Below are positions 1 through 64,000 of a DNA stretch of 64,000 nucleotides, piece by piece. Origin of the DNA: Bradyrhizobium diazoefficiens (GTDB lineage Bacteria > Pseudomonadota > Alphaproteobacteria > Rhizobiales > Xanthobacteraceae). The stretch lies in the NCBI RefSeq assembly GCF_016616425.1, contig NZ_CP067101.1, positions 5,208,001-5,272,000 on the forward strand. Reading direction: 5' to 3'. The first letter of the stretch is position 1; each line of letters begins with the position of its first letter. The notes beneath the pieces were generated by a model. That model worked only from the letters and a program-made list of their open reading frames with translations, was not told where the DNA came from and made no database searches. Position numbers and translations under genes: made by a program.

Positions 1-40
1 CGGGCTTGGACTGGTCGGGAAAGGCGGTGGGAGCGTTCAT
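1..40 (-). CDS. 5' end of a minus-strand gene, truncated by the window edge
   Basis: An ATG on the minus strand at 40 opens a reading frame that stays open to the window edge and gives MNAPTAFPDQSKP. Thirteen residues are too few to name a family. The short polar, proline-rich start is common for cytoplasmic N-termini. It would be divergent from the secreted protein gene at 255. No strong ribosome binding site is visible, so even the presence of a gene is tentative. Confidence 0.3.
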   Translation of the reverse strand, partial: MNAPTAFPDQSKP

Positions 41-254
41 GGGAGCGAATCTCGGGGGTTTGGAGCCCTCGCGGGCCTCTAGGCGTAGAAGCGTTCTAAG
101 CCCATTTTGAGCGGAAAGGAAAGGGAACGGTGCGTATGGGGGAGGTCGGCTCGGGCTCGCGACGGCATCGGCGCAGCGCGTGGAAATGCCCGTTGCCGCT
201 CTTGCACTCCGGGCGCGCCGACGGTTGAATGCGCGCCCTAAGGGGCTTTTTATC

Positions 255-728
255 ATGACTTTGAAACTGAACGTTCGTGGCGCGATCCTGGTCGCCGCCG
301 CTGTCACCGGACTTGTGACCCTCAGTTCGCCTGCCCGTGCCGACCGCTGCGACGACAGCGCCAAGGAGCTGTCGAGCCAGGTCGACCGCCTCAAGGTGAA
401 TTTCCGGGCCGCCAACATCGTCTACCTCTCGCACCCCGCCGCCAAGGAGTTGTCCGTGGGTTGCCGCGGCGACAAATATTCCATCGAGCTCTATGCCAAG
501 GGTAATCGCAAGCCCACGCCGGAGTTCTATGCGCTGGTGGGAACGATGGCGGCGATCGTCTTCACCGTGACCAAGGACGATACCACGAGGGGCGCGATGC
601 GCTGCCTGAAGCGGATGGGGCTGCTGCGCGGCGACAAGATCAGCATGCGCTATCGCCGGCTCAACATGGAATGCACCCGCACCAAGAGGGACGCATCCAT
701 TGCGATCACGCGCGGCAAGGACGAATAG
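255..728 (+). CDS. small secreted hypothetical protein
   Basis: The product is 157 residues. The ATG at 255 is chosen because it directly precedes a good Sec signal peptide: a basic start (MTLKLNVRG), a hydrophobic core and an Ala-x-Ala type cleavage site near residue 29 (SPARA then DRCDD). The frame extends upstream to 180, but that extension is arginine-rich and would bury the signal. The mature part carries three cysteines (in DRCDD, VGCRG and MRCLK) plus one near the end (MECTR), so two disulfides are possible. No enzymatic motif is recognised. It is probably a periplasmic protein; its function is unknown. Confidence 0.7.
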   Translation: MTLKLNVRGAILVAAAVTGLVTLSSPARADRCDDSAKELSSQVDRLKVNFRAANIVYLSHPAAKELSVGCRGDKYSIELYAKGNRKPTPEFYALVGTMAAIVFTVTKDDTTRGAMRCLKRMGLLRGDKISMRYRRLNMECTRTKRDASIAITRGKDE

Positions 729-943
729 GCGGAGCACTCGCCATTCAATCCGGGTCGGCGCCTCAACGGTCCCAACCCGCAATGACGAGGGAACGTCTCG
801 TCGTCTCACTTGAGTTGCGCAATGGAGGCGCGAGACGCGCGCTCCCGATCGCGGCAATCTCCTCGCATTTTAACGATTGCCTTGAAGGATCTTTCGCTCC
901 TCGCAGCGCAGGGTCGATTGTTTCCCTGTGTGAGGATTTGCGG

Positions 944-1117
944 ATGAAGGTTTCTACCGTAGCGCCGCCGCCGATCGCGATCGTGGTTCCGAACTACGAC
1001 ACGACCAAGCAGCAGGACGATCAGACCAGGACCAAGGACGAGGATCCGACCTACAAGCCGCCGCCGCCCGCGCCGCTGCCACCGGGCCAGGGCACACGGA
1101 TCGATCAGATCGCCTGA
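944..1117 (+). CDS. small proline-rich hypothetical protein (57 aa)
   Basis: A short frame starts at the ATG at 944 after a GAGGA-like ribosome binding site and ends at 1117. The product has a hydrophobic N-terminal stretch (APPPIAIVVPNY), a very polar middle rich in Asp, Gln, Thr and Lys, and a proline run (PPPPAPLPPG) before the end. It has no recognisable fold. The frame can be extended upstream to 671, but that part overlaps the previous gene and looks non-coding. Similar short proline-rich proteins are, to my memory, common in Bradyrhizobium, but no function is known. Confidence 0.5.
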   Translation: MKVSTVAPPPIAIVVPNYDTTKQQDDQTRTKDEDPTYKPPPPAPLPPGQGTRIDQIA

Positions 1118-1205
1118 TCAAAGCTTGCCAAAGCTGAAAGGCCCGGTCCGGCCAATCGGAGCTTTCGCGTGTCCGGCCGCATCTTTGCCGGATAGCGGGA
1201 CCAAC

Positions 1206-1240
1206 ATCATGCGCGGGCATCCCGGGATCCCGCGCATGAT
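1206..1240. repeat. palindrome spanning the start of the methyltransferase-like gene
   Basis: ATCATGCGCGGG at 1206-1217 is the exact reverse complement of CCCGCGCATGAT at 1229-1240, with an 11-bp centre that itself contains ATCCCGGGAT. Both candidate ATG codons of the downstream gene (1209 and 1236) lie in the arms, so an RNA hairpin here would cover the initiation region. Confidence 0.6.
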
Positions 1241-1910
1241 CGCCAAACTGCTGCTGCAGAACACGATCACCACCGTCGCGATGGGCGCGCTGCTGTTCGC
1301 ATCCGCCGGGACCTTGCATTGGCCCTCGGCCTGGCTGTTCCTCGCGACATGCATCCTGCTCGGCCCGCTCTGCGGCTGGTGGCTCTACCGGATCGATCCG
1401 GCGCTGCTCGCCGAGCGTCTGCGGCCGGTCCTGCAGAAGGATCAGCCCGCCGCCGACAAGGCATTCATGAGTGTTTTCGTCGTTGCGATGCTGGCCTGGC
1501 TGGCGCTGATGGGCGTCGACCGGCGCGTTCAATCGTCCGACATGCCGGTCGCGTTACAGGCGGTCGGCTTCGCGCTGTTCCTGCTCTCGACGCTATTCAC
1601 GCTCTGGGTGTTCCGCGAGAACTCGTTCGCTGCCCCCGTGGTGAAGCTGCAGGCCGAGCGCGCGCAGCGCGTGATCTCGACCGGCCCCTACGCCCATGTG
1701 CGTCATCCCATGTATAGCGGCATGGTCCTGTTCTTCACCGGCGTGCCGCTGCTGCTGGGCTCGTGGTGGGGACTTGCGATGGTGCCGATCTTGGTCGCCT
1801 TGTTCGCGATCCGCATCGGAATCGAGGAACGCACCTTGCGCGAGGGCCTGCCGGGCTATGCCGACTACGCGGCGCGGGTGCGCTATCGCCTGGTGCCGGG
1901 CGTCTGGTGA
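1236..1910 (+). CDS. isoprenylcysteine carboxyl methyltransferase-like membrane protein
   Basis: An integral membrane protein of 224 residues with about five hydrophobic segments. The C-terminal part carries the signature of the ICMT/PEMT-like membrane methyltransferases: GPYAHVRHPMYSG, where the RHPxY motif lies in the S-adenosylmethionine-binding region, followed by a late EER...GY.DY pattern. Members methylate small or lipid substrates; the substrate here cannot be told. I prefer the ATG at 1236 (MIAKLLLQN) because the in-frame start at 1209 only adds residues encoded by a palindrome. The gene stands alone, convergent with the glutathione S-transferase gene. Confidence 0.75.
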   Translation: MIAKLLLQNTITTVAMGALLFASAGTLHWPSAWLFLATCILLGPLCGWWLYRIDPALLAERLRPVLQKDQPAADKAFMSVFVVAMLAWLALMGVDRRVQSSDMPVALQAVGFALFLLSTLFTLWVFRENSFAAPVVKLQAERAQRVISTGPYAHVRHPMYSGMVLFFTGVPLLLGSWWGLAMVPILVALFAIRIGIEERTLREGLPGYADYAARVRYRLVPGVW

Positions 1911-1922
1911 GGGCAGATCAGG

Positions 1923-2630
1923 CTAACCATCCAGCTCGCGATAGCGGCGGAAGATGCCCTGCTCGTTGAAGGGAATGCGGCGTCGGCTTTCGAGATAGGC
2001 CTTGACGTTGGGCCGCGCAGCGATCCGGTCGTGCAGATCGAGGAGACCCGGAATGTCCGTCTCGAACGCCTTCATGCGCTTGGGGAAGGCATAGCGCAGC
2101 CCCGCGACGATCTGGAACAACGAGAGATCGACATAGGTCAGCCTGCGGCCGGTGACATAGGCGCCGCCATTGGCAGCGAGAAGCTGCTCGAAATAGCCGA
2201 GATATTTCGGCACGCGCTCGTCCCAGAAATCGGCGGCGCGCTTCTTCGCCGGCGGCTTCTGGTCCTCGTAATAGAGCGAGGGTCCGAGCGGATGATGGGT
2301 GTCGTGAATCTCGACCACGAGGTCGGTTATTGTGAGCTGAAGCTGGTGCACCCAGAGTTTTCCTGCCTCCGTCTTCGGCGCCAGCCCGTGGCGGCTGCCG
2401 AGATAGAGCAGGATATTGGCAGTCTGGCCGATGACGAGCTTGCCTGCTTTCAGGAACGGCGGCGCAAAGGGCGGCGTACCCTTCTGCGCGTCCATCATCT
2501 TCATCATAGCGGCCGTGCCGCGCGGGCCGCGCGCGACGTCCGCATAAGCGGCACCCGCCTCCTCCAGCGCCAGCCGCACATATTCGCCGCGGCCCTGGAT
2601 CTCGGGCCAGTAGTAGAGCTCGTATTTCAT
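1923..2630 (-). CDS. glutathione S-transferase family protein
   Basis: A 235-residue cytoplasmic protein. The N-terminus (MKYELYYWPEIQGRGEYVRLALEEAG) is a thioredoxin-like GST domain in which the Tyr of the YYWP/GRGE stretch is the likely glutathione-activating residue. The middle (GQTANILLYLG) is the conserved helix start that follows the cis-Pro strand, and the C-terminal all-helical domain contains YVTGRRLTYVDLSLFQI, the typical N-capping (TYVDL) region. The start at 2630 is used because the longer frame only adds a basic 12-residue leader. It probably conjugates glutathione to electrophiles; the substrate is unknown. Confidence 0.85.
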   Translation of the reverse strand: MKYELYYWPEIQGRGEYVRLALEEAGAAYADVARGPRGTAAMMKMMDAQKGTPPFAPPFLKAGKLVIGQTANILLYLGSRHGLAPKTEAGKLWVHQLQLTITDLVVEIHDTHHPLGPSLYYEDQKPPAKKRAADFWDERVPKYLGYFEQLLAANGGAYVTGRRLTYVDLSLFQIVAGLRYAFPKRMKAFETDIPGLLDLHDRIAARPNVKAYLESRRRIPFNEQGIFRRYRELDG

Positions 2631-2847
2631 GAGAGAGGTCCGTGACCGAGATTGCGTCCGGACCAATGTAGCACTCCGGTTCGGGTTCCGTTAGCGCGAG
2701 GGCGGAACGCTCCGGCAACACACTCCATCATTGAGAGCCACCATAATTGAGAGCCAACGGGTCCGCGCATGGCGCGGGGCCCGATGACAGGCTCCGCGAC
2801 GCGATCCAGAATCCCTCCGCGTGAAGCGAGCCGCGCGCCCAACGAAA

Positions 2848-2875
2848 AGGGCGCCGTGCCGGAGCACGACGCCCT
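2848..2875 (-). terminator. probable rho-independent terminator after the TIM44-like gene
   Basis: AGGGCG-c-CGTGC at 2848-2859 pairs with GCACG-a-CGCCCT at 2864-2875 around a four-base loop, with one internal mismatch. On the minus strand the stem is followed by TTTTCGTT. It lies 20 bp beyond the stop codon at 2895. Confidence 0.65.
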
Positions 2876-2894
2876 CGTCTTCAATCGCACGAGA

Positions 2895-3860
2895 TCAGTT
2901 GGTCTGCTGGATCGCCGACAATTCCCAGCCGCTGCCGGGCCGCCGCGCGAACGTCCAGACCTCGGTGGCTTCGCCGGGCTGCTCGCTGCCCGCGACGAGA
3001 GTGCCGCTGTTGCGGTCCACCGTCTTGTCGGTGAGCGCGAAGCGCAGCGCCACCGTGGCGTAGTCGGTCTCGCCTTCGCGCCAGGCTTCCGCGAGGTCGC
3101 CCTGCAGCAGCTTGACGTCGGTCACCTTGTTGACGACGTTGCGCGCGCGGTTCTGGGCGAGGTCCTGCTCGAAATAGGAGACCATCTCCGGCGTTGCGAG
3201 CGTGTGCAGCTTGGCCACGTCCTCGTTCGACCAGGCCGTCTGGATCTCGCCAAGCAGGCGCTCGAACGCCTCGTAATCGTCCGGCTTGATCTCGAGCGGC
3301 GCGTTGTTGGCATTGGCGCCGAAGCCAAAGCCGCCGAGACCGCTGCGCTGGTCCGGCTGCGGTCCGGCACCTGTACCTGCATTGGCATAGGCTGCCTGCG
3401 GCGTGTGACGGCGCTGCCACCAGGACATCGCCAGCCGCACCACGAACACCACGAGCACGATCTGGATGATCAGGCCGAGGATCGAGGACAAACCGCCGAG
3501 GCCGCCGAACAGGCCGCCACCGAACAGCATGCCGAGCAGGCCTGCGCCGAGGAAGCCGGCCGCAAGGCCGCCGAGGAAGCCGCCGCCGCGGCCGAACAGA
3601 CCGCCGCGCGCCGGCGCGGTCGCAGCCGAATTCATGCCCGCACCCGGCTGGGTATAGGTGCGGTTGAACTGCGAGGCGGAGCCCGGCGCGGTCCTGGTCG
3701 ACGGCGGGGCCGAATAGGTGCGCGAACCGCGCGAACCCGACGAGAAGCCGCCACCGACGCGGGCGTCGGCAGACGAGATCGCCAGCGCAGTCGGCAGCGC
3801 AAGCGCCAGCATGACGGCGATCGTCTTGAAGAGGTTGCGGGAGCGGAGCGAGAAAGTCAT
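2895..3860 (-). CDS. TIM44-like domain protein, exported or membrane-anchored
   Basis: A 321-residue protein starting at MTFSLRSRN (3860). Residues 10-35 form a signal or anchor segment (TIAVMLALALPTALAISSADA). A Gly/Ser-rich stretch follows (VGGGFSSGSRGSR), then a glycine-rich hydrophobic region (FLGGLAAGFLGAGLLGMLFGGGLFGGLGG) and a transmembrane helix (ILGLIIQIVLVVFVVRLAMSWW). The C-terminal ~140 residues resemble the TIM44-like (NTF2-fold) domain, with YEAFERLLGEIQTAWSNEDV and a late EVWTFARRPGSGWELSAIQQ. In mitochondria this fold helps protein import; the bacterial role is unclear. The gene is monocistronic. Confidence 0.8.
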   Translation of the reverse strand: MTFSLRSRNLFKTIAVMLALALPTALAISSADARVGGGFSSGSRGSRTYSAPPSTRTAPGSASQFNRTYTQPGAGMNSAATAPARGGLFGRGGGFLGGLAAGFLGAGLLGMLFGGGLFGGLGGLSSILGLIIQIVLVVFVVRLAMSWWQRRHTPQAAYANAGTGAGPQPDQRSGLGGFGFGANANNAPLEIKPDDYEAFERLLGEIQTAWSNEDVAKLHTLATPEMVSYFEQDLAQNRARNVVNKVTDVKLLQGDLAEAWREGETDYATVALRFALTDKTVDRNSGTLVAGSEQPGEATEVWTFARRPGSGWELSAIQQTN

Positions 3861-4069
3861 GTGCGTTTCCCATATCCCCGGCATGGGGACGTGCTCTCAA
3901 GATGGGTAGACTTCCTGAAAAGTGAAGTCGGTTTCGGAACCTGTGGCTGCGGCCCTCAGTCGCGGGAGTGGGACAAAAACCCGTATTTCGCGGGGGCTTT
4001 CGCCGGTGCGGCAGGGAATGGAGGTCGCGGGTTACCGGTGGTCTTACGATAGGAGCTCCGCCCTTTCCT

Positions 4070-4106
4070 CGTTGAGTGCCTCACCCCTGCTTCGTCGTTG
4101 AGTGCC

Positions 4107-4121
<15 letters not shown>
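4070..4121. repeat. 26-bp tandem duplication at the 3' end of the cckA-like gene
   Basis: The 26-bp unit at 4070-4095 (CGTTGAGTGCCTCACCCCTG and the next six bases) is repeated exactly at 4096-4121. The second copy holds the final codons and the stop of the kinase gene, and the first copy preserves a second in-frame-looking stop downstream. This is a recent exact duplication. Confidence 0.9.
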
Positions 4122-6686
<2,565 letters not shown>

Positions 6687-6839
6687 CTCGAGGTGGCGCA
6701 GCCTGTCGGCAGAGAATCAACGCGCTACGGAGCGCGCGGGTCCTCCCTGCCTGAATCGGACCCTGAGGTGCAAGGGCAGCGGGGTCGAAAGGTACGCTGA
6801 TTCCCAGATTACGGCCATTTCCGGTACTTTTCGGGTGGT

Positions 6840-7919
6840 TTACCCCCGTCCCGCGCCGAATCCGCGCTTCAGCCGCATGACGTAGCCGATCACTTCGGCG
6901 ACCGCATGATAGTGCTCGGTCGGGATTTCCTGGTCGATGTCGACGGTGGCGTAGAGCGCACGGGCGAGCGGCACGTTCTCCACGATCGGGATATCGTGCT
7001 CGCGCGCGATCTCCCGGATCTTGAAGGCGAGGTTGTCGACGCCCTTGGCGACGCAGATCGGCGCCGACATGCCGCGCTCGTAGGACAGCGCGACGGAATA
7101 GTGGGTCGGGTTGGTGATGATCACGGAGGCCTTGGGAACCGCCGACATCATGCGCTTCTTGGCGCGCTGCTGCCGGAGTTGCCTGATCTTGCCCTTGATG
7201 TGCGGATCGCCTTCGGACTGCTTGAACTCTTCCTTGATCTCCTGGAGCGACATCTTCTGCCGCTGGAACCAGCTGCGATACTGGAAGAAATAATCGGCGA
7301 TGGCGACGATCGCGAGCGCCGCGACCACTGCGCCGAGCAGATGAATGGTCATGCTGGTGCCGGCGCCGAGCATGGCGGCCGGATCGAGCCTGACCATCGC
7401 CTCCATGCGATGGTGCTCGGGCCACAGGATCATGGTCATGACCACGCCGAGCAGCACCAGCTTGCCGATGCCTTTGAGAAAATTGGCCGCCGCCTGCTTG
7501 CCGAAGATGCGCTTGAAGCCGGCGCCAGGCGAGATCTTGCTGAACTTCGGTGTCAGGGATTCGGCCGACCACACCAGCCGATGCTGGAGCAGGTTGCCGG
7601 CAATCGCCGCCAGCACCAGCATCAAGAGGGGCACGCCGATCGCGGCGAGCACCGCGAACTCGATCTGCTGCATCAGCGCGAGCAGAGCCTTGCCGTCGGT
7701 CTTGATCATCCAGGAATTGGCGAGCAGGTTGCGCATCGGCGTCAGCAGCCCGCTGCCGACCGAGCCCGAGAAGGTCGAGACCACGAGCGTGCCGCCCGCC
7801 ATCATGAACCAGGTGTTGATCTCCTGGCTCTTGGCGACGTCGCCGCGTTCGAGCGCGTCGTCCAGGCGCTTTTGCGTCGGGTCTTCTGTTTGACTCTCTG
7901 GATCGTTGTCTTCTGCCAC
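6840..7919 (-). CDS. flhB: flagellar export gate protein FlhB
   Basis: A 359-residue inner-membrane protein of the flagellar type III export gate that switches substrate class from rod/hook to filament. The N-terminus (DPTQKRLDDALERGDVAKSQEIN) is the classical FlhB lead; four hydrophobic segments lie at about 38-55, 85-110, 150-168 and 190-212. The cytoplasmic autocleavage motif NPTH is intact at 270-273 in IITNPTHYSVALSY. The length is normal for the family. It is the last flagellar gene of the flgB-flgC-fliE-fliQ-fliR-flhB run on the minus strand. Confidence 0.97.
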   Translation of the reverse strand: MAEDNDPESQTEDPTQKRLDDALERGDVAKSQEINTWFMMAGGTLVVSTFSGSVGSGLLTPMRNLLANSWMIKTDGKALLALMQQIEFAVLAAIGVPLLMLVLAAIAGNLLQHRLVWSAESLTPKFSKISPGAGFKRIFGKQAAANFLKGIGKLVLLGVVMTMILWPEHHRMEAMVRLDPAAMLGAGTSMTIHLLGAVVAALAIVAIADYFFQYRSWFQRQKMSLQEIKEEFKQSEGDPHIKGKIRQLRQQRAKKRMMSAVPKASVIITNPTHYSVALSYERGMSAPICVAKGVDNLAFKIREIAREHDIPIVENVPLARALYATVDIDQEIPTEHYHAVAEVIGYVMRLKRGFGAGRG

Positions 7920-8026
7920 GTAGCGCCCGCCTTCCGAAGTTCGTCACCCTCGCGGCCCCTGTGCACGAAGTTCGGAAAGCACAAGGGCGCTACAAGACAC
8001 TTATAATTTTGCTGGTGCCGCTATCG

Positions 8027-8797
8027 TTACCTGAGCGGCATCAATTGGTGCATGACACCGATGAAGTAATCCAGATACGTCCCCATCATCGCCGTGAGCA
8101 CCACGGCGAGCACGAGGAAGCCCGCGAAGATCGAGAGCGGCACACCGACGAAATAGACCTGCATCTGCGGCATGAGCCGCGCCAGCACGCCGAGCCCGAT
8201 GTTGAAGACCAGGCCGAACACCAGAAACGGCCCCGAGAGCTGCAAGCCCAGGCGAAACGCGGCGGCAAAGGCGCGCGTTGCGAGCGCGGCGACATCGCCG
8301 CTCGACACGGTCTCGCCCGGCGAGAAGATCGTATAGCTGTCGTTCAGCGCCGCGATCACCAGATGATGGCTGTCGGTGGCAAACAGCAGCGTCACGCCCA
8401 GCATGGTCAGGAAGTTGCCGACCAGCACGCCCTGCTGCCCCTGGGTCGGGTCGACCGAGGTGACGAATCCGAGCCCCATCTGCTGCGCGATCACGGCCCC
8501 CGCGACCTGGAGCGCCGACAGCGTCACGCGCGCGGTCGCGCCCAGCACGATGCCGATCGCGATCTCATGCAGCATCATGACCAGGAGCGGCGCGAGCGAG
8601 CCCATGTCGACGTGGTAGGCGTTGCGGTGCAGCGGCAGGATGATAAGCGTGAGCAGCAGCGCGATCGACAGCTTTATCCGCGTCGGAATGTTGGACTCGC
8701 CCAGCGCTGGCAGCAGCATCACCATGGCACCGACCCGGGCGAAGGCGAGCATGAAGGCAGCGGCGAGCGCCGGCAATAACGAGACATCGATGCGCAT
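8027..8797 (-). CDS. fliR: flagellar export gate protein FliR
   Basis: A 256-residue, very hydrophobic protein with about six transmembrane segments. Recognisable FliR features are the early FARVGAMVMLLPALGESNIPTRIKL, the central LGATARVTLSALQVAGAVIAQQMGLGF and the acidic DPTQGQQGVLVGNF. It forms the export gate core with FliP and FliQ at the base of the basal body. The stop is 107 bp before flhB, and fliQ lies 17 bp upstream, so the three are probably co-transcribed. Confidence 0.96.
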   Translation of the reverse strand: MRIDVSLLPALAAAFMLAFARVGAMVMLLPALGESNIPTRIKLSIALLLTLIILPLHRNAYHVDMGSLAPLLVMMLHEIAIGIVLGATARVTLSALQVAGAVIAQQMGLGFVTSVDPTQGQQGVLVGNFLTMLGVTLLFATDSHHLVIAALNDSYTIFSPGETVSSGDVAALATRAFAAAFRLGLQLSGPFLVFGLVFNIGLGVLARLMPQMQVYFVGVPLSIFAGFLVLAVVLTAMMGTYLDYFIGVMHQLMPLR

Positions 8798-8814
8798 GCT
8801 TCGCGCATTGTGCC

Positions 8815-9078
8815 TCAGCCGCCGATGATTCGCGATGAGATCCGCAGCATATGGGAATGGAGCGCGTCGGCCATGAACGGCAGCGCCAGCAGCATCGTGG
8901 CAAAGATGGCCAGGATCTTCGGCACGTAGATCAGCGTCTGTTCCTGGATCTGCGTCAGCGCCTGAAACAGCGACACGATGACGCCGACCACGAGGCCGAC
9001 CAGCATCAGGGGTGAGGACACGATCACGATCGTCCAGATCGCATCGCGGGCAACGTCGAGGGTTTCGGGGCCGGTCAT
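8815..9078 (-). CDS. fliQ: flagellar export gate protein FliQ
   Basis: An 87-residue protein with two hydrophobic helices (WTIVIVSSPLMLVGLVVGVIVSLFQAL and ILAIFATMLLALPFMADAL) around TQIQEQTLIYVPK, the typical FliQ loop. The ATG at 9078 (MTGPETLDVARDAIW) is used; the open frame upstream to 9252 is only the translation of a dispersed palindromic repeat. It forms part of the FliPQR export pore. fliR follows after 17 bp. Confidence 0.96.
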   Translation of the reverse strand: MTGPETLDVARDAIWTIVIVSSPLMLVGLVVGVIVSLFQALTQIQEQTLIYVPKILAIFATMLLALPFMADALHSHMLRISSRIIGG

Positions 9079-9138
9079 TTGAATTCCTTGTTCAACCTTC
9101 TTCCCCGCCACTGCGGCAAGGATATTCCGGCTCCTCCT

Positions 9139-9225
9139 CGTCATTGCGAGGAGCCCTTGCGACGAAGCAATCCAGACTGCCGCAGCGGAGAGATTCTGGA
9201 TTGCTTCGCTGCGCTCGCAATGACG
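9139..9225. repeat. dispersed palindromic repeat (family A) between fliQ and fliE
   Basis: CGTCATTGCGAG at the left end pairs with CTCGCAATGACG at the right end, and inner arms GAAGCAATCCAGA / TCTGGATTGCTTC are nested. The same repeat occurs at 55936-56015. It enlarges the fliE-fliQ spacer to 170 bp inside an otherwise compact operon. Confidence 0.85.
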
Positions 9226-9248
9226 ATCGAGGCGAGCGCCATCCTCTC

Positions 9249-9557
9249 TCAAATCGGCATCTTCATGATGTCTTCATAGGCCGCGATCACGCGGTCGCGG
9301 ACCGAGACCAGGGTGGACACGGCGACGTCGGTGTCTGCAACGGCCGTCACCACGTCCATCACGTTGGCCTTGCCGGCGGCCATCGCCACCGTCTGCGCAT
9401 CCGACTTGCGGCCGGACTCCATGACGCTGCCGACGGCATCCTTCAGCAGCGAAGCAAAGGATTGCCCGCCTGCCTCGGTGCCTTTGCCGGCACCGCCGTT
9501 CTCCAGCACCCGGGCAAGGTTGGCGTAAGCGTTGGCGGCGATTGTCGGTGATGCCAT
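9249..9557 (-). CDS. fliE: flagellar MS ring-rod junction protein FliE
   Basis: A 102-residue protein that joins the MS ring to the proximal rod and is exported early. The C-terminal half (DVVTAVADTDVAVSTLVSVRDRVIAAYEDIMKMPI) is the canonical FliE signature, ending in an I-M-x-M-P-I/V motif. The N-terminus has no signal peptide, as expected for type III substrates. It starts 16 bp after the flgC stop and is followed by a palindromic repeat before fliQ. Confidence 0.96.
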   Translation of the reverse strand: MASPTIAANAYANLARVLENGGAGKGTEAGGQSFASLLKDAVGSVMESGRKSDAQTVAMAAGKANVMDVVTAVADTDVAVSTLVSVRDRVIAAYEDIMKMPI

Positions 9558-9573
9558 GGCTCAATTGTCCTGT

Positions 9574-9999
9574 TCAGCTCTTGAGGATGTCGAGCGTGCG
9601 CTGGATCATCCGGCGCGTCGCACTGATGATGTTGAGATTGGCCTCGTAGGACCGCTGCGCGTCGCGCATGTCGGTCATCTCGACCACGGAGTTGACGTTG
9701 GGATATTTGACGTTGCCGCTGGCGTCCGCGGCCGGATTGTTCGGTTCGTATTTGACGCGGAAGTTCGACTGGTCGGGCTTGATCCTGCCGAGCGTGACGA
9801 CCTGCGCGTCGAGCGTGCGGTCGAGCGCGGAGGAGAAGGTCGGAACCTTGCGCCGGTAGGGATCGCCGCCTGATGTCTGTGCGGTCGAATCCGCGTTCGC
9901 GATGTTCTCCGAGATCACCCGCATGCGGCCGGCTTGCGCCCGCAGACCGGAGGTCGCGATCGCCATCGAGCGGGCGAAGTCGCTGCTGTCATTGGCCAT
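9574..9999 (-). CDS. flgC: flagellar proximal rod protein FlgC
   Basis: A 141-residue rod protein. The N-terminal rod motif (ARSMAIATSGLRAQAGRMRVISENIANADST) and the C-terminal heptad region (VVEMTDMRDAQRSYEANLNIISATRRMIQRTLDILKS) are both complete. The centre has PYRRKVPTF, typical of FlgC. It assembles with FlgB, FlgF and FlgG into the rod. flgB lies 40 bp upstream, fliE 16 bp downstream. Confidence 0.97.
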   Translation of the reverse strand: MANDSSDFARSMAIATSGLRAQAGRMRVISENIANADSTAQTSGGDPYRRKVPTFSSALDRTLDAQVVTLGRIKPDQSNFRVKYEPNNPAADASGNVKYPNVNSVVEMTDMRDAQRSYEANLNIISATRRMIQRTLDILKS

Positions 10000-10039
10000 G
10001 ATGCGCCTCCTCCAGTCCTTCTGTTCCCCGGATCATGCT

Positions 10040-10444
10040 CTAACCCTTGCCGATCGCGGTCTTGAGCAGATGCAAACTCTTCGAATAGAGCGAGGTCACC
10101 GCCGCGTAGTCCATCTGGTTGCTGGCGGCCTTCATCATCTCCTCTTCGAGATTGACGGCGTTGCCCGCGGGGCGGGTTTCGAAGCCCGCGTTCTTGTTCT
10201 GGTCGAAGTCGGACGCCGCGCCCGACGGCGTCATGTGAGAACCGCTGGTGCGGGTCAGCGCCAGGGGCCCCATCGAGCCCGTGACGGCCCCGGTCTTGTC
10301 GAGTTTCGGCTCGACCAGGTCGCGCGGCCGGAATTTGGGCGTGTCGGAATTGGAGACGTTCTCGGACAGGACGCGCTGGCGTTCCTGATGCCATTGCATC
10401 TTGGTGCGAAGCGCCGACAGCACCGGGAGGTCGTTGATGGACAT
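10040..10444 (-). CDS. flgB: flagellar proximal rod protein FlgB
   Basis: A 134-residue rod protein. The N-terminus has the rod signature variant QWHQERQRVLSENVSNSDTPKFRPRDL, and the C-terminal half (NAVNLEEEMMKAASNQMDYAAVTSLYSKSLHLLKTAIGKG) matches FlgB. It is the first gene of the minus-strand run flgB-flgC-fliE-fliQ-fliR-flhB, and a perfect CtrA-type box lies 70 bp upstream of the start. Confidence 0.96.
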   Translation of the reverse strand: MSINDLPVLSALRTKMQWHQERQRVLSENVSNSDTPKFRPRDLVEPKLDKTGAVTGSMGPLALTRTSGSHMTPSGAASDFDQNKNAGFETRPAGNAVNLEEEMMKAASNQMDYAAVTSLYSKSLHLLKTAIGKG

Positions 10445-10798
10445 CGTCGCGGCTCCTTCCGCCTCTTGCGGACCTCGAGGTCCGCAGCTAGGCAGAATTT
10501 GCCGCCTGTATGGTTAACGGCTGGTTAAGGACGCTCGTAACGCATGTCCCCGCGTGGGACACGATTTTGTGCCCCCCGTAATTCTACGCCTCCAAAAGTG
10601 GCATTAACCCAACCGTTTGGCGGCGCGTGCACAGGCCAAGAAAGTCGTTTTGGATCGAGCGATTCATAGGTTATTAAGAGCTGGGGACGGCAAAACTTGC
10701 CGTGGGACGTTAACAGATCACAGTTTGGGGCATCGTAAGCCGGTGGTTGGGACATCCGACCATGGGTACGAGAAAAGCGCCATTTGTCGGGGACAAGT
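10445..10798. other. intergenic region between divergent flgB and fliO
   Basis: This 354-bp gap holds the flgB CtrA-type box at 10514-10528 and, further right, two lone TTAA half-sites (in GCATTAACCC near 10603 and ACGTTAACAG near 10709). No complete second CtrA site and no reading frame I would call a gene is visible; the fliO promoter must lie in the right half. Confidence 0.5.
10514..10528. promoter_or_regulatory. perfect CtrA-type box upstream of flgB
   Basis: TTAA at 10514-10517, seven bases, TTAA at 10525-10528: the consensus CtrA site TTAA-N7-TTAA. It is 70-84 bp upstream of the flgB start, a usual position for CtrA activation of early flagellar operons in alphaproteobacteria. Confidence 0.75.
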
Positions 10799-11758
10799 AT
10801 GCAAGGCAGCCCTATCACCTTCATCGTCGCGTTCATTGTCGTTCTGGCGTTGATCGGCGTCGCTGCTTGGCTGGTTCGCCGATTCGCCAGCAGCCGTCTC
10901 GGCGCCAACACCCAGCGCGGCAGGATGCCCCGCCTCGCCGTGATCGATGCCGCCGCGGTCGACGGCCGGCGCCGTCTGGTGCTGGTCCGGCGCGACAATG
11001 TCGAGCACCTCCTCATGATCGGCGGCCCCACCGACATCGTGGTCGAGCCCAACATCATTCGCGCCGCATATGGCCGCGATCAGTTCCCGCAGCGTCCGAG
11101 CCCCGCCGAGCCGCCGCGGCTCGCCCCCATGCCCGACGCCGGTTGGGCCGACGAAGCACCGCGGCCCGAACTGCTCGATCATCCCGAACCGCAAATGCCC
11201 GAGCCGCCGCCGCGGCCGACGCGCCCATCCTTCGCCGACGAGGTGCGCCGGCCGGCTCCCGCGCTGGCCGAACGCCGCAGCGAACCGCCAATGGGTGGCT
11301 TTCCGCACGAGCCGGTCGCCCCCCGTCCCGAGCGCGAACCGCTGCCGCCGCGCGTTCCGCGCAGCGAGCCGCCGCTGATGCCGCGCCCGCCGCGCCAGAG
11401 TGAGCCGATGAAGATGCCGCCAGTGCGCGCTGAGCGCGCCGCTGCACCGCCGCCTCCTCCGCCGGTGCCGCAGGCTCCGCCCGTTGCGCCGCCGGCGCCC
11501 GCAGCCGCGCCCTCGAGCGCCGAGCAAAATCTCGCCGAAATGGCACAGCGGTTAGAGGCTGCGCTGCGCCGCCCCGCCGGCGAAACGGTCGCGCCTCCCG
11601 TCGCGCCGGAACCGCCGGCCGCTCCCTCGCGGGCAGCGCGTAGCGAGCCCCCGGCGTCACCGGCCCCGCCTCCGAAGCCGGCCGCGGAAAAGACCAGCTT
11701 TGAAAATCTCGAAGACGAAATGGCCTCGCTGCTCGGCCGTCCGAAGCCGCCTTCGTGA
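10799..11758 (+). CDS. fliO: FliO-like flagellar biosynthesis protein with long proline-rich tail
   Basis: A 319-residue protein. The ATG at 10799 follows a GGGGA ribosome binding site. Residues 1-24 are a transmembrane helix (PITFIVAFIVVLALIGVAAWLVRRF), and residues ~40-85 form the FliO-like core (RMPRLAVIDAAAVDGRRRLVLVRRDNVEHLLMIGGPTDIVVEPNI). From about residue 95 the chain is a low-complexity Pro/Ala/Arg/Glu tail of more than 200 residues, ending in a short conserved-looking NLEDEMASLLGRPKPPS. E. coli FliO is near 120 residues. The gene overlaps fliP by four bases. FliO helps FliP assemble in the export gate. Confidence 0.82.
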   Translation: MQGSPITFIVAFIVVLALIGVAAWLVRRFASSRLGANTQRGRMPRLAVIDAAAVDGRRRLVLVRRDNVEHLLMIGGPTDIVVEPNIIRAAYGRDQFPQRPSPAEPPRLAPMPDAGWADEAPRPELLDHPEPQMPEPPPRPTRPSFADEVRRPAPALAERRSEPPMGGFPHEPVAPRPEREPLPPRVPRSEPPLMPRPPRQSEPMKMPPVRAERAAAPPPPPPVPQAPPVAPPAPAAAPSSAEQNLAEMAQRLEAALRRPAGETVAPPVAPEPPAAPSRAARSEPPASPAPPPKPAAEKTSFENLEDEMASLLGRPKPPS

Positions 11759-12516
11759 GGCTGCCGTCCCTCCCGCGTAGAGTTCTGTTCCTTTCTGTCC
11801 TGGTCAGTGCGGCTTCGCTCGCAGGCCTTGCGCATGCGCAGGACATCAGCATCAATCTCGGCGGCGGGGGCCCTGGCGGTGGCGGCGTCACCGAGCGCGC
11901 GATCCAGCTCATCGCGCTGCTCACGGTGCTGTCGATCGCGCCGTCGATCCTGATCATGATGACGTCGTTCACGCGCATCGTGGTCGTGCTGTCGCTGCTG
12001 CGCACCGCGATGGGCACGGCGACCGCGCCCCCCAACTCGGTGATCATTGCGCTCGCGATGTTCCTCACCTTCTTCGTGATGGGGCCGGTCCTGCAGAAAT
12101 CCTACGACGAAGGGATCCGCCCGCTCGTGGCCAACCAGATCGGCGTCGAGGACGCGCTCCAGCGCGCCTCCGTCCCCTTGCGCGGCTTCATGCAGAAGAA
12201 CGTGCGCGAGAAGGACCTCAAGCTGTTCCTGGATCTCTCGGGCGAACCGCCGCCGGCCACCCCCGACGACCTCGCACTTCGCATACTGGTCCCCGCCTTC
12301 ATGATCTCCGAGCTCAAGCGCGCCTTCGAGATCGGCTTCCTGCTGTTCCTGCCCTTCCTGATCATCGACCTCGTCGTCGCCTCGGTGCTGATGTCGATGG
12401 GCATGATGATGCTGCCACCGGCCACGATCTCGCTGCCGTTCAAGCTGATCTTCTTCGTGCTGGTCGACGGCTGGTCGCTGGTGGCGGGAAGCCTGGTGCA
12501 AAGCTACGGAGGGTGA
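11755..12516 (+). CDS. fliP: flagellar export gate protein FliP
   Basis: A 253-residue protein starting with GTG at 11755, inside the last codons of fliO (GTGA overlap), which indicates translational coupling. It has a signal peptide (VLFLSVLVSAASLAGLAHAQD) as usual for FliP. The mature part carries FliP hallmarks: LLTVLSIAPSILIMMTSFTRIVVVLSLLR, GTATAPPNSVIIALAMFLTFFVMGP, and LMSMGMMMLPPATISLPFKLIFFVLVDGW. FliP forms the pentameric core of the export pore with FliQ and FliR, which are encoded in the divergent operon. Confidence 0.97.
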   Translation: MRLPSLPRRVLFLSVLVSAASLAGLAHAQDISINLGGGGPGGGGVTERAIQLIALLTVLSIAPSILIMMTSFTRIVVVLSLLRTAMGTATAPPNSVIIALAMFLTFFVMGPVLQKSYDEGIRPLVANQIGVEDALQRASVPLRGFMQKNVREKDLKLFLDLSGEPPPATPDDLALRILVPAFMISELKRAFEIGFLLFLPFLIIDLVVASVLMSMGMMMLPPATISLPFKLIFFVLVDGWSLVAGSLVQSYGG

Positions 12517-12554
12517 GCCCCGCGCTCTGCGTGGAGGCAGGGATTGCCGACGTC

Positions 12555-15500
12555 CTACCGTGTCATCTTGATCTGCCGCACGACAGGAATCGCCGGCAGC
12601 GAGCCGGTGTGGTCGGTTTCTTCCCTGGCCTGCGGCGAGCCCGGCGCGCGGGCGGTGGCGTCGGGGAAGCGCTGCTTCATCTCGCGCAGAAAGCCGTCGA
12701 GCGTATCGACGCTGGCGGCTAACTTGGCGATCTCGGCGAATTCGGCGCTGGAGGCCGCGGCCGGCTTGCTGGCAATGTCGAAGGCGATCCGGTCGGCGCT
12801 CTCGCTCATCAGCGGCGCGTATTTCTCGCGGAAGCGCGACAGGCCTATCGAATCGTCGGCGAGCGCATAGCCGACGGCGGCGCGGATGATGTCGCTCTTC
12901 TCCACCGCGTTGAGCGGCTTGAAGTCGCGGAAGCGCTCGCCGTAATAGAGCTCGATCTGTTCGGCGGACTCGCGCCAGCGCCGCGCCGCCCACAAGATGT
13001 CGGAGCGCAGGCGAAGCACCTCGCGCCCGGAGACGTTGGAGACGATGTCGAGCGCGAGATCGTGACGACCGATGTCGCTCTGCGCACGCGCCTCCAGCAG
13101 CAGGCGCTGCTGCCTGAGCTCGCCGGAGAGATCGCTGATGCGGCTCGCGCGCAGTGCGGTGATCGCCATGTCGGGCTTGCGGTTGGCGAGATAGATCATG
13201 GCAAGGCGCGCGGCGACCTGGGCGCGCGCGGCGCCTTCGAGGCGGTGATCGACCTGGTATTGCAGCAGCTCGGCGGCCTGGTCGAGCAGATCGATCGAGG
13301 CGAGACGGTCGGCGAGCCGGCGGATCAGTTCGTCGCCGCGGCGGCCAATCGGCGTCAGCTCGCGGAATTCGTAGAACATCCCGAGCGCCTCGACCGGCGG
13401 CAGCTCGTCGCCCTTCGGTCCCAGGAAGATCTGCGTGAACAGCCCGGCGGCGAGATCCTGCGCCTGACGCGAGGCTTCCGCGTTCGGCTGGAGCCTCGTC
13501 GCGGTGCGCGCCGCGGTGAGCGCGTCGCGGTAGCGCCCGTTCTCGGCATACATCTGCGACAGCATCTGGAGCGTCTTGACTTCGATCGAGTCGCCGCGCC
13601 AGGTCATGGACAGGGTCTCGAGCTCGCGCAGCGCGTCTTCCTTGCCGATCTCGTCGCGCTTCAGGCGCAGCGCGATCTCGAGCTGCTTGGCCTCGGCCGC
13701 AGCCGGACGGTCGTCGGAGGCGACGGCAAACTTGTAGTCGTCGAGCGCGTCCTTGTCGTGGCCGAGCGCCTCGGCGAGCCGGCCGCGCAGCACGGCGAAG
13801 CCGGGCGCGGCCTCGGGCGGGATGCCGACCACCTCGAGCTCGCTGCGGCGCTTGGAGGCGCCGGCATAGTCCTTCACCTCGAGGGAAGCGCGCATCGCGT
13901 CCATCGTCACGACGCGCTGGATGTCGAGCGGCAGCGAGGCGATGGCGAATTCGACGTTCTTGAACTTCTCGCGCGCGTCCGCCCATTTGCCCTGGCGCGC
14001 ATAGGCGAGCGCCTTCCAGAGCTGGGAGTCGTGGCTGTTGCCGATCACGGGATTGGCGAGGTCCTTCAGGCCCTGCGCCGGCCGGCCGATCAGGATGCTG
14101 GCGATCGCGTGCATGATGAGCGCGCCGCTCTCCTCCCTGTTGAGCGGATCGTTCAACATCAATTCGGTGACGGCCTTGGCTTCGTAATACATCGCGCGCG
14201 ACATGTAGAACTGCGCGAGCTCGAGCCGCGGCAGGGAGCGCAGCGCCGGTTCGACGGCCGAGATTGCCGTCATCAGCTCGCTCTGGCGCGCGATGAAGTT
14301 TTCCGACTGGCCCTTGCGCCAGCCTTCGGGGCTGAAGATCGGGCGCACTGCGGTCGGCGCCCGCTCGGCCGAGATGTCGACCGGCGACAGCGTCAGCCCG
14401 CCCTTCTTGCCGAGGATCACCTTGTCGGCGCCGACCTCGACGCCAACCTCGTCGGAGTTCGGCCGGATCGCGATGCCGTGCGCGGATTCCAGCAGCGAGA
14501 GATCGACGAGGTCCTGCCGCTTGATGAAGCCGCGCACCGGCCGCTGCGCGGTGACGACATAGAGCGTATCGCCGGCGTCGGGATCGGTCAGCTTGTGCAG
14601 GAGGCCCGGATTGGCGAAGGGGATCGCGATATTGGCGAGCGCGGGGTCGGTGATGTTGCGCGACATCATCAGCGGCAGCGGCGTCGCCTGGATCTTGTCG
14701 GCAAGCGTCAGGAGCCAGTTGCTCTCCTTGCCGACCACCTCGCTCGCCAGCGAGTAGACCAGCGGGCGGGTGAGACGGATGCGCACCGCCTGCCCCTTGC
14801 CCAGCGGGATGCGGCCGACCTCGCCGATCATCGCGCCGCCCTTGGTGCGGATCGCCTCGACGTCGATCGGCTTCGGCGTATCGAACACCAGCCACACCGT
14901 ATCGCCGCGGCGGAACGCGGCCGCGGGCGTTGCGACCTGAATCGGGAACGTCACGCGCAAGCCGTCGCTGTCGCGGCGTGCATCGACGCTGGCGACAACC
15001 GGCTGCGGCGCGGCCGGCGCCTCGGTCGACGCAGCCTTGACGGCTTCCCTGGCCGGCTCCTTCGCAGCTTCCTTCACGGCCTCTTTCGGCGGCACGTCCG
15101 CAGCTTCGGCAATGGGGGGCGCCGGCTTGGCAGCTTCCTTCGAAGCTTCCTTGGCGGCTTCCTTGGCAGCTTCCTTGGGCGCTTCCGCAGCGTGCGCAGC
15201 CTCAGTCGCGCGAGCCGGCGCCGGCTTCGGCGCTTCGGCGGGCGGCATCGCGGCGGGCGCTTCCGGCTTGACGTCGGGCTTGACGTCGATCTTGGCTTCG
15301 CGCGCGACCGCCTCGGACGTCGGCGGCACGATCTCGCGATGGGCGTCCTTCGGCTTCTCGGCTGCGGGCTTGCCAGACGCCGGTCCATGACCGGCAGGCT
15401 TCATCTGCGCGATCGCTGCCTCGGGCGTCGCGGCCATCTTGCCCTTGTCGGGCTGGAAGGAGACGTCGACGACGTAATTCTTCTCGTCGCGGAACGAATG

Positions 15501-16325
15501 GACGTCGGAATCGCCGATCAGCGCGATCTCGACATTGGTCTGGTCGATGTCGGCCTTCTGCTTGATCGAGGCGACGTTCGGCGGCGCCGCGACGACCGCG
15601 TCCGCCAGATCGAAATTGAGGTTGGCGTTGAAAGCGAGCGTGAGCTTCTGCTCGTTGAGCACGGAGGAGACGCCGACGCCGTCGGGCATCTCGAACACGA
15701 AGCGCACGAAGGTCGGCTGCACCGAGGCGCGCACGCGGATCTGCGGACGCTTCTTGGCCTCGGCCGCGGCACGCTGGGCGCGCAGCGCGCGCTCGGCCAC
15801 GCGTGCGCGCTCGGCGAGCTCCTTGACGACGTCCATGGGCAGGCTCGGCGGCGGCCCCTTCCAGCCCTCGGGCAACAGATCGACGAAGGTGCGCTCGCCG
15901 GCGTTCATGGTGTTGACGGTGACGCGCCGTGCCAGCGACAGGCGGATGGCGCTGCCGTCGGGATCGCGGCGTGCGGAGTTGATGTAATCGGGCGCGCCTT
16001 CCGGCACGCGGTCGACGGGCACGTCGACCGGCCGGTCGAAGCGGATGATGAGGATGGAGCCTGCGGTCGTCACCTCGGAGGGAATGTCCTCGCCGAGCTT
16101 GATGACGAGACGGGCAAAACCGCCGCCGGCCGAAAAGGTCGCCTCGCCCCTGACAGGATCGGCCGCCCGCGCAGGTGCACCGAGGCCGATCAGCAGGCAG
16201 ACCGCCAGCACGCCCGCTTTCCGGACATGACGCGACAGCCCCGGCGCCACAGCGCGGGCTCGCGACCACAATCCATCGGCAGCCTTCTGCGCCATTGGCG
16301 GCATGTCTTCCGGTTCGACGGTCAT
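12555..16325 (-). CDS. large exported repeat protein of unknown function, CtrA-box-associated
   Basis: A 1256-residue protein. A signal segment follows a basic stretch (RKAGVLAVCLLIGLGAPARAADPV, cleavage near residue 54). Residues ~55-290 contain beta-rich AMIN-like segments (FSAGGGFARLVIKLGEDIPSEVTTAGSILIIRF; IRVRASVQPTFVRFVFEMP). Residues ~310-440 are a low-complexity Ala/Lys/Pro/Glu linker with many EAAKEA repeats. A further AMIN-like segment (DGLRVTFPIQVATPAAAFRRGDTVWLVFDTP) follows, and from ~650 the chain is helical with TPR-like pairs (LAQFYMSRAMYYEAKAV; LARQGK-type ALAYARQGKWADAREKFKNVEF). No catalytic motif is seen. Its two upstream CtrA-type boxes and flagellar surroundings suggest a cell-envelope or motility role. 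A distant relation to the rhizobial motility protein MotC is possible but unproven. Confidence 0.75.
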   Translation of the reverse strand: MTVEPEDMPPMAQKAADGLWSRARAVAPGLSRHVRKAGVLAVCLLIGLGAPARAADPVRGEATFSAGGGFARLVIKLGEDIPSEVTTAGSILIIRFDRPVDVPVDRVPEGAPDYINSARRDPDGSAIRLSLARRVTVNTMNAGERTFVDLLPEGWKGPPPSLPMDVVKELAERARVAERALRAQRAAAEAKKRPQIRVRASVQPTFVRFVFEMPDGVGVSSVLNEQKLTLAFNANLNFDLADAVVAAPPNVASIKQKADIDQTNVEIALIGDSDVHSFRDEKNYVVDVSFQPDKGKMAATPEAAIAQMKPAGHGPASGKPAAEKPKDAHREIVPPTSEAVAREAKIDVKPDVKPEAPAAMPPAEAPKPAPARATEAAHAAEAPKEAAKEAAKEASKEAAKPAPPIAEAADVPPKEAVKEAAKEPAREAVKAASTEAPAAPQPVVASVDARRDSDGLRVTFPIQVATPAAAFRRGDTVWLVFDTPKPIDVEAIRTKGGAMIGEVGRIPLGKGQAVRIRLTRPLVYSLASEVVGKESNWLLTLADKIQATPLPLMMSRNITDPALANIAIPFANPGLLHKLTDPDAGDTLYVVTAQRPVRGFIKRQDLVDLSLLESAHGIAIRPNSDEVGVEVGADKVILGKKGGLTLSPVDISAERAPTAVRPIFSPEGWRKGQSENFIARQSELMTAISAVEPALRSLPRLELAQFYMSRAMYYEAKAVTELMLNDPLNREESGALIMHAIASILIGRPAQGLKDLANPVIGNSHDSQLWKALAYARQGKWADAREKFKNVEFAIASLPLDIQRVVTMDAMRASLEVKDYAGASKRRSELEVVGIPPEAAPGFAVLRGRLAEALGHDKDALDDYKFAVASDDRPAAAEAKQLEIALRLKRDEIGKEDALRELETLSMTWRGDSIEVKTLQMLSQMYAENGRYRDALTAARTATRLQPNAEASRQAQDLAAGLFTQIFLGPKGDELPPVEALGMFYEFRELTPIGRRGDELIRRLADRLASIDLLDQAAELLQYQVDHRLEGAARAQVAARLAMIYLANRKPDMAITALRASRISDLSGELRQQRLLLEARAQSDIGRHDLALDIVSNVSGREVLRLRSDILWAARRWRESAEQIELYYGERFRDFKPLNAVEKSDIIRAAVGYALADDSIGLSRFREKYAPLMSESADRIAFDIASKPAAASSAEFAEIAKLAASVDTLDGFLREMKQRFPDATARAPGSPQAREETDHTGSLPAIPVVRQIKMTR

Positions 16326-16371
16326 GCCGGCACTGGCGCCGGCCCGTGCCGTCGACTGTAGATTTTGCCAA

Positions 16372-16386
16372 TTAAGGACTTGTTAA
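16372..16386. promoter_or_regulatory. perfect CtrA-type box (proximal) of the 1256-aa protein gene
   Basis: TTAA at 16372-16375, seven bases, TTAA at 16383-16386. It is 47-61 bp upstream of the start at 16325. Confidence 0.75.
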
Positions 16387-16478
16387 TGCTCTATTGACGA
16401 CTTGATCCGGCGCAGTGCATCGCGACGCCCTCGCTGGTGGGCTGAGGCGTTCGCGCTCCGAACCTGGAGACCAGGCGG

Positions 16479-16493
16479 TTAAGGAGGTGTTAA
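16479..16493. promoter_or_regulatory. perfect CtrA-type box (distal) of the 1256-aa protein gene
   Basis: TTAA at 16479-16482, seven bases (GGAGGTG), TTAA at 16490-16493. It lies 107 bp from the proximal box, so two dimers could bind the same control region. Confidence 0.7.
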
Positions 16494-16732
16494 CACCCCC
16501 TCGCCTGCACGTCGGCCAATCGAATCGCGCGATTGGCCGGCGGGAATCACCGCGCCTCGCGCTTCGCGAATTGACTGCACGATCAATCGTTGTTCAGAGA
16601 TACGACTTTCGATGGACTCGCGCTCGATATCCGTCAGCCGGCCGCATCGTGATCCGGCTTACGGGGCAGGCACAACTGGCGCCCACGTGCTGCACGATCC
16701 GATCGTGTGATGCCCCCGCAAGCCGACTATGT

Positions 16733-16921
16733 TCAGCGGCGCTTTCCCGCACAATCCGGCGCGGAGGAGTTCTCCCGCTCGTCATCCGCATCGCCATCTT
16801 CCTCTTGGGGCGGCAGTGCATGCTGATGGCTAAGCGCGGAAGTCCAGGCCAGCATCATCGCGGCGACGAGCAGCCGATCGACGGCTTGGATTGCGCGTTC
16901 TGCTGCGGACGAGTAGTTCAT
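16733..16921 (-). CDS. possible small membrane protein (62 aa)
   Basis: The ATG at 16921 is preceded on the minus strand by GGAGGA with a four-base spacer, a near-ideal ribosome binding site. The product starts MNYSSAAERAIQAVDRLL, has one hydrophobic segment (LLVAAMMLAWTSALS) and an acidic tail (EEDGDADDEREN). No family is recognised. The good ribosome binding site is the main argument for a real gene. Confidence 0.4.
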   Translation of the reverse strand: MNYSSAAERAIQAVDRLLVAAMMLAWTSALSHQHALPPQEEDGDADDERENSSAPDCAGKRR

Positions 16922-17172
16922 GGCTTCCTCCCGCGCGGCGGATTGCGAATGGAAGCCTAGGACGAACTCTTCAGCGCCACTGTACTCCACTTCACATTTG
17001 TTCGCGTCAAGTCATCGCAGCCCTAGAAGATGCGGCTTGCTTTCGCTGCATCCGCAAAGCGAGTAGACGTGCCGCGCGCGCACAACCCACGAGGAGTTGC
17101 GATCGATCAACGACTCTGAATCAGATGTGCTCACGGCGATGCGAATCGGTTGGTCAGCTTTGGGGGCAATCA

Positions 17173-17412
17173 ATGAGCGGAGAAGCCAATTGCCTTGTAT
17201 GTAGCAAGGCAAGAACGGTCGTAGCCATCTTTCCAATCGCGCGGGGCTACGCCTTGAAGGTGTATGAGTGCTCCTGCTGCCACAGCACCCTGCATCTCGT
17301 GACTCGAATGACGAAGGCCGCGCTGATCAAGCAGCACTGCGAGGCCGTCCTTGCCATCGAGAAACCGCTGAGCTCGACTGGTCGCAGGGCTCAACAGCGG
17401 TTCGCGAACTAG
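17173..17412 (+). CDS. small Cys-rich (zinc-ribbon-like) hypothetical protein
   Basis: A 79-residue protein with its ATG at 17173 after a GGGGG stretch. It has two cysteine pairs, CLVC near residue 7 and CSCC near residue 35 (YECSCCHSTLHL), spaced as in a small zinc ribbon, then a helical polar tail. The longer frame to 16891 lacks coding character. It is convergent with the MotE-like gene and has no known function. Confidence 0.55.
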   Translation: MSGEANCLVCSKARTVVAIFPIARGYALKVYECSCCHSTLHLVTRMTKAALIKQHCEAVLAIEKPLSSTGRRAQQRFAN

Positions 17413-17497
17413 ACGCACGAGGCGTCTAGCCGCCGGAGGGTCGAACGATCGCGCGACTGCGCGCAGGTCGGCGCAGTGTGCCGCACCGGTCGACCAC

Positions 17498-18259
17498 TCA
17501 ATTCGGCTTTTGCGTCGGCTTGCCGTCGATCTTGGGCAGTTCCGCGGCCGAGACCGACTGCTCGCCGCCGCCATTGGCACGGCGGGCCATCTCGACCGTC
17601 AGCCGCTCGGCGGCCTCCGGCGACATCAGTCCCAGAATGTCCGACATCTTTCGCGGCGCGATCGCCGAGGCAATCTCGATCAGCACGCCCATCTCCAGCC
17701 GATCGAACACCCGTGCGGCGTCCTTGGGCTTCATGCCCTCGTACATGGTCACGAGGCCCTTCATGCGCTGGGCCTCGGCGGCCTTCTGCTCGGCCTGCGT
17801 CGCGGAGATGCGGGATTCCACCGCCTTCATCTCCTCGACCTTGTTCTCGATGCGCTTTTCGGCCGATTTCAGCAGGCTCTCGCGGATGTCGATCTCGCGC
17901 TGGCGGGCCTCGATCTCCTGGCGGCGCGCCTGCAACCGCTCGAGGATCGCGCGCTCGGAGGCCGAGACCTGGGGCTGGGCCTCGTCCAGCTTGACCACGG
18001 TGCCTTCCGGCTTGGTCTCGGGCGCGGCGGGCTTGGGCGCCTCCTTCGGCGCGCCATGGGTCGATCCCGTGATATCGGGATCGTCGCGTCCGGTCGGGAA
18101 GTTCAGATTCTCCTGCGCCCAGGATTTCTCGGCCTGGTTCGGCTTGTAGTCGAAGACATAGCCGCCATTGAGCACGAGCCCCGCGACCTTCAGCGTGGCA
18201 AGGCCCGCGACGGCAACCAGGACGACCGGAATGACTCGGATGTTACGAAAGGATTTCAT
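17498..18259 (-). CDS. motE: MotE-like flagellar motor accessory protein
   Basis: A 253-residue protein. Residues ~8-30 are an anchor or signal helix (VIPVVLVAVAGLATLKVAGLVLNGG). A linker is followed by a coiled coil of about 75 residues (residues ~100-165: ERAILERLQARRQEIEARQREID, then LLKSAEKRIENKVEEMKAVESR). The C-terminal part (LVTMYEGMKPKDAARVFDRLEMGVLIEIASAIAPRKMSDILGLMSPEAAERLTVEMAR) is the MgtE N-terminal-like domain seen in MotE and FliG-related proteins. In Sinorhizobium MotE acts in the periplasm on MotC. It lies 9 bp after the DUF6468 gene and so closes the fliL-fliM operon. Confidence 0.78.
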   Translation of the reverse strand: MKSFRNIRVIPVVLVAVAGLATLKVAGLVLNGGYVFDYKPNQAEKSWAQENLNFPTGRDDPDITGSTHGAPKEAPKPAAPETKPEGTVVKLDEAQPQVSASERAILERLQARRQEIEARQREIDIRESLLKSAEKRIENKVEEMKAVESRISATQAEQKAAEAQRMKGLVTMYEGMKPKDAARVFDRLEMGVLIEIASAIAPRKMSDILGLMSPEAAERLTVEMARRANGGGEQSVSAAELPKIDGKPTQKPN

Positions 18260-18268
18260 ACCCTGACT

Positions 18269-18715
18269 TCATGCGGCAAGACCGTTGGATCGTCGGCGCT
18301 CGGAGAAGGCTTCGGCCGCGGCGGCCACTGCCTTCGCCGACGAGGGCTTGGCTGCGGGCGCGACGATCGTTTCCGGATCGGTGACGGGACGCGCGGCGAT
18401 CGCGATCTTGGACAGGCGCCGCACCACGTTGTCGGCTTCGCCGAGCTGCTTGTAGAGCTGGTCCGACATCTGCGTCGCCGCGGCGAGCTGGCTGCCGAGG
18501 TTCTCGTTGACGTCGCGCACGGCCAGCTTCAGCCCGCCGATCGCGCGCTCGGCGATCTCGGTTGCGGTGATCAGCTCGCCGATCACCGCTTTCAGCGAAT
18601 GCTCGTCCGCCTTCAGCCGCGTCAGCCGCTTGTTGAGCATGACGCAATAGACGATCGTCAGCATCAGCAGGATAGCCACCAGCGTCTCGATCGCCATTCC
18701 CAGGGAGTGGTTCAT
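18269..18715 (-). CDS. DUF6468-type flagellar-operon membrane protein
   Basis: A 148-residue protein. A single N-terminal transmembrane helix (MAIETLVAILLMLTIVYCVMLNKRL) leads into a helical, probably coiled-coil region (KADEHSLKAVIGELITATEIAERAIGGLKLAVRDVNENLGSQLAAATQMSDQLYKQL) and an Ala-rich tail. Its ATG overlaps the fliM stop in ATGA, so translation is coupled to FliM. This short protein is a regular companion of fliM and motE in alphaproteobacteria; its function is unknown, perhaps at the stator-switch interface. Confidence 0.75.
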   Translation of the reverse strand: MNHSLGMAIETLVAILLMLTIVYCVMLNKRLTRLKADEHSLKAVIGELITATEIAERAIGGLKLAVRDVNENLGSQLAAATQMSDQLYKQLGEADNVVRRLSKIAIAARPVTDPETIVAPAAKPSSAKAVAAAAEAFSERRRSNGLAA

Positions 18716-19914
18716 GGGGCCTCCATCATCTTGTTCTGCTCGTCCACCTTCTCGAACATCGCAAGTGTCGTACTCGGCTTGCGCAGGGGTTTGGTCACGC
18801 GGATCGCGACGCGGTCGCCGACCCGGCCCATCCGCCCCTCGGTCAGCGTGACGTCGCCGCAGCGCACGGTGACGTTGGCGTCGGCGCGCATCTCCAGCGG
18901 CAGGGTGTCGCCGACCTTGAGCCGCATCAGCTGCTTGAGCGGGATGTCGGCCTCGTAGAGCACGGCATCGACGGCGATCTCGGCCTGTGCGATCTCGGTG
19001 GCGAAATGGCCTTCCCAGACCGGGTCGCGGCCGAACTTTTCGCCCATGAACATCTGGAGCAGCACGCCCCGGATCGGCTCGATGGTCGCATAAGGCAGCA
19101 GGAGTTCGATGTTGCCGCCGCGCTCTTCCATGTCGATGCGCAGGCGCACCAGGATCGCGGCATTGGCGGGACGGCTGATCGCAGCGAAACGCGGGTTGGT
19201 CTCGAGCCGGTCGATCGTGAAGGTCACCGGCGAGAGCGGCCGGAACGCCTGCTCGGCGTCGGCCAGCACCACCTCGACCAGCCGCTTGACCAGCTCGGTC
19301 TCGATCGTGGTGTAGGGCCGGCCCTCGATGCGGAGCTGGCTGGTGCCGCGGCGGCCGCCGAGCAGCACGTCGATCATCGAATAGATCAGGTTGGAATCGA
19401 CCGTCGCCATGCCGAAGTTTTCCCACTCCTCGGCCTTGAAGACGGTGAGGACGGCGGGCAGCGGGATCGAGTTCATGTAGTCGCCGAAACGCACCGAGGT
19501 GATGCGGTCGAGCGAGACTTCGACGTTGTCGGAGGTGAAATTGCGCAAGCTCGTCGTCATCAGCCGCACCAGGCGGTCGAAGACGATTTCGAGCATCGGC
19601 AGACGCTCGTAGGAGACCATCGCCGAATCGATGATCGCGCGAATGCCGGAATGGTCGTCGAGCGTGACGTCGCCGACGGTGAAGCCGAGAAGATTGTCGA
19701 TCTCCTCCTGCGACAGCACCCGCTCGCCGGAGTTCTTGCCGGTGCCGAGATCGCGGCTGCCGTCCTCGACCATGGCCGCCCATTGCAGGGCCATGGTCTC
19801 CGACAGCTCGTTCTCGGCGGCAGCCTTTGCGGCCTCCGCGGGATCCTCGGAATCGAGCGACGCCTCCCATTGGGCGGCAATCGCATCCTGGTCCATTTGC
19901 TCGTTGCCGGCCAT
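18712..19914 (-). CDS. fliM: flagellar motor switch protein FliM
   Basis: A 400-residue C-ring protein. The core begins with ERVLSQEEIDNLLGF, the conserved CheY-P-binding motif, here preceded by an acidic extension of ~50 residues. The middle domain shows YERLPMLEIVFDRLVRLMTTSLRNFTSDNVEVSLDRI, and the C-terminal SpoA domain ends with LPLEMRADANVTVRCGDVTLTEGRMGRVGDRVAIRV. It binds FliG and sets rotation sense. It is 30 bp after fliL and overlaps the DUF6468 gene. Confidence 0.97.
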   Translation of the reverse strand: MAGNEQMDQDAIAAQWEASLDSEDPAEAAKAAAENELSETMALQWAAMVEDGSRDLGTGKNSGERVLSQEEIDNLLGFTVGDVTLDDHSGIRAIIDSAMVSYERLPMLEIVFDRLVRLMTTSLRNFTSDNVEVSLDRITSVRFGDYMNSIPLPAVLTVFKAEEWENFGMATVDSNLIYSMIDVLLGGRRGTSQLRIEGRPYTTIETELVKRLVEVVLADAEQAFRPLSPVTFTIDRLETNPRFAAISRPANAAILVRLRIDMEERGGNIELLLPYATIEPIRGVLLQMFMGEKFGRDPVWEGHFATEIAQAEIAVDAVLYEADIPLKQLMRLKVGDTLPLEMRADANVTVRCGDVTLTEGRMGRVGDRVAIRVTKPLRKPSTTLAMFEKVDEQNKMMEAP

Positions 19915-19944
19915 GACGCTAGCCCGTTACCTTCCGCAGCGTCC

Positions 19945-20445
19945 TCACTGGATCACGACTTCTTTGAACAGCACGGCGCTGACCTGGATCGGAGCGACCG
20001 CCGCGTTGACGCGCTTGGTCAGCTCCTCCTTGAGGCGGAAGACGCCGGCGGAACCGTTGAGGTCGGAGGGGCGCAGTTCGCGCACATAGGTCTGGAAGAT
20101 GTCGGTGACGCGCGGCATCGTCGGCTTGATCGCCTCGATCTGCTTCTCTTCCTTCAGCTCCAGCACGATCTTCAGCCGCAGATATTGCACGCGCTCGCCC
20201 GGCGCGCCGGCGAGGTTGACCATGATGTCGGGGACGTCGACGAAGGCCGGCGGCTTCGGCGGAGGCGCGGCCTCGGCATGCTGCTCGTCATCGCCGTGAC
20301 GGAAGAAGAAGAACCAGGTCGCAGCACCGCCGCCGAGGATGGCGAGCAGGCCGATGGCCATGATGATGAGCTTCAGCTTGTTCTTCGGCGGAGCGGCTTC
20401 CGTGCCCTCGGTGGCTGCGCCGCCTTCCGCTTCATTGTCTGCCAT
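19945..20445 (-). CDS. fliL: flagellar basal body-associated protein FliL
   Basis: A 166-residue inner-membrane protein. A polar cytoplasmic start (NEAEGGAATEGTEAAPPKNK) leads to one transmembrane helix (LKLIIMAIGLLAILGGGAATWFFFF). The periplasmic domain has the FliL pattern FVDVPDIMVNLAGAPGERVQYLRLKIVLEL and the late RVNAAVAPIQVSAVLFKEVVIQ. FliL rings surround the stator and assist torque. It heads the fliL-fliM-DUF6468-motE operon. Confidence 0.94.
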   Translation of the reverse strand: MADNEAEGGAATEGTEAAPPKNKLKLIIMAIGLLAILGGGAATWFFFFRHGDDEQHAEAAPPPKPPAFVDVPDIMVNLAGAPGERVQYLRLKIVLELKEEKQIEAIKPTMPRVTDIFQTYVRELRPSDLNGSAGVFRLKEELTKRVNAAVAPIQVSAVLFKEVVIQ

Positions 20446-20825
20446 GGTTGCCGGGCCCGTTCATCTCAAAAGGATCGAAAGAGCAAAGCCTCCTGGCAGA
20501 CAGTGACGCGATACAAATGTCCCAGCGCAATGCGCTCCTCTTCACGCAAACGCTACGGTAATAATGGTTAATGGAATCTTTCGATTGGGCCTCCGCTAGG
20601 AAAAATCTGCCGGGCAGACATGGCTAACAGAACCTTTCTGCCGCCCTCCCGTGCGAGTCGAAAACCAACAAGCCGTTGAAATTGCGAATTTTTCCAGGTT
20701 GGCACGACTTTCGCTGAGAGAGGACCGAGACCCGACGGTTTGGGAGAACCTGAAGGTGTCGTTCACGGGATCGCCAAGGCGCTTGGGAGAGCGAAATGGC
20801 AGATCTCACTCAGGGGAGATTTCCG
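20446..20825. other. intergenic region between divergent fliL and flgF
   Basis: It holds a partial CtrA-type site (TTAA at 20568-20571, N7, TTTC at 20579-20582) and, near 20618-20635, a minus-strand TGTTAGCCATGTC identical to a stretch upstream of the second flagellin gene. No gene is visible in the 380 bp. Confidence 0.45.
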
Positions 20826-21587
20826 ATGCAGAACGCGCTTCTGATCGGCTTGTCACGGCAGATGACGTTGGAACGGCAGATGGATGTCATCGCCAACAAC
20901 GTCGCCAATGCCAACACCAACGGCTTCAAGGCCGACCATTCGCTGTTCGAGGAGTACCTCAACTCGAACGCGCGTGAGGACAATTTCGTCGGCGCGGACC
21001 GCCGGGTCTCCTATGTGCAGGACCGCGGCACCTTCCGCGACGTCGGCCAGGGACCGATGGAGGCGACCAACAACCCGCTCGACATGGCGATCGACGGCAA
21101 CGCCTATTTCGCGGTGCAGGCCAATGGCGGCGAACGCTACACCCGCGACGGCAAATTCTCGCTCAACAGCACCGGCCAGTTCGTCACCTCCGACGGCAAC
21201 CTGGTGCTCGGCACCGGCGGCCCGATTACCTTCCAGCCGACCGATCACGACATCAACATCGCACCCGACGGCACCATCACGGTGCTCGAGGGCACCGCCA
21301 AGACCGACTCGATCCGCGGCAAGATCCGCATGGCCTCCTTCGACGATCCGGCCAGGCTGACCAAGCTCGGCGCCAACCTCTATGCCGCCGGCTCCGCCAC
21401 CCAGCAGGCCGACGCCAGGTCGAGCGTGCGGCAGGGCTACATCGAGAAGTCGAACGTCAATGCGGTCGGCGAGATGAGCCGCATGGTCGAAGTCATGCGC
21501 AGCTACACCGCCATCGCCAATCTGCTCCAGCAGCAGAGCGACCTCCACAAATCGGCGATCGAGAAGCTCGCCGACGTTCCGGCCTGA
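20826..21587 (+). CDS. flgF: flagellar rod protein FlgF
   Basis: A 253-residue distal/proximal rod protein. The ATG at 20826 has a GGAGA box ten bases upstream. The rod motif MDVIANNVANANTNGFKADHSLFEEYL, the hook-basal body core (GPMEATNNPLDMAIDGNAYFAVQANGGERYTRDGKFSLNSTGQ) and the C-terminal NAVGEMSRMVEVMRSYTAIANLLQQQSDLH are complete. It is the first gene of the flgF-flgG-flgA-flgH operon, with 16 bp to flgG. Confidence 0.96.
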   Translation: MQNALLIGLSRQMTLERQMDVIANNVANANTNGFKADHSLFEEYLNSNAREDNFVGADRRVSYVQDRGTFRDVGQGPMEATNNPLDMAIDGNAYFAVQANGGERYTRDGKFSLNSTGQFVTSDGNLVLGTGGPITFQPTDHDINIAPDGTITVLEGTAKTDSIRGKIRMASFDDPARLTKLGANLYAAGSATQQADARSSVRQGYIEKSNVNAVGEMSRMVEVMRSYTAIANLLQQQSDLHKSAIEKLADVPA

Positions 21588-21603
21588 TTGAGGGAGAACT
21601 GAC

Positions 21604-22392
21604 ATGCAGGCGCTTCACACCGCAGCGACCGGAATGGCGGCACAGGAACTCAACGTTCAGGTGATCTCCAACAACATCGCCAACCTGCGCACCACCGGCT
21701 TCAAGAAGCAGACCGCGGCGTTCCAGGACCTGATCTACGAGCACGTCCGCCGCGTCGGCGCGCAGGCCTCGGACCAGGGCACCATCCTGCCTGTCGGCGT
21801 CGACATCGGCGGCGGCGTCAAGACCGTCGGCACGCCGCGCAGCATGACGCAGGGCACGCTGTCGCAGACCGGCAACGACCTCGACCTCGCGATGTCCGGC
21901 GAAGGCTTCTTCAAGATCCTGATGCCCGACGGCACCTACCAGTACACCCGCGACGGCACCTTCCAGATGGACAATCAGGGCCGCGTCGTCACCGCCCAGG
22001 GCAACCCGGTGCAGCCGACGATCACGATCCCGAACAATGCTTCCGGCATCAGCGTAAGCGAGCAGGGCCAGGTTTCGGTAACGCTGCCGGGCTCGTCGAC
22101 CTCCTCGATCATCGGCCAGATCGGCGTGACCCGCTTCATCAACAAGGCGGGCCTGCAGCCGGTCGGCAGCAACCAATTCACCGAGACGCCGTCATCCGGC
22201 CCGCCGCAGGACGGCACCGCGAACTCCGAGGGCTTTGGCAAGATCACGCAAGGCAGCCTGGAGCAGGCCAATGTCGACGTCGTCTCGGAGATGAGCGACC
22301 TGATCGCCGCCCAGCGCGCCTACGAGATGAACGCCAAGGTGATCAGCGCCGCCGACCAGATGATGCAATCGACCACGGCGCTGTTCCGCTGA
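21604..22392 (+). CDS. flgG: flagellar distal rod protein FlgG
   Basis: A 262-residue protein, the canonical FlgG length. The start MQALHTAATGMAAQELNVQVISNNIANLRTTGFKKQ and the end VDVVSEMSDLIAAQRAYEMNAKVISAADQMMQSTTALFR are the most conserved FlgG parts, and GNDLDLAMSGEGFFKILMPDGTYQYTRDGTFQMD lies between. It builds the distal rod that passes through the P and L rings, which the same region also encodes (flgI, flgH). Confidence 0.98.
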   Translation: MQALHTAATGMAAQELNVQVISNNIANLRTTGFKKQTAAFQDLIYEHVRRVGAQASDQGTILPVGVDIGGGVKTVGTPRSMTQGTLSQTGNDLDLAMSGEGFFKILMPDGTYQYTRDGTFQMDNQGRVVTAQGNPVQPTITIPNNASGISVSEQGQVSVTLPGSSTSSIIGQIGVTRFINKAGLQPVGSNQFTETPSSGPPQDGTANSEGFGKITQGSLEQANVDVVSEMSDLIAAQRAYEMNAKVISAADQMMQSTTALFR

Positions 22393-22396
22393 GGTG

Positions 22397-23542
22397 ATGA
22401 AGATGATCCGCGCCACCCTCGCCACGATCTCCGCCCTGCTCGCGCTGGCCATGCCGGCAGCGGCCGCCGACGACTCCATTGCCTCGCCGACGCTGCGCGC
22501 GAGCGTCTCCGTGACCGCGGACGTGGTGCGGGTCGGCGATCTCATCGACAATGCCGGCTCGGCCGCGCTGATCCCGGTCTACCGCTCGCCCGATCTCGGC
22601 ACCACCGGCGTGCTGCCGGTCGCCCAGGTCCTGAGCGTGCTCCGTGCCAAGCAGGTGATCGGTGTGATGACCGGCGACATCAAGGAGGTCCAGGTCACCC
22701 GCCTCGCCCGCACGCTCGCGAGCAAGGATCTCGAAAACGCGGTCACCGCAGCGCTCCAACGCCGCTTCGGCCTCGGGGAAGCCGCCAACATCACCGTCAC
22801 CTTCGACCGCGGCGTCGCCGATCTGCGGTTGGACGCCTCCAACACCGGTGCGCTCCAGCCGGTTGCGACCCGCTTTGACGCCCGCAGCGGCCGTTTCGAT
22901 ATCGGCTTCGAGATTGCCAACGACAACAATCCGGCGCCGACCAAGCTGCGCTTCACCGGCACCGCGATCGAAACGGTGGAAGTGGCCGTGCTGACGCGCG
23001 ACATCGACCGTGCCGATCTCTTGAAGTCCTCCGATCTCTCGCTGGAACGCCGGCCGAAGGCCGAGGTCATCGGCGAGCCCGCCTCGCGCGAGCGCAGCAT
23101 CGGCATGCAGCTGCGCCGGCCGATGCGGGCGGGCACGCCGCTCCGCGTCGCCGACATGGTCAAGCCCGATCTCGTGGTGCGCGATCAGACCGTCACCATC
23201 ATCTACGAGGTCCCCGGCCTCCATCTCACCACCCGCGGCAAGGCGCTCGAGAGCGGCGCCGAGGGCGACACCGTCAGCGCCCTCAACCCGCAATCCAAGC
23301 GCACGCTGACCGGTATCGTCACCGGCCGCGGCCAGGTGACGGTCCAGGGCGCGAGCCAGTCTGCGCCGATGCCGCCCGCGGCCGAGCAGACCTCCTCACT
23401 CAAGCGCGACGAGGCGCCCGCCCCCATCGACACCGCAGCTCTCCTCCGGAACCTGGTGCAGGCCCCCGCGTCGCCGGCCCAGATCGCACAAGCCCAGATC
23501 CCGCAAGCTCGCCTCTCGCAAGCTCCAGCCAAGTCAGAGTAA
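22397..23542 (+). CDS. flgA: P-ring assembly chaperone FlgA
   Basis: A 381-residue periplasmic protein starting 4 bp after the flgG stop. ATG codons lie at 22397 and 22403 (a GTG at 22394 also fits). Residues 5-24 are a signal peptide (RATLATISALLALAMPAAAADD). The C-terminal half carries the SAF-like FlgA domain: LTRDIDRADLLKSSDLSLERRPKAEVIGEP, GMQLRRPMRAGTPLRVADMVKP and VTIIYEVPGLHLTTRGKALESGAEGDTVSALNPQSKRTLTGIVTG. A ~70-residue Ala/Gln-rich tail follows. FlgA keeps FlgI soluble for P-ring assembly. Confidence 0.93.
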   Translation: MKMIRATLATISALLALAMPAAAADDSIASPTLRASVSVTADVVRVGDLIDNAGSAALIPVYRSPDLGTTGVLPVAQVLSVLRAKQVIGVMTGDIKEVQVTRLARTLASKDLENAVTAALQRRFGLGEAANITVTFDRGVADLRLDASNTGALQPVATRFDARSGRFDIGFEIANDNNPAPTKLRFTGTAIETVEVAVLTRDIDRADLLKSSDLSLERRPKAEVIGEPASRERSIGMQLRRPMRAGTPLRVADMVKPDLVVRDQTVTIIYEVPGLHLTTRGKALESGAEGDTVSALNPQSKRTLTGIVTGRGQVTVQGASQSAPMPPAAEQTSSLKRDEAPAPIDTAALLRNLVQAPASPAQIAQAQIPQARLSQAPAKSE

Positions 23543-23545
23543 GTC

Positions 23546-24313
23546 ATGTCCCCGTTCAGTTCGGCTTTCCGCCTTCGTCGCATCGCGATCTCTGCCCTGC
23601 TGCTTGCAACCTGCGCATTGGCGAGCGGCTGCTCCTCGATCGACCGCCTGTCGCAGATCGGCGAGCAACCGAAGCTGTCGGCGATCGACAATCCGACGAC
23701 GCAGCCGGGCTACAAGCCGGTGCAGATGCCGATGCCGAAGCCGGAAGTCGCCTCCTACAATCCGAACTCGCTCTGGCGCAACGGCAGCCGCGCCTTCTTC
23801 AAGGACCAGCGCGCCCGCCAGGTCGGCGACCTCCTGACCGTGACCGTGAACATCACCGACAAGGCCAATCTGTCCAACGAGACCCAGCGCAGCCGCACCA
23901 ACTCGGAAGATTCGGGGATCACCGACTTCATCGGCGGCAAGACACTCGGCGTGCAGGCACAGAAGGTGCTGCCCGGCCGCATCCTCACCGCAGATTCCTC
24001 CGCCTCCAGCGATGGCAAGGGCTCGGTCAATCGCACCGAAGCCTTGCAGACCAACGTCGCGGCCGTCGTCACCCAGGTGCTGCCGAACGGCAACCTCGTG
24101 GTCGAGGGCAAGCAGGAGATCCGCGTCAACTACGAGATCCGGGAGCTCGTGGTCGCCGGCATCGTCCGCCCCGAAGACATCCAGAGCGACAACACCATCG
24201 ATTCCAGCAAGATCGCGCAGGCCCGCATCGCCTATGGCGGCCGCGGCCAGATCACGGACGTGCAGCAGCCGCGCTACGGCCAGCAGGTCATGGACGTGCT
24301 GCTGCCCTTCTAA
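23546..24313 (+). CDS. flgH: flagellar L-ring lipoprotein FlgH
   Basis: A 255-residue outer-membrane lipoprotein. The signal peptide ends in a lipobox (LASGC, Cys29). The body has the FlgH pattern SLWRNGSRAFFKDQRARQVGDLLTVTVNITDKANLSNETQRSR and the C-terminal LVVEGKQEIRVNYEIRELVVAGIVRPEDIQSDNTIDSSKIAQARIAYGGRGQITDVQQPRYGQQVMDVLLPF, which ends as FlgH should. It begins 3 bp after flgA and closes the operon. Confidence 0.97.
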   Translation: MSPFSSAFRLRRIAISALLLATCALASGCSSIDRLSQIGEQPKLSAIDNPTTQPGYKPVQMPMPKPEVASYNPNSLWRNGSRAFFKDQRARQVGDLLTVTVNITDKANLSNETQRSRTNSEDSGITDFIGGKTLGVQAQKVLPGRILTADSSASSDGKGSVNRTEALQTNVAAVVTQVLPNGNLVVEGKQEIRVNYEIRELVVAGIVRPEDIQSDNTIDSSKIAQARIAYGGRGQITDVQQPRYGQQVMDVLLPF

Positions 24314-24371
24314 CCTCGCCCGAGCTCCCACATCGTGTTCGCGAACCTAGGCGCGAACGACGATGTACGAC

Positions 24372-24404
24372 GCGGCCTCCTGTAGCTCCCCTGCCGGAGG
24401 CCGC
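24372..24404 (+). terminator. probable terminator of the flgF-flgH operon
   Basis: GCGGCCTCC at 24372-24380 pairs exactly with GGAGGCCGC at 24396-24404; ATGTATTTTGG follows with a TTTT run. It is 59 bp beyond the flgH stop. Confidence 0.55.
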
Positions 24405-24442
24405 ATGTATTTTGGCTGGGATATCTGCCGAACAACATCTCC

Positions 24443-24606
24443 CTCGTGTCCCGGACAAGCCGCAGCGCGTCAGCGATGCGGCGCAGAGCCGGGACCCAGG
24501 AAGCCGCACGACATGCTGCGCGATGGGCCCCGGCTCTGCAGCGCACCGCCGACCGGACGATGCTTCGCATCGCCGGGATAGCGCTGCGCTGCGTCCGGGG
24601 CACGAG
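24443..24606. repeat. dispersed palindromic repeat (family B)
   Basis: The element begins CTCGTGTCCCGGA and ends TCCGGGGCACGAG, with internal GCGCAGAGCCGGG / CCCCGGCTCTGCAGC arms. A second copy lies at 56804-56942. It fills the gap between flgH and the convergent hydratase gene and carries no gene. Confidence 0.8.
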
Positions 24607-24618
24607 ACCGCAGCTGCC

Positions 24619-25398
24619 TCACGTGAACTCCGCCTCCACCGTCCCCAGCCCGTCCAGCTCCATCCGTACCTTGTCGCCGGCCTTCAGCCACAGCGTCTTG
24701 ACCAGGCTCCCGGTAAGCACGAGTTGCCCCGCGTGCAAGCCTTTGCCTTCGGCGGCGAGATGATTGGCGAGCCAGGCGAGCGCATTGTGGGGATGGCCGA
24801 GCACGTCGGCGCCGATGCCATGACTGACCTCCTCGCCGTTGAGGATGGCGCGGCCCTTGACCGCCTTCAGGTCCGGCACCGATGAGCGCGGAACCGACGG
24901 ACCCAGCACGCAGCCAGCGGCGAAGAAATCGTCGGCGATCAGCGTCGGCGCCCCCATCGTCTCCCACTTCACGTAGCGGTCGTCGACGATCTCGATCGCG
25001 GGATGGTAGGCCTCGACGGCCTCGCCGACCCATTCGGCCGTGAACGGCGCCTCGCCGGCCGCGAGGTCGCGCTTCAGCCGCACCGCGATCTCGCATTCGA
25101 CGCCAACGCGGACATAGTTGGAAGCGGCGAGCTTGGCGCCGCTGTCATGCACGCCCTTCTGGAACACGCCGCCGCCGCAAGGGTGGGGGATGCCAATATA
25201 GTCCTGCATCACCTGGCTGGTGCAGCCGATCTTGTAGCCGACCAGCGGTCCGACATGCGCCAGCAGCAGATCGTGCAGCGCGCGCTGGACCTGATAGCCC
25301 TCGGCCTCATCAGCGGGCGGACGTTCCAGCGCCGCGAGCGGCGCATGGTTGCGGCGCGCCAGCGCGATCGCCTTTGCGGCTGCGAGAATTTTGTCCAT
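24619..25398 (-). CDS. 2-keto-4-pentenoate hydratase / fumarylacetoacetate hydrolase family protein
   Basis: A 259-residue enzyme of the MhpD/FAH fold, usually acting in meta-cleavage of aromatic compounds by adding water to 2-hydroxy-2,4-dienoates. Family landmarks are the N-terminal EGYQVQRALHDLL, the lysine motif VGYKIGCTSQVMQDYIGIPHP, the metal-binding GVECEIAVRL (Glu pair) and YHPAIEIVDDRYVKWE, and a C-terminal GDKVRMELDGLGTVEAEFT. No other aromatic-degradation gene lies close, so the substrate is not known. It separates flagellar blocks. Confidence 0.88.
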   Translation of the reverse strand: MDKILAAAKAIALARRNHAPLAALERPPADEAEGYQVQRALHDLLLAHVGPLVGYKIGCTSQVMQDYIGIPHPCGGGVFQKGVHDSGAKLAASNYVRVGVECEIAVRLKRDLAAGEAPFTAEWVGEAVEAYHPAIEIVDDRYVKWETMGAPTLIADDFFAAGCVLGPSVPRSSVPDLKAVKGRAILNGEEVSHGIGADVLGHPHNALAWLANHLAAEGKGLHAGQLVLTGSLVKTLWLKAGDKVRMELDGLGTVEAEFT

Positions 25399-25837
25399 CG
25401 GCGCCGCCTCCCACGCTACGCGATCATGTGCGGCAGTGGAGCATCCCCGCCCCCGCCTGACAAGCGCGCCCGGCCGGGTGAATACGGTGTCTTGCCTGCG
25501 TTTAAGGAAATATTGAGCTGGTGGAGGCTCTATGGAGGCACGCGCCTCACCGGTCTCGCAAGCAGCGCAAGAGACATGATTGCAGCGATGCTTGATGCGC
25601 CTGCATCAGCGTCTCAAGACCTGAGTCGATCCCGTTGATGCGACTCGCAAAATCTCCCGCACCTGAAGTGAAGGCTGTTTCTCATCCGAACTCACGTGGG
25701 CTCGGAGGAACCGAGTCTAGCCCGTTGATCGCGATTCACTTTTCGCGATCGCGGTCGCGTGCTGACGCGCGCAGCTGTCGAGCCGCAGGCAAAATGCGGA
25801 TCGCGGCGCCGAACGGCGCCCTGTGCCCACAAACGAA
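25399..25837. other. gene-free region between the hydratase and dksA genes
   Basis: About 440 bp between the hydratase start and the dksA terminator contain only short overlapping frames without ribosome binding sites. A TTAA-N7-TTGA sequence at 25502-25516 resembles a CtrA box with one mismatch. Confidence 0.4.
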
Positions 25838-25857
25838 GAGCCGCAACTCTGCGGCTC
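25838..25857 (-). terminator. terminator of dksA
   Basis: GAGCCGCA at 25838-25845 pairs with TGCGGCTC at 25850-25857 around a four-base loop. On the minus strand the stem is followed by TTCGTTTG. It is directly downstream of the dksA stop at 25863. Confidence 0.75.
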
Positions 25858-25862
25858 GGGCT

Positions 25863-26273
25863 CTATTCGTCGCGATAGACCTTCTCGCGTTTCTCGTGGC
25901 GCTCCTGCGCTTCCACCGAGAGCGTCGCGATGGGCCGGGCTTCGAGCCGCTTCAACGAGATCGGCTCTCCGGTATCTTCGCAATAGCCGTAGGTGTTGTC
26001 CTCGATCCGCTGGAGCGCGGCGTCGATCTTGGCGATCAACTTGCGCTGGCGGTCGCGGGCGCGGAGCTCGATGGCGCGGTCGGTTTCGGACGATGCCCGA
26101 TCGGCAAGATCGGGGTGGTTGACGTTCTCCTCCTGCAAGGCTTGCAGGGTGAGCTTGGACTCTTTGAGTATCTCATCCTTCCATGCAAGGAGCTTCAGGC
26201 GGAAGTACTCCTTCTGCCGGTCGTTCATGAAAGGCTCTTTTTCGGTCGGTCGGTAGTTTTTCAACTTTTCCAA
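25863..26273 (-). CDS. dksA: DksA-type RNA polymerase-binding transcription factor
   Basis: A 136-residue protein acting with ppGpp at the RNA polymerase secondary channel. A coiled coil (residues ~28-95) carries DLADRASSETDRAIELRARDRQRKLIAKIDAALQRI, including the Asp and Ala of the coiled-coil tip (DRAS). The zinc finger is incomplete: YGYCEDTG keeps one cysteine and the second pair is replaced (ATLSVEAQ), so it is a non-classical DksA as known in other alphaproteobacteria. The TTG at 26273 keeps the conserved NYRPTEKEPFMN; an ATG at 26228 is an alternative start. Confidence 0.92.
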   Translation of the reverse strand: MEKLKNYRPTEKEPFMNDRQKEYFRLKLLAWKDEILKESKLTLQALQEENVNHPDLADRASSETDRAIELRARDRQRKLIAKIDAALQRIEDNTYGYCEDTGEPISLKRLEARPIATLSVEAQERHEKREKVYRDE

Positions 26274-26443
26274 GGGTGGCCTATCTGTCTAAGCAACGAC
26301 TCGCAAACGGAACGGGGTCCGTTGAGCGGGGCGTTATATAGCGGCGTCCTGTGACAGACAATGTTTCCCTGCCCCCGCAGTGGCCGCCCCCAAGCCCTTG
26401 CACAGGAAGGTTTATCCTGGAGGGATCGGGGGCGGCCAAAGGC

Positions 26444-27055
26444 TTAGTAGCCGATCGTGAAACGCTGCCTCACATGAGCCGGCCGTTCGATCTCGTCGGC
26501 GAGCGCGATGGCGTAGTCAGCGAAGGTGATCCAGCTCTTCCCGTTCGCATCTGCGAGAAGCCGGTCGGTCCCAAGGCGGAACTTGCCCGTGCGTTCCCCC
26601 TCGACGAACAGTGCCGACGGCGAGATGAAGGTCCAGTTCAGATCCTTTTCCTGCCGCAGCAGGTCGAGGAAGGCCGAGCCTGCCTCCGCTTCAGCCTTGT
26701 ATTGGGCCGGAAAATTGGCAGTCGTGACCAGCTTCACGCCCGGCGCAACCTCGAGGCTGCCGGCGCCGCCGACCACGAGATAACGACCAACCTTGGCGTC
26801 CTTCGCCGCGCCGATCAGCTTGCGCGCATCGCTGGCCAGGAAGTGCACGGAACTCACGGCGACGTCGTGGCCGGCCCACAGCCTGGCGAGGCCGGCCTGG
26901 TCGAGCACGTCTCCCTTGGTCGGCGTGACGTTTGGCAGGACTGCGATCTTCTCGGGGTTCCGGGCGATGGCCGTGACCGCGTGGCCGCGGCGGGACAGTT
27001 CCTTGGTGATCTCCGATCCGGCCCGGCCCGAGGCGCCGGCGACTGCGATTTTCAT
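26444..27055 (-). CDS. NmrA-like NAD(P)-dependent oxidoreductase
   Basis: A 203-residue Rossmann protein of the atypical short-chain dehydrogenase group. The cofactor motif GASGRAG is at residues 7-13 (MKIAVAGASGRAGSEITKEL), followed by AIARNPEKI at the end of strand 2, where an Arg suggests NADP preference. YLVVGGAGSLEVAPG and the late WTFISPSALFVEGERTGKFR match the NAD(P)H-binding YwnB/NmrA-like family. It is divergent from an HxlR regulator, a common pair in which the regulator senses reactive electrophiles. The substrate is unknown. Confidence 0.85.
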   Translation of the reverse strand: MKIAVAGASGRAGSEITKELSRRGHAVTAIARNPEKIAVLPNVTPTKGDVLDQAGLARLWAGHDVAVSSVHFLASDARKLIGAAKDAKVGRYLVVGGAGSLEVAPGVKLVTTANFPAQYKAEAEAGSAFLDLLRQEKDLNWTFISPSALFVEGERTGKFRLGTDRLLADANGKSWITFADYAIALADEIERPAHVRQRFTIGY

Positions 27056-27079
27056 GGAAGGCTCCTTTGCTGCTATAGT

Positions 27080-27100
27080 AACTAGTGGAGACTAGATATA
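27080..27100. promoter_or_regulatory. candidate HxlR operator between the divergent pair
   Basis: TAACTAG-TGGAGA-CTAGATA forms an imperfect inverted repeat in the ~110-bp region between the two divergent starts, with A/T-rich flanks. HxlR proteins bind such short inverted repeats; binding here is inferred. Confidence 0.4.
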
Positions 27101-27189
27101 CGAAAGAATGCTGGTGTTAAAAGAGCACTTCGTGTTTACCTGATTACGCTGGCGTAACCGGCAACCGGATGGATCGCGAGGACCCGACG

Positions 27190-27561
27190 ATGAAGCCCGA
27201 TGTCTATGCAGCGAATTGCCCGACCCGCCAAATCCTCGATCGCATCGGCGACAAATGGGCGGTGCTGATCCTGCTGCTGCTGCGCGAGGAGCCGATGCGC
27301 TTCAATCGGTTGCGCCGCACGATCGAAGGCATTTCGCAGAAGATGCTGAGCCAGGTTCTCAAATCGCTCGAACGCGACGGCCTGGTCAGGCGCCATGCCA
27401 TCGCGACGGTGCCTGTCACGGTGGAGTATTCGATCACGCAGCTCGGGCTAACGCTCGCCGGCGCGGTCGATCCCCTGCGCGATTGGGCCGAGCAGAATCT
27501 GAAAGACGTTCTTGCCGCCCAGCGCCGCTACGACGCGCAGCAGAAGGAGGAAGCGGCGTAG
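27190..27561 (+). CDS. HxlR-family transcriptional regulator
   Basis: A 123-residue winged-helix regulator starting at MKPDVYAANC (27190). An early Cys (AANCPTR, residue 9) lies where redox-sensing HxlR members such as YodB have their reactive cysteine. GDKWAVLILLLLREEPMRFNRLRRTIEGISQKMLSQVLKSLERDGLVRR is the typical HxlR helix-turn-helix, and VEYSITQLGLTL is the wing. It probably controls the divergent oxidoreductase gene and itself. Confidence 0.9.
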   Translation: MKPDVYAANCPTRQILDRIGDKWAVLILLLLREEPMRFNRLRRTIEGISQKMLSQVLKSLERDGLVRRHAIATVPVTVEYSITQLGLTLAGAVDPLRDWAEQNLKDVLAAQRRYDAQQKEEAA

Positions 27562-27599
27562 CGCCGTTCCTCATGCGCCTCGGATTGATGGAGTGACGG

Positions 27600-28013
27600 T
27601 CAGGCCTGCCCGGCCTTGGCGAGCTCGACCTCGACGCGCAGCTCGATCTCGGAGAGCACGGAATCGAGACCGGGATCGCCCGAGGACGATTTCAGGTTCG
27701 CCGCGGCATCCCGCAGCCGCATCACGGTCGAGGCGTCGAGATTGCCGGACAACAGACCCATCTTGAGATCGTCGAGCACGTCGAGCGCAGTCCTGCCGCG
27801 AGCGACCGAGCGCTTGCGGCGCTCGACCGGATCCTCCTCGACGCCTTGCAGGGCAAGCAGTCCATCGATGTTGGCGGCGGCCTTCGGTGCGGCAGCGCTC
27901 CGCGTCTCCTGCGCCGACGAGGTGTCGGGCAACACGAAGGTGCCGGAGCCGGTCCGCCTGGCCTGGCTGGCCGGCGCTCCAAGCGTGGTGCCGTTCGGTC
28001 CGTAGATGCGCAT
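27600..28013 (-). CDS. fliX: flagellar assembly regulator FliX
   Basis: A 137-residue protein that, in Caulobacter, works with FlbD to couple class II basal-body completion to later flagellar gene expression. Features are the start MRIYGPNG, a central GFLALQ-like DGLLALQGVEEDPVERRKRSVARGRTALDVLDDLKMGLLSGNL and the C-terminal helical LDSVLSEIELRVEVELAK. The gene is divergent from flgI, as in Caulobacter, with a near-perfect CtrA-type box between them. Confidence 0.93.
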   Translation of the reverse strand: MRIYGPNGTTLGAPASQARRTGSGTFVLPDTSSAQETRSAAAPKAAANIDGLLALQGVEEDPVERRKRSVARGRTALDVLDDLKMGLLSGNLDASTVMRLRDAAANLKSSSGDPGLDSVLSEIELRVEVELAKAGQA

Positions 28014-28060
28014 CGGAAGGAATCCGGGTGATCGTTGTCGTCACCTTCGCCGTCTTATGG

Positions 28061-28075
28061 TTAACGGCGCGTAAA
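28061..28075. promoter_or_regulatory. near-perfect CtrA-type box between fliX and flgI
   Basis: TTAA at 28061-28064, seven bases, TAAA at 28072-28075, one mismatch from TTAA-N7-TTAA. It is 48-62 bp upstream of fliX. The fliX and flgI promoters of Caulobacter are CtrA-controlled, which supports the call. Confidence 0.65.
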
Positions 28076-28297
28076 CAGCCCGGCAAAATCTGCCGGCGGG
28101 CGGCAGTTTCGCTCCTCAGGGCGAACGACCGCTGACGCCGGTCGAAACAGATTTATTCAACCTATTCAGCCACCTACCCTCGCTGCCCCGGGTTGGCACG
28201 GCACTCGCAAGGACAGCGCTGGACCAGCTCGTCATGGGAGTGTCGTGCAGGTCCTTCCGATTTGAGGAGGCTTCTTGGGAGCCTTGGGGAGCAGAGG

Positions 28298-29422
28298 ATG
28301 CCAGGCGTTCGTTGGGTGAGGATTGTTGGGGCGGCCTGCGCAGCGCTGTCGGCGCTGGCGCTGTCGGTCGCGCCGGCGGCTGCGACCTCGCGCATCAAGG
28401 ACCTCGCCAACATCGAAGGCGTGCGGCAGAACCAGCTCATCGGCTACGGCCTCGTCGTCGGCCTCAACGGCACCGGCGACACGCTCAACAACATCCCATT
28501 CACCAAGCAGTCCCTGCAGGCGATGCTCGAGCGCATGGGCGTCAACATCCGCGGCGCCACCATCCGCACCGGCAACGTCGCAGCCGTGATGGTCACGGGC
28601 AATCTGCCGGCCTTCGCCACCCAGGGCACGCGCATGGACGTCACCGTCTCCGCGCTCGGCGATGCCAAGAACCTCCAGGGCGGCACCCTGCTCGTCACCC
28701 CCCTGCTCGGCGCCGACGGCAACGTTTACGCGGTGGCGCAGGGCTCGCTCGCGATCTCCGGCTTCCAGGCCGAGGGCGAGGCGGCCAAGATCGTGCGCGG
28801 CGTCCCGACCGTAGGACGTATCGCCAACGGCGCCATCATCGAGCGCGAGATCGAGTTCGCGCTCAATCGGCTGCCGAACGTGCGCCTGGCGCTGCGCAAC
28901 GCCGACTTCACCACGGCCAAGCGGATCGCGGCCGCGATCAACGATTATCTCGGCGTCAAGACCGCCGAGCCGATCGACCCCTCCACCGTGCAGCTTTCGG
29001 TCCCGCCCGAGTTCAAGGGCAACGTCGTTGCCTTCCTCACCGAGATCGAGCAGCTCCAGGTCGAGCCCGATCTCGCCGCCAAGATCATCATCGACGAGCG
29101 CAGCGGCATCATCGTGATGGGCCGCGACGTCCGCGTCGCGACGGTTGCGGTGGCGCAGGGCAACCTCACCGTCACCATTTCCGAGAGCCCGCAGGTCAGC
29201 CAGCCCAACCCGCTGTCGCGCGGCCGCACCGTGGTCGCGCCGCGCAGCGCCGTCACCGTCACCGAGGACGGCAAGAAGCTGGCTGTCGTCAAGGACGGCG
29301 TCTCGCTCCAGCAGCTCGTCGACGGCCTCAATGGCCTCGGCATCGGCCCGCGCGACATGATCAGCATCCTCCAGGCGATCAAGGCCGCCGGCGCGATCGA
29401 AGCCGACATCGAGGTGATGTGA
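28298..29422 (+). CDS. flgI: flagellar P-ring protein FlgI
   Basis: A 374-residue periplasmic protein. The ATG at 28298 precedes a signal peptide (RIVGAACAALSALALSVAPAAA). The mature chain starts with SRIKDLANIEGVRQNQLIGYGLVVGLNGTGD, diagnostic for FlgI, and continues with SLQAMLERMGVN, GNVAAVMVTGNLPAFATQGTRMDVTVSALGDAKNLQGGTL and a C-terminal SLQQLVDGLNGLGIGPRDMISILQAIKAAGAIEADIEVM. The P ring is the rod bushing in the peptidoglycan layer. It overlaps the next gene by one base. Confidence 0.98.
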   Translation: MPGVRWVRIVGAACAALSALALSVAPAAATSRIKDLANIEGVRQNQLIGYGLVVGLNGTGDTLNNIPFTKQSLQAMLERMGVNIRGATIRTGNVAAVMVTGNLPAFATQGTRMDVTVSALGDAKNLQGGTLLVTPLLGADGNVYAVAQGSLAISGFQAEGEAAKIVRGVPTVGRIANGAIIEREIEFALNRLPNVRLALRNADFTTAKRIAAAINDYLGVKTAEPIDPSTVQLSVPPEFKGNVVAFLTEIEQLQVEPDLAAKIIIDERSGIIVMGRDVRVATVAVAQGNLTVTISESPQVSQPNPLSRGRTVVAPRSAVTVTEDGKKLAVVKDGVSLQQLVDGLNGLGIGPRDMISILQAIKAAGAIEADIEVM

Positions 29423-29790
29423 TGCAGACCGGCACGATCAACACCCCGCGCCTCGCCACCTCCTCGGCCTTTTCGGTCGAGAGCCGCAACGGCCGGCCGG
29501 ATTTCGAGCTCGCGAGCGCCCTGCAGAAGGTCTCGCCGAAGCAGCAGGCCAAGGCGCAGAAGACCGCCACCGACTTCGAGGCAATGTTCCTCAACAGCAT
29601 GTTCTCGCAGATGACCTCGGGCCTGAAGGGCGAAGGCCCGTTCGGCGACACGCCGGGCACCGGCGTGTGGCGCTCGATGCTGACCGAGCAATATTCCAAG
29701 ACCTTCGCGCAGGCCGGCGGCGTCGGCGTCGCCACAGAAGTCTACCGCACCCTCATCATGCAGCAGGCGAAAACGATCCGCACGGCATAA
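29422..29790 (+). CDS. flgJ: rod-binding protein (FlgJ N-terminal type)
   Basis: A 122-residue protein starting in a TGATG overlap with flgI. The core KTATDFEAMFLNSMFSQMTSGLKGEGPFGDTPGTGVWRSMLTEQYSKTFAQAGGVGVATEVYRTLIMQQ is the rod-cap domain of FlgJ. The C-terminal muramidase domain of enterobacterial FlgJ is absent, the usual state in alphaproteobacteria where a separate lytic enzyme opens the wall. It assists rod assembly. Confidence 0.88.
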   Translation: MQTGTINTPRLATSSAFSVESRNGRPDFELASALQKVSPKQQAKAQKTATDFEAMFLNSMFSQMTSGLKGEGPFGDTPGTGVWRSMLTEQYSKTFAQAGGVGVATEVYRTLIMQQAKTIRTA

Positions 29791-29801
29791 GGTCAAACGA
29801 G

Positions 29802-30299
29802 ATGAACCATTTCAACGCCTCGCGTCAGCCGATGCCGGCCCAGCGCCCCAACACCGCGCCCGGCAGCGCCGAGGCGCGCAAGCTCGCCGAAGATCTGATG
29901 GATGCGATGAGCGCCCTGCTCGGACTGATCGAGCGCGAGACCGAGCTCGTTCGCGCCGGCAAGGTCGGCGAGGCGATGACGCTCGAGAGCAGGAAGCAGG
30001 AGCTGTCGCGAAACTATGTCGGCGCCGTCAGCCAGCTGAAGGCGAACCAGGCGCAGCTGGCGAAATCCGCGCCGGAGCTGCTCTCGACACTGCATCGCCA
30101 CCACGATGCGTTCCGCGCGATGCTCCAGGTCAATCTCACCGTGCTCGCAACCGCGCACGCCGTCTCGGAAAGCGTCGTGCGCGGCGTCAATGCCGAGATC
30201 CAGAAGCGCAACGTGCCGAACACCTATACGGCCGCCGGGCGCCGCGCCGCCCCAGGTCCGCGCCATATCACCCCGCTCGCGGTCAGCCGCTCGCTCTGA
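29802..30299 (+). CDS. FlgN-like flagellar export chaperone
   Basis: A 165-residue, mostly helical protein starting with an ATG at 29802, 11 bp after the rod-binding gene. The helical core (ARKLAEDLMDAMSALLGLIERETELVRAGKVGEAMTLESRKQELSRNYVGAVSQLKANQAQL...) has the FlgN pattern of a long antiparallel coiled coil with an LIERET-type segment near the start. The tail is short and basic. FlgN keeps FlgK and FlgL export-competent; both are encoded at 46-50 kb. Confidence 0.7.
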   Translation: MNHFNASRQPMPAQRPNTAPGSAEARKLAEDLMDAMSALLGLIERETELVRAGKVGEAMTLESRKQELSRNYVGAVSQLKANQAQLAKSAPELLSTLHRHHDAFRAMLQVNLTVLATAHAVSESVVRGVNAEIQKRNVPNTYTAAGRRAAPGPRHITPLAVSRSL

Positions 30300-30332
30300 G
30301 AGCTCACGAGAACAAACGACAATTTTACGAAA

Positions 30333-30360
30333 AACCGCGCGGCGCCGGCGTCGCGCGGTT
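30333..30360 (+). terminator. probable terminator after the flgI-flgJ-flgN-like operon
   Basis: AACCGCGCG at 30333-30341 pairs exactly with CGCGCGGTT at 30352-30360 around a ten-base loop. The downstream side (AGGCACGTTTCC) has only a short T run. Confidence 0.6.
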
Positions 30361-30458
30361 AGGCACGTTTCCTTACCGGGTCTTCAGTTCTGCTGTTCCA
30401 TGGTTGCGCTATTAGAGGGGTTGGGATTTGACTCACGCCAGGCAACCAGGAGGCTGCC

Positions 30459-30818
30459 ATGAGTACAGATTTCAGCATCAGGCCGGTGGGGATCCCGGCC
30501 CCCGCGCAGATCATAACGACGTCGAATGCGGCGGCGAACCAGGCCGTGCAAACTGATCTTCCGGTGAGCCAGACGGTCGCCGCGGCAGATACGAGCGCGC
30601 CCGTGCGCAATGATCCGCCGAACCACGAGAACGTCTCGCGCCAGGTCGTGTTCGATCAGGCGGCCGCATCCTTCGTCTTCCAGGTCGTCAACGACAGGAC
30701 GGACGCGGTGGTCAACCAATTCCCCGACGAAGCGATGCTGCGCCGGCGGGCCTATTTCCATGCACTAGACATGAAGTCCGAGCCCTCGCGTCCGCTCAGC
30801 ACGGACGTCAGCGCGTGA
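30459..30818 (+). CDS. FlaG-like protein
   Basis: A 119-residue protein. After a polar, disordered first half the C-terminal segment (SFVFQVVNDRTDAVVNQFPDEAMLRRRAYFHALD) resembles the FlaG core, where a short beta hairpin (F.V.D..T..VV..IP.E..L) precedes a helix. FlaG proteins influence filament length. The gene lies between the chaperone gene and flaF, beside the flagellin block, which fits. The match is my own pattern reading and rests on about 30 residues. Confidence 0.5.
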   Translation: MSTDFSIRPVGIPAPAQIITTSNAAANQAVQTDLPVSQTVAAADTSAPVRNDPPNHENVSRQVVFDQAAASFVFQVVNDRTDAVVNQFPDEAMLRRRAYFHALDMKSEPSRPLSTDVSA

Positions 30819-30872
30819 CGATTACGTGTCGCGCGTAGCGGCGGCGGTGATGTCGACCATCGCGAGTCCGCG

Positions 30873-31241
30873 TCACGGCCGCCCGGACAGACCCGCAGCG
30901 ATGTTGCGGTTGATCTCGATCAGCGGGCGGAAGTGATCGAACTGCGGGCTCATCTGGAGCGCGGCGGTCTGGCTCAGCACGAACACGCTAATGTTGGCGA
31001 TCTTCTGCCGCACGTCGATCGGCTGCGGGTTGTTGTCGCGCATCGCCTCGCTCAAGAAGATGGTCCAGAGCTTGCGGTTGAACATCAGGGCCTGCATGGT
31101 CTGCTCGCTGAGCGGATCGGCATTGTTCACCGCATCCTGGAGCTTGTTCGCGGCCTTGAGCAGGGTCTGCGCCTCGATGTCGCGAGGTGATGCGGTGGTG
31201 GTTGCAACACGCGCATAAGCCGAGGCAGCGGAATTCGACAT
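30873..31241 (-). CDS. flaF: flagellin biosynthesis regulator FlaF
   Basis: A 122-residue protein. The start is the ATG at 31241 (MSNSAASAYARV). Hallmarks are SPRDIEAQTLLKAANKLQDAV, LMFNRKLWTIFLSEAMRDNNPQPIDVRQKIANISVFVLSQTAAL and the C-terminal FDHFRPLIEINRNIAAGL. FlaF is required for flagellin synthesis and works opposite FlbT, which is encoded beyond the flagellins at 41915. It is transcribed away from the flagellins' 3' end. Confidence 0.94.
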   Translation of the reverse strand: MSNSAASAYARVATTTASPRDIEAQTLLKAANKLQDAVNNADPLSEQTMQALMFNRKLWTIFLSEAMRDNNPQPIDVRQKIANISVFVLSQTAALQMSPQFDHFRPLIEINRNIAAGLSGRP

Positions 31242-31315
31242 CAATCACACCCTGGAGGTTACCTAGCGCGTTGTACGCACTTAAGGATTTCTTTCCCAAC
31301 CCTAGGCAGCACCGC

Positions 31316-31330
31316 TTAAGATTTGCTTAC
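31316..31330. promoter_or_regulatory. near-perfect CtrA-type box upstream of flaF
   Basis: TTAA at 31316-31319, seven bases, TTAC at 31327-31330; one mismatch. A weaker TTAA-N7-TTTC lies at 31281-31295. Both are within 90 bp of the flaF start. Confidence 0.45.
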
Positions 31331-31480
31331 GTGTGTGCTTGGAAGCACTCCGGATAATTACGGGTCGCGGAGCTCTTCGTCAGCGCAACGCCGGATGCAC
31401 GCACGCGCGATGTAAACTCGCCTCGCGCAGCGCGTGTCGATCTCAGCTAATCTTGTCTTGGCGGTCTCCCTCAAAAGAAC

Positions 31481-31500
31481 GGCGGAGCGTCAGCTCCGCC
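31481..31500 (-). terminator. terminator of the first flagellin gene
   Basis: GGCGGAGC at 31481-31488 pairs with GCTCCGCC at 31493-31500 with loop GTCA. On the minus strand it is followed by GTTCTTTTGA. It is 35 bp beyond the stop at 31535. Confidence 0.8.
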
Positions 31501-31534
31501 GCGAAATCTCGAGTAGCGAGCTTGCGCTGCGAAT

Positions 31535-33826
31535 TTAGCGGAGCAGCTGCAGCACGCTCTGCTGCGATTGGTTGGCCAGCGACAGCGCGGAGACCGCGAT
31601 CGACTGGCGGGTCGACAGCGCCTGGCTGTTCGCCGCTTCCTCGTTGGTGTCGGCCAGCGTCAGGTTGGACGAGCCGGTCTGCAGCACGTTGATCAGGTTC
31701 TTGGAGAAGTCCTGACGCACCTGCACGATCGAGAGATTCGAGCCGAGCGAGGAACCTTCCGAGCGCAGCGTGCTCGACGCCGCATTCAGACTGGCCAGCA
31801 CCCTGTTGGTTGCGCCGTTGTCGATGAAGTCGACGCCGTTGACGAGATTGCTGAGGCCAAGACCTGCCGCGTTGAACACCACGCCATTGATGCCGAGCGT
31901 GGAGCTGCCGGTCTCGTTGAAGACGAGCTTGAGCGTGTCGCCGTTGAGCAGGTTGACGCCGTTGAAGGAGGAGTCCTGCGACGTGGTATCGATCTGCGCC
32001 AGAATGTTGTTGAACTGGTTGACCAGGTTGGAGCGCGCGGTTTGTGCGACGGGATCCTGGACCGGGGGCTGCGCGGTGGTGAACGCCAGTACACCGGTGA
32101 TCGTGCCGCCGACTGTGCCGCCGGCGGCCGTCGAACCGAGCGTCGAGGAAGCGTATTCGTTGACGGTGGTCACCGTGAGCACGCCGTTGGCATCGATCGT
32201 CGCGGTCAGGTGGTTGGCCTGCAGCTGCGCGTTGAGCTGGTCCAGCGTCTTGACGGTGCCGTTGGTGCCGTCGCCGAAGGTGACGTTCACTGGCGTGCCG
32301 CCGTTGAAGGAGGTGAAGGTCAGCGTCTTGCCGCTGATGCCGCCGACGCCCGAGGTGCGCGCCGCGGTGAAGGCGGTCGCCGTTCCCGTGTTGCCGCTGA
32401 GGCCGAACGCGCTGAGGGCGTTGCCGGTGCCGGTGATCGAAAGATCGGCGTTGGTCCCGGTGGAGAGCGCAAGCTGACCGCTGCTGTTGACCGACGACGG
32501 GATCTGACCCGCAGTGGTCGACAGCGTCGCCGCACCGTTGAAGATGCTGGCCGTCTTCACGCCAGTGGCAAGGTCGATCGAGTTGAGCAGGTCGGTCAGC
32601 GTCGCGCTCTGGATATAGACGGTCGAGTTGCCGTTGCCGTCGGTGACGACGTTGCCGCTGACGCCATAGCCGGTGGCCACGCTCGCCGCCGATTGCGGCG
32701 TCTGCGCGTTCTTGAATGTGATGGTGTGGCCGTCGATGTTCAGCGTCGAGCCGTCCTGCACCAGGGTGCCCAGCGAGCCGGCGGTGGTCGAGCGGTTCGC
32801 GGTCACGCTCGCATTGCCTGCGCCGGTCGCCGCAGTCAGACCGAGCTTGTTGAGGAAGTCGGCCTTTCCGGTGACGCTCAGATCGGCACCGGTCGAGCTC
32901 TTCAGCGTAACGGCGCCCGCCGTGATGGAGGATGCCACCTGAAGCGTGCCGACTGGGCCGGCCGAACCGCTGACCGCGATGGTCGCCGCGCCTGCGCTGA
33001 TGGTCGCAGTCTTGACGCCGCTGGCGAGGTCGATCGCGCTGAGGACGTCGTTGATGGTCGCTCCGGGCGCAGCCGCCGTTCCCTCATAGACGATCGAATT
33101 GCCGTTGCCGTCGGTGGCGATGTGCCCGCTGGCGTCGAGACCCCAGCCGGTCGGCTGCGTGCTCGGGGCGATGCCGGTGCGGAAGGTGATGGTCTTGCCG
33201 TTCACGGTGATGATGTCGCCATCCGCGGGCGGCGTGCTGAAGGTCGTGGATGCCGTGGTGCCGAGCAGCGTAGCGGTGCCGGATAGTGCGGTGGTGCCGT
33301 CGGCGGCGTTCACTGCCGTGCCGGTGAAGGTGCCGGCGCTGGAGCCCAGCGAGGCGCCAAGTGCTGCAGTTCCCGTGACCGGGGTCACGCCGCCGGCCGC
33401 GCCGGTATAAAGCACGTTGCTCTTGGCGGTCGCGCTTGCATAGGAGGTCGTGCCGCGCAGGTCGGCGGGCGTGGCGCCGGGAATCGTGGTGGAGACGTTC
33501 GACTTGGTGGAGTAACCGACCGTGGTCTGCAGCGCCTGGTTGGCGATCGATTTCGCGCTGTCGATCAGCTTTTGCAGCGAGGTGATGCCGGTGTTGGCGG
33601 CCTGCAGCACCTGGACGCCGTTGTTGATGCCGTCGAGCAGGTTGCTGATGTCGCTCGCCCGGTTGTCCAGCCCCTGCGCGGTGAAGAAGTTGGTGGGATT
33701 GTCGAGCGCCGTATTGACCTTCTTGCCGGTCGACAGCCGCTCCTGCGTCGTGGCCAGCAAATCGGCCGTCGACTGCAGCGACAACAGGTTCTGGCGAACG
33801 GACGCCGAGAGAACGATGTTGGACAT
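31535..33826 (-). CDS. fliC: flagellin (copy 1)
   Basis: A 763-residue filament protein, far longer than standard 280-500-residue flagellins. The N-terminal D0/D1 (MSNIVLSASVRQNLLSLQST...LSTGKKVNTALDNPTNFFTAQGLDNRASDISNLLDGINNGVQVLQAA) and C-terminal D1/D0 (RSNLVNQFNNILAQIDTTSQDSSFNGVNLL...LQTGSSNLTLADTNEEAANSQALSTRQSIAVSALSLANQSQQSVLQLLR) are canonical. The centre contains two tandem ~120-residue modules seen also in FlgE and FlgL. This copy is the most diverged of the four and the only one with a perfect CtrA-type box upstream. Size and arrangement match the thick-flagellum flagellins of Bradyrhizobium. Confidence 0.96.
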   Translation of the reverse strand: MSNIVLSASVRQNLLSLQSTADLLATTQERLSTGKKVNTALDNPTNFFTAQGLDNRASDISNLLDGINNGVQVLQAANTGITSLQKLIDSAKSIANQALQTTVGYSTKSNVSTTIPGATPADLRGTTSYASATAKSNVLYTGAAGGVTPVTGTAALGASLGSSAGTFTGTAVNAADGTTALSGTATLLGTTASTTFSTPPADGDIITVNGKTITFRTGIAPSTQPTGWGLDASGHIATDGNGNSIVYEGTAAAPGATINDVLSAIDLASGVKTATISAGAATIAVSGSAGPVGTLQVASSITAGAVTLKSSTGADLSVTGKADFLNKLGLTAATGAGNASVTANRSTTAGSLGTLVQDGSTLNIDGHTITFKNAQTPQSAASVATGYGVSGNVVTDGNGNSTVYIQSATLTDLLNSIDLATGVKTASIFNGAATLSTTAGQIPSSVNSSGQLALSTGTNADLSITGTGNALSAFGLSGNTGTATAFTAARTSGVGGISGKTLTFTSFNGGTPVNVTFGDGTNGTVKTLDQLNAQLQANHLTATIDANGVLTVTTVNEYASSTLGSTAAGGTVGGTITGVLAFTTAQPPVQDPVAQTARSNLVNQFNNILAQIDTTSQDSSFNGVNLLNGDTLKLVFNETGSSTLGINGVVFNAAGLGLSNLVNGVDFIDNGATNRVLASLNAASSTLRSEGSSLGSNLSIVQVRQDFSKNLINVLQTGSSNLTLADTNEEAANSQALSTRQSIAVSALSLANQSQQSVLQLLR

Positions 33827-33920
33827 TGGCGAGTCTTCCTCTTGAACCGGATACGAATCGGCCGCGCGGTCTGCAAAGCGGGCCTTGGTCCAGTTTTAGG
33901 AGGTGTCCTTTAAAGTATGG

Positions 33921-33935
33921 TTAACGCCGGCTTAA
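33921..33935. promoter_or_regulatory. perfect CtrA-type box upstream of flagellin copy 1
   Basis: TTAA at 33921-33924, seven bases (CGCCGGC), TTAA at 33932-33935. It is 95-109 bp upstream of the start at 33826. Confidence 0.75.
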
Positions 33936-33988
33936 GCGACAGGGTTAATGGCCAGTGAACGCCCCTGCCCGCCTCCGGACGCAAAGAA

Positions 33989-34017
33989 GAGCGGCGGGGC
34001 AAAGGACCCCGCCGCTC
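33989..34017 (-). terminator. terminator of flagellin copy 2
   Basis: GAGCGGCGGGG at 33989-33999 pairs exactly with CCCCGCCGCTC at 34007-34017; on the minus strand it is followed by TTCTTTGCG and preceded by AAAACG, so it may work in both directions. Confidence 0.8.
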
Positions 34018-34042
34018 CGTTTTATCTAGTTATTTCAGTTTG

Positions 34043-36331
34043 TTAGCGGAGCAGCTGAAGCACGCTCTGCTGCGAGGTGTTGGCCAGCGACAGCGCCGAG
34101 ACCGCGATCGACTGACGGGTCGACAGCGCCTGGCTGTTGGCCGCCTCGACGTTGGTGTCGGCCAGGGTCAGGTTGGACGAGCCGGTCTGCAGCACGTTGA
34201 TCAGGTTCTTGTTGAAGTCCTGGCGGATCTGCACCACCGAGAGGTTCGAGCCGAGGCTCGAGGCTTCCGAGCGCAGCGTGCTCGACGCGGCGTTCAGGTT
34301 GGTCAGCACCCTGTTGGCGGCGGCATTGTCGATGAAGTCGACGCCGATGGTCAGGGAGGCGAGACCGAGACCCCTGGAGTTGTAGGTCACGCCGGTGATG
34401 TTCAGGCTCGACTTGCCGGTTTCGTCGAACACCAGCTTGAGCTGATCGCCGTTCAAGAGGTTGACGCCGTTGAACGAGGCGTCCTGCGAGGTGGTGTCGA
34501 TCTGGTTCAGGATGTTGTTGTACTGGGACACCAGGTTGGCACGCGCCGTCTGGGCAACCGCATCCTGGACGGGGTTGGAAGCCGTCGAGAAGGTCAGCGC
34601 GGAGGTGAGCGTGCCGCCGATTGCGCCGCCCGCTGCCGTCGAGCCGAGTGTCGAGGACGCATAGTCGTTGGACGCGCTGATGGTCAGCAGGCCATTGGCA
34701 TCGATCGTCGCGGCCAGGTTGTTGGCCTGAAGCTTGGTGTTGAGCTGATCGAGCGTCTTGATCGTGCCGTTGGTGCCGTCGCCGAAGGTGACGTTGACCG
34801 CCGTGCCGCCGTTGAAGGAGGAGAAGGTCAAGGTCTTGCCGGCGATGCCGCCGATGCCGGAGGTGCGTGCGGCGGTGAACGCCGTCGCGTTTCCGGTGTT
34901 GCCGGCGAGCCCGAACACGTTCAACGCATTGCCGGTGCCGGTGATCGACAGATCCGCGTTGATGCCGGTCGAGAGCTTGAGCTGGCCGGAGGCGTTGATC
35001 GACGAGATCGACTGACCTGTCGCGGTTGCAAGCGTCGCGGTGCCATTGGCATTGACCGTCGCGCTCTGCACGCCAGTAGCCAAGTCGATCGCCTTGAGCA
35101 CGTCGGCAACCGTGCCTGTCTGCAGATAGACGATCGAGTTGCCGTTGCCGTCGGTCAGGACGTTGCCGCTGGCACCAAAACCGCTCGGAACGCTCGGAGC
35201 ACCCGTCGAGCCCGGGATCGGCGCGTTCTTGAAGGTGATGACGTGGCCGTCGACGTTCAGCGTCGAGCCGTCCGCGATCGTCGCACCCAGCGAGGCCGCG
35301 GTCGTGGTTCGTTCGACGTTGATGGTGGCATTGCCTGCGCCGGTGGATGTCGTCAGGCCGAGCGCCTTGAGCAGGTCGGCCTTGCCCGTGACGCTCAGAT
35401 CCGCACCCGTCGAGCTCTTCAGCGTGACGGCACTCGAACCGACGCTCGACGCGGTCTGGTTGACGCTCGTGGCAATCGTCGCAGCACCCGCACTGATGGA
35501 CACTGTCTTGACGCCGCTGGCCAGATCGACTGCGGCCAAGAGATCGTCGACCGTCGCAAGCGTCGACGCCGTGGCGGTGTCGCCGAGATAGACGGTGGTA
35601 TTGCCGCTGCCGTCGGTGACGAGGTGGCCGCTGACGCCCGAACCGGACGGAACGGCGCTCGACGCCGGCGCCGTGCCGGCGCGGAAGGTGATGGTCTTGC
35701 CGTTCACGGTCAGCGTGTCGCCGTCCGAGGGCTGGGCAACGCCGGCCAGGCCGCTGGCGCTCGTGCCGTTGGTGGCGATCAGGGTGATGGTGCCGGTCAG
35801 GGCCGTGGTGCCGCCGGCACCGGTCGTTGCCGTGGTGCCCGTGAAGGAGCCGATGGTGGCGCCGAGCGTCGTGGTGCCGCTCGCCGCGGTGGTGCCGCCG
35901 GCCGTGCCGTTATACAGCACGTTGCTGCTCGCCGTGGCGCTGGCAAAGCTCGTCGTGCCACGCAGGTCGGCCGCCGTCGCACCGGAGATCGTGGTGGAGA
36001 CGTTGGATTTGGTGGAGTAGCCGACCGTGGTCTGCAGCGCCTGGTTGGCGATCGACTTGGCGCTGTCGATCAGCTTCTGCAGCGAGGTGATGCCGGTGTT
36101 GGCGGCCTGCAGCACCTGCACGCCGTTGGCGATGCCGTCGAGCAGATTGTTGATGTCGCTGGCGCGGTTGTCGAGCGACTGTGCCGTGAAGAAGTTGGTG
36201 GGATTGTCGAGAGCCGAGTTGACGCTCTTGCCAGTCGACAGACGATTCTGCGTGGTGGCGAGGAGGTCGGCGGTGGACTGGAGAGAGAGCAGGTTCTGAC
36301 GAACCGACGCAGAGAGAACGATACCGGACAT
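34043..36331 (-). CDS. fliC: flagellin (copy 2)
   Basis: A 762-residue flagellin with conserved ends (MSGIVLSASVRQNLLSLQST at the N-terminus, LANTSQQSVLQLLR at the C-terminus) and the same modular centre as copies 3 and 4. Roughly residues 62-258 are encoded by DNA that I find identical to copy 3 (35559-36144 against 38175-38760). Differences cluster in residues ~330-700. The ribosome binding region CCAGAAGGGTAA is shared with copies 3 and 4, and a motif conserved among these three lies 77 bp upstream of the start. A hairpin terminator follows the stop. Confidence 0.96.
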   Translation of the reverse strand: MSGIVLSASVRQNLLSLQSTADLLATTQNRLSTGKSVNSALDNPTNFFTAQSLDNRASDINNLLDGIANGVQVLQAANTGITSLQKLIDSAKSIANQALQTTVGYSTKSNVSTTISGATAADLRGTTSFASATASSNVLYNGTAGGTTAASGTTTLGATIGSFTGTTATTGAGGTTALTGTITLIATNGTSASGLAGVAQPSDGDTLTVNGKTITFRAGTAPASSAVPSGSGVSGHLVTDGSGNTTVYLGDTATASTLATVDDLLAAVDLASGVKTVSISAGAATIATSVNQTASSVGSSAVTLKSSTGADLSVTGKADLLKALGLTTSTGAGNATINVERTTTAASLGATIADGSTLNVDGHVITFKNAPIPGSTGAPSVPSGFGASGNVLTDGNGNSIVYLQTGTVADVLKAIDLATGVQSATVNANGTATLATATGQSISSINASGQLKLSTGINADLSITGTGNALNVFGLAGNTGNATAFTAARTSGIGGIAGKTLTFSSFNGGTAVNVTFGDGTNGTIKTLDQLNTKLQANNLAATIDANGLLTISASNDYASSTLGSTAAGGAIGGTLTSALTFSTASNPVQDAVAQTARANLVSQYNNILNQIDTTSQDASFNGVNLLNGDQLKLVFDETGKSSLNITGVTYNSRGLGLASLTIGVDFIDNAAANRVLTNLNAASSTLRSEASSLGSNLSVVQIRQDFNKNLINVLQTGSSNLTLADTNVEAANSQALSTRQSIAVSALSLANTSQQSVLQLLR

Positions 36332-36407
36332 GACTCTTACCCTTCTGGCTTACGCGTCTTCGTTCGATCGCTTCGGATCGAGTGACGGGGCCAGCGTGCC
36401 GCGACAT

Positions 36408-36426
36408 GGCTAACAAAGGATGAAAC
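36408..36426 (-). promoter_or_regulatory. conserved upstream motif of flagellin copy 2
   Basis: On the minus strand this reads GTTTCATCCTTTGTTAGCC. Related sequences occur before copies 3 and 4 at a similar distance. Inside it TTAGCCAT resembles a CtrA half-site, but the wider motif extends beyond that; its regulator is unknown. Confidence 0.5.
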
Positions 36427-36604
36427 GAACATCGCCCGTATAAGCGGCGGTTCACCATGAACGACTGAAAGAGCTTGCGGGGGCACACAATCGCTCTGAA
36501 ATCATTGGCGATTCCTGGCGCTTACGCTCCATTAACCATAACCGCTGGTTACTTTTTCGAGCGCCGCCTGCCCTCCCGGAAGCTCGAGCAGCGAGCAAAA
36601 AGAA

Positions 36605-36630
36605 AGCGGCGGGGCCGAGGCCCCGCCGCT
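36605..36630 (-). terminator. terminator of flagellin copy 3
   Basis: AGCGGCGGGGCC at 36605-36616 pairs exactly with GGCCCCGCCGCT at 36619-36630. On the minus strand TTCTTTTTGC follows, a good T tract. Confidence 0.85.
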
Positions 36631-36658
36631 GTAGTCGTCTTGCGATATCGTCCGCTTG

Positions 36659-38947
36659 TTAGCGGAGCAGTTGCAGCACGCTCTGCTGCGACTGGTTGGC
36701 CAGCGACAGCGCGGAGACTGCGATCGACTGCCGGGTCGACAGCGCCTGGCTGTTGGCCGCCTCGACGTTGGTGTCGGCCAGGGTCAGGTTGGACGAGCCG
36801 GTCTGCAGCACGTTGATCAGGTTCTTGTTGAAGTCCTGGCGAACCTGCACGATCGTCAGGTTCGAACCGAGGCTCGAAGCTTCCGAGCGCAGCGTGCTCG
36901 ACGCGGCGTTCAGGTTGGTCAGCACCTTGTTGGTGGCGGCGTTGTCGATGAAGTCGACACCGCCGGTCAGCGCAGCAAGGCCGAGACCCTTGGAGTTGTA
37001 GGTCACGCCCGTGATGCTCAGGTTCGACTTGCCGGTCTCGTCGAACACCAGCTTGAGCTGGTCGCCGTTCAGGAGGTTGACGCCGTTGAACGAGGAGTCC
37101 TGCGAGGTCGAGTCGATCTGGTTCAGGATGTTGTTGTACTGAGACACCAGGTTCGCACGCGAGGTCTGGGCAACCGTGTCCTGGACGGGGCTGGAAGCCG
37201 TCGAGAAGGTCAGCGCCGTCGTCAGCGTGCCGCCGATCGCACCGCCCGCGGCGCTCGATCCGATGGTCGAGGACGCGTAGTCGTTGGTGGTCGAGACCGT
37301 CAGCAGGCCATTGGCGTCGATCGTCGCGGTCAGGTTGTTGGCCTGAAGCTTGGTGTTGAGCTGATCGAGCGTCTTGACCGTGCCGTTGGTGCCGTCGCCG
37401 AAGGTGACATTGACCGCCGTGCCGCCGTTGAAGGAGCTGAAGGTCAAGGTCTTGCCTGTGAGACCGCCGACGCCGGAGGTGCGCGCCGCCGAGAACGCGG
37501 TCGCGGTCCCGGTGTTGCCGGCGAGCCCGAGCACGTTCAACGCATTGCCGGTGCCGGTGATCGACAGATCGGCATTGACGCCGGTCGAGATCTTGAGCTG
37601 GCCGGAGGCGTTGATCGACGAGGCGGTCTGACCCGATGCGGTTGCGAGCGTACCACCACCGCTGCCGTTCAGCGTGAAGGTCTGCACGCCGGTGGCGAAG
37701 TCGATCGCCTTCAGCACGTCGTTGACCGTGCCGCCCTGCAGATAGACGGTCGAGTTGCCGTTGCCGTCGGTCAGGACGTTGCCGCTGGCACCAAAACCGC
37801 TCGGAACGCTCGGAGCACCCGTCGAGCCCGGGATCGGCGCGTTCTTGAAGGTGATGACGTGGCCGTCGACGTTCAGCGTCGAACCGTCCGCAATCGTCGA
37901 CCCCAGCGAGGCCGCGCTCGTGGTCCGGTTAACGTTCACGGTGGCGTTGCCGCCGCCCACGGCCGTCGTCAGGCCGAGAGCCTTGAGCAGGTCGGCCTTG
38001 CCGGTGACGCTCAGATCCGCACCCGTCGAGCTCTTCAGCGTGACGGCACTCGAACCGACGCTCGAAGCGGTCTGGTTGACGCTCGTGGCAATCGTCGCAG
38101 CACCCGAACTGATGGACACTGTCTTGACGCCACTGGCCAGATCGACCGCGGCCAAAAGATCGTCGACCGTCGCGAGCGTCGACGCCGTGGCGGTGTCGCC
38201 GAGATAGACGGTGGTATTGCCGCTGCCGTCGGTGACGAGGTGGCCGCTGACGCCCGAACCGGACGGAACGGCGCTCGACGCCGGCGCCGTGCCGGCGCGG
38301 AAGGTGATGGTCTTGCCGTTCACGGTCAGCGTGTCGCCGTCCGAGGGCTGGGCAACGCCGGCCAGGCCGCTGGCGCTCGTGCCGTTGGTGGCGATCAGGG
38401 TGATGGTGCCGGTCAGGGCCGTGGTGCCGCCGGCACCGGTCGTTGCCGTGGTGCCCGTGAAGGAGCCGATGGTGGCGCCGAGCGTCGTGGTGCCGCTCGC
38501 CGCGGTGGTGCCGCCGGCCGTGCCGTTATACAGCACGTTGCTGCTCGCCGTGGCGCTGGCAAAGCTCGTCGTGCCACGCAGGTCGGCCGCCGTCGCACCG
38601 GAGATCGTGGTGGAGACGTTGGATTTGGTGGAGTAGCCGACCGTGGTCTGCAGCGCCTGGTTGGCGATCGACTTGGCGCTGTCGATCAGCTTCTGCAGCG
38701 AGGTGATGCCGGTGTTGGCGGCCTGCAGCACCTGCACGCCGTTGGCGATGCCGTCGAGCAAATTGTTGATGTCGCTGGCGCGGTTGTCGAGCGACTGGGC
38801 GGTGAAGAAGTTGGTGGGATTGTCCAGGGCCGAATTGACGCTCTTGCCGGTCGACAAACGGCTCTGCGTGGTGGCGAGAAGGTCGGCGGTGGACTGGAGG
38901 GAGAGCAGGTTCTGACGAACCGACGAGGAGAGAACGATACCGGACAT
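36659..38947 (-). CDS. fliC: flagellin (copy 3)
   Basis: A 762-residue flagellin. Residues 1-100 form D0/D1; two tandem modules occupy about 202-327 (DGDTLTVNGKTITF to LLKALGLTT) and 354-476 (GSTLNVDGHVITF to NVLGLAG), with a shorter degenerate third at 495-570; residues ~595-762 return to D1/D0. It shares long identical DNA with copies 2 and 4, and most of its sequence is closer to copy 4 than to copy 2 in the C-terminal half. The 3' gap of 29 bp to the hairpin and the 5' CCAGAAGGGTAA are like the other copies. Each copy appears to be its own transcription unit. Confidence 0.96.
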   Translation of the reverse strand: MSGIVLSSSVRQNLLSLQSTADLLATTQSRLSTGKSVNSALDNPTNFFTAQSLDNRASDINNLLDGIANGVQVLQAANTGITSLQKLIDSAKSIANQALQTTVGYSTKSNVSTTISGATAADLRGTTSFASATASSNVLYNGTAGGTTAASGTTTLGATIGSFTGTTATTGAGGTTALTGTITLIATNGTSASGLAGVAQPSDGDTLTVNGKTITFRAGTAPASSAVPSGSGVSGHLVTDGSGNTTVYLGDTATASTLATVDDLLAAVDLASGVKTVSISSGAATIATSVNQTASSVGSSAVTLKSSTGADLSVTGKADLLKALGLTTAVGGGNATVNVNRTTSAASLGSTIADGSTLNVDGHVITFKNAPIPGSTGAPSVPSGFGASGNVLTDGNGNSTVYLQGGTVNDVLKAIDFATGVQTFTLNGSGGGTLATASGQTASSINASGQLKISTGVNADLSITGTGNALNVLGLAGNTGTATAFSAARTSGVGGLTGKTLTFSSFNGGTAVNVTFGDGTNGTVKTLDQLNTKLQANNLTATIDANGLLTVSTTNDYASSTIGSSAAGGAIGGTLTTALTFSTASSPVQDTVAQTSRANLVSQYNNILNQIDSTSQDSSFNGVNLLNGDQLKLVFDETGKSNLSITGVTYNSKGLGLAALTGGVDFIDNAATNKVLTNLNAASSTLRSEASSLGSNLTIVQVRQDFNKNLINVLQTGSSNLTLADTNVEAANSQALSTRQSIAVSALSLANQSQQSVLQLLR

Positions 38948-39024
38948 TGAGTGTTACCCTTCTGGTACGCAACGCAACAAACTTCGATTAGGATTAATCG
39001 ATGGCCGGGACGGTGAACGTTGTG

Positions 39025-39043
39025 GGCTAACAAAGCATGAAGC
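39025..39043 (-). promoter_or_regulatory. conserved upstream motif of flagellin copy 3
   Basis: Minus strand: GCTTCATGCTTTGTTAGCC, 78 bp upstream of the start, nearly the same as the motif before copy 2. The flanks differ, which supports selection on this element. Confidence 0.5.
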
Positions 39044-39251
39044 GCGTGGCGCCAGTCCTTGCGCGGATTCACCATACGCGCGTTTGGAGCCGGAACGTGC
39101 TCGCCCATATCGTCATGATAGGATGATGCTTTTTCGTGCAGCGACGAGACGTTTGCGACTTGTCAACCATAACTCAGAGTAAGCAATTGGCTGTATCTGA
39201 AGGCATGGCCTCCACTCGCTGCACGGCACTCTGTTGCTGACGCAAAAAGAA

Positions 39252-39277
39252 GGCGGCGGGGCCGAAGCCCCGCCGCC
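39252..39277 (-). terminator. terminator of flagellin copy 4
   Basis: GGCGGCGGGGC at 39252-39262 pairs exactly with GCCCCGCCGCC at 39267-39277 around CGAA. On the minus strand TTCTTTTTGC follows. Confidence 0.85.
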
Positions 39278-39305
39278 GGATCTTGCTTGCTGTGTCTGCC
39301 GCTCG

Positions 39306-41594
39306 TTAGCGGAGCAGCTGCAGCACGCTCTGCTGCGACTGGTTGGCCAGCGACAGCGCGGAGACCGCGATCGACTGCCGGGTCGACAGCGCCTGGCTGT
39401 TGGCCGCCTCGGTGTTGGTGTCGGCCAGGGTCAGGTTGGCCGAACCGGTCTGCAGCACGTTGATCAGGCTCTTGTTGAAGTCCTGACGAACCTGCACCAC
39501 CGAGAGGTTCGAACCCAGAGCGGAGGCTTCCGAGCGCAGCGTGCTCGACGCGGCGTTCAAATTGGTCAGCACCTTGTTGGTGGCAGCGTTGTCGATGAAG
39601 TCGACACCGCTGGTCAGCGCGGCGAGACCGAGACCCTTGGAGTTGTAGGTCACGCCCGTGATGCTCAGGTTCGACTTGCCGGTCTCGTCGAACACCAGCT
39701 TGAGCTGGTCACCGTTCAACAGGTTGACACCGTTGAACGAGGAGTCCTGCGAGGTCGTGTCGATCTGGTTCAGGATGTTGTTGTACTGAGACACCAGGTT
39801 CGCACGCGAGGTCTGGGCAACCGTGTCCTGGACGGGGCTGGAAGCCGTCGAGAAGGTCAGTGCCGTCGTCAGCGTGCCGCCGATCGCACCACCCGCGGCG
39901 CTCGAACCGATGGTCGAGGACGCGTAGTCGTTGGTGGTGGAGACCGTCAGCAGGCCGTTGGCGTCGATCGTCGCGGTCAGGTTGTTGGCCTGAAGCTTGG
40001 TGTTGAGCTGATCGAGCGTCTTGACCGTGCCGTTGGTGCCGTCGCCAAACGTGACGTTGACTGCCGTGCCGCCGTTGAAGGAGGAGAAGGTCAAGGTCTT
40101 GCCGGTGATGCCACCGACGCCGGAGGTGCGCGCCGCCGAGAACGCGGTCGCGGTCCCAGTGTTGCCGGCGAGCCCGAGCACGTTCAACGCATTGCCGGTG
40201 CCGGTGATCGACAGATCGGCGTTGACGCCGGTCGAGATCTTGAGCTGGCCGGAGGCGTTGATCGACGAGGCGGTCTGACCCGATGCGGTTCCGAGCGTAC
40301 CACCACCGCTGCCGTTCAGCGTGAAGGTCTGCACGCCGGTGGCGAAGTCGATCGCCTTCAGCACGTCGTTGACCGTGCCGCCCTGCAGATAGACGGTCGA
40401 GTTGCCGTTGCCGTCGGTCAGGACGTTGCCGCTGGCACCAAAACCGCTCGGAACGCTCGGAGCACCGGTCGAGCCCGGGATCGGCGCGTTCTTGAAGGTG
40501 ATGACGTGGCCGTCGACGTTCAGCGTCGAACCGTCCGCAATCGTCGACCCCAGCGAGGCCGCGCTCGTGGTCCGGTTAACGTTCACGGTGGCGTTGCCGC
40601 CGCCCACGGCCGTCGTCAGACCGAGCGCCTTGAGCAGGTCGGCCTTGCCGGTGACGCTCAGATCCGCACCCGTCGAGCTCTTCAGCGTGACGGCACTCGA
40701 ACCGACGCTCGAAGCGGTCTGGTTGACGCTCGTGGCAATCGTCGCAGCACCCGAACTGATGGACACTGTCTTGACGCCACTGGCCAGATCGACCGCGGCC
40801 AAGAGATCGTCGACCGTCGCAAGCGTCGACGCCGTGGCGGTGTCGCCGAGATAGACGGTGGTATTGCCGCTGCCGTCGGTGACGAGGTGGCCGCTGACGC
40901 CCGAACCGGACGGAACGCCGGTCGCCGCCGGCGCCGTGCCGGCGCGGAAGGTGATGGTCTTGCCGTTCACGGTCAGCGTGTCGCCGTCCGAGGGCTGGGC
41001 AACGCCGGCCAGGCCGCTGGCGCTCGTGCCGTTGGTGGCGATCAGGGTGATGGTGCCGGTCAGGGCCGTGGTGCCGCCGGCACCGGTCGTTGCCGTGGTG
41101 CCCGTGAAGGAGCCGATAGTGGCGCCGAGCGTCGTGGTGCCGCTCGCCGCGGTGGTGCCGCCGGCCGTGCCGTTATACAGCACGTTGCTGCTCGCCGTGG
41201 CGCTGGCAAAGCTCGTCGTGCCGCGCAGGTCGGCCGCCGTCGCACCCGAGATCGTGGCGGAGACGTTGGATTTGGTGGAGTAGCCCACCGTGGTCTGCAG
41301 CGCCTGGTTGGCGATCGACTTGGCGCTGTCGATCAGCTTCTGCAGCGAGGTGATGCCGGTGTTGGCGGCTTGCAGCACCTGCACGCCGTTGGCGATGCCG
41401 TCGAGCAAATTGTTGATGTCGCTGGCGCGGTTGTCGAGCGACTGGGCGGTGAAGAAGTTGGTGGGATTGTCCAGGGCCGAGTTGACGCTCTTGCCGGTCG
41501 ACAGACGGTTCTGCGTGGTGGCGAGAAGGTCGGCGGTGGACTGGAGGGAGAGCAGGTTCTGACGAACCGACGAAGAGAGAACGATACCGGACAT
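39306..41594 (-). CDS. fliC: flagellin (copy 4)
   Basis: A 762-residue flagellin, very close to copy 3. The start is the ATG at 41594 (MSGIVLSSSVRQ); the frame is open 62 codons further upstream, but that part covers the leader with the CCAGAAAGGTAA ribosome binding region and the conserved promoter-like motif. Small differences from copy 3 lie at residues ~224-228 (ATGVP for SSAVP) and in the C-terminal D1 (TSGVDF, SALGSNLSVVQ, NKSLINVLQTGSANL). It is divergent from flbT, which begins 320 bp away. Confidence 0.96.
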   Translation of the reverse strand: MSGIVLSSSVRQNLLSLQSTADLLATTQNRLSTGKSVNSALDNPTNFFTAQSLDNRASDINNLLDGIANGVQVLQAANTGITSLQKLIDSAKSIANQALQTTVGYSTKSNVSATISGATAADLRGTTSFASATASSNVLYNGTAGGTTAASGTTTLGATIGSFTGTTATTGAGGTTALTGTITLIATNGTSASGLAGVAQPSDGDTLTVNGKTITFRAGTAPAATGVPSGSGVSGHLVTDGSGNTTVYLGDTATASTLATVDDLLAAVDLASGVKTVSISSGAATIATSVNQTASSVGSSAVTLKSSTGADLSVTGKADLLKALGLTTAVGGGNATVNVNRTTSAASLGSTIADGSTLNVDGHVITFKNAPIPGSTGAPSVPSGFGASGNVLTDGNGNSTVYLQGGTVNDVLKAIDFATGVQTFTLNGSGGGTLGTASGQTASSINASGQLKISTGVNADLSITGTGNALNVLGLAGNTGTATAFSAARTSGVGGITGKTLTFSSFNGGTAVNVTFGDGTNGTVKTLDQLNTKLQANNLTATIDANGLLTVSTTNDYASSTIGSSAAGGAIGGTLTTALTFSTASSPVQDTVAQTSRANLVSQYNNILNQIDTTSQDSSFNGVNLLNGDQLKLVFDETGKSNLSITGVTYNSKGLGLAALTSGVDFIDNAATNKVLTNLNAASSTLRSEASALGSNLSVVQVRQDFNKSLINVLQTGSANLTLADTNTEAANSQALSTRQSIAVSALSLANQSQQSVLQLLR

Positions 41595-41686
41595 GACTCT
41601 GTTACCTTTCTGGTAAACGACGCTACTGTTACACGTCTGCTTGGATCGAGCTTGACCCAGCGACCGGCGGACCGTGGCGCCGAGAC

Positions 41687-41705
41687 CTCTAACGAAACAT
41701 GAAAT
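41687..41705 (-). promoter_or_regulatory. conserved upstream motif of flagellin copy 4
   Basis: Minus strand: ATTTCATGTTTCGTTAGAG, 93 bp upstream of the start; the least conserved of the three. TTCAT, TTT and GTTAG are common to all. Confidence 0.4.
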
Positions 41706-41914
41706 GAAGCCCGTGCTTTTGCCGGGTCGCGCGTGATTCGGCCGGGGAAGCGCCGCGCATCCTTGCGCCGCCACACACATCCATCTTTGAAACTATTGGG
41801 CTTTTTGGCGCGAACGGCGTGAATTTACAACTCGTTAACTAGTTAGGAGCGAGAATCGCGCCCTGATAAGCCGCAACGAACGCTCGGTTACGAAAGCGTT
41901 GATGGAGAACAGGC

Positions 41915-42355
41915 ATGGCCCTCAAGGTCGAGCTCAGACCGCACGAACGCATCATCGTCGGTAACTGCGTGATTACCAACACGGACCAGCGCGCCCGCCT
42001 CCTGATCGACGGCGACAACGTGCCGATCCTGCGCGAGCGCGACATCCTCACGCCGGAGACCGCCGATACGCCAGCCAAGCTGGTCTATCTGGCGGTCCAG
42101 CTCATGTACATCTCGCCGGATCCGCAGACCCAGCACGGCACCTATTTCAACCTGGTGCGCGACATCGTCACCGCGGTGCCGAGCGCCTGGCCGATCATCG
42201 AGGCCATCAACAACAACATCCTGAACGGCGACCTCTACCGAGCGCTGAAGGACGCCCGTAAGCTGATCGCCTATGAAGAGAAGCTGCGGAGCCAATTCGA
42301 GGCCACCCATCCCAGGGCGGAAGCGGACAAGGACGACGTGAGCTCCGCCGCCTGA
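41915..42355 (+). CDS. flbT: flagellin biosynthesis repressor FlbT
   Basis: A 146-residue protein. The ATG at 41915 is preceded by GGAGAAC. MALKVELRPHERIIVGNCVITNTDQRARLLIDGDNVPILRERDIL is the strongly conserved FlbT N-terminus, followed by TPAKLVYLAVQLMYISPD and a helical C-terminus (YRALKDARKLIAYEEKL). FlbT binds the 5' leader of flagellin mRNA and destabilises it until the hook is built. It is the only plus-strand gene between flaF and flgE. Confidence 0.96.
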   Translation: MALKVELRPHERIIVGNCVITNTDQRARLLIDGDNVPILRERDILTPETADTPAKLVYLAVQLMYISPDPQTQHGTYFNLVRDIVTAVPSAWPIIEAINNNILNGDLYRALKDARKLIAYEEKLRSQFEATHPRAEADKDDVSSAA

Positions 42356-42407
42356 CCACAGGCTTTCGCGTGCCGACGCCGCGCGAACGACCCAGTCCCG
42401 CAAAACG

Positions 42408-42446
42408 ACGACAACGGCCCCCGATCGCTTCCGGGGCCGTTGTCGT
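42408..42446. terminator. bidirectional terminator between flbT and the decarboxylase gene
   Basis: ACGACAACGGCCCC at 42408-42421 pairs exactly with GGGGCCGTTGTCGT at 42433-42446, an 11-base loop between. T-rich sequence follows on the plus side (GTCGTTTCA) and A-rich sequence precedes it (CAAAACG), so it can end both convergent units. Confidence 0.85.
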
Positions 42447-42457
42447 TTCAGCCAGTG

Positions 42458-43957
42458 CTATTGCGCCGCGAGTGGCGGTGACTCGACTTCGATCACGCCG
42501 TCGCCGCTTCGCCGTCCGCCGAAGTCCAGCACGGCTGCGACCAGCGCATCGATGTCCGCCTCCTCGGTTCGGTGATTGACGATCGCGGCCCGGATCGCGA
42601 ACCTGCCGTCCAGCGTCGTGCTCGACGGCGCCGCGACGCCGGACTCCTGGATGTCGGCGACGATCTCGCGATTGACCGCGTCGTCGGCACGGTAACGGAA
42701 GCAGACGATGTTGAGATTGACCGGCGCCAGCAATTCCAGCCGCGGTTCAGCCAGTACGCGCCCTTCGAGATACTTCGCCAGCGCACAGCTCCTCGCGATC
42801 GTCGCACCCAGCCGGTCGGTGCCGAACGTCTTCAGCGTGAACCACGTCTTCAGCGCGCGGAAGCCGCGCGACAGATCGGGACCGAGATCGCACGGCCAGA
42901 CCGCCCCCGCCGCAAGCCCCCTCGCCTCGCGGCGCAGATAGGCCGCGGGCTGCGCAAAGGCCTGCCGATGCTGCTCACCGTCACGCACCAGCAGGAAGCC
43001 GGCATCGTAGGGCACCTGTCCCCATTTGTGGAAGTCGAGCGCGATGGAATCGGCGAGCTCGATGCCGCCGAGCAGCGGCGCGAGCTCGGGCGACAGAATC
43101 GCGAGCGCACCGAAAGCACCGTCGACATGAAACCAGATCTCCTCCTCGCGGCACAGCTCCGCGACCGCCATGAGGTCGTCGATCGCACCAATGTCGACCG
43201 TGCCGGCAGACGCGACGACCAGGAACGGCTTGAAGCCGACCTCGCGATCGATCACGATCTGCGCGCGCAGCGCGGCAATGTCGATGCGATGATCGGCATC
43301 GACCCCGATCTTGCGCAGCGCATCGGTGCCTAGCCCAGCGATGTCCATCGCCCTGGAAACGCAGCCATGCGCGGCTTGCGACGTATAGGCCGTGAGCAGC
43401 GCGCCGTCATTGCCGATGCCATGTTGCCGCGCCTGCGTGCCGAGCGCAGAGTTGCGCGCCACCAGCACCGCCATCAGATTGGCCATCGACGTGCCCGTGA
43501 CGAAGATGCCGCTCGCGCTGTCCGGAAAGCCGAACAGGCGGCGCATCCATTCGACGATCTGGCGCTCGACCTCGATGGGCATGTGGTCGCGGCCGCCGAG
43601 ATTGGCGTTGAGGCCCGCCGCGAGCATTTCCGCGAGCATGCCGACCGCGGTGCCGCCGCCATGCACCCAGCCCATGAAGCGGGGATGGACGTTGCCTGTC
43701 GCATACGGCGCGACGCGCTCGGCGAATTCGCGATAGACCTCGGCGAGGTCGCTCGCCTCGTGCGGCACGTCGGTCTTGAATGCCGAACGGACGCCATCGG
43801 GAATCGGCTGCCAGACGGGGCGCGCCCGAACGTTGGCGATGCCGTCGATAGCATCGTCGAGCATGCGATGAGCGAGCGCGCGAAATGCGGTCCAGTCCTG
43901 CGGGTCGAGCGAGGTGTGCGCAAGGGAGCTTCGCACGTTGCGGATGATCTCGTTCAT
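42458..43957 (-). CDS. PLP-dependent decarboxylase (group II, aromatic amino acid decarboxylase-like)
   Basis: A 499-residue fold-type I enzyme. PLP features are GIFVTGTSMANLMAV (residues 150-164, phosphate cup), AHGCVSRA with the ring-stacking His197, WFHVDGAFG with Asp279 contacting the pyridine nitrogen, and the Schiff-base Lys311 in ALDFHKWGQVPYDAG. The N-terminal HPRFMGWVHGGGTAVGMLAEMLAAGLNANLGG matches the group II decarboxylase lead. These enzymes decarboxylate aromatic or acidic amino acids such as Trp, Tyr, 2,4-diaminobutyrate or Glu; the substrate here is unknown. Its ATG overlaps the stop of the ATP-grasp gene (ATGA), so they are coupled. It is the last gene of an operon with a CtrA-type box. 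Confidence 0.88.
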   Translation of the reverse strand: MNEIIRNVRSSLAHTSLDPQDWTAFRALAHRMLDDAIDGIANVRARPVWQPIPDGVRSAFKTDVPHEASDLAEVYREFAERVAPYATGNVHPRFMGWVHGGGTAVGMLAEMLAAGLNANLGGRDHMPIEVERQIVEWMRRLFGFPDSASGIFVTGTSMANLMAVLVARNSALGTQARQHGIGNDGALLTAYTSQAAHGCVSRAMDIAGLGTDALRKIGVDADHRIDIAALRAQIVIDREVGFKPFLVVASAGTVDIGAIDDLMAVAELCREEEIWFHVDGAFGALAILSPELAPLLGGIELADSIALDFHKWGQVPYDAGFLLVRDGEQHRQAFAQPAAYLRREARGLAAGAVWPCDLGPDLSRGFRALKTWFTLKTFGTDRLGATIARSCALAKYLEGRVLAEPRLELLAPVNLNIVCFRYRADDAVNREIVADIQESGVAAPSSTTLDGRFAIRAAIVNHRTEEADIDALVAAVLDFGGRRSGDGVIEVESPPLAAQ

Positions 43958-45207
43958 GATGCACTCTCCTCGCCTGCTCTTGCATGCCGCGACAGCATCG
44001 CCGAGAACGCTGCAAAGATCTTGCGCATCTGCGGCGGCTTGTAAGGAAACACGACCGGCGAATCCATGTTGTGCACGACCGCGGTGTTGTCCGCCTCGAA
44101 GACCAGGAGTTCATTGTCCCGGTTCTCGGCGCAATCGACGATGAAGTAATCGAGACCGACCCGCCTGCTCATTTCGTCGAGCGCACTCTTGTGGCGCGCG
44201 GCGAAGGCATGATCGAAGTCGCGCATGAAGAGCGCCTCTTCCGCGCGCTTCTCCTCGCTGAACGCCATGTAGGCGTTGAGATACCAGATATCCCAACGCT
44301 CGGCGATCGCCATGTGGCAGGCGTAGGGCCTGCCGTCGACCATCGCGAGACGATATTTGCGGTAGAGCCCGTCGGGGCTGGCATAGTCGACGAAACGCGC
44401 AACGAAGAAATCCCGTTCGTCGCGCCCGGCAAGGTAGGCTGCGATCGCCGCCGCATCGTCGAGCTTCGCGAGCCCGACGCCGGCATGCGAGCCGCGCGGT
44501 CGCGCGATCATCGGAAAGCTCAATTCGTCCGCGATGTCCTGGCAAGCGATCTGCGCTCTCGACAGATCCGACAATTGCGCGCGCGTCGCGTGAATGGTCG
44601 CGGGAATGTCGAGGCCCGGCACGCCGGCCAGCAGCCGATGCAGCTTGTCGCGATCGAGGTTGCCGATGCGATCGGGACGATTGAGCAGCGGCCGCGGCCA
44701 GTGCGGCGCGGCCCTCTCGATCAAGGCGAGCGCCTCGCGGCATTCCTCGGAATCGGACGCGACCACGATGGCAACGTCGTGCTCGGGCAAGTTCGCCGGC
44801 AGACCGACGCCCTTGACCACGTAGAGCGTCAACAGCTCGATGTCGGAGCCTTCGAGCAGAAAGTCGATCGGCGTGTTGCCGCCCATGTCGATGTCGGCTG
44901 CCAGCGCGAGCACGCGCAAGACCGGCTTCGGAGCAGCGCTCGGCGTGCGAAACAATTGGTGGAAGGCCAGCACCTCCGACTGGATCGCAAGCCCCTGATC
45001 CTTGTCGCCGAGTAGCTGGGCGATCAACGACAGATCCAGCCCTTCACCCGCGAGCGCGGTCCCCGCCGCGATCCGCGCCACCAATTGCTCGCGCAACGGA
45101 TTCAGATCGACGCCTTCGAAGGCCCGGCGCGTCAGCTGCGCGAAGCCGATGCGATCGGCATAGTTCGCCGCGGTCGTGCCGATTGGCGCGGAAACCGGAT
45201 GCTGCAT
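43954..45207 (-). CDS. ATP-grasp-like protein of unknown substrate
   Basis: A 417-residue protein. The C-terminal ~220 residues have ATP-grasp features: FPMIARPRGSHAGVGLAKL (residues 231-249; the usual nucleotide-binding Lys position is an Arg in ARP), FFVARFVDYASPDGLYRKYRLAMVDGRPYACHMAIA as the central sheet, and a metal site YFIVDCAENRDNELLVFEADNTAVV with Asp358, Glu371 and Asn374. The N-terminal ~180 residues include a Rossmann-like stretch (VLRVLALAADIDMGGNTPIDFLL) but no known domain. I recall a very similar C-terminal domain fused to TPR repeats in other Bradyrhizobium proteins, also of unknown function. ATP-grasp enzymes usually make amide bonds from an acyl phosphate. The gene follows the glycosyltransferase gene by 77 bp. 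Confidence 0.75.
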   Translation of the reverse strand: MQHPVSAPIGTTAANYADRIGFAQLTRRAFEGVDLNPLREQLVARIAAGTALAGEGLDLSLIAQLLGDKDQGLAIQSEVLAFHQLFRTPSAAPKPVLRVLALAADIDMGGNTPIDFLLEGSDIELLTLYVVKGVGLPANLPEHDVAIVVASDSEECREALALIERAAPHWPRPLLNRPDRIGNLDRDKLHRLLAGVPGLDIPATIHATRAQLSDLSRAQIACQDIADELSFPMIARPRGSHAGVGLAKLDDAAAIAAYLAGRDERDFFVARFVDYASPDGLYRKYRLAMVDGRPYACHMAIAERWDIWYLNAYMAFSEEKRAEEALFMRDFDHAFAARHKSALDEMSRRVGLDYFIVDCAENRDNELLVFEADNTAVVHNMDSPVVFPYKPPQMRKIFAAFSAMLSRHARAGEESAS

Positions 45208-45284
45208 CTCACACCTCGAACGCGGAGTTTACCGGCGCGGCCGCGGCTGACGGACGGGATGCGCCGGTGCTCGTCCCGGACGGC

Positions 45285-46067
45285 TCACGCCGCATCGGCT
45301 GCCGCCGCGGGCACGGCTGCGAATTGCGAAGCAATGTCGCCATGGAACACCGACGGCCCGACGTGGTCGAGCGAGCTCTGGATGTCGGCCCAAATCTCGC
45401 CGCCGATGTCGGTCCAGCGCTTGCAGAAGGCGAAGTCCTCGGAGAGATATGTGCCGGTCGCTGGATCGATCATGCATTCGAACAGCGCAAACCGGTTCTG
45501 GCTCGCGACAAGCGCGTCGTGCGAATGCTCGCGGAAGAATTGCAGGCTCGCGTAGTTCGGATGCCGGCACATCGCCTCCAGCACGTGGCGTCGGATCATC
45601 AGGAATCCGGTGCCGGCATAACGTACGCGAGTAAATCCATTCACCACGACGATGCGATCGGGATCCTCGATCTCGAGAACATAGTCCAGCGAAGCTGCCG
45701 GCACGTCGGCCCGGCCCGACTGGATCGCCCGCGCGGCCTTGTCCCAGTTGACCCGCTTGATCGGATAGCAGCCGGCGACCACGTCCGCGCCGCATTCGAT
45801 CAGCCGGAACACCTGCTCCGGCTTGAAGCCGATATCGGCATCGATGAACAGGAAATGCGTCGCCTCGGGATCGTCCAGGAACATCGCGACCAGATTGGCC
45901 CGCGCGCGGGTGATCAGCGCGTCGCCATCCCGCAGCAGCACCTTGAGCCCGAGATTGGACATGCCGTGCACGGCGCGCTGCAGCGCGAAGATCGAGCTCG
46001 CATAGATGCTCGACACCTGCCCGCCGAAGCAGGGCGTTGCCACCACCACTTGTATCTTGTCCGACAT
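45285..46067 (-). CDS. glycosyltransferase-like protein with a DxD motif
   Basis: A 260-residue soluble protein that begins with KIQVVVATPCFGGQVSSIYASSIFALQRAV, the nucleotide-sugar-binding start of a GT-A fold. DxD (Asp76-Ala-Asp78) lies in THFLFIDADIGFKPEQVFRLI, the metal/nucleotide-sugar site, and GFTRVRYAGTGFLMIRRHVLEAM resembles the acceptor-side strand of Anp1/GT2-like enzymes. SEDFAFCKRWTDIGGEIWADI provides an acidic catalytic-base candidate (Glu-Asp). No membrane helix is seen. It is the first gene of a three-gene operon, with a perfect CtrA-type box 50 bp upstream, and lies directly downstream of flgL. Flagellin or hook glycosylation is a natural guess, not shown. Confidence 0.78.
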   Translation of the reverse strand: MSDKIQVVVATPCFGGQVSSIYASSIFALQRAVHGMSNLGLKVLLRDGDALITRARANLVAMFLDDPEATHFLFIDADIGFKPEQVFRLIECGADVVAGCYPIKRVNWDKAARAIQSGRADVPAASLDYVLEIEDPDRIVVVNGFTRVRYAGTGFLMIRRHVLEAMCRHPNYASLQFFREHSHDALVASQNRFALFECMIDPATGTYLSEDFAFCKRWTDIGGEIWADIQSSLDHVGPSVFHGDIASQFAAVPAAAADAA

Positions 46068-46116
46068 CGACAGCTCCGCCCCGCTCCAATCCTCACCAAG
46101 AGGTAAAGAGGCATGG

Positions 46117-46131
46117 TTAACGGCGCCTTAA
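46117..46131. promoter_or_regulatory. perfect CtrA-type box upstream of the glycosyltransferase operon
   Basis: TTAA at 46117-46120, seven bases (CGGCGCC), TTAA at 46128-46131. It ends 8 bp before the flgL stop codon on the minus strand and is 50-64 bp upstream of the glycosyltransferase start. Confidence 0.75.
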
Positions 46132-46138
46132 CGCGTCC

Positions 46139-48019
46139 TTACAGGAACTTGACGAGCGAGAGCTGCGCCAGGTTCGAGGTCACCTGGTAGGAGGCTTGGA
46201 GCGCGTTCTGCAGCGACAGGATCTCGCTCGCGACCTGGTCGGGCGAAGCCGATTCCGCCTGGTCGATGATGGTTTGGAGTTGCGCCTTGGCCTGGGTCTG
46301 GCGCGTGGAGGCATCCTTCATCGTGTTCTGAGCCATCGCGATGTCGGTCTGGATGTCCTCGATACGCTGCTGACCGGGCTGCTGGGTCAGCGCCTGCGTC
46401 ACCCGCAGGCTCAGCGCAGCGACCTGCCCGCCCGAATACTGCCCGGTCGGCGAGGTCGAGAACGTCCCGAACACCGCGATCGCCTGCAATTGCCGGCGGA
46501 TCGCGTCCTCGTTCGCCTGGGCGCCGTACTGCACCGTGACGGAATCGTCGACGCGCGCCATCGCAGTGGAGCGCGCCGAGCCGGGCCCGTCATTGCCCTG
46601 GTACCATTTCACGGTGCTGGCCGAACCGTTGACCAGCGTCGTCGCCGAGCTCGCCGGCGAGGAGCCGACGCGCAGCGGCGGCTGCGTGGCAGTCACGGGC
46701 GTCGCGCCGAAACCGAGCGAACCGAGCGCGCCGGTGTTGGAGCTGGTGACGCTCAGGCTCGCCGCATCGTCGATGTTGATCGTGATCGAACCGCCGTGGA
46801 CCGTCGAGGGCTTCGACGTCCCCGTGATCTGGTCGATCTTGCCGAGCAAGCTCTGGATGCTGTCGGTGACATTGAGCTGGTTGCCGGTCGCGCCCGATCC
46901 GACGAAGGTGAGCGTGGTGCCGTTGACCGTGATGGTGTCGCCGGCGACGAAACCCGGCGAGATCGAGTCCGAAGGGCTCGCGCCGGACAGCGCCGTCGCG
47001 CCGGTGACGGGCGCCGGCGGCGCCGCCTGGTTGTTGACCGGCGTGCCGATCGCAGAGCTTGCGGTGTTGAAGAAGTTGTCCCCGGCGACGATCGCGGAGG
47101 CCGCCACCAGCGAGGTGTTGGCGAGCTTCGCGATCGCCGTGTTCAGCGCCGTGTTGAGGTTCGTGGCAGTATTTGTTGGGTTGACGGGAGTGCTGGCATC
47201 GATCGCGAAGCTGCCGAGCGGCGTCGGCGTCGCCGTGGATGCGGTCAGGTCGATCTGCTCCGTGGTGCCGTCCGGCAGGGTGAACTGGATGCTCAGCTTG
47301 TCGCCGTTGCTGGGATTGTTCCCGTTGAGATCGACCGAGAACGACACCGGCGAGCCGCTCGGGCCGGTGACGGTCGCGCCCGTCAAGGTCGAGGAGACCG
47401 CCTTGATCTTGAGGCCGAACGGCGAGCCCGCGACGTCTTCCGACACCTGTATCGAGCTCGCCGTCGGCTGCGTCTGCACCAGACGACCCATGCCGTTGCC
47501 GAGGTCGGCGGCCTGCCGCTCCGCCATCACGGTCTTGAACCCCACCTGGGTCGTCGTGCCGTTGATGATGTCGCCGGCATCCGCGACCGACTGCGTGTTG
47601 ACCGCGGTTCCCGAGAACAGATAGCGGCTGCCCGACTGCGTGTTGAGCACGCCGACCATCGAGCCGAATTGGGCCGCGGCGGTGTTCTGCGCGATCGTCT
47701 GGCCGTTGACGTTGAGATCCTGGGCGGTGTTGGCCGAGCCGGTCTGCACCGTGCTGCGGATCGTCGTCAGCGACTGGAGCGCGGTATTGGCGAGGTTGAT
47801 GTTGACGTTGACGTTGGTGATCGTGTCGGTATAGGCGGCGATGTTGGAGAGCTGCGCGCGCCCGGCGATCGCAAAGCCCTCGTTGGTGCCCATCCCGGAA
47901 TAGTTCTGCGACAGCTTGCCGGTCGAGAGCTGCGTCGACAGGTCGGTGAGCTGCTGATTGATGTTGCGGATCTGCGAGCCGAGAACCGACGAGGAGTAGT
48001 TGATGCTGTTGATCGACAT
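46139..48019 (-). CDS. flgL: hook-filament junction protein FlgL, enlarged
   Basis: A 626-residue protein, about twice the size of enterobacterial FlgL. The N-terminal D0/D1 (SINYSSSVLGSQIRNINQQLTDLSTQLSTGKLSQNYSGMG) and C-terminal (RIEDIQTDIAMAQNTMKDASTRQTQAKAQLQTIIDQAESASPDQVASEILSLQNALQASYQVTSNLAQLSLVKFL) are FlgL-like. Residues 336-442 are an inserted module with GDTITVNGTTLTF, NVTDSIQSLLGKID and SLSVTSSNTGALGSLGF, closely similar to one in FlgE. It is 21 bp after flgK and caps the flgE-flgK-flgL operon. Confidence 0.94.
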   Translation of the reverse strand: MSINSINYSSSVLGSQIRNINQQLTDLSTQLSTGKLSQNYSGMGTNEGFAIAGRAQLSNIAAYTDTITNVNVNINLANTALQSLTTIRSTVQTGSANTAQDLNVNGQTIAQNTAAAQFGSMVGVLNTQSGSRYLFSGTAVNTQSVADAGDIINGTTTQVGFKTVMAERQAADLGNGMGRLVQTQPTASSIQVSEDVAGSPFGLKIKAVSSTLTGATVTGPSGSPVSFSVDLNGNNPSNGDKLSIQFTLPDGTTEQIDLTASTATPTPLGSFAIDASTPVNPTNTATNLNTALNTAIAKLANTSLVAASAIVAGDNFFNTASSAIGTPVNNQAAPPAPVTGATALSGASPSDSISPGFVAGDTITVNGTTLTFVGSGATGNQLNVTDSIQSLLGKIDQITGTSKPSTVHGGSITINIDDAASLSVTSSNTGALGSLGFGATPVTATQPPLRVGSSPASSATTLVNGSASTVKWYQGNDGPGSARSTAMARVDDSVTVQYGAQANEDAIRRQLQAIAVFGTFSTSPTGQYSGGQVAALSLRVTQALTQQPGQQRIEDIQTDIAMAQNTMKDASTRQTQAKAQLQTIIDQAESASPDQVASEILSLQNALQASYQVTSNLAQLSLVKFL

Positions 48020-48040
48020 GTTTCAGAGCCCCGTTACTTG

Positions 48041-49924
48041 TTACACTTGAGCCTGGAGCAACGTGTTCATCATGCTCTGCACCACCGACATCACATGGGC
48101 GTTGGCGGCATAGGCATTCTGGAGCTGGATCAGGTTCGACATCTCCGAGTCGAGATTGACGCTGGAGGTCGAATTGAACTTGGCCTGCAGCGTCGAGACC
48201 ACGACGCTCTGGCCCTGCTGGAGCTGGGTGGCCTGGGTCGAGGCATTGGCCTGCACGCTCAGGAACTGCTGGAGAAAGTTCGAAACGCTGCCGGTGAAGG
48301 GCTGGCTCGCCGAGCCGAGACCGCTCTGCGGCGAATAGGAGAACACCGCCGAGGTAAGCTGCGAGTAGAGATAGTCCGAGCGCGTGGTGTCGCCCGCGGG
48401 CGTCACCGGCGAAGTGCTGTAGACCGACAGCCTGGTCGGATCGCTGACGAGCTGCGTGTTCACGGCGATACGCCCGGCAAGGCCGGTCATCTGCAAGCCT
48501 GAGGCGGTAATCGCGCCGGTATAGAGCGCCTGTCCGCCGTCGGTGAATAGCGGCAGCTGCGGATTGCCCGAGGTCAGCGACGAGATCGTCTTGGTGATCG
48601 AGGACGAATTGATCTTGGCAAGGCCGGTGCTGTCATCCGTGATCCGCAGCGTCGTGGCGGTCGCCGGCGACGGCGCGGCGGAGAAGGTCAGGTGCGAGCC
48701 CGACAGCGCCGTGTTGAGTGCCGAGGCGATCGCGCCCAAGCCGCCGGAGAAGTTCACGCCGATCTGCATCGGATTGGCGTTCGTCGCATTCTGGAGCGGC
48801 AGCGCCGCCGGATCGGTCACGTTGACCAGCGTGATCTGGCGCTGCGTGTTGGTCGTCGTGTCCGTGTAGGTGATGGTGGCGGTGTTGCCCGGCTGCGCAC
48901 CGGCAAGGTCGATGTCGAAGCCGGCCGGCGGGCCGGACACCGTGCTGCCAGCCGTGGTCTTGTCGGACAGTGCGCTCGACATCGTCGCGGCGAGCTGGTC
49001 GATCTGGTTCTGCGCCTGCACCAGCGTCTCGTCGCGCAGCTTCAGGTCGGCCGCGATCTGGCCCGACGAGACCACGCTGTTGGCGACGACATCGAGCTGC
49101 GAGCCGTTCGGCAGCTTGACGGTGAGGGCGCCGACGCCGGACTTGGCCGGATCGATGTTGTAGAGCGAGGTCGCCGACAGCGCGCCGGCCGAGGCAAAGG
49201 AGAATTGCGAGGCGAGCCCGGCGCCGACCAGCTGGATACCTGTCGTGGTGTAGATGTTGGCCTGGTTCGAACCGTCGGTGGTGACGCGGACGTCGACATA
49301 TTTCGACAGCGTGTTGATGGCCTCGTCGCGCTGGTCCATCAGCGTCGCGGCCGAGGGATCGTTGGCCGACAGGCCCTGGAGCTTGGTGTTGATGTCGGCG
49401 ACCTTCTGCATCGCCGCATTGGCGGCCAGCGCCGAGGTGCCGAGATCCTGCTCGACGTTGGAGCGCAGCGACTGGATGCCCTTGGTGGTGAGGTTGAGCT
49501 GCTGCGCCAGCGTCTGCGCCGCGCCCAGCGCGACGGTCTGCGCCGACGACGCACCCGAGCTGGTCGACAGCGCCTGCAGCGCCGTGGTGAAATTGTTCAG
49601 CGCGGTTTCGAGCGTGCCGCTGTTGCCGGGCGTGCCATAGACATTCTGAAGCTGCTTCAGGATGTTGGCCATCTGGTCTGCGTAACCGCTGCCGCCGGTT
49701 TCGGTGCGAAGCTGGTTCAGCACATAGGTGTCGAGCTCACGGCTGACGCCGGTCGTCATCACCGTCGAGCCGAAGTCGCCGGTCGTGACCTCGATCTGGT
49801 TCGGTGTCTGGACGACGTAACCCGGCGTCTGCGAATTCGCGACGTTCGAGGAGACGATCGAGAGTGCGGCCTGGTTGGCACGCAGACCGCTCATCGCACT
49901 GGCGAGGGCTGAACTCAAACCCAT
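48041..49924 (-). CDS. flgK: hook-filament junction protein FlgK
   Basis: A 627-residue protein of normal FlgK length. The N-terminus (SSALASAMSGLRANQAALSIVSSNVANSQTPGYVVQT) is the rod/hook-type lead, and the C-terminus (STSSVNLDSEMSNLIQLQNAYAANAHVMSVVQSMMNTLLQAQV) is diagnostic. The middle contains an FlgK core with AMQKVADINTKLQGLSANDPSAATLMDQRDEAINTLSKYVDV. Junction of hook and filament. Spacing is 34 bp to flgE and 21 bp to flgL. Confidence 0.96.
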   Translation of the reverse strand: MGLSSALASAMSGLRANQAALSIVSSNVANSQTPGYVVQTPNQIEVTTGDFGSTVMTTGVSRELDTYVLNQLRTETGGSGYADQMANILKQLQNVYGTPGNSGTLETALNNFTTALQALSTSSGASSAQTVALGAAQTLAQQLNLTTKGIQSLRSNVEQDLGTSALAANAAMQKVADINTKLQGLSANDPSAATLMDQRDEAINTLSKYVDVRVTTDGSNQANIYTTTGIQLVGAGLASQFSFASAGALSATSLYNIDPAKSGVGALTVKLPNGSQLDVVANSVVSSGQIAADLKLRDETLVQAQNQIDQLAATMSSALSDKTTAGSTVSGPPAGFDIDLAGAQPGNTATITYTDTTTNTQRQITLVNVTDPAALPLQNATNANPMQIGVNFSGGLGAIASALNTALSGSHLTFSAAPSPATATTLRITDDSTGLAKINSSSITKTISSLTSGNPQLPLFTDGGQALYTGAITASGLQMTGLAGRIAVNTQLVSDPTRLSVYSTSPVTPAGDTTRSDYLYSQLTSAVFSYSPQSGLGSASQPFTGSVSNFLQQFLSVQANASTQATQLQQGQSVVVSTLQAKFNSTSSVNLDSEMSNLIQLQNAYAANAHVMSVVQSMMNTLLQAQV

Positions 49925-49958
49925 GTTACTTGCCGCCTTTGGTTACGTTACGCGCCGA

Positions 49959-52223
49959 TCAGCGCAACACGTTCAGAAGGTCCTGCACCATCGAGTTCGC
50001 GGTCGTGATCACCTTGGTGTTGGCCGAATAGGCCTGCTGGGTCACGATCAGCTTGGTGAATTCGTCGGCGATGTCGGTGTTCGAGCCTTCCAGCGACGAG
50101 CCGCTGATGGTGCCCGAAGCGCCGTCGATCGCAGGTCCCGACTGTTCGGTTGCGGCATACGCGCCACCATCCATCGCCTTGAGGTAGTTGGTGCCGTTGA
50201 AGTGCGACAACGAGACCTGTGCGAGGTCGAGGTTCTGGCCGTTGGAGAAGGTGCCGACCACGAGGCCGTTGTTGTTGACGGCGACGGAGCGGAGCTGACC
50301 CGCGGCATAGCCGTTCTGGGTGATGGTGTTGATGGTCACCGCACCGCTGGTGCTGGCATATTGCGTCAGCCCGCCCGAGGAGATGTTGAAGGCGACCGAG
50401 CCGAGCGACTGGCCGCTGACGCTGACATTGTTGATGGTGATGCCCGAACCGCTCGGCGAGGTCAGCGAGCCGTCAGCGGCAAAGGTGAAGGCCTGACCGG
50501 TATTGACCCAGCCGACCGTCGAGCCGGTTGCGTTCGGGTCGGTCTGGTAGAACAGGTTCCAGGTATCGGAATGCCCCGCCCCCAGCGTCGCACTGTCAGT
50601 TTTTGCCCAGCGCAGCTGCAGGTTCACCGGCGTGCCCGCGGCGTTGTAGGCGGTCACCGCCCCACCGCTGATCGATTCCTTGGTGAAAGTCGCGATGTCG
50701 TTGCCGGTCACGCCGCCGGTGCCGGCGGTACCGCCGCCGTCGCGATTCTTGGTGATGGTCGAGGTGAAGCCGAGCGCGGCGAAGGCCGCGCTGTTGGAGC
50801 TGGACACCGACAGGTTGGAGACGGTGCCGGTGTTCAGCGTGATCACGCCGCCGGCGCTGACCGACGATCCCGACGCGCCGGAGAGAGCGTCGATCTTGCC
50901 GAGCAGGGTCGTGACGTTGTCGGTGACGTTGATCTCGTTGTTGCCGGAAGCGCCCGAAGCCTTGAAGAGCAGCGTCTGGCCGTCGACGGTGATGGTGTCG
51001 CCCGCAGAAAACCCCGACGTGAGCACTTCCGCGCCGCCGGCCGTCGCGCTGCCGCTCAGCACCGTGGCGCCTGTGATCGCGGGCGAGGACAGCACGTTGC
51101 CGCCGCGCGTCACGCTGCTGATACCGAGCGCGGTGGCTGCCTGCCCGCTGTTGACCGCCACGTCGACGGTCGTACCACTGGAGATCACGATGTTGCCGCT
51201 GGCACTCAGCGAAGCGCTGACGCCAGCACCGCCGGCAGTCTGGATGGCGCTTAGGATGTCGGCGACGGTGGCAGTGGTGCTTGTGCCTAGGCCGATCGTG
51301 GTGGTCGACGGGCTGCTGCCGGTCGTCGTGGCGCCTGCGGTGCCATTGTTGAAGGTGATCAAATTGCCGTTGATCGTCAGCGTCTGGCCGCTCAGGGCGG
51401 TGAGAATGCTGGAGGCGAGATGCGTGCCCGCGGTGTTGTCGAGGGACGTCGTGGTCGATGCCACCGCGGACGAGTTGTTCTGCAGCGCCACGGTGCCCGT
51501 CCCGGTCGTCGACGAATAGGCCGAGCGGATGTTGCCGGTGGCGGCGGCACCGGACACCGTCGCGTTGGTGTAGGGCGCAGGCGGCGTGCCGACCGGCAGC
51601 GGGTTGGCCGAGAAGTCGGACGGATTGAGGCCGCCGAATGCCAGCAGCGTGCCGCTCGCCGCGGTCGAGCTCGCCGCCGTGTTCGGCTGGGTCGGCAGGT
51701 TTGCCGCGTACTGGATCGAGGTGGTCGCCTGCGCCGGGATGAAGTTGTTCTGGAATTTCAGCACCGTCGCCACGTTGCCCTGCGGGTTGCCGGTCTTCGG
51801 ATCGACCGTGGTGCCCATCAGGTAATAGCCGGCGCCGTTGACCAGGTTGCCGTTGGCGTTGAGCTGGAAGTCGCCGCGCCGGGTGTAATATGTGACGCCG
51901 CTGAACACCGGCACGTTGTCGACGATGCCGGTCGCTTTCTGGATCGAGAAGAAGCCGTCACCGGTGATCGCCATGTTGGTGGCGACCGTGGAGCCCGAGA
52001 TCGTGCCCTGCGTGGTGATGGTGGCCTTGGCATTGGCCGTCACGCCGCCCGCGACCTGCTTGCTCGGCACCGAGGAGTCGGGAATGAGATCGACGAAGCT
52101 GGTGCCGATGCCCTTGTAACCGGTGGTCGATGAGTTCGCGATGTTGCCGGAAATGTTCTGCAGCGCGTAGGACTGCGCCTGCAGGCCACCCACCGAGGTA
52201 TTCATTGCATCGAAGATACCCAT
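49959..52223 (-). CDS. flgE: flagellar hook protein FlgE, enlarged
   Basis: A 754-residue hook protein (E. coli FlgE is near 400). The start MGIFDAMNTSVGGLQAQSYALQNISGNIANSSTTGYKGIGTSFVDLI and the end GSSLEGSNTDIADEFTKLIVTQQAYSANTKVITTANSMVQDLLNVLR are canonical, and AITGDGFFSIQKATG lies at residues ~85-99. Two inserted modules sit at about 278-370 (GQTLTINGNLITF to ATALGIS) and 383-492 (GDTITVDGQTLLF to AALGFTSTI); the second is clearly homologous to the FlgL module. It heads the flgE-flgK-flgL run. Its 5' region has no perfect CtrA-type box. Confidence 0.95.
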   Translation of the reverse strand: MGIFDAMNTSVGGLQAQSYALQNISGNIANSSTTGYKGIGTSFVDLIPDSSVPSKQVAGGVTANAKATITTQGTISGSTVATNMAITGDGFFSIQKATGIVDNVPVFSGVTYYTRRGDFQLNANGNLVNGAGYYLMGTTVDPKTGNPQGNVATVLKFQNNFIPAQATTSIQYAANLPTQPNTAASSTAASGTLLAFGGLNPSDFSANPLPVGTPPAPYTNATVSGAAATGNIRSAYSSTTGTGTVALQNNSSAVASTTTSLDNTAGTHLASSILTALSGQTLTINGNLITFNNGTAGATTTGSSPSTTTIGLGTSTTATVADILSAIQTAGGAGVSASLSASGNIVISSGTTVDVAVNSGQAATALGISSVTRGGNVLSSPAITGATVLSGSATAGGAEVLTSGFSAGDTITVDGQTLLFKASGASGNNEINVTDNVTTLLGKIDALSGASGSSVSAGGVITLNTGTVSNLSVSSSNSAAFAALGFTSTITKNRDGGGTAGTGGVTGNDIATFTKESISGGAVTAYNAAGTPVNLQLRWAKTDSATLGAGHSDTWNLFYQTDPNATGSTVGWVNTGQAFTFAADGSLTSPSGSGITINNVSVSGQSLGSVAFNISSGGLTQYASTSGAVTINTITQNGYAAGQLRSVAVNNNGLVVGTFSNGQNLDLAQVSLSHFNGTNYLKAMDGGAYAATEQSGPAIDGASGTISGSSLEGSNTDIADEFTKLIVTQQAYSANTKVITTANSMVQDLLNVLR

Positions 52224-52479
52224 AACTTTGTCTCCAAATCCGATCTCGGCGGCCGGTCGACCAGGGCCGCAGTCGGAGGAGACAGTCGCAAGGGCTATGC
52301 CAATGCAGGTATTCTCAGGAAATCAATGACTTGAATGGACGGGCCCGGTTCGAAGACCGGGGCACAATTGCCGGGCCGGCAACAATTGCCGGGAGAAATT
52401 GTCGTTCCGGAGCGATGCGAAACCTCAAAGCGGAACGTGTTTTGGTTGGATCGATGCGTACCGAGAACTCCGATCGCGT

Positions 52480-52607
52480 CTCCCGTAGGGAGAGGTCGGA
52501 TCGCATCGCAAGATGCGATCCGGGTGAGGGGTTCTGGCCTCACTGGATGCCGCGGCCCCTCACCCGGATTGCTGCGCAATCCGACCTCTCCCCTTTGGGG
52601 AGAGGTG
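52480..52607. repeat. dispersed palindromic repeat (family C)
   Basis: CTCCC...GGGAGAGGTCGGATCGC on the left and GCGCAATCCGACCTCTCCCC with GGGGAGAGGTGA on the right form a long inverted repeat with inner GGATCGCA / CCGGGTGAGGGG-CCCCTCACCCGG arms. It occupies the flgE-msrB gap (52224-52638), in which no gene is seen. Confidence 0.75.
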
Positions 52608-52638
52608 ATCCCGCGACCGGGCCTAACACCATCGCTCT

Positions 52639-53151
52639 TTACGTCGCCGACGCAGCGGCCGGGTGGAAGACCAGCCCGAAACCGTCGATGCAGTAGCGCA
52701 ATCCGGTCGGTTTCGGACCGTCGTCGAAGACGTGGCCGAGATGGCCGCCGCAGCGCCGGCAATGCACCTCGGTGCGGAGCATGCCGAAGGTGCGGTCCTC
52801 GGTCTTGCCGACATTGCCTTCGATCGGCGCATAGAAGCTCGGCCAGCCGGTGCCACTCTCGAATTTGGTCTCGGACGCAAACAGCGGCAGGTCACAGCCG
52901 GCGCAGGCGAAGGTGCCCTTGCGATGCTCCTTGAGCAGCGGGCTGGAGCCCGGCCGCTCGGTGCCGTGATTGCGCAGGATCTCGTATTGCTGCGGGGTCA
53001 GTTGGGCGCGCCATTCCGCCTCCGTCTTCGTGATCTCGAACTTTTCCGCGGCTTTCTCGCCGGCCTCAGCCGGCGATGCTTTCAGCCAGCGGAAGGCCGA
53101 AAGGCCGAACAGGCCGGCAACAGTCGTTAGCAGGATGCGGCGGTCAAACAT
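52639..53151 (-). CDS. msrB: peptide methionine-(R)-S-oxide reductase MsrB, exported form
   Basis: A 170-residue protein; start [20 protein letters not shown] (53151), an N-terminal signal or anchor suggesting periplasmic location. The MsrB core has [27 protein letters not shown], a zinc site of two CxxC pairs (Cys83/86 and Cys131/134), the GTGWPSF motif, HLGHVF and the catalytic Cys154 in RYCIDGFGL. It reduces methionine R-sulfoxides in proteins. Whether the signal is Sec or Tat is unclear (only one Arg pair, DRR). Confidence 0.92.
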
Positions 53152-53237
53152 CTCATTCTCCGTGCGCGGGCAGTCCACGTCCTGAGATACGGATTCTAAC
53201 GGGCAACGTTACACTTCCGGGCGAAATTTCCCTCAAC

Positions 53238-54692
53238 TTATTGAGAGGCGGCGCCATCATGCGACGCCGGTTCCGCGGCTTCAGTCGCAGGTTTCAGCGG
53301 GACCGGCCGTGGCCGCACACCCGGCGGCGGGCGGCGCGGACCGGTGCCGGCGGCGCGGTTGGCTTCGGCGAGGCGGGCCTCGCGCTGCGTGTCCTTAACT
53401 CTGGCACGTTCGCGGTAGCGGGCGAGCGAGCCGGCAGCGGCGGACCTCGCCCTGCCCCAGATCCCGACCAATTGGCCCGCGACCCGTCCGGCGGCGCCGC
53501 CCGCCCAGACCAGTTCGAACGGCGAGAACAGCTTCCAGCGCTCATCGCCCCACAGGATGCTGCGCGCGATCATCTGGCCAGCCATGGCCGAGGTGTTCAT
53601 GCCCTGGCGACCGAACCCGCTCGCCACCCACAGGCCTTTGCGCAACTGGCCGATCTGCGGCATGCCGTGCACGGTCTGGCCGGTGGCGCCGCCGAACGTT
53701 TCGGTGATCTCGACATTGCCGAGCCCTGGAAAGATCGTGCGGATCCGCCGCCCGACGGCGCCGGCAAAGCGCTGCGGACGCGCGGCCCAGGTGGTCTGCG
53801 GGCTCTCCCACATCAGCCGGTCGCCGTCGACGATGCGGAAATGATCGACCCCGTCGGAGTCCATCACCGATCCCTTGAAGGCGATGATCTCGTGCACGCG
53901 CTCGCCCAGCGGCGCGGTGATTCCGGCATAGCGCCAGACCGGCAGCAGCGTCTCCGACAGACGCCGCAAGGGCGCGCCGAGATGAATGTTGCCCGCGAGC
54001 ACGATGTGGGCTGCGCGCAGTCGCGCCGAGGGCGTGACGATGCGTTTGCGGATGCCGGAATGATCGATACTGACGACCGGCGTGTCCTCGAAGATGCGAG
54101 CGCCTGCCCGCTGCGCCAGCGCCGCAAGGCCATGGACATATTTGCGGCCGTCGACCTGGAATGCTTTGGGGTAATACACGCCGTGGAAGTAACGGTCGGT
54201 CTTGAGCACCTCGCGAACACGGTCGACCTGCCACCCCTCGGCCTCGGTGTCGAAATCCTCGTTCAGCATCTGCAACCGGCTGATGAGCCGGTCGCCGACA
54301 TCGACATTGGAGACCTCCAGCACGCCGTCGCGCAGGGCTAGCCCCGGCATGTTCTCCTCCGTGGCGTTGGCCCGGACGAACTCGGCGCCCTCCTTCGACA
54401 GCGTCCACAATTCACGCGCGTCCTCGAAGCCGACGCGCTCGATCAGGTCGGTGAGCGGCAGGGCAAAGCCCGGCATCACGGTGCCGAGCTGGTTGCCGGA
54501 CGCGTTCCAGCCGACGTGACGGCCCTCCAGCACCGCGACACTGGCCCCGAGCCGGGCCGCCTCCAGCGCGATGGTCAGCCCGGCAAGCCCCGCACCGATG
54601 ACGCAGATGTCGGCGTCGAGGTCGAACGACAGCCGCGTGCGGTCGCGAAAGCCCGCTTCGTCCTGGGACACGCTTGTGAAAGTCTCGCTCAT
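53238..54692 (-). CDS. FAD-dependent oxidoreductase of the D-amino acid oxidase/DadA type
   Basis: A 484-residue flavoprotein. The Rossmann motif is DICVIGAGLAGLTIALEAARLGASVAVLEGRHVGWNASGNQLG (residues ~29-71), in which VIGAGLAG binds FAD and the GWNASG part is typical of glycine/D-amino acid oxidases. Later parts are YVHGLAALAQRAGARIFEDTPV and GLWVASGFGRQGMNTSAMAGQMIARSILWG, the conserved C-terminal FAD contact. A ~65-residue basic tail rich in Ala, Pro and Arg extends beyond the family core. It probably oxidises an amine or amino acid. Confidence 0.88.
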   Translation of the reverse strand: MSETFTSVSQDEAGFRDRTRLSFDLDADICVIGAGLAGLTIALEAARLGASVAVLEGRHVGWNASGNQLGTVMPGFALPLTDLIERVGFEDARELWTLSKEGAEFVRANATEENMPGLALRDGVLEVSNVDVGDRLISRLQMLNEDFDTEAEGWQVDRVREVLKTDRYFHGVYYPKAFQVDGRKYVHGLAALAQRAGARIFEDTPVVSIDHSGIRKRIVTPSARLRAAHIVLAGNIHLGAPLRRLSETLLPVWRYAGITAPLGERVHEIIAFKGSVMDSDGVDHFRIVDGDRLMWESPQTTWAARPQRFAGAVGRRIRTIFPGLGNVEITETFGGATGQTVHGMPQIGQLRKGLWVASGFGRQGMNTSAMAGQMIARSILWGDERWKLFSPFELVWAGGAAGRVAGQLVGIWGRARSAAAGSLARYRERARVKDTQREARLAEANRAAGTGPRRPPPGVRPRPVPLKPATEAAEPASHDGAASQ

Positions 54693-54913
54693 GTCGTTTT
54701 CTTACAGCATGATCCGGAAGAGTGTGCAGCGGTTTTCCTCGCGACAAACGCAAAATGCGCTTGCGCGGAGATCATGCTCGAAAACAACAATTTAGGGCGC
54801 GATGAGAACTGTCCTGATCTCATGGCGCCTTAAAGGACCATGCGGGCGCTTGTCACCTTGTCCTCCGGCGGCGCCTGTAGATTATCCCGGACGTGGAGTG
54901 ATTCGAGAATGCC

Positions 54914-55450
54914 ATGCGCCGTTTGATGTTGCTGCGTCACGCCAAGACAGAGACTGACGCGCCGAGCGGCCGTGACCAGGATCGCCGCCTCGACGACCGC
55001 GGCCATAAGGATGCCGCCCGGATGGGCGACTGGATCGCGTCCCATCCCCCCTTCCCCGAGACCGTGCTGGTGTCGCACGCCGTGCGCGCCCGGCAGACCT
55101 GGGACATCGCCTGGGAGGTGATGAAGGACCGCGTCCCAGCGCCGCAGGTCGAGATCCTGCCGGAACTCTATGGTGCCGATCCCGCGCAGATCCTGGACTC
55201 CATTCGCACTGCAACGGCCCCGGCCGGCCCGAAGCAGTTGCTGCTGGTCGCCCATAATCCCGGCATGCACGAGGCCGCGCTCATGCTGATGGGTGGTGGC
55301 GATCCGGCCGGCGCCAGGGCGCTCGCCCACAATCTGCCCACCTCAGGACTTGCGATCTTCGATTTTGACGTCAAGGATTGGGGTGACGTGGCCTACCGCC
55401 GCGGCAAACTGGTGCTGTTCACCAGCCCCAAGCTGCTTCGATCGGGATGA
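54914..55450 (+). CDS. SixA-like phosphohistidine phosphatase
   Basis: A 178-residue histidine phosphatase. The RHG motif is LRHAKTE with nucleophile His9, followed by DRRLDDRGHKDAARMGDWI; the second His is in VAHNPGMHEAALML. SixA removes phosphate from histidine in phosphotransfer proteins. It overlaps the upstream frame of the universal stress gene, whose real start lies 50 bp beyond this stop. Its natural substrate is unknown; phosphotransfer in the CckA pathway is conceivable. Confidence 0.87.
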   Translation: MRRLMLLRHAKTETDAPSGRDQDRRLDDRGHKDAARMGDWIASHPPFPETVLVSHAVRARQTWDIAWEVMKDRVPAPQVEILPELYGADPAQILDSIRTATAPAGPKQLLLVAHNPGMHEAALMLMGGGDPAGARALAHNLPTSGLAIFDFDVKDWGDVAYRRGKLVLFTSPKLLRSG

Positions 55451-55500
55451 TCGCGCGACGTACCGGCCAGACGTGCTGGCCGAAATATCTGGAGGCGGAG

Positions 55501-55926
55501 ATGTTCAAGTCCATCCTCGTGCCCATCGACCTCGCCGACACCGATCTGGCAAAGCCGGCGATCGCGACCGCGGCAACATTGTCGCAGATCTGGGGCGGCG
55601 CGGTGCGCCTGCTCAACGTGCTGCCGATGACGCCGGTGATGCTGGCCGAATACGTGCCGGCCGATTTCGACGAGCAGCAGCGCCAGACGTCGGAAGAGGC
55701 GCTCGCCATCGTCGCGCGCGAATCCGGCATCGAGGCTTCCCGCATCTCCAGCGTGGTGCGCCAGGGCGGCATCTACCACGAGATCCTGGAAGAAGCTGCG
55801 CAGATGAAGGCCGACCTGATCGTGATGACCTCGCACAGGCCTGCGATGCGCACCTATTTCCTCGGATCAAATGCCGGGCATGTCGTCCGCTACGCCAAGT
55901 GCTCGGTGCTGGTGGTCAGGCACTGA
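55501..55926 (+). CDS. universal stress protein family
   Basis: A 141-residue UspA-fold protein. The start at 55501 has GGAGGCGGAG upstream. MFKSILVPIDLADTDLAKPAI, GGIYHEILEEAAQMKADLIVMTSHRP and the C-terminal ATP-binding region GSNAGHVVRYAKCSVLVVRH (G-2x-G-9x-G(S)-like) match the nucleotide-binding Usp group. It is probably co-transcribed with the phosphatase gene upstream. Confidence 0.9.
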   Translation: MFKSILVPIDLADTDLAKPAIATAATLSQIWGGAVRLLNVLPMTPVMLAEYVPADFDEQQRQTSEEALAIVARESGIEASRISSVVRQGGIYHEILEEAAQMKADLIVMTSHRPAMRTYFLGSNAGHVVRYAKCSVLVVRH

Positions 55927-55935
55927 TGCTTGCTC

Positions 55936-56015
55936 CGTCATTGCGAGCGCAGCGAAGCAATCCAGAATCTTTCCGCGGCGGCAGCTTGGATTGCTTCGCT
56001 GCGCTCGCAATGACG
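55936..56015. repeat. dispersed palindromic repeat (family A), second copy
   Basis: CGTCATTGCGAGCGCAGCGA at the left matches the reverse complement of CGCTGCGCTCGCAATGACG at the right, with AGCAATCCAGAA / TTGGATTGCT nested. Same family as 9139-9225. It starts ten bases after the stress-protein stop. Confidence 0.85.
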
Positions 56016-56099
56016 ATGGCGAGGCACCGTTCGCCTATTGCTCCGGCTACAAGCCCTTGCGTTGGCCGACGGGCAAAACACGCCACCCGTCGGTCAACA

Positions 56100-56660
56100 C
56101 GCGCGACTGAAAATATTCCACTTTACCGAAATTCGGAAACGGCGTATGTGTCGCCGCAACCCGGCCCAAGGAAGAGGGGCGTATCGCGATCGTCACAAAC
56201 GCGGGCCGGGCGGCGGTGGACGCAGGTGACATCGGCGCGAAGGGCTTCGCAGGGCGGGCAACCGTGAGCGAGAGTGTCGCGCACACGACCGGTGTGACCC
56301 GCGTACGGCGAAATCGTGCCGTCCTGGCGCCCGGGGTCTGTGCGCCAAGTCTTGCGGTGATGTGTGCGGCCCAACCGGGCCCGTGCGTCAGCCATCCGCA
56401 AGGCGACGGGGGCAATAGTGCATCGCTCCCCGGGGAGATCACGACATAAGCCGTAAAGCCACTGCGCAGGGAAGGCCGGGATGTCCTGGCTTCACCTGTA
56501 TGCCGCTGTGCAGCTTCTTGTTACGCAGAATTCGCACAGTGGGCCGCGGGTGCCGGCCGGCTCCCGGCCTTCCCTGCGCCCTCTTTCATTCGAGGGCGAC
56601 GCGACAAGGCAAAGCTCGGGCGAGATGCGCCGCGAGGATGCGAAGGCGTGTCTGCGAGGC
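56100..56660. repeat. composite repeat region (family E) with an 18-bp-arm hairpin
   Basis: GCGCAGGGAAGGCCGGGA at 56464-56481 is exactly complementary to 56562-56579 across an 80-nt spacer that itself can fold. The preceding part (56120-56400) has several open frames on the minus strand that resemble repeat-derived short proteins annotated in related genomes rather than one real gene. The whole stretch seems non-coding. Confidence 0.55.
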
Positions 56661-56661
56661 C

Positions 56662-56749
56662 GTAGGATGGGTAGAGCACTTGCGAAACCCATCACGTTTC
56701 AGCGCGAATGAAGTATTGATGGGTTTCGCTTTCGCTCTACCCATCCTAC
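56662..56749. repeat. palindromic repeat (family D)
   Basis: GTAGGATGGGTAGAGC at the left end pairs exactly with GCTCTACCCATCCTAC at the right, with inner GCGAAACCCATCA / TGATGGGTTTCGC arms also complementary. The centre is about 20 bases. Confidence 0.85.
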
Positions 56750-56803
56750 CGCTCGCTCCGCTCGCGATGACGGTGTTGATGCAGGTGTACCTAAAACCGC
56801 AAG

Positions 56804-56942
56804 CTCGTGCCCCGGACGCAGCGCAGCGTCCCTTCGACGCTGCGCTGCAGAGCCGGGGCCCATGCGGCAGCGATCCGCGTCGCTTCCTGGGTCCCGGCCT
56901 GCGCAGCAGCGTAAGGACGCTGCAGCGCGTCCGGGACACGAG
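56804..56942. repeat. dispersed palindromic repeat (family B), second copy
   Basis: Begins CTCGTGCCCCGGACGCAGCG and ends GCGCGTCCGGGACACGAG; inner arms GCTGCGCTGCAGAGCCGGGG and CCCGGCCTGCGCAGCAGC. Same family as 24443-24606. Confidence 0.8.
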
Positions 56943-56951
56943 AGCGAGGGT

Positions 56952-57188
56952 TTACAGATACGGCGTCAGCTCGGGCTTGACCTGCCCGTAGACGGCATCC
57001 TCGATCTGGCTGCGGGTGATCCCGATGTCGCGAAGAGCGCGGTCGTCGAGCTCGGTCAGAGTCTTGACGGCCGAGCGGCGCTCGAGGCGGTCGAACAGCC
57101 CGTAGGCGGCAAGGGCGAGCGCGCGGAAAAATCCGCCCGTTGAGGATGGGCGTAAATTCCGCCCGGCAGTTTGCGAGATCGAGGTCAT
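56952..57188 (-). CDS. DUF1127 small protein
   Basis: A 78-residue protein. The C-terminal part (DRLERRSAVKTLTELDDRALRDIGITRSQIEDAVYG) is the DUF1127 motif, an arginine-rich short domain with L.ELDDR.L.DIGI. Members in other alphaproteobacteria affect RNA turnover and phosphate or carbon metabolism, some by binding RNA. The gene is divergent from a MocR regulator and may be its target. Confidence 0.85.
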   Translation of the reverse strand: MTSISQTAGRNLRPSSTGGFFRALALAAYGLFDRLERRSAVKTLTELDDRALRDIGITRSQIEDAVYGQVKPELTPYL

Positions 57189-57373
57189 TCTTCTTCTCCG
57201 GCCTGTTGTCCCGCGCGGCGAAGCAATGTCGTTGGCGCGAACGCTGTCAGCGTCTGCACCTCATTTGCTGTCGGATTGCTCTCGCTCTCCTCGGCTCAAT
57301 CGCGGAACTTGATGGAACTTAAATGCTCCAGTACACTGCTCGGAGCAAGTAAAACATTGCTCTCGGTGCAATA

Positions 57374-58717
57374 ATGTCGAAGTTCGAGTACGTGAAGCTA
57401 GCCGATGCCATTGCCTCGGATATCTCTAACGGCACGTTAAGGCCGGGCGACCGGCTGCCGCCGCAGCGCGATTTTGCCTATGACCGCGGCATTGCGGTCT
57501 CGACGGCGAGCCGGGTTTATACGGAGTTGCTCCGCCGCGGGCTCGTCGTCGGCGAGGTCGGTCGCGGCACCTTCATCTCCGGCGCCATCAGGCGCGAAGT
57601 CGAGGCGTTGGGCGAGCCGCGCGACGCGCGGATCGATTTCGAGGTCAACTACCCCCTTCTGCCGCAGCAATGGGCCATGATCGCCAAGAGCCTTGCGGGG
57701 CTGGAGCGCGTCGACGCGCTCGAATCCGCGCTGCGCGTCTCGACCAGCACCGGCACCAAGAGCGCACGCAATGCTGCCGCCGCCTATCTGGCGCGCAAGG
57801 ATTTCGCGCCGCAGGCCGAGCAGATCGTCTTCACCGCCAACGGCAAGCAATCCCTCGCAGCCGCGCTCGCGGCGCTCGTCCCCGCCGGCGGCCGCTGCGG
57901 CGTCGAGGCGCTGACCTACCCTTACGTCAAGAGCATCGCGGCGCGGCTCGGTGTGACGCTGGTCCCGATTCCGATGGACGAGCACGGCGCGCGGCCCGAC
58001 GCCATCCAGAAGGCGCATCGCGAGGCGCATCTGTCGGCACTATATCTCCAGCCCATCATCCAGAACCCGCTCGGCGTCACCATGAACGCGACGCGACGCG
58101 CCGACATCATGCGCATCGCCGAGAAGCTCGACCTCACCATCATCGAGGACACCGTCTACGGCTTCCTCGCAGACGACACGCCGCTGGCGGCGCTCGGGCC
58201 GGACCGTTGCATCGTGATCGATAGCCTGTCCAAGAAGGTTGCGCCGGGCCTTGCGCTCGGCATCCTCGTGGCGCCGCCGACCTTGCGCGAGAGCGTGATG
58301 AGCGCGGTCCGGACCGGCGGCTGGATCGCCTCCGGCCACGCGCTGGCATCCGGGCAGCGGCTGATGGCCGACGGCACCGTCGCCGAGTTGACGCGGCTGA
58401 AGCGGATCGACGCCGCGCGGCGCCAACAGACCGCCGCGAGGCTGCTGGCCGGTTACCAGCTCGCCGCCGACCCGCGCTCCTATCATCTGTGGCTGACACT
58501 GCCGCCGCACTGGCGCTCGCAAACCTTCGTGGCGGCTGCGGCCCGGCGCGGCATCGCGCTGACGCCCTCCTCCACCTTCGCCATAGCCCACGGCCATGCC
58601 CCGAACGCGGTGCGCCTCGCACTCGCCCCGCCGACCTTCGAGCAGCTCGATTCCGGCCTGCGCACGATCGTGTCGCTGCTCGGCACCAAGGAAGAGGATT
58701 TCGACTCGACGGAGTAG
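57374..58717 (+). CDS. MocR-type GntR/aminotransferase regulator
   Basis: A 447-residue regulator. Residues 1-70 are a GntR winged helix (YVKLADAIASDISNGTLRPGDRLPPQRDFAYDRGIAVSTASRVYTELLRRGLVVGEVGRGTFI). The remainder is a fold-type I aminotransferase-like domain with the PLP lysine at about Lys287 (VIDSLSKKVAPGL), Asp259 (TIIEDTVYGF) and the cofactor-ring contact YLQPIIQNPLG. MocR proteins sense PLP-amino acid adducts and control nearby genes. The DUF1127 gene is divergent, 185 bp away. Confidence 0.9.
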   Translation: MSKFEYVKLADAIASDISNGTLRPGDRLPPQRDFAYDRGIAVSTASRVYTELLRRGLVVGEVGRGTFISGAIRREVEALGEPRDARIDFEVNYPLLPQQWAMIAKSLAGLERVDALESALRVSTSTGTKSARNAAAAYLARKDFAPQAEQIVFTANGKQSLAAALAALVPAGGRCGVEALTYPYVKSIAARLGVTLVPIPMDEHGARPDAIQKAHREAHLSALYLQPIIQNPLGVTMNATRRADIMRIAEKLDLTIIEDTVYGFLADDTPLAALGPDRCIVIDSLSKKVAPGLALGILVAPPTLRESVMSAVRTGGWIASGHALASGQRLMADGTVAELTRLKRIDAARRQQTAARLLAGYQLAADPRSYHLWLTLPPHWRSQTFVAAAARRGIALTPSSTFAIAHGHAPNAVRLALAPPTFEQLDSGLRTIVSLLGTKEEDFDSTE

Positions 58718-58736
58718 CGTGCGCTGTCGTCACAGG

Positions 58737-59336
58737 TCAGGGTTCGGGCCACTCGGCGATGAAGCCTTTTGCCTTGTACGGCTCGATCTTGTCCCATTCG
58801 TGCAGCATGCGGCGGCGAAATTCGGCATCGGTGTGCCAGAGAGCGCGCGGCGTCGCGAAGCTGTCGACGGTGAGCAGCATCTTCTCGACCTCGGGCCAGT
58901 GCCGATGCAGCGTCATCGGGTAGCGCCTCGCGGTCCAGGTGTTGCCGAGACAGATCACGGTGCGAATGTTCTGCAACCCGAGCGCCGCATCGATGATCGG
59001 CAGCGAGAAGATCACGTTCTCCACCGTGTTCATCGCACGATGCTCCTCGAGGACAAGTTCCGCCGGAATGCCCGCCGCGATCATCGCCGCCTTGATGAGC
59101 ATGCACTCGGATTGCTCCGAGCCCGGCGTCACCCCGCCGCTGACAATCGACCAACGGAAATAGCCTTCGCGCCATAGCCGCGCGGCGGTGTCGGCACGCA
59201 GTGCGACGTCCTCGCGAGTGCCGAACATGAAGAGCAGATCGGCCGGCACGAGCGGCGTGTCGATCAGATGCGTGCGATTGATCTCGGCGATCTCATCCAC
59301 GGTCGGCAGACGAGCACCACTGTCCCTGGTTGACAT
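58737..59336 (-). CDS. YdcF-like (DUF218) protein
   Basis: A 199-residue protein starting at MSTRDSGARL (59336). ADLLFMFGTREDVALRADTAARLWREGYFRWSIVSGGVTPGSEQSECMLIKAAMIAAGIPAELVLEEHRAMNTVENVIFS follows the YdcF/DUF218 order: an early LFxFG strand, SGG, a SEA-like (SEC) turn and an ENxxFS segment. E. coli YdcF binds S-adenosylmethionine. There is no membrane anchor. Confidence 0.8.
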   Translation of the reverse strand: MSTRDSGARLPTVDEIAEINRTHLIDTPLVPADLLFMFGTREDVALRADTAARLWREGYFRWSIVSGGVTPGSEQSECMLIKAAMIAAGIPAELVLEEHRAMNTVENVIFSLPIIDAALGLQNIRTVICLGNTWTARRYPMTLHRHWPEVEKMLLTVDSFATPRALWHTDAEFRRRMLHEWDKIEPYKAKGFIAEWPEP

Positions 59337-59400
59337 GACCGCACGATGCGGCAATGGCGCGCGGCTGCGAACTCACGTTTGATTGCGGCCGGTTGCAAGG

Positions 59401-60000
59401 CTACGGCAGCAGCGATTCGGGCAGATGCGCCAAGGTATAGCTCCGCGGCTGGTTGCGCCGGACGAAACCGCCGACCTGCCAGGCGAACAGCGCGGCAAAG
59501 CCGACGATGAACAGTGCGCCGGCGAACTCGCCGATCACGAGGGCGCGAATCAAGAGGCCCGCCATCGCGACCGTCAGCATCGCCAGGAATGCCAGCACCG
59601 CCGCATAGGCCGTGCGACCGAGTCCGGCGGTCAAGGCAGCGCGGCTGCCCGCTTTCGCCATCCGCGCGTGCAGCGCGACGATGAACGCGCGAAAGCCGTT
59701 GTCCTGCGGCGCCATCAGCGCCGCGGTCTGCCAGCTCGTCGACAGGATTGCGATGCGGCGGCCGCTGGTGTGGCTGATGTCCGCGCGAAAGCGGTGCTGC
59801 TGCATCGACACCGGCCGGAACGACAGCCGGACCGCGCTGATCTCGTCGTAAGGCCACAGGCCGGAGCGGCCGCGGCTGTGCCAGGAGAGCCCCTCGTCCG
59901 TCAGCTCGAAACGATGCGCCGAGCCGATCAGCGACGCCTTGTAGGCATAGCTCGTCGCGGACGCATCTTGCGCTCCGGAAACCTGCATCACGACGACCAT
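59401..60000 (-). CDS. hypothetical membrane protein
   Basis: A 199-residue protein with a soluble N-terminal ~125 residues, rich in beta pattern (HRFELTDEGLSWHSRGRSGLWPYDEISAVRLSFRP, a PH-like layout), then two transmembrane helices (AAVLAFLAMLTVAMAGLLIRALVI and FAGALFIVGFAALFAWQVGGFV). I do not recognise the family by name. An ATG at 59988 (MQVSG) is an alternative start. It is divergent from the next gene. Confidence 0.65.
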   Translation of the reverse strand: MVVVMQVSGAQDASATSYAYKASLIGSAHRFELTDEGLSWHSRGRSGLWPYDEISAVRLSFRPVSMQQHRFRADISHTSGRRIAILSTSWQTAALMAPQDNGFRAFIVALHARMAKAGSRAALTAGLGRTAYAAVLAFLAMLTVAMAGLLIRALVIGEFAGALFIVGFAALFAWQVGGFVRRNQPRSYTLAHLPESLLP

Positions 60001-60067
60001 CCCGTCCGCAGCAATCCCGCCGGCGATCGGCTTGCGCGATCACCCTCGCCCATCCTACAAGCGAGGC

Positions 60068-60502
60068 ATGGTTGAGACGACCTTTTTTCCGCGCCGCCTG
60101 ATTCTCGGCGCCGCCGTGATCTCGGGCGTGCTGCTGGCGCTTGCCGTGCACATGCTGGGCGCGCGCTACGGGCTCGACCTCGGCGGACTCTGGCGCTCCG
60201 ACCCGCACGAGTTCATGCCGGCGGGTGCGGCGATCGCCTGGTGGCTGATTGCCACGGTCGGCTTGTCCGGCGGCTATTTCACGGCGACGTTGATGCAGAG
60301 CGCCGTGTCCGGCCAGATCCCGCAGCGGATGCGGCAGTTCCTGATCGCGCTCGGCGTGCTCCTGCTCGCGGGGGCAGGCCAGGCGGCCTCGGCGCCGAGC
60401 CCGATCCCGACCATCTCGGGCGTGCTGGCCGCGCTCGCCGCGCTGTGCCTTGGCGCCGTCATGGCGTTTTGCGGCGCCCATTTCGCGCTGCGCCGCGGCT
60501 GA
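60068..60502 (+). CDS. small hypothetical membrane protein
   Basis: A 144-residue protein with four predicted membrane segments (LILGAAVISGVLLALAVHML; AIAWWLIATVGLSGGYFTATLM; FLIALGVLLLAGAGQAAS; VLAALAALCLGAVMAFCGAHFAL). The start is the ATG at 60068, where GAGGC lies upstream. No family is recognised. It is convergent with the MHYT-GGDEF-EAL gene, with only 3 bp between stops. Confidence 0.65.
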   Translation: MVETTFFPRRLILGAAVISGVLLALAVHMLGARYGLDLGGLWRSDPHEFMPAGAAIAWWLIATVGLSGGYFTATLMQSAVSGQIPQRMRQFLIALGVLLLAGAGQAASAPSPIPTISGVLAALAALCLGAVMAFCGAHFALRRG

Positions 60503-60505
60503 CCC

Positions 60506-62905
60506 TCAAGCAGACACGCGCAGCTGCGGGCGGTCCAGCATGATCGCCACGTCGGAGGCAGGCCGCGGCTTGCTGAACAGATAGCCCTGCGCCTGGGTGC
60601 AGCCCTCGCGCCGGAGCAGTTCTAGCTGCGCGTCGGTCTCGACGCCTTCCGCAGTGGTGACGATCCCGAGGCTGCGGCCAAGGCCGGTCACGGCGCGGAT
60701 GATCGCCATGGAATCCTCGCGCGTCGCCAGCTCCGACACGAAGGAGCGGTCGATCTTGATCTTGTCGAAGGGAAAGCTGCGCAGGTAGCTCAGCGACGAA
60801 TAGCCGGTGCCGAAATCGTCGAGCGAGATCCGTACGCCCATGGTGCGCAGATCGTGCAGGGTCGTCAGCGTCGCCTCGCTGTTCTGCAGCAGCACGGATT
60901 CGGTGATCTCGAGCTCCAGACGGCGCGCCGGGAGTCCCGAGGCGGCGAGCGCCGCGGTCACCGATGCGATCAGGTTCGGATTCTTGAACTGCACCGGCGA
61001 CAGATTGACGGCGAGGTCGACATCGTCCGGCCAGGTGGCCGCGTCGGCGCAGGCCGAGCGCAGCACGAATTCGCCGAGCTGGACGATCAGTCCGGTCTCT
61101 TCGGCCAGCGGAATGAAGCTGACGGGGGCGATCAGGCCGCGTTGCGGATGGTTCCAGCGCAGCAGCGCCTCGAAGGCGACGACGCGACCGCTCGCGACGT
61201 CGCGGATCGGCTGATAGTACACCTCGAACTCGCGGCGTTGCAGCGCCGCGCGCAGATCCATTTCCAGCAGGCGCCGCGCCTGCGCGCGGGCGTCCATCCC
61301 GGTTTCGAAGAAACGATAAGTGCCGCGGCCGTCCGCCTTGGCGCGGTAGAGCGCGAGGTCGGCGTTCTTCAACAGTTCGTCCGGATTGCTGCCGTCCTGC
61401 GGCGACAGCGAGATGCCGATCGAGACGCCGATCACGATCTGATGGTCGTCGATTTCGTAGGGCGCCGAGATTACCTCGACGAGGCGGCCGGCAAGGGATC
61501 TCGCAGCGGTCTCCTCCAACCGGCCGATCTGCACCACGGCGAACTCGTCGCCGCCCAGCCGCGCCACGGTGTCGCTTTCGCCGAGCGCGGCCGTCAGCCT
61601 GCGGCCGACCTCCTTCAGCAGCGCATCGCCGATCGGATGGCCAAGCGAGTCGTTGATGTCCTTGAAGTGATCGAGATCGAGGCAGAGCACCGCGAGCTGA
61701 TCGCCCGACCTGGTCCGGCGCAGCCCCTGCTCGAGCTGCTCGTGGAACAGCACGCGGTTCGGCAGACTGGTCAGCGCGTCATGGCGCGCCATGTGCGAGA
61801 TCCTGGCCTGCGCCTCGAGCCATTCGGTGATGTCCTCGAAGGTCGCGACCCAGCCGCCGCCCTGCATCGGCTGGTTGACCACCCGGATGGAGCGGCCGAA
61901 CCGGCTGACGACGTCCGTCGTGGAGCGCCCCTCGCGCGCGTCGGCGGCGAGGCGGGCGAACAATTCGTCCGGGTCGCCCTGCCCCCGGCCCTTGGCTTGC
62001 TCCTCCCTGAGCACGTCGACCAGCAGGCGCCCGGTCAGCGCGATGTCGGTGCGGCGAAGCATCGCCGCGTAGCGTTCGTTGAACAGCATGATCTTGCCGT
62101 CCGCATCGAACATGCACAGCCCCTGCGACATGTTCTCGAGCGCCGTGTCCAGCACCATTTGCTGGGCACCCAGTTCGCCCTTGGCGCGGCGGTCGAGCAG
62201 CGCAGCCACGAGTGCGATTGCGATGATCGCAACCGCGGCGCTGGCGGTTAGGAAGGACAGGGAGGCCGGCGGGATCGACAGGCCGCCGATCGCAAGCGTC
62301 GGGTCCGGCGTCAGCAGCACGGCGCCCATCGCGGTGAAATGATGCGCGACGATGGCGACCGTCAGCAGGGCAGTCGCCGCCAATGCATGGAAGAGGTCGT
62401 CGCGTCGCGCCGCCACGAACAGTGCAAGTGCCGCAAAGACAATTCCGGACAGGACCGAGACTGCGACCGTGCTTCCGATCCAGCTCACCCGCGCCGGTAT
62501 CTCCAGCGCTGCCATGCCGGTGTAATGCATCGCCGCGATACCGGTGCCGACGATGACGCCGCCGAGAACGATCCACACCGCGCGCAAGGAGGATACGGCT
62601 ATGCTCAGCCCCACAAAGTTCACGGAGATCGCCAAGATCAACGACAGAATGGTCACCGGGATGTTGTAGGCGCCCGCGCCTCCCGGCCCGTAGGCGAGCA
62701 TCGCGATGAAGTGGGTCGCCCAGATGCCACATCCGCTGACGGCGGCATCGAGGCCGAGCCAGGCCAGACGCCCGAGGCCGTGCGTCGCCCGCGCCCGGTG
62801 GAATAGGCTGATCGCCGCTGCGCTGGCGAGCAGACACACCGCGCCGCCAAGCGCGACCAGCCGCAAATCGTGCTCTTCGGTAAGACAGTAGAGAATTTGA
62901 TACAT
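60506..62905 (-). CDS. MHYT-PAS-GGDEF-EAL cyclic-di-GMP protein
   Basis: A 799-residue inner-membrane protein. Residues 15-235 carry seven hydrophobic helices with the MHYT sensor motifs (ATHFIAM 63-69, MHYTGM 126-131, HHFTAM 188-193), likely binding copper or a gas. A PAS domain (~250-365) and a GGDEF domain (SLPNRVLF, intact GGDEF at 451-455) and an EAL domain (EAL at 579-581, DDFGTGYSS at 696-704) follow. All catalytic signatures are present, so both synthesis and breakdown of cyclic-di-GMP are possible. The start at 62905 replaces a longer frame that adds a polar stretch without signal. Confidence 0.93.
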   Translation of the reverse strand: MYQILYCLTEEHDLRLVALGGAVCLLASAAAISLFHRARATHGLGRLAWLGLDAAVSGCGIWATHFIAMLAYGPGGAGAYNIPVTILSLILAISVNFVGLSIAVSSLRAVWIVLGGVIVGTGIAAMHYTGMAALEIPARVSWIGSTVAVSVLSGIVFAALALFVAARRDDLFHALAATALLTVAIVAHHFTAMGAVLLTPDPTLAIGGLSIPPASLSFLTASAAVAIIAIALVAALLDRRAKGELGAQQMVLDTALENMSQGLCMFDADGKIMLFNERYAAMLRRTDIALTGRLLVDVLREEQAKGRGQGDPDELFARLAADAREGRSTTDVVSRFGRSIRVVNQPMQGGGWVATFEDITEWLEAQARISHMARHDALTSLPNRVLFHEQLEQGLRRTRSGDQLAVLCLDLDHFKDINDSLGHPIGDALLKEVGRRLTAALGESDTVARLGGDEFAVVQIGRLEETAARSLAGRLVEVISAPYEIDDHQIVIGVSIGISLSPQDGSNPDELLKNADLALYRAKADGRGTYRFFETGMDARAQARRLLEMDLRAALQRREFEVYYQPIRDVASGRVVAFEALLRWNHPQRGLIAPVSFIPLAEETGLIVQLGEFVLRSACADAATWPDDVDLAVNLSPVQFKNPNLIASVTAALAASGLPARRLELEITESVLLQNSEATLTTLHDLRTMGVRISLDDFGTGYSSLSYLRSFPFDKIKIDRSFVSELATREDSMAIIRAVTGLGRSLGIVTTAEGVETDAQLELLRREGCTQAQGYLFSKPRPASDVAIMLDRPQLRVSA

Positions 62906-63181
62906 TGCCGCCCCTATCGACTCGGCACTTGACCCGACAGAGATGGACGATCGGTAACTGGCCACAAACCAGGTCCGGGAATGGTAAACGGAGGATGTGT
63001 GTGTTCCCTCACATTGTTCATCCTCGCACCGGCGCACCGAGGCCGATCACCGCGCCGGCCGGCAAAGGCGTCGAAGGCTCGCGCTCTGCTCGCCATGCAG
63101 GCCCAATCCGCGCGGAGGCATGGGAACAGTGCGAGCCTGCGTCGTGTTCAGCCGTTATCTTCTCTGCAAGGCAGCTAAGTC

Positions 63182-64000
63182 ATGGCAAGAATTGGCAACA
63201 TCTCCGTTCCGTCAACGGCAAGGTCAGAGTTCGGCAAGACGGCAACGATCGTTGTTGTCGGGTGCCTGATCGGCGCGCTGTTCGCCGGCAGCACGGTCGC
63301 AACGCCGCTCTACGTCATCTACAAGCAGCAACTGGGATTCTCGCAGATCACGTTGACCCTGATCTATGCCGTCTACGTGGTCGGAAACCTGACCGCGCTT
63401 CTGATATTCGGCCGGATGTCCGATCAGGTCGGGCGGCGGCGCGCCGCGGTCCTCGCCATCGGCATCGCTATCGTGGGCGCGCTCGTGTTCCTGTTCGCCC
63501 ATGGGGTCGCATCGCTCTACATCGCGCGGGTGCTGAGCGGGCTTGCGATCGGAATCGGCGCCAGTACCGGCACCGCCTGGCTTGCGGAACTGATCGCCGA
63601 ACGGGACCGTTCGCGCGCCACCGTGATCGCAACGATCGCGAACTTCGCCGGCCTTGGTCTCGGCGCATTGATTGCCGGACTGCTCGCCGAATATGTCGCG
63701 CTTCCGCTGCGAACGCCGTTCATCGTCTATCTCGCGCCGCTGGTCGTTGTCGCAGCCCTGCTCGCCTTCGCTCACGAGACGGTAGATCGTCCTCTGGCCG
63801 CCTTCACGCAGCTGTCGGTACGCCCGCGCGCCAGCGTTCCGCCGTCGATCCGTCCTCAGTTCGTCGCGCCCGCGGTCACGGGCTTCGGCGCCATGGCGCT
63901 CGTCGCTTTCTTCGCCGCGCTCGCGCCGAGCGTGCTTGCCAATGAGCTGCATGTCACCAGCCACGCGATCGCCGGAGCGATCTTCCTCGAGCTTGCTTCC
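63182..64000 (+). CDS. MFS transporter, 5' part
   Basis: Reading from the ATG at 63182 gives an open frame to the window end (273 residues). Eight hydrophobic segments are seen so far; after the second is the major facilitator signature GRMSDQVGRRR (motif A), and ARVLSGLAIGIGASTGTAWLAELI lies in helix 4-5, as in drug or sugar transporters. The closing part PAVTGFGAMALVAFFAALAPSVL begins the second half. The substrate cannot be told. Confidence 0.85.
   Translation, partial: MARIGNISVPSTARSEFGKTATIVVVGCLIGALFAGSTVATPLYVIYKQQLGFSQITLTLIYAVYVVGNLTALLIFGRMSDQVGRRRAAVLAIGIAIVGALVFLFAHGVASLYIARVLSGLAIGIGASTGTAWLAELIAERDRSRATVIATIANFAGLGLGALIAGLLAEYVALPLRTPFIVYLAPLVVVAALLAFAHETVDRPLAAFTQLSVRPRASVPPSIRPQFVAPAVTGFGAMALVAFFAALAPSVLANELHVTSHAIAGAIFLELAS

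Follow-up and report, generated by a model that had tools for sequence, protein, structure and literature searches.

A derivative of a PX/AG/DC cassette among the flagellar genes of Bradyrhizobium diazoefficiens and its possible role in filament modification

The window considered here, a stretch of 64,000 nucleotides from Bradyrhizobium diazoefficiens, carries on its minus strand a run of three genes. These are GT (46067-45285, 260 amino acids), which encodes a glycosyltransferase-like protein of GT-A fold with a FIDADIGF motif, AG (45207-43954, 417 amino acids), which encodes an ATP-grasp ligase, and DC (43957-42458, 499 amino acids), which encodes a group II PLP decarboxylase with its lysine in a DFHKW motif. 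ORF coordinates and sequence bear out the preliminary description of three same-strand genes, the first two separated by 77 bp and the last two overlapping at ATGA, as well as its placement of the operon between flgL and flbT. The gene upstream of GT on the same strand, ending at 46139 (46139-48019), is named flgL by position and synteny, and its ORF gave no Pfam match at 0.001 in a profile scan. On the other side flbT (41915-42355, plus strand, PF07378) is convergent with the operon. Four long flagellin genes (31535-41780) lie on the operon strand; the three that were scanned each contain PF00669, PF00700 and two DUF1522 stretches, and the fourth (36659-38947) was assigned from similarity and length.

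A CtrA-type box, TTAAGGCGCCGTTAA (46131-46117, minus strand), is located just past the end of flgL, and a further 49 bases separate it from the first ATG of the run. The perfect TTAA-N7-TTAA pattern described for it earlier is present in the window, which holds six such boxes vs none in 100 shuffles, and is conserved within the genus: among 58 Bradyrhizobium loci, 54 have a perfect box and the remaining four a box with one mismatch (4 of 62 loci were left out of this count as lacking GT or a placeable GT start). The first base of the 54 perfect boxes stands 58–66 bp upstream of the gene start, and 63–66 bp in 53 of them. A site of the type associated with the CtrA regulon is found ahead of the first gene, and binding of CtrA to it would time expression of the operon with that of the flagellar genes. 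The operon is followed by a terminator-like hairpin (42446-42408, minus strand). The strong terminator claimed at this point stands as regards the stem (-32.5 kcal/mol, z -5.37) and is less apt for the tail, which is short, with four U only, and the hairpin was not among the calls of a simple consensus terminator scanner.

The assignments previously given to the three proteins are supported, those of GT and AG via predicted folds and that of DC via Pfam. GT, modelled from a 20-sequence alignment, has a predicted GT-A fold with a DxD-type motif, within which D76 is invariant and D78 nearly so. The structural neighbours of this predicted fold include protein glycosyltransferases. DC matches PF00282 (E 1.3e-64, residues 54–423) and its putative PLP lysine, K311 in DFHKW, is invariant in eight aligned sequences; the nearest solved structures are 4obu and the DOPA decarboxylase 7xin. 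Although DC shares PF00282 with the group II PLP decarboxylases of aromatic amino acids and diaminobutyrate, it scores below every listed NCBIfam equivalog cut-off.

AG, modelled from a 23-sequence alignment, has a predicted ATP-grasp fold in which a catalytic part resembling RimK, LysX and ArgX (approximately residues 95–410) is preceded by a helical N-terminal part. The best structure matches, reached via the predicted fold, are RimK, ArgX and LysX and cover residues 93–416. These are ligases that act on protein substrates, and the titles of structures 5zk6, 3vpb and 5k2m mention RpsF and LysW. AG is only 14–21% identical to such ligases in structural alignment, and differs from them in its extra N-terminal helices and its gene context. 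The window protein matched no Pfam family at E 1 and scored 14 bits against the RimK-family NCBIfam model, for which the cut-off is 143. The label ‘TPR-like’ for the N-terminal part comes from distant relatives, with a weak TPR_7 match (0.099) in one of 23 AG members.

A closed three-gene set, as originally described, was ruled out once a fourth gene, PX, had been found in relatives and its scar in the window: the run normally consists of four genes in Bradyrhizobium, with PX included in 53 of 62 loci. What the 77-bp gap holds is left over from PX, which was removed in frame to leave a scar (45209-45295, minus strand) of 28 codons, in which MRREPSGTSTGASRPS is fused to AAAAPVNSAFEV and followed by a stop. 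Both ends of the scar match the intact PX of one relative (L087), which begins MRRERSGMSAGASRPS and finishes VAAVPVNSAFEV. A search of the window genome for PX elsewhere matched only query residues 2–56, over the end of GT and the scar; in the other genomes without PX, absence was judged at the locus. PX counts as intact here when more than 430 residues are covered by tblastn at the locus, the frames not being verified individually. On a quick tree of the Bradyrhizobium loci the presence of PX has switched at least seven times. Four of these changes are losses, because remnants remain, and some others, in the clade L141-L146, may be gains.

PX is a protein of about 540 amino acids with PLP-enzyme-like motifs, lacking a clear family. 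Its motifs GTD, DACQ and TGSK are conserved in alignment, and on these it could be regarded as a PLP-type-I-like, class V-like enzyme. Profile scanning gave matches, each in a single one of 16 sequences, to Aminotran_5 (0.31), ADH_zinc_N (1.5e-4) and NifS (0.088). A relationship to DC was rejected, as hhalign returned no match. A viral origin was likewise rejected: when viral contigs were scanned once, with PX of L040 as query, no relative turned up.

Across the genus, AG was found in 95 of 146 Bradyrhizobium genomes and not in the other 51. The locus was examined in 62 of the 95 (60 together with G024 and the window), where the order flgL-GT-PX-AG-DC beside flbT and the flagellins is kept with few exceptions; this is the outcome of the comparison of neighbourhoods suggested beforehand. 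GT beside AG and DC is missing in two of these loci, and is present only as fragments in some strains, such as G326 and G262. Flagellins with DUF1522 occur in 74 of the 95 genomes with AG vs 14 of the 51 without, a count that ignores kinship and takes genomes without a match as the remainder of the 146; with that reservation the co-occurrence of these flagellins and AG is suggestive. GT, AG and DC of the window contain no internal stops and remain under purifying selection. Against two PX-bearing relatives, omega is 0.06–0.09 for GT, 0.15–0.16 for AG and 0.16 for DC, the last two slightly higher than in PX-bearing pairs (0.12–0.14 for AG and 0.11–0.12 for DC).

PX, AG and DC also cluster in Beta- and Gammaproteobacteria, in reversed order. 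Among named loci with enough room, DC is adjacent in 63 of 73, PX in 53 of 76 and both in 48 of 70, and no match to GT was obtained in the 80 named loci outside Bradyrhizobium. The core of the cassette outside this genus is PX, AG and DC, without a GT of the window type. Of the 69 named loci that span 9 kb or more, 28 have flagellar gene families nearby, as do 4 of 14 further family and class loci (L028-L041); flagellin, FlaG, FliD, FliS and FliK are among the recurring neighbours. The cassette is placed among filament genes in loci from three proteobacterial classes, the class names being taken in part from record labels. The flagellar association noted at the outset recurs beyond Bradyrhizobium but in part of the loci only; the linkage is partial, since 41 of the 69 and 10 of the 14 have no flagellar family in the stretch examined. 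In controls such families were nearby in none of 13 distant TPR-ATP-grasp loci and in 3 of 19 GT-only loci, the relatives of GT outside the cassette, whose neighbourhoods are mostly unassigned. The neighbour queries were the window proteins and families first noticed because they recur in these 80 loci; as the controls were searched with this one query set too, flagellar genes may have been detected less readily there. Loci shorter than 9 kb were excluded (11 of 80 named, 2 of 15 TPR-ATP-grasp and 1 of 20 GT-only). Judging from title, length and coordinates, L192 and L249 duplicate the contigs of L039 and L040.

When 51 AG-bearing genomes (38 named loci and 13 other genomes, some having AG without DC or PX) were searched for a flagellin gene, 50 proved to have one, although one genome is double-counted, as the matches of G138 and G788 are identical, and one of the 50 matches falls below the family cut-off. 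The exception is G781, a MAG labelled Klebsiella. Given a baseline of 169 of 200 genomes in a sample of the phylum, the test has low power and the count carries little weight.

With moderate confidence, the window operon, with its three genes, is interpreted as derived from a conserved PX/AG/DC biosynthetic cassette which acts in the modification of flagellar filament proteins, the four long flagellins of the window being its likely substrates. The flagellar link is supported by gene neighbourhoods; the chemistry and the target are proposed from sequence. DC would decarboxylate an amino acid to an amine, as its family suggests. AG, by analogy with RimK, may activate a carboxylate as an acyl phosphate and then couple it to the amine from DC or to an amino acid, the carboxylate probably belonging to a flagellin side chain or to a sugar acid of its glycan. 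In Bradyrhizobium, GT would add a sugar. PX may supply or tailor the amino donor as an optional step and, with PX deleted in frame, the window strain would make a simpler product. A bolder and unlikely extension envisages an as yet undescribed flagellar modification, widespread in the Proteobacteria, in which the TPR-like front of AG recruits flagellin and AG joins the amine from DC through an amide bond. PX, as a new family of PLP enzymes, would then provide a tailoring step that can be switched, and its repeated loss would make the flagellar surface differ from strain to strain.

It is also conceivable, though rather doubtful, that the product of the cassette is a free small molecule, which as an amide or a peptide-like amine would serve as signal or chemoeffector and be co-regulated with motility, whilst the flagellar proteins stay unmodified. 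The pairing of a decarboxylase with an ATP-grasp enzyme is used for small molecules, as in methanofuran, and the 41 named loci without visible flagellar genes would fit such a role. Some AG relatives without DC or PX (L031-L033, L035 and L036) moreover adjoin genes read as chemoreceptors, which were not Pfam-scanned; chemoreceptor-type matches occur in 5 of the 80 named loci. The placement of the cassette among filament genes in three classes argues against this, as does the use of protein substrates by the best matches of AG.

That the genes serve a cell-surface polysaccharide or capsule, the flagellar location reflecting operon history only, is improbable. GT-A folds are common to polysaccharide synthases and the relatives of GT outside the cassette seldom lie near flagellar families, but PX, AG and DC mostly occur without GT beyond Bradyrhizobium, and the CtrA-type box is well conserved. 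Decay of the operon in the window strain since the loss of PX, to the point where it no longer functions, is equally improbable: the reduction of PX to 28 codons, the fragments of GT elsewhere and the slightly raised omega of AG and DC are in keeping with it, whereas the low omega of all three genes, their uninterrupted frames and the retained box and hairpin are not.

The flagellin decorations known so far are mostly sugars and methyl groups, and a cassette in which a decarboxylase is combined with a RimK-like ligase and with a PLP-like protein of no clear family, lying near filament genes in part of its loci, would suggest a different flagellar chemistry in soil and plant-associated bacteria. 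The cassette is widespread and apparently unstudied: a search of titles and abstract openings, with most subscription journals outside its coverage, returned no work on the PX/AG/DC gene set, and the accessible portions of PMC6406911 and PMC4875605 contain nothing bearing on it. In Shewanella oneidensis, loss of the ATP-grasp gene of the sfmABCDE operon (SfmE, 412 amino acids) shifts flagellin mass and lowers spreading (PMC3765264, as excerpted). That operon similarly encodes predicted cytoplasmic proteins including an ATP-grasp protein, SfmE and AG being likened by description; its other genes, however, encode a NeuB-like protein, a TPP enzyme, a reductase and a methyltransferase, and the words ‘decarboxylase’ and ‘pyridoxal’ are absent from the available text (PMC3765264). 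FlmG of Caulobacter provides an alphaproteobacterial case of cytoplasmic flagellin glycosylation under CtrA control, in which a TPR domain binds flagellin (PMC7591256, in the portion available). It resembles the role proposed for the present operon, flagellin modification under putative CtrA control, but uses pseudaminic acid made via a NeuB enzyme as donor and a TPR-GT protein as transferase (PMC7591256). Natural strains of Bradyrhizobium with and without PX make the role of this protein directly testable.

The interval between flgL (ending at 46139, minus strand) and the convergent flbT (41915–42355) is filled by three minus-strand open reading frames, which encode a GT-A-type glycosyltransferase-like protein (GT, 46067–45285), a RimK-like ATP-grasp ligase (AG, 45207–43954) and a group II PLP decarboxylase (DC, 43957–42458). 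GT is separated from AG by 77 bp, and AG and DC are joined by an ATGA overlap. A TTAA-N7-TTAA box (46131–46117, minus strand) precedes GT, and the operon ends in a hairpin with a short U tail (42446–42408, minus strand; −32.5 kcal/mol, z −5.4) that is absent from the output of a consensus terminator scan of the window. The genes, gap, overlap, box and hairpin are thus all as the preliminary description had them. Such boxes occur six times in the window as against none in 100 shuffles; two overlapping examples (33910–33935) lie just 5' of the flagellin gene at 31535–33826.

In the Bradyrhizobium genome G024 (locus L028), GT and AG lie 1.64 kb apart, and between them is a gene, PX, for a protein of about 550 residues with PLP-enzyme-like motifs; relatives of PX are found in loci L029, L030, L031, L039 and L040. 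The short spacer of the window holds a reading frame, MRREPSGTSTGASRPSAAAAPVNSAFEV, whose ATG overlaps the GT stop and which itself stops one base before the AG start. Its two ends match those of the intact PX of locus L087, which starts MRRERSGMSAGASRPS and ends VAAVPVNSAFEV. Almost all of PX has therefore been removed from the window by a deletion that keeps the frame; a genome search found no second copy elsewhere. PX is missing at this position in 9 of 62 Bradyrhizobium loci, and its presence and absence require eight state changes on the best tree, seven of them forced by well-supported branches. The remnants in the window, L093, L131 and L132, which end differently, mark losses, and the change in the L141–L146 clade was counted without direction, as loss or gain. 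Within that clade, L142 and L143 lack PX and have the order AG-GT-AG-DC, with two AG copies around GT. Four AG-keeping Bradyrhizobium genomes (G262, G278, G326 and G380) hold GT in pieces only, so that occasional loss may affect GT as well.

The three genes that remain in the operon of the window are under purifying constraint, with omega values of 0.06–0.16 for GT, AG and DC. In PX-bearing pairs near the window the values are 0.07–0.09 for GT, 0.12–0.14 for AG and 0.11–0.12 for DC, in comparison with which AG and DC of the window are slightly less constrained but not free; intact PX gives 0.21–0.25.

AG is present in 95 of 146 Bradyrhizobium genomes, 10 of 61 genomes of the family sample and 17 of 190 of the class sample, some of the last being distant TPR-ATP-grasp relatives only. 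A scan of named genomes confirmed at least 560 AG relatives, the best 80 of which were kept; these come mostly from Alpha-, Beta- and Gammaproteobacteria, and a few belong to metagenome-assembled genomes with odd titles. Most have the order DC-AG-PX, as in Sulfuriferula, Sulfuricella, Gallionella, Methylobacter, Undibacterium, Variovorax and Cupriavidus. Where the stretch has room, DC adjoins AG in 63/73 loci, PX in 53/76 and both in 48/70 (56 in all). Six loci with room on both sides, Allochromatium among them, have neither, and those of Duganella and Janthinobacterium have DC with no PX. The two gene orders, this one and the GT-PX-AG-DC of Bradyrhizobium, argue for a function shared by the PX, AG and DC families. 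None of the 80 loci has a GT match, so GT lies outside the cassette core. The neighbourhoods of GT relatives in the class are mostly unidentified; one relative (L176), in a stretch with no AG, DC or PX match, lies near fliC, fliD and fliS families, a second occurrence of the GT family beside flagellar genes.

A flagellar role for the cassette is suggested by its neighbourhoods. Of the 69 named loci that are 9 kb or longer, 28 have flagellar families nearby, 25 of them more than one. Such families also lie near 4 of 14 loci from the family and class samples, the other 10 being without, and near 21 of the 56 DC-AG-PX loci; the controls gave 0/13 for distant TPR-ATP-grasp loci and 3/19 for GT-only loci. 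The neighbours that recur belong mostly to the filament gene group: FlaG, FliS, FliD, a short FlhB-like protein, FliK, flagellin and a YcgR-like protein. In Alphaproteobacteria beyond Bradyrhizobium, L030, L034 and L039 adjoin flagellins and flbT. A flagellin gene is found in 50 of 51 AG-bearing genomes searched, but also in 169 of 200 genomes of the phylum sample. Within Bradyrhizobium, DUF1522 flagellins occur in 74/95 genomes with AG as against 14/51 without (p 5e-9, uncorrected for ancestry). Counting against the link, 41 of the 69 longer named loci show no flagellar family in the stretch covered, and some AG loci with neither DC nor PX adjoin putative chemoreceptor genes. Putative methyl-accepting chemotaxis genes lie near the AG relatives of L031 (5590–7509), L032, L033, L035 and L036, in the last four of which no DC or PX was found adjoining AG; this hints that some AG copies may have a chemotaxis-related role.

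Gene content, co-localisation, selection, the scar and the predicted folds of AG and GT were all computed. In the simplest chain, for which we infer both the substrates and the order of steps, DC would form an amine, AG would then couple it at the expense of ATP and, in Bradyrhizobium, GT would add a sugar, the PX step being optional; flagellin would be the presumed target and CtrA the putative regulator. Precedent for this logic comes from Shewanella, where deleting an ATP-grasp gene of the Sfm operon is described as altering flagellin mass (PMC3765264), and from Caulobacter FlmG, which is described as modifying flagellin under CtrA control and as binding it through a TPR part (PMC7591256). 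Flagellar modification loci are already a known kind, and the present gene set would be a variant among them. The literature search found no paper on the PX, AG, DC and GT set; work on ATP-grasp amidoligases, outside its coverage, may bear on AG. Ten of the 80 named loci, including L201, L252, L254 and L269, contain members of a cluster of TPR proteins. One of these proteins was scanned and matches glycosyltransferase family 9 weakly, so that they may resemble FlmG-type transferases.

For B. diazoefficiens, bll5843–bll5846 are described as the subpolar flagellins, each a protein of 68 kDa (PMC4823718), and a review goes no further than speculation that this flagellum may be glycosylated (PMC8429497). 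The window flagellins (31535–41780) are unusually long, at about 762 residues, because of DUF1522 inserts seen in a domain scan. The tblastn match of FlgL falls between N-terminal matches of FlgE and FlgK, which suggests an insert domain in common with FlgE.
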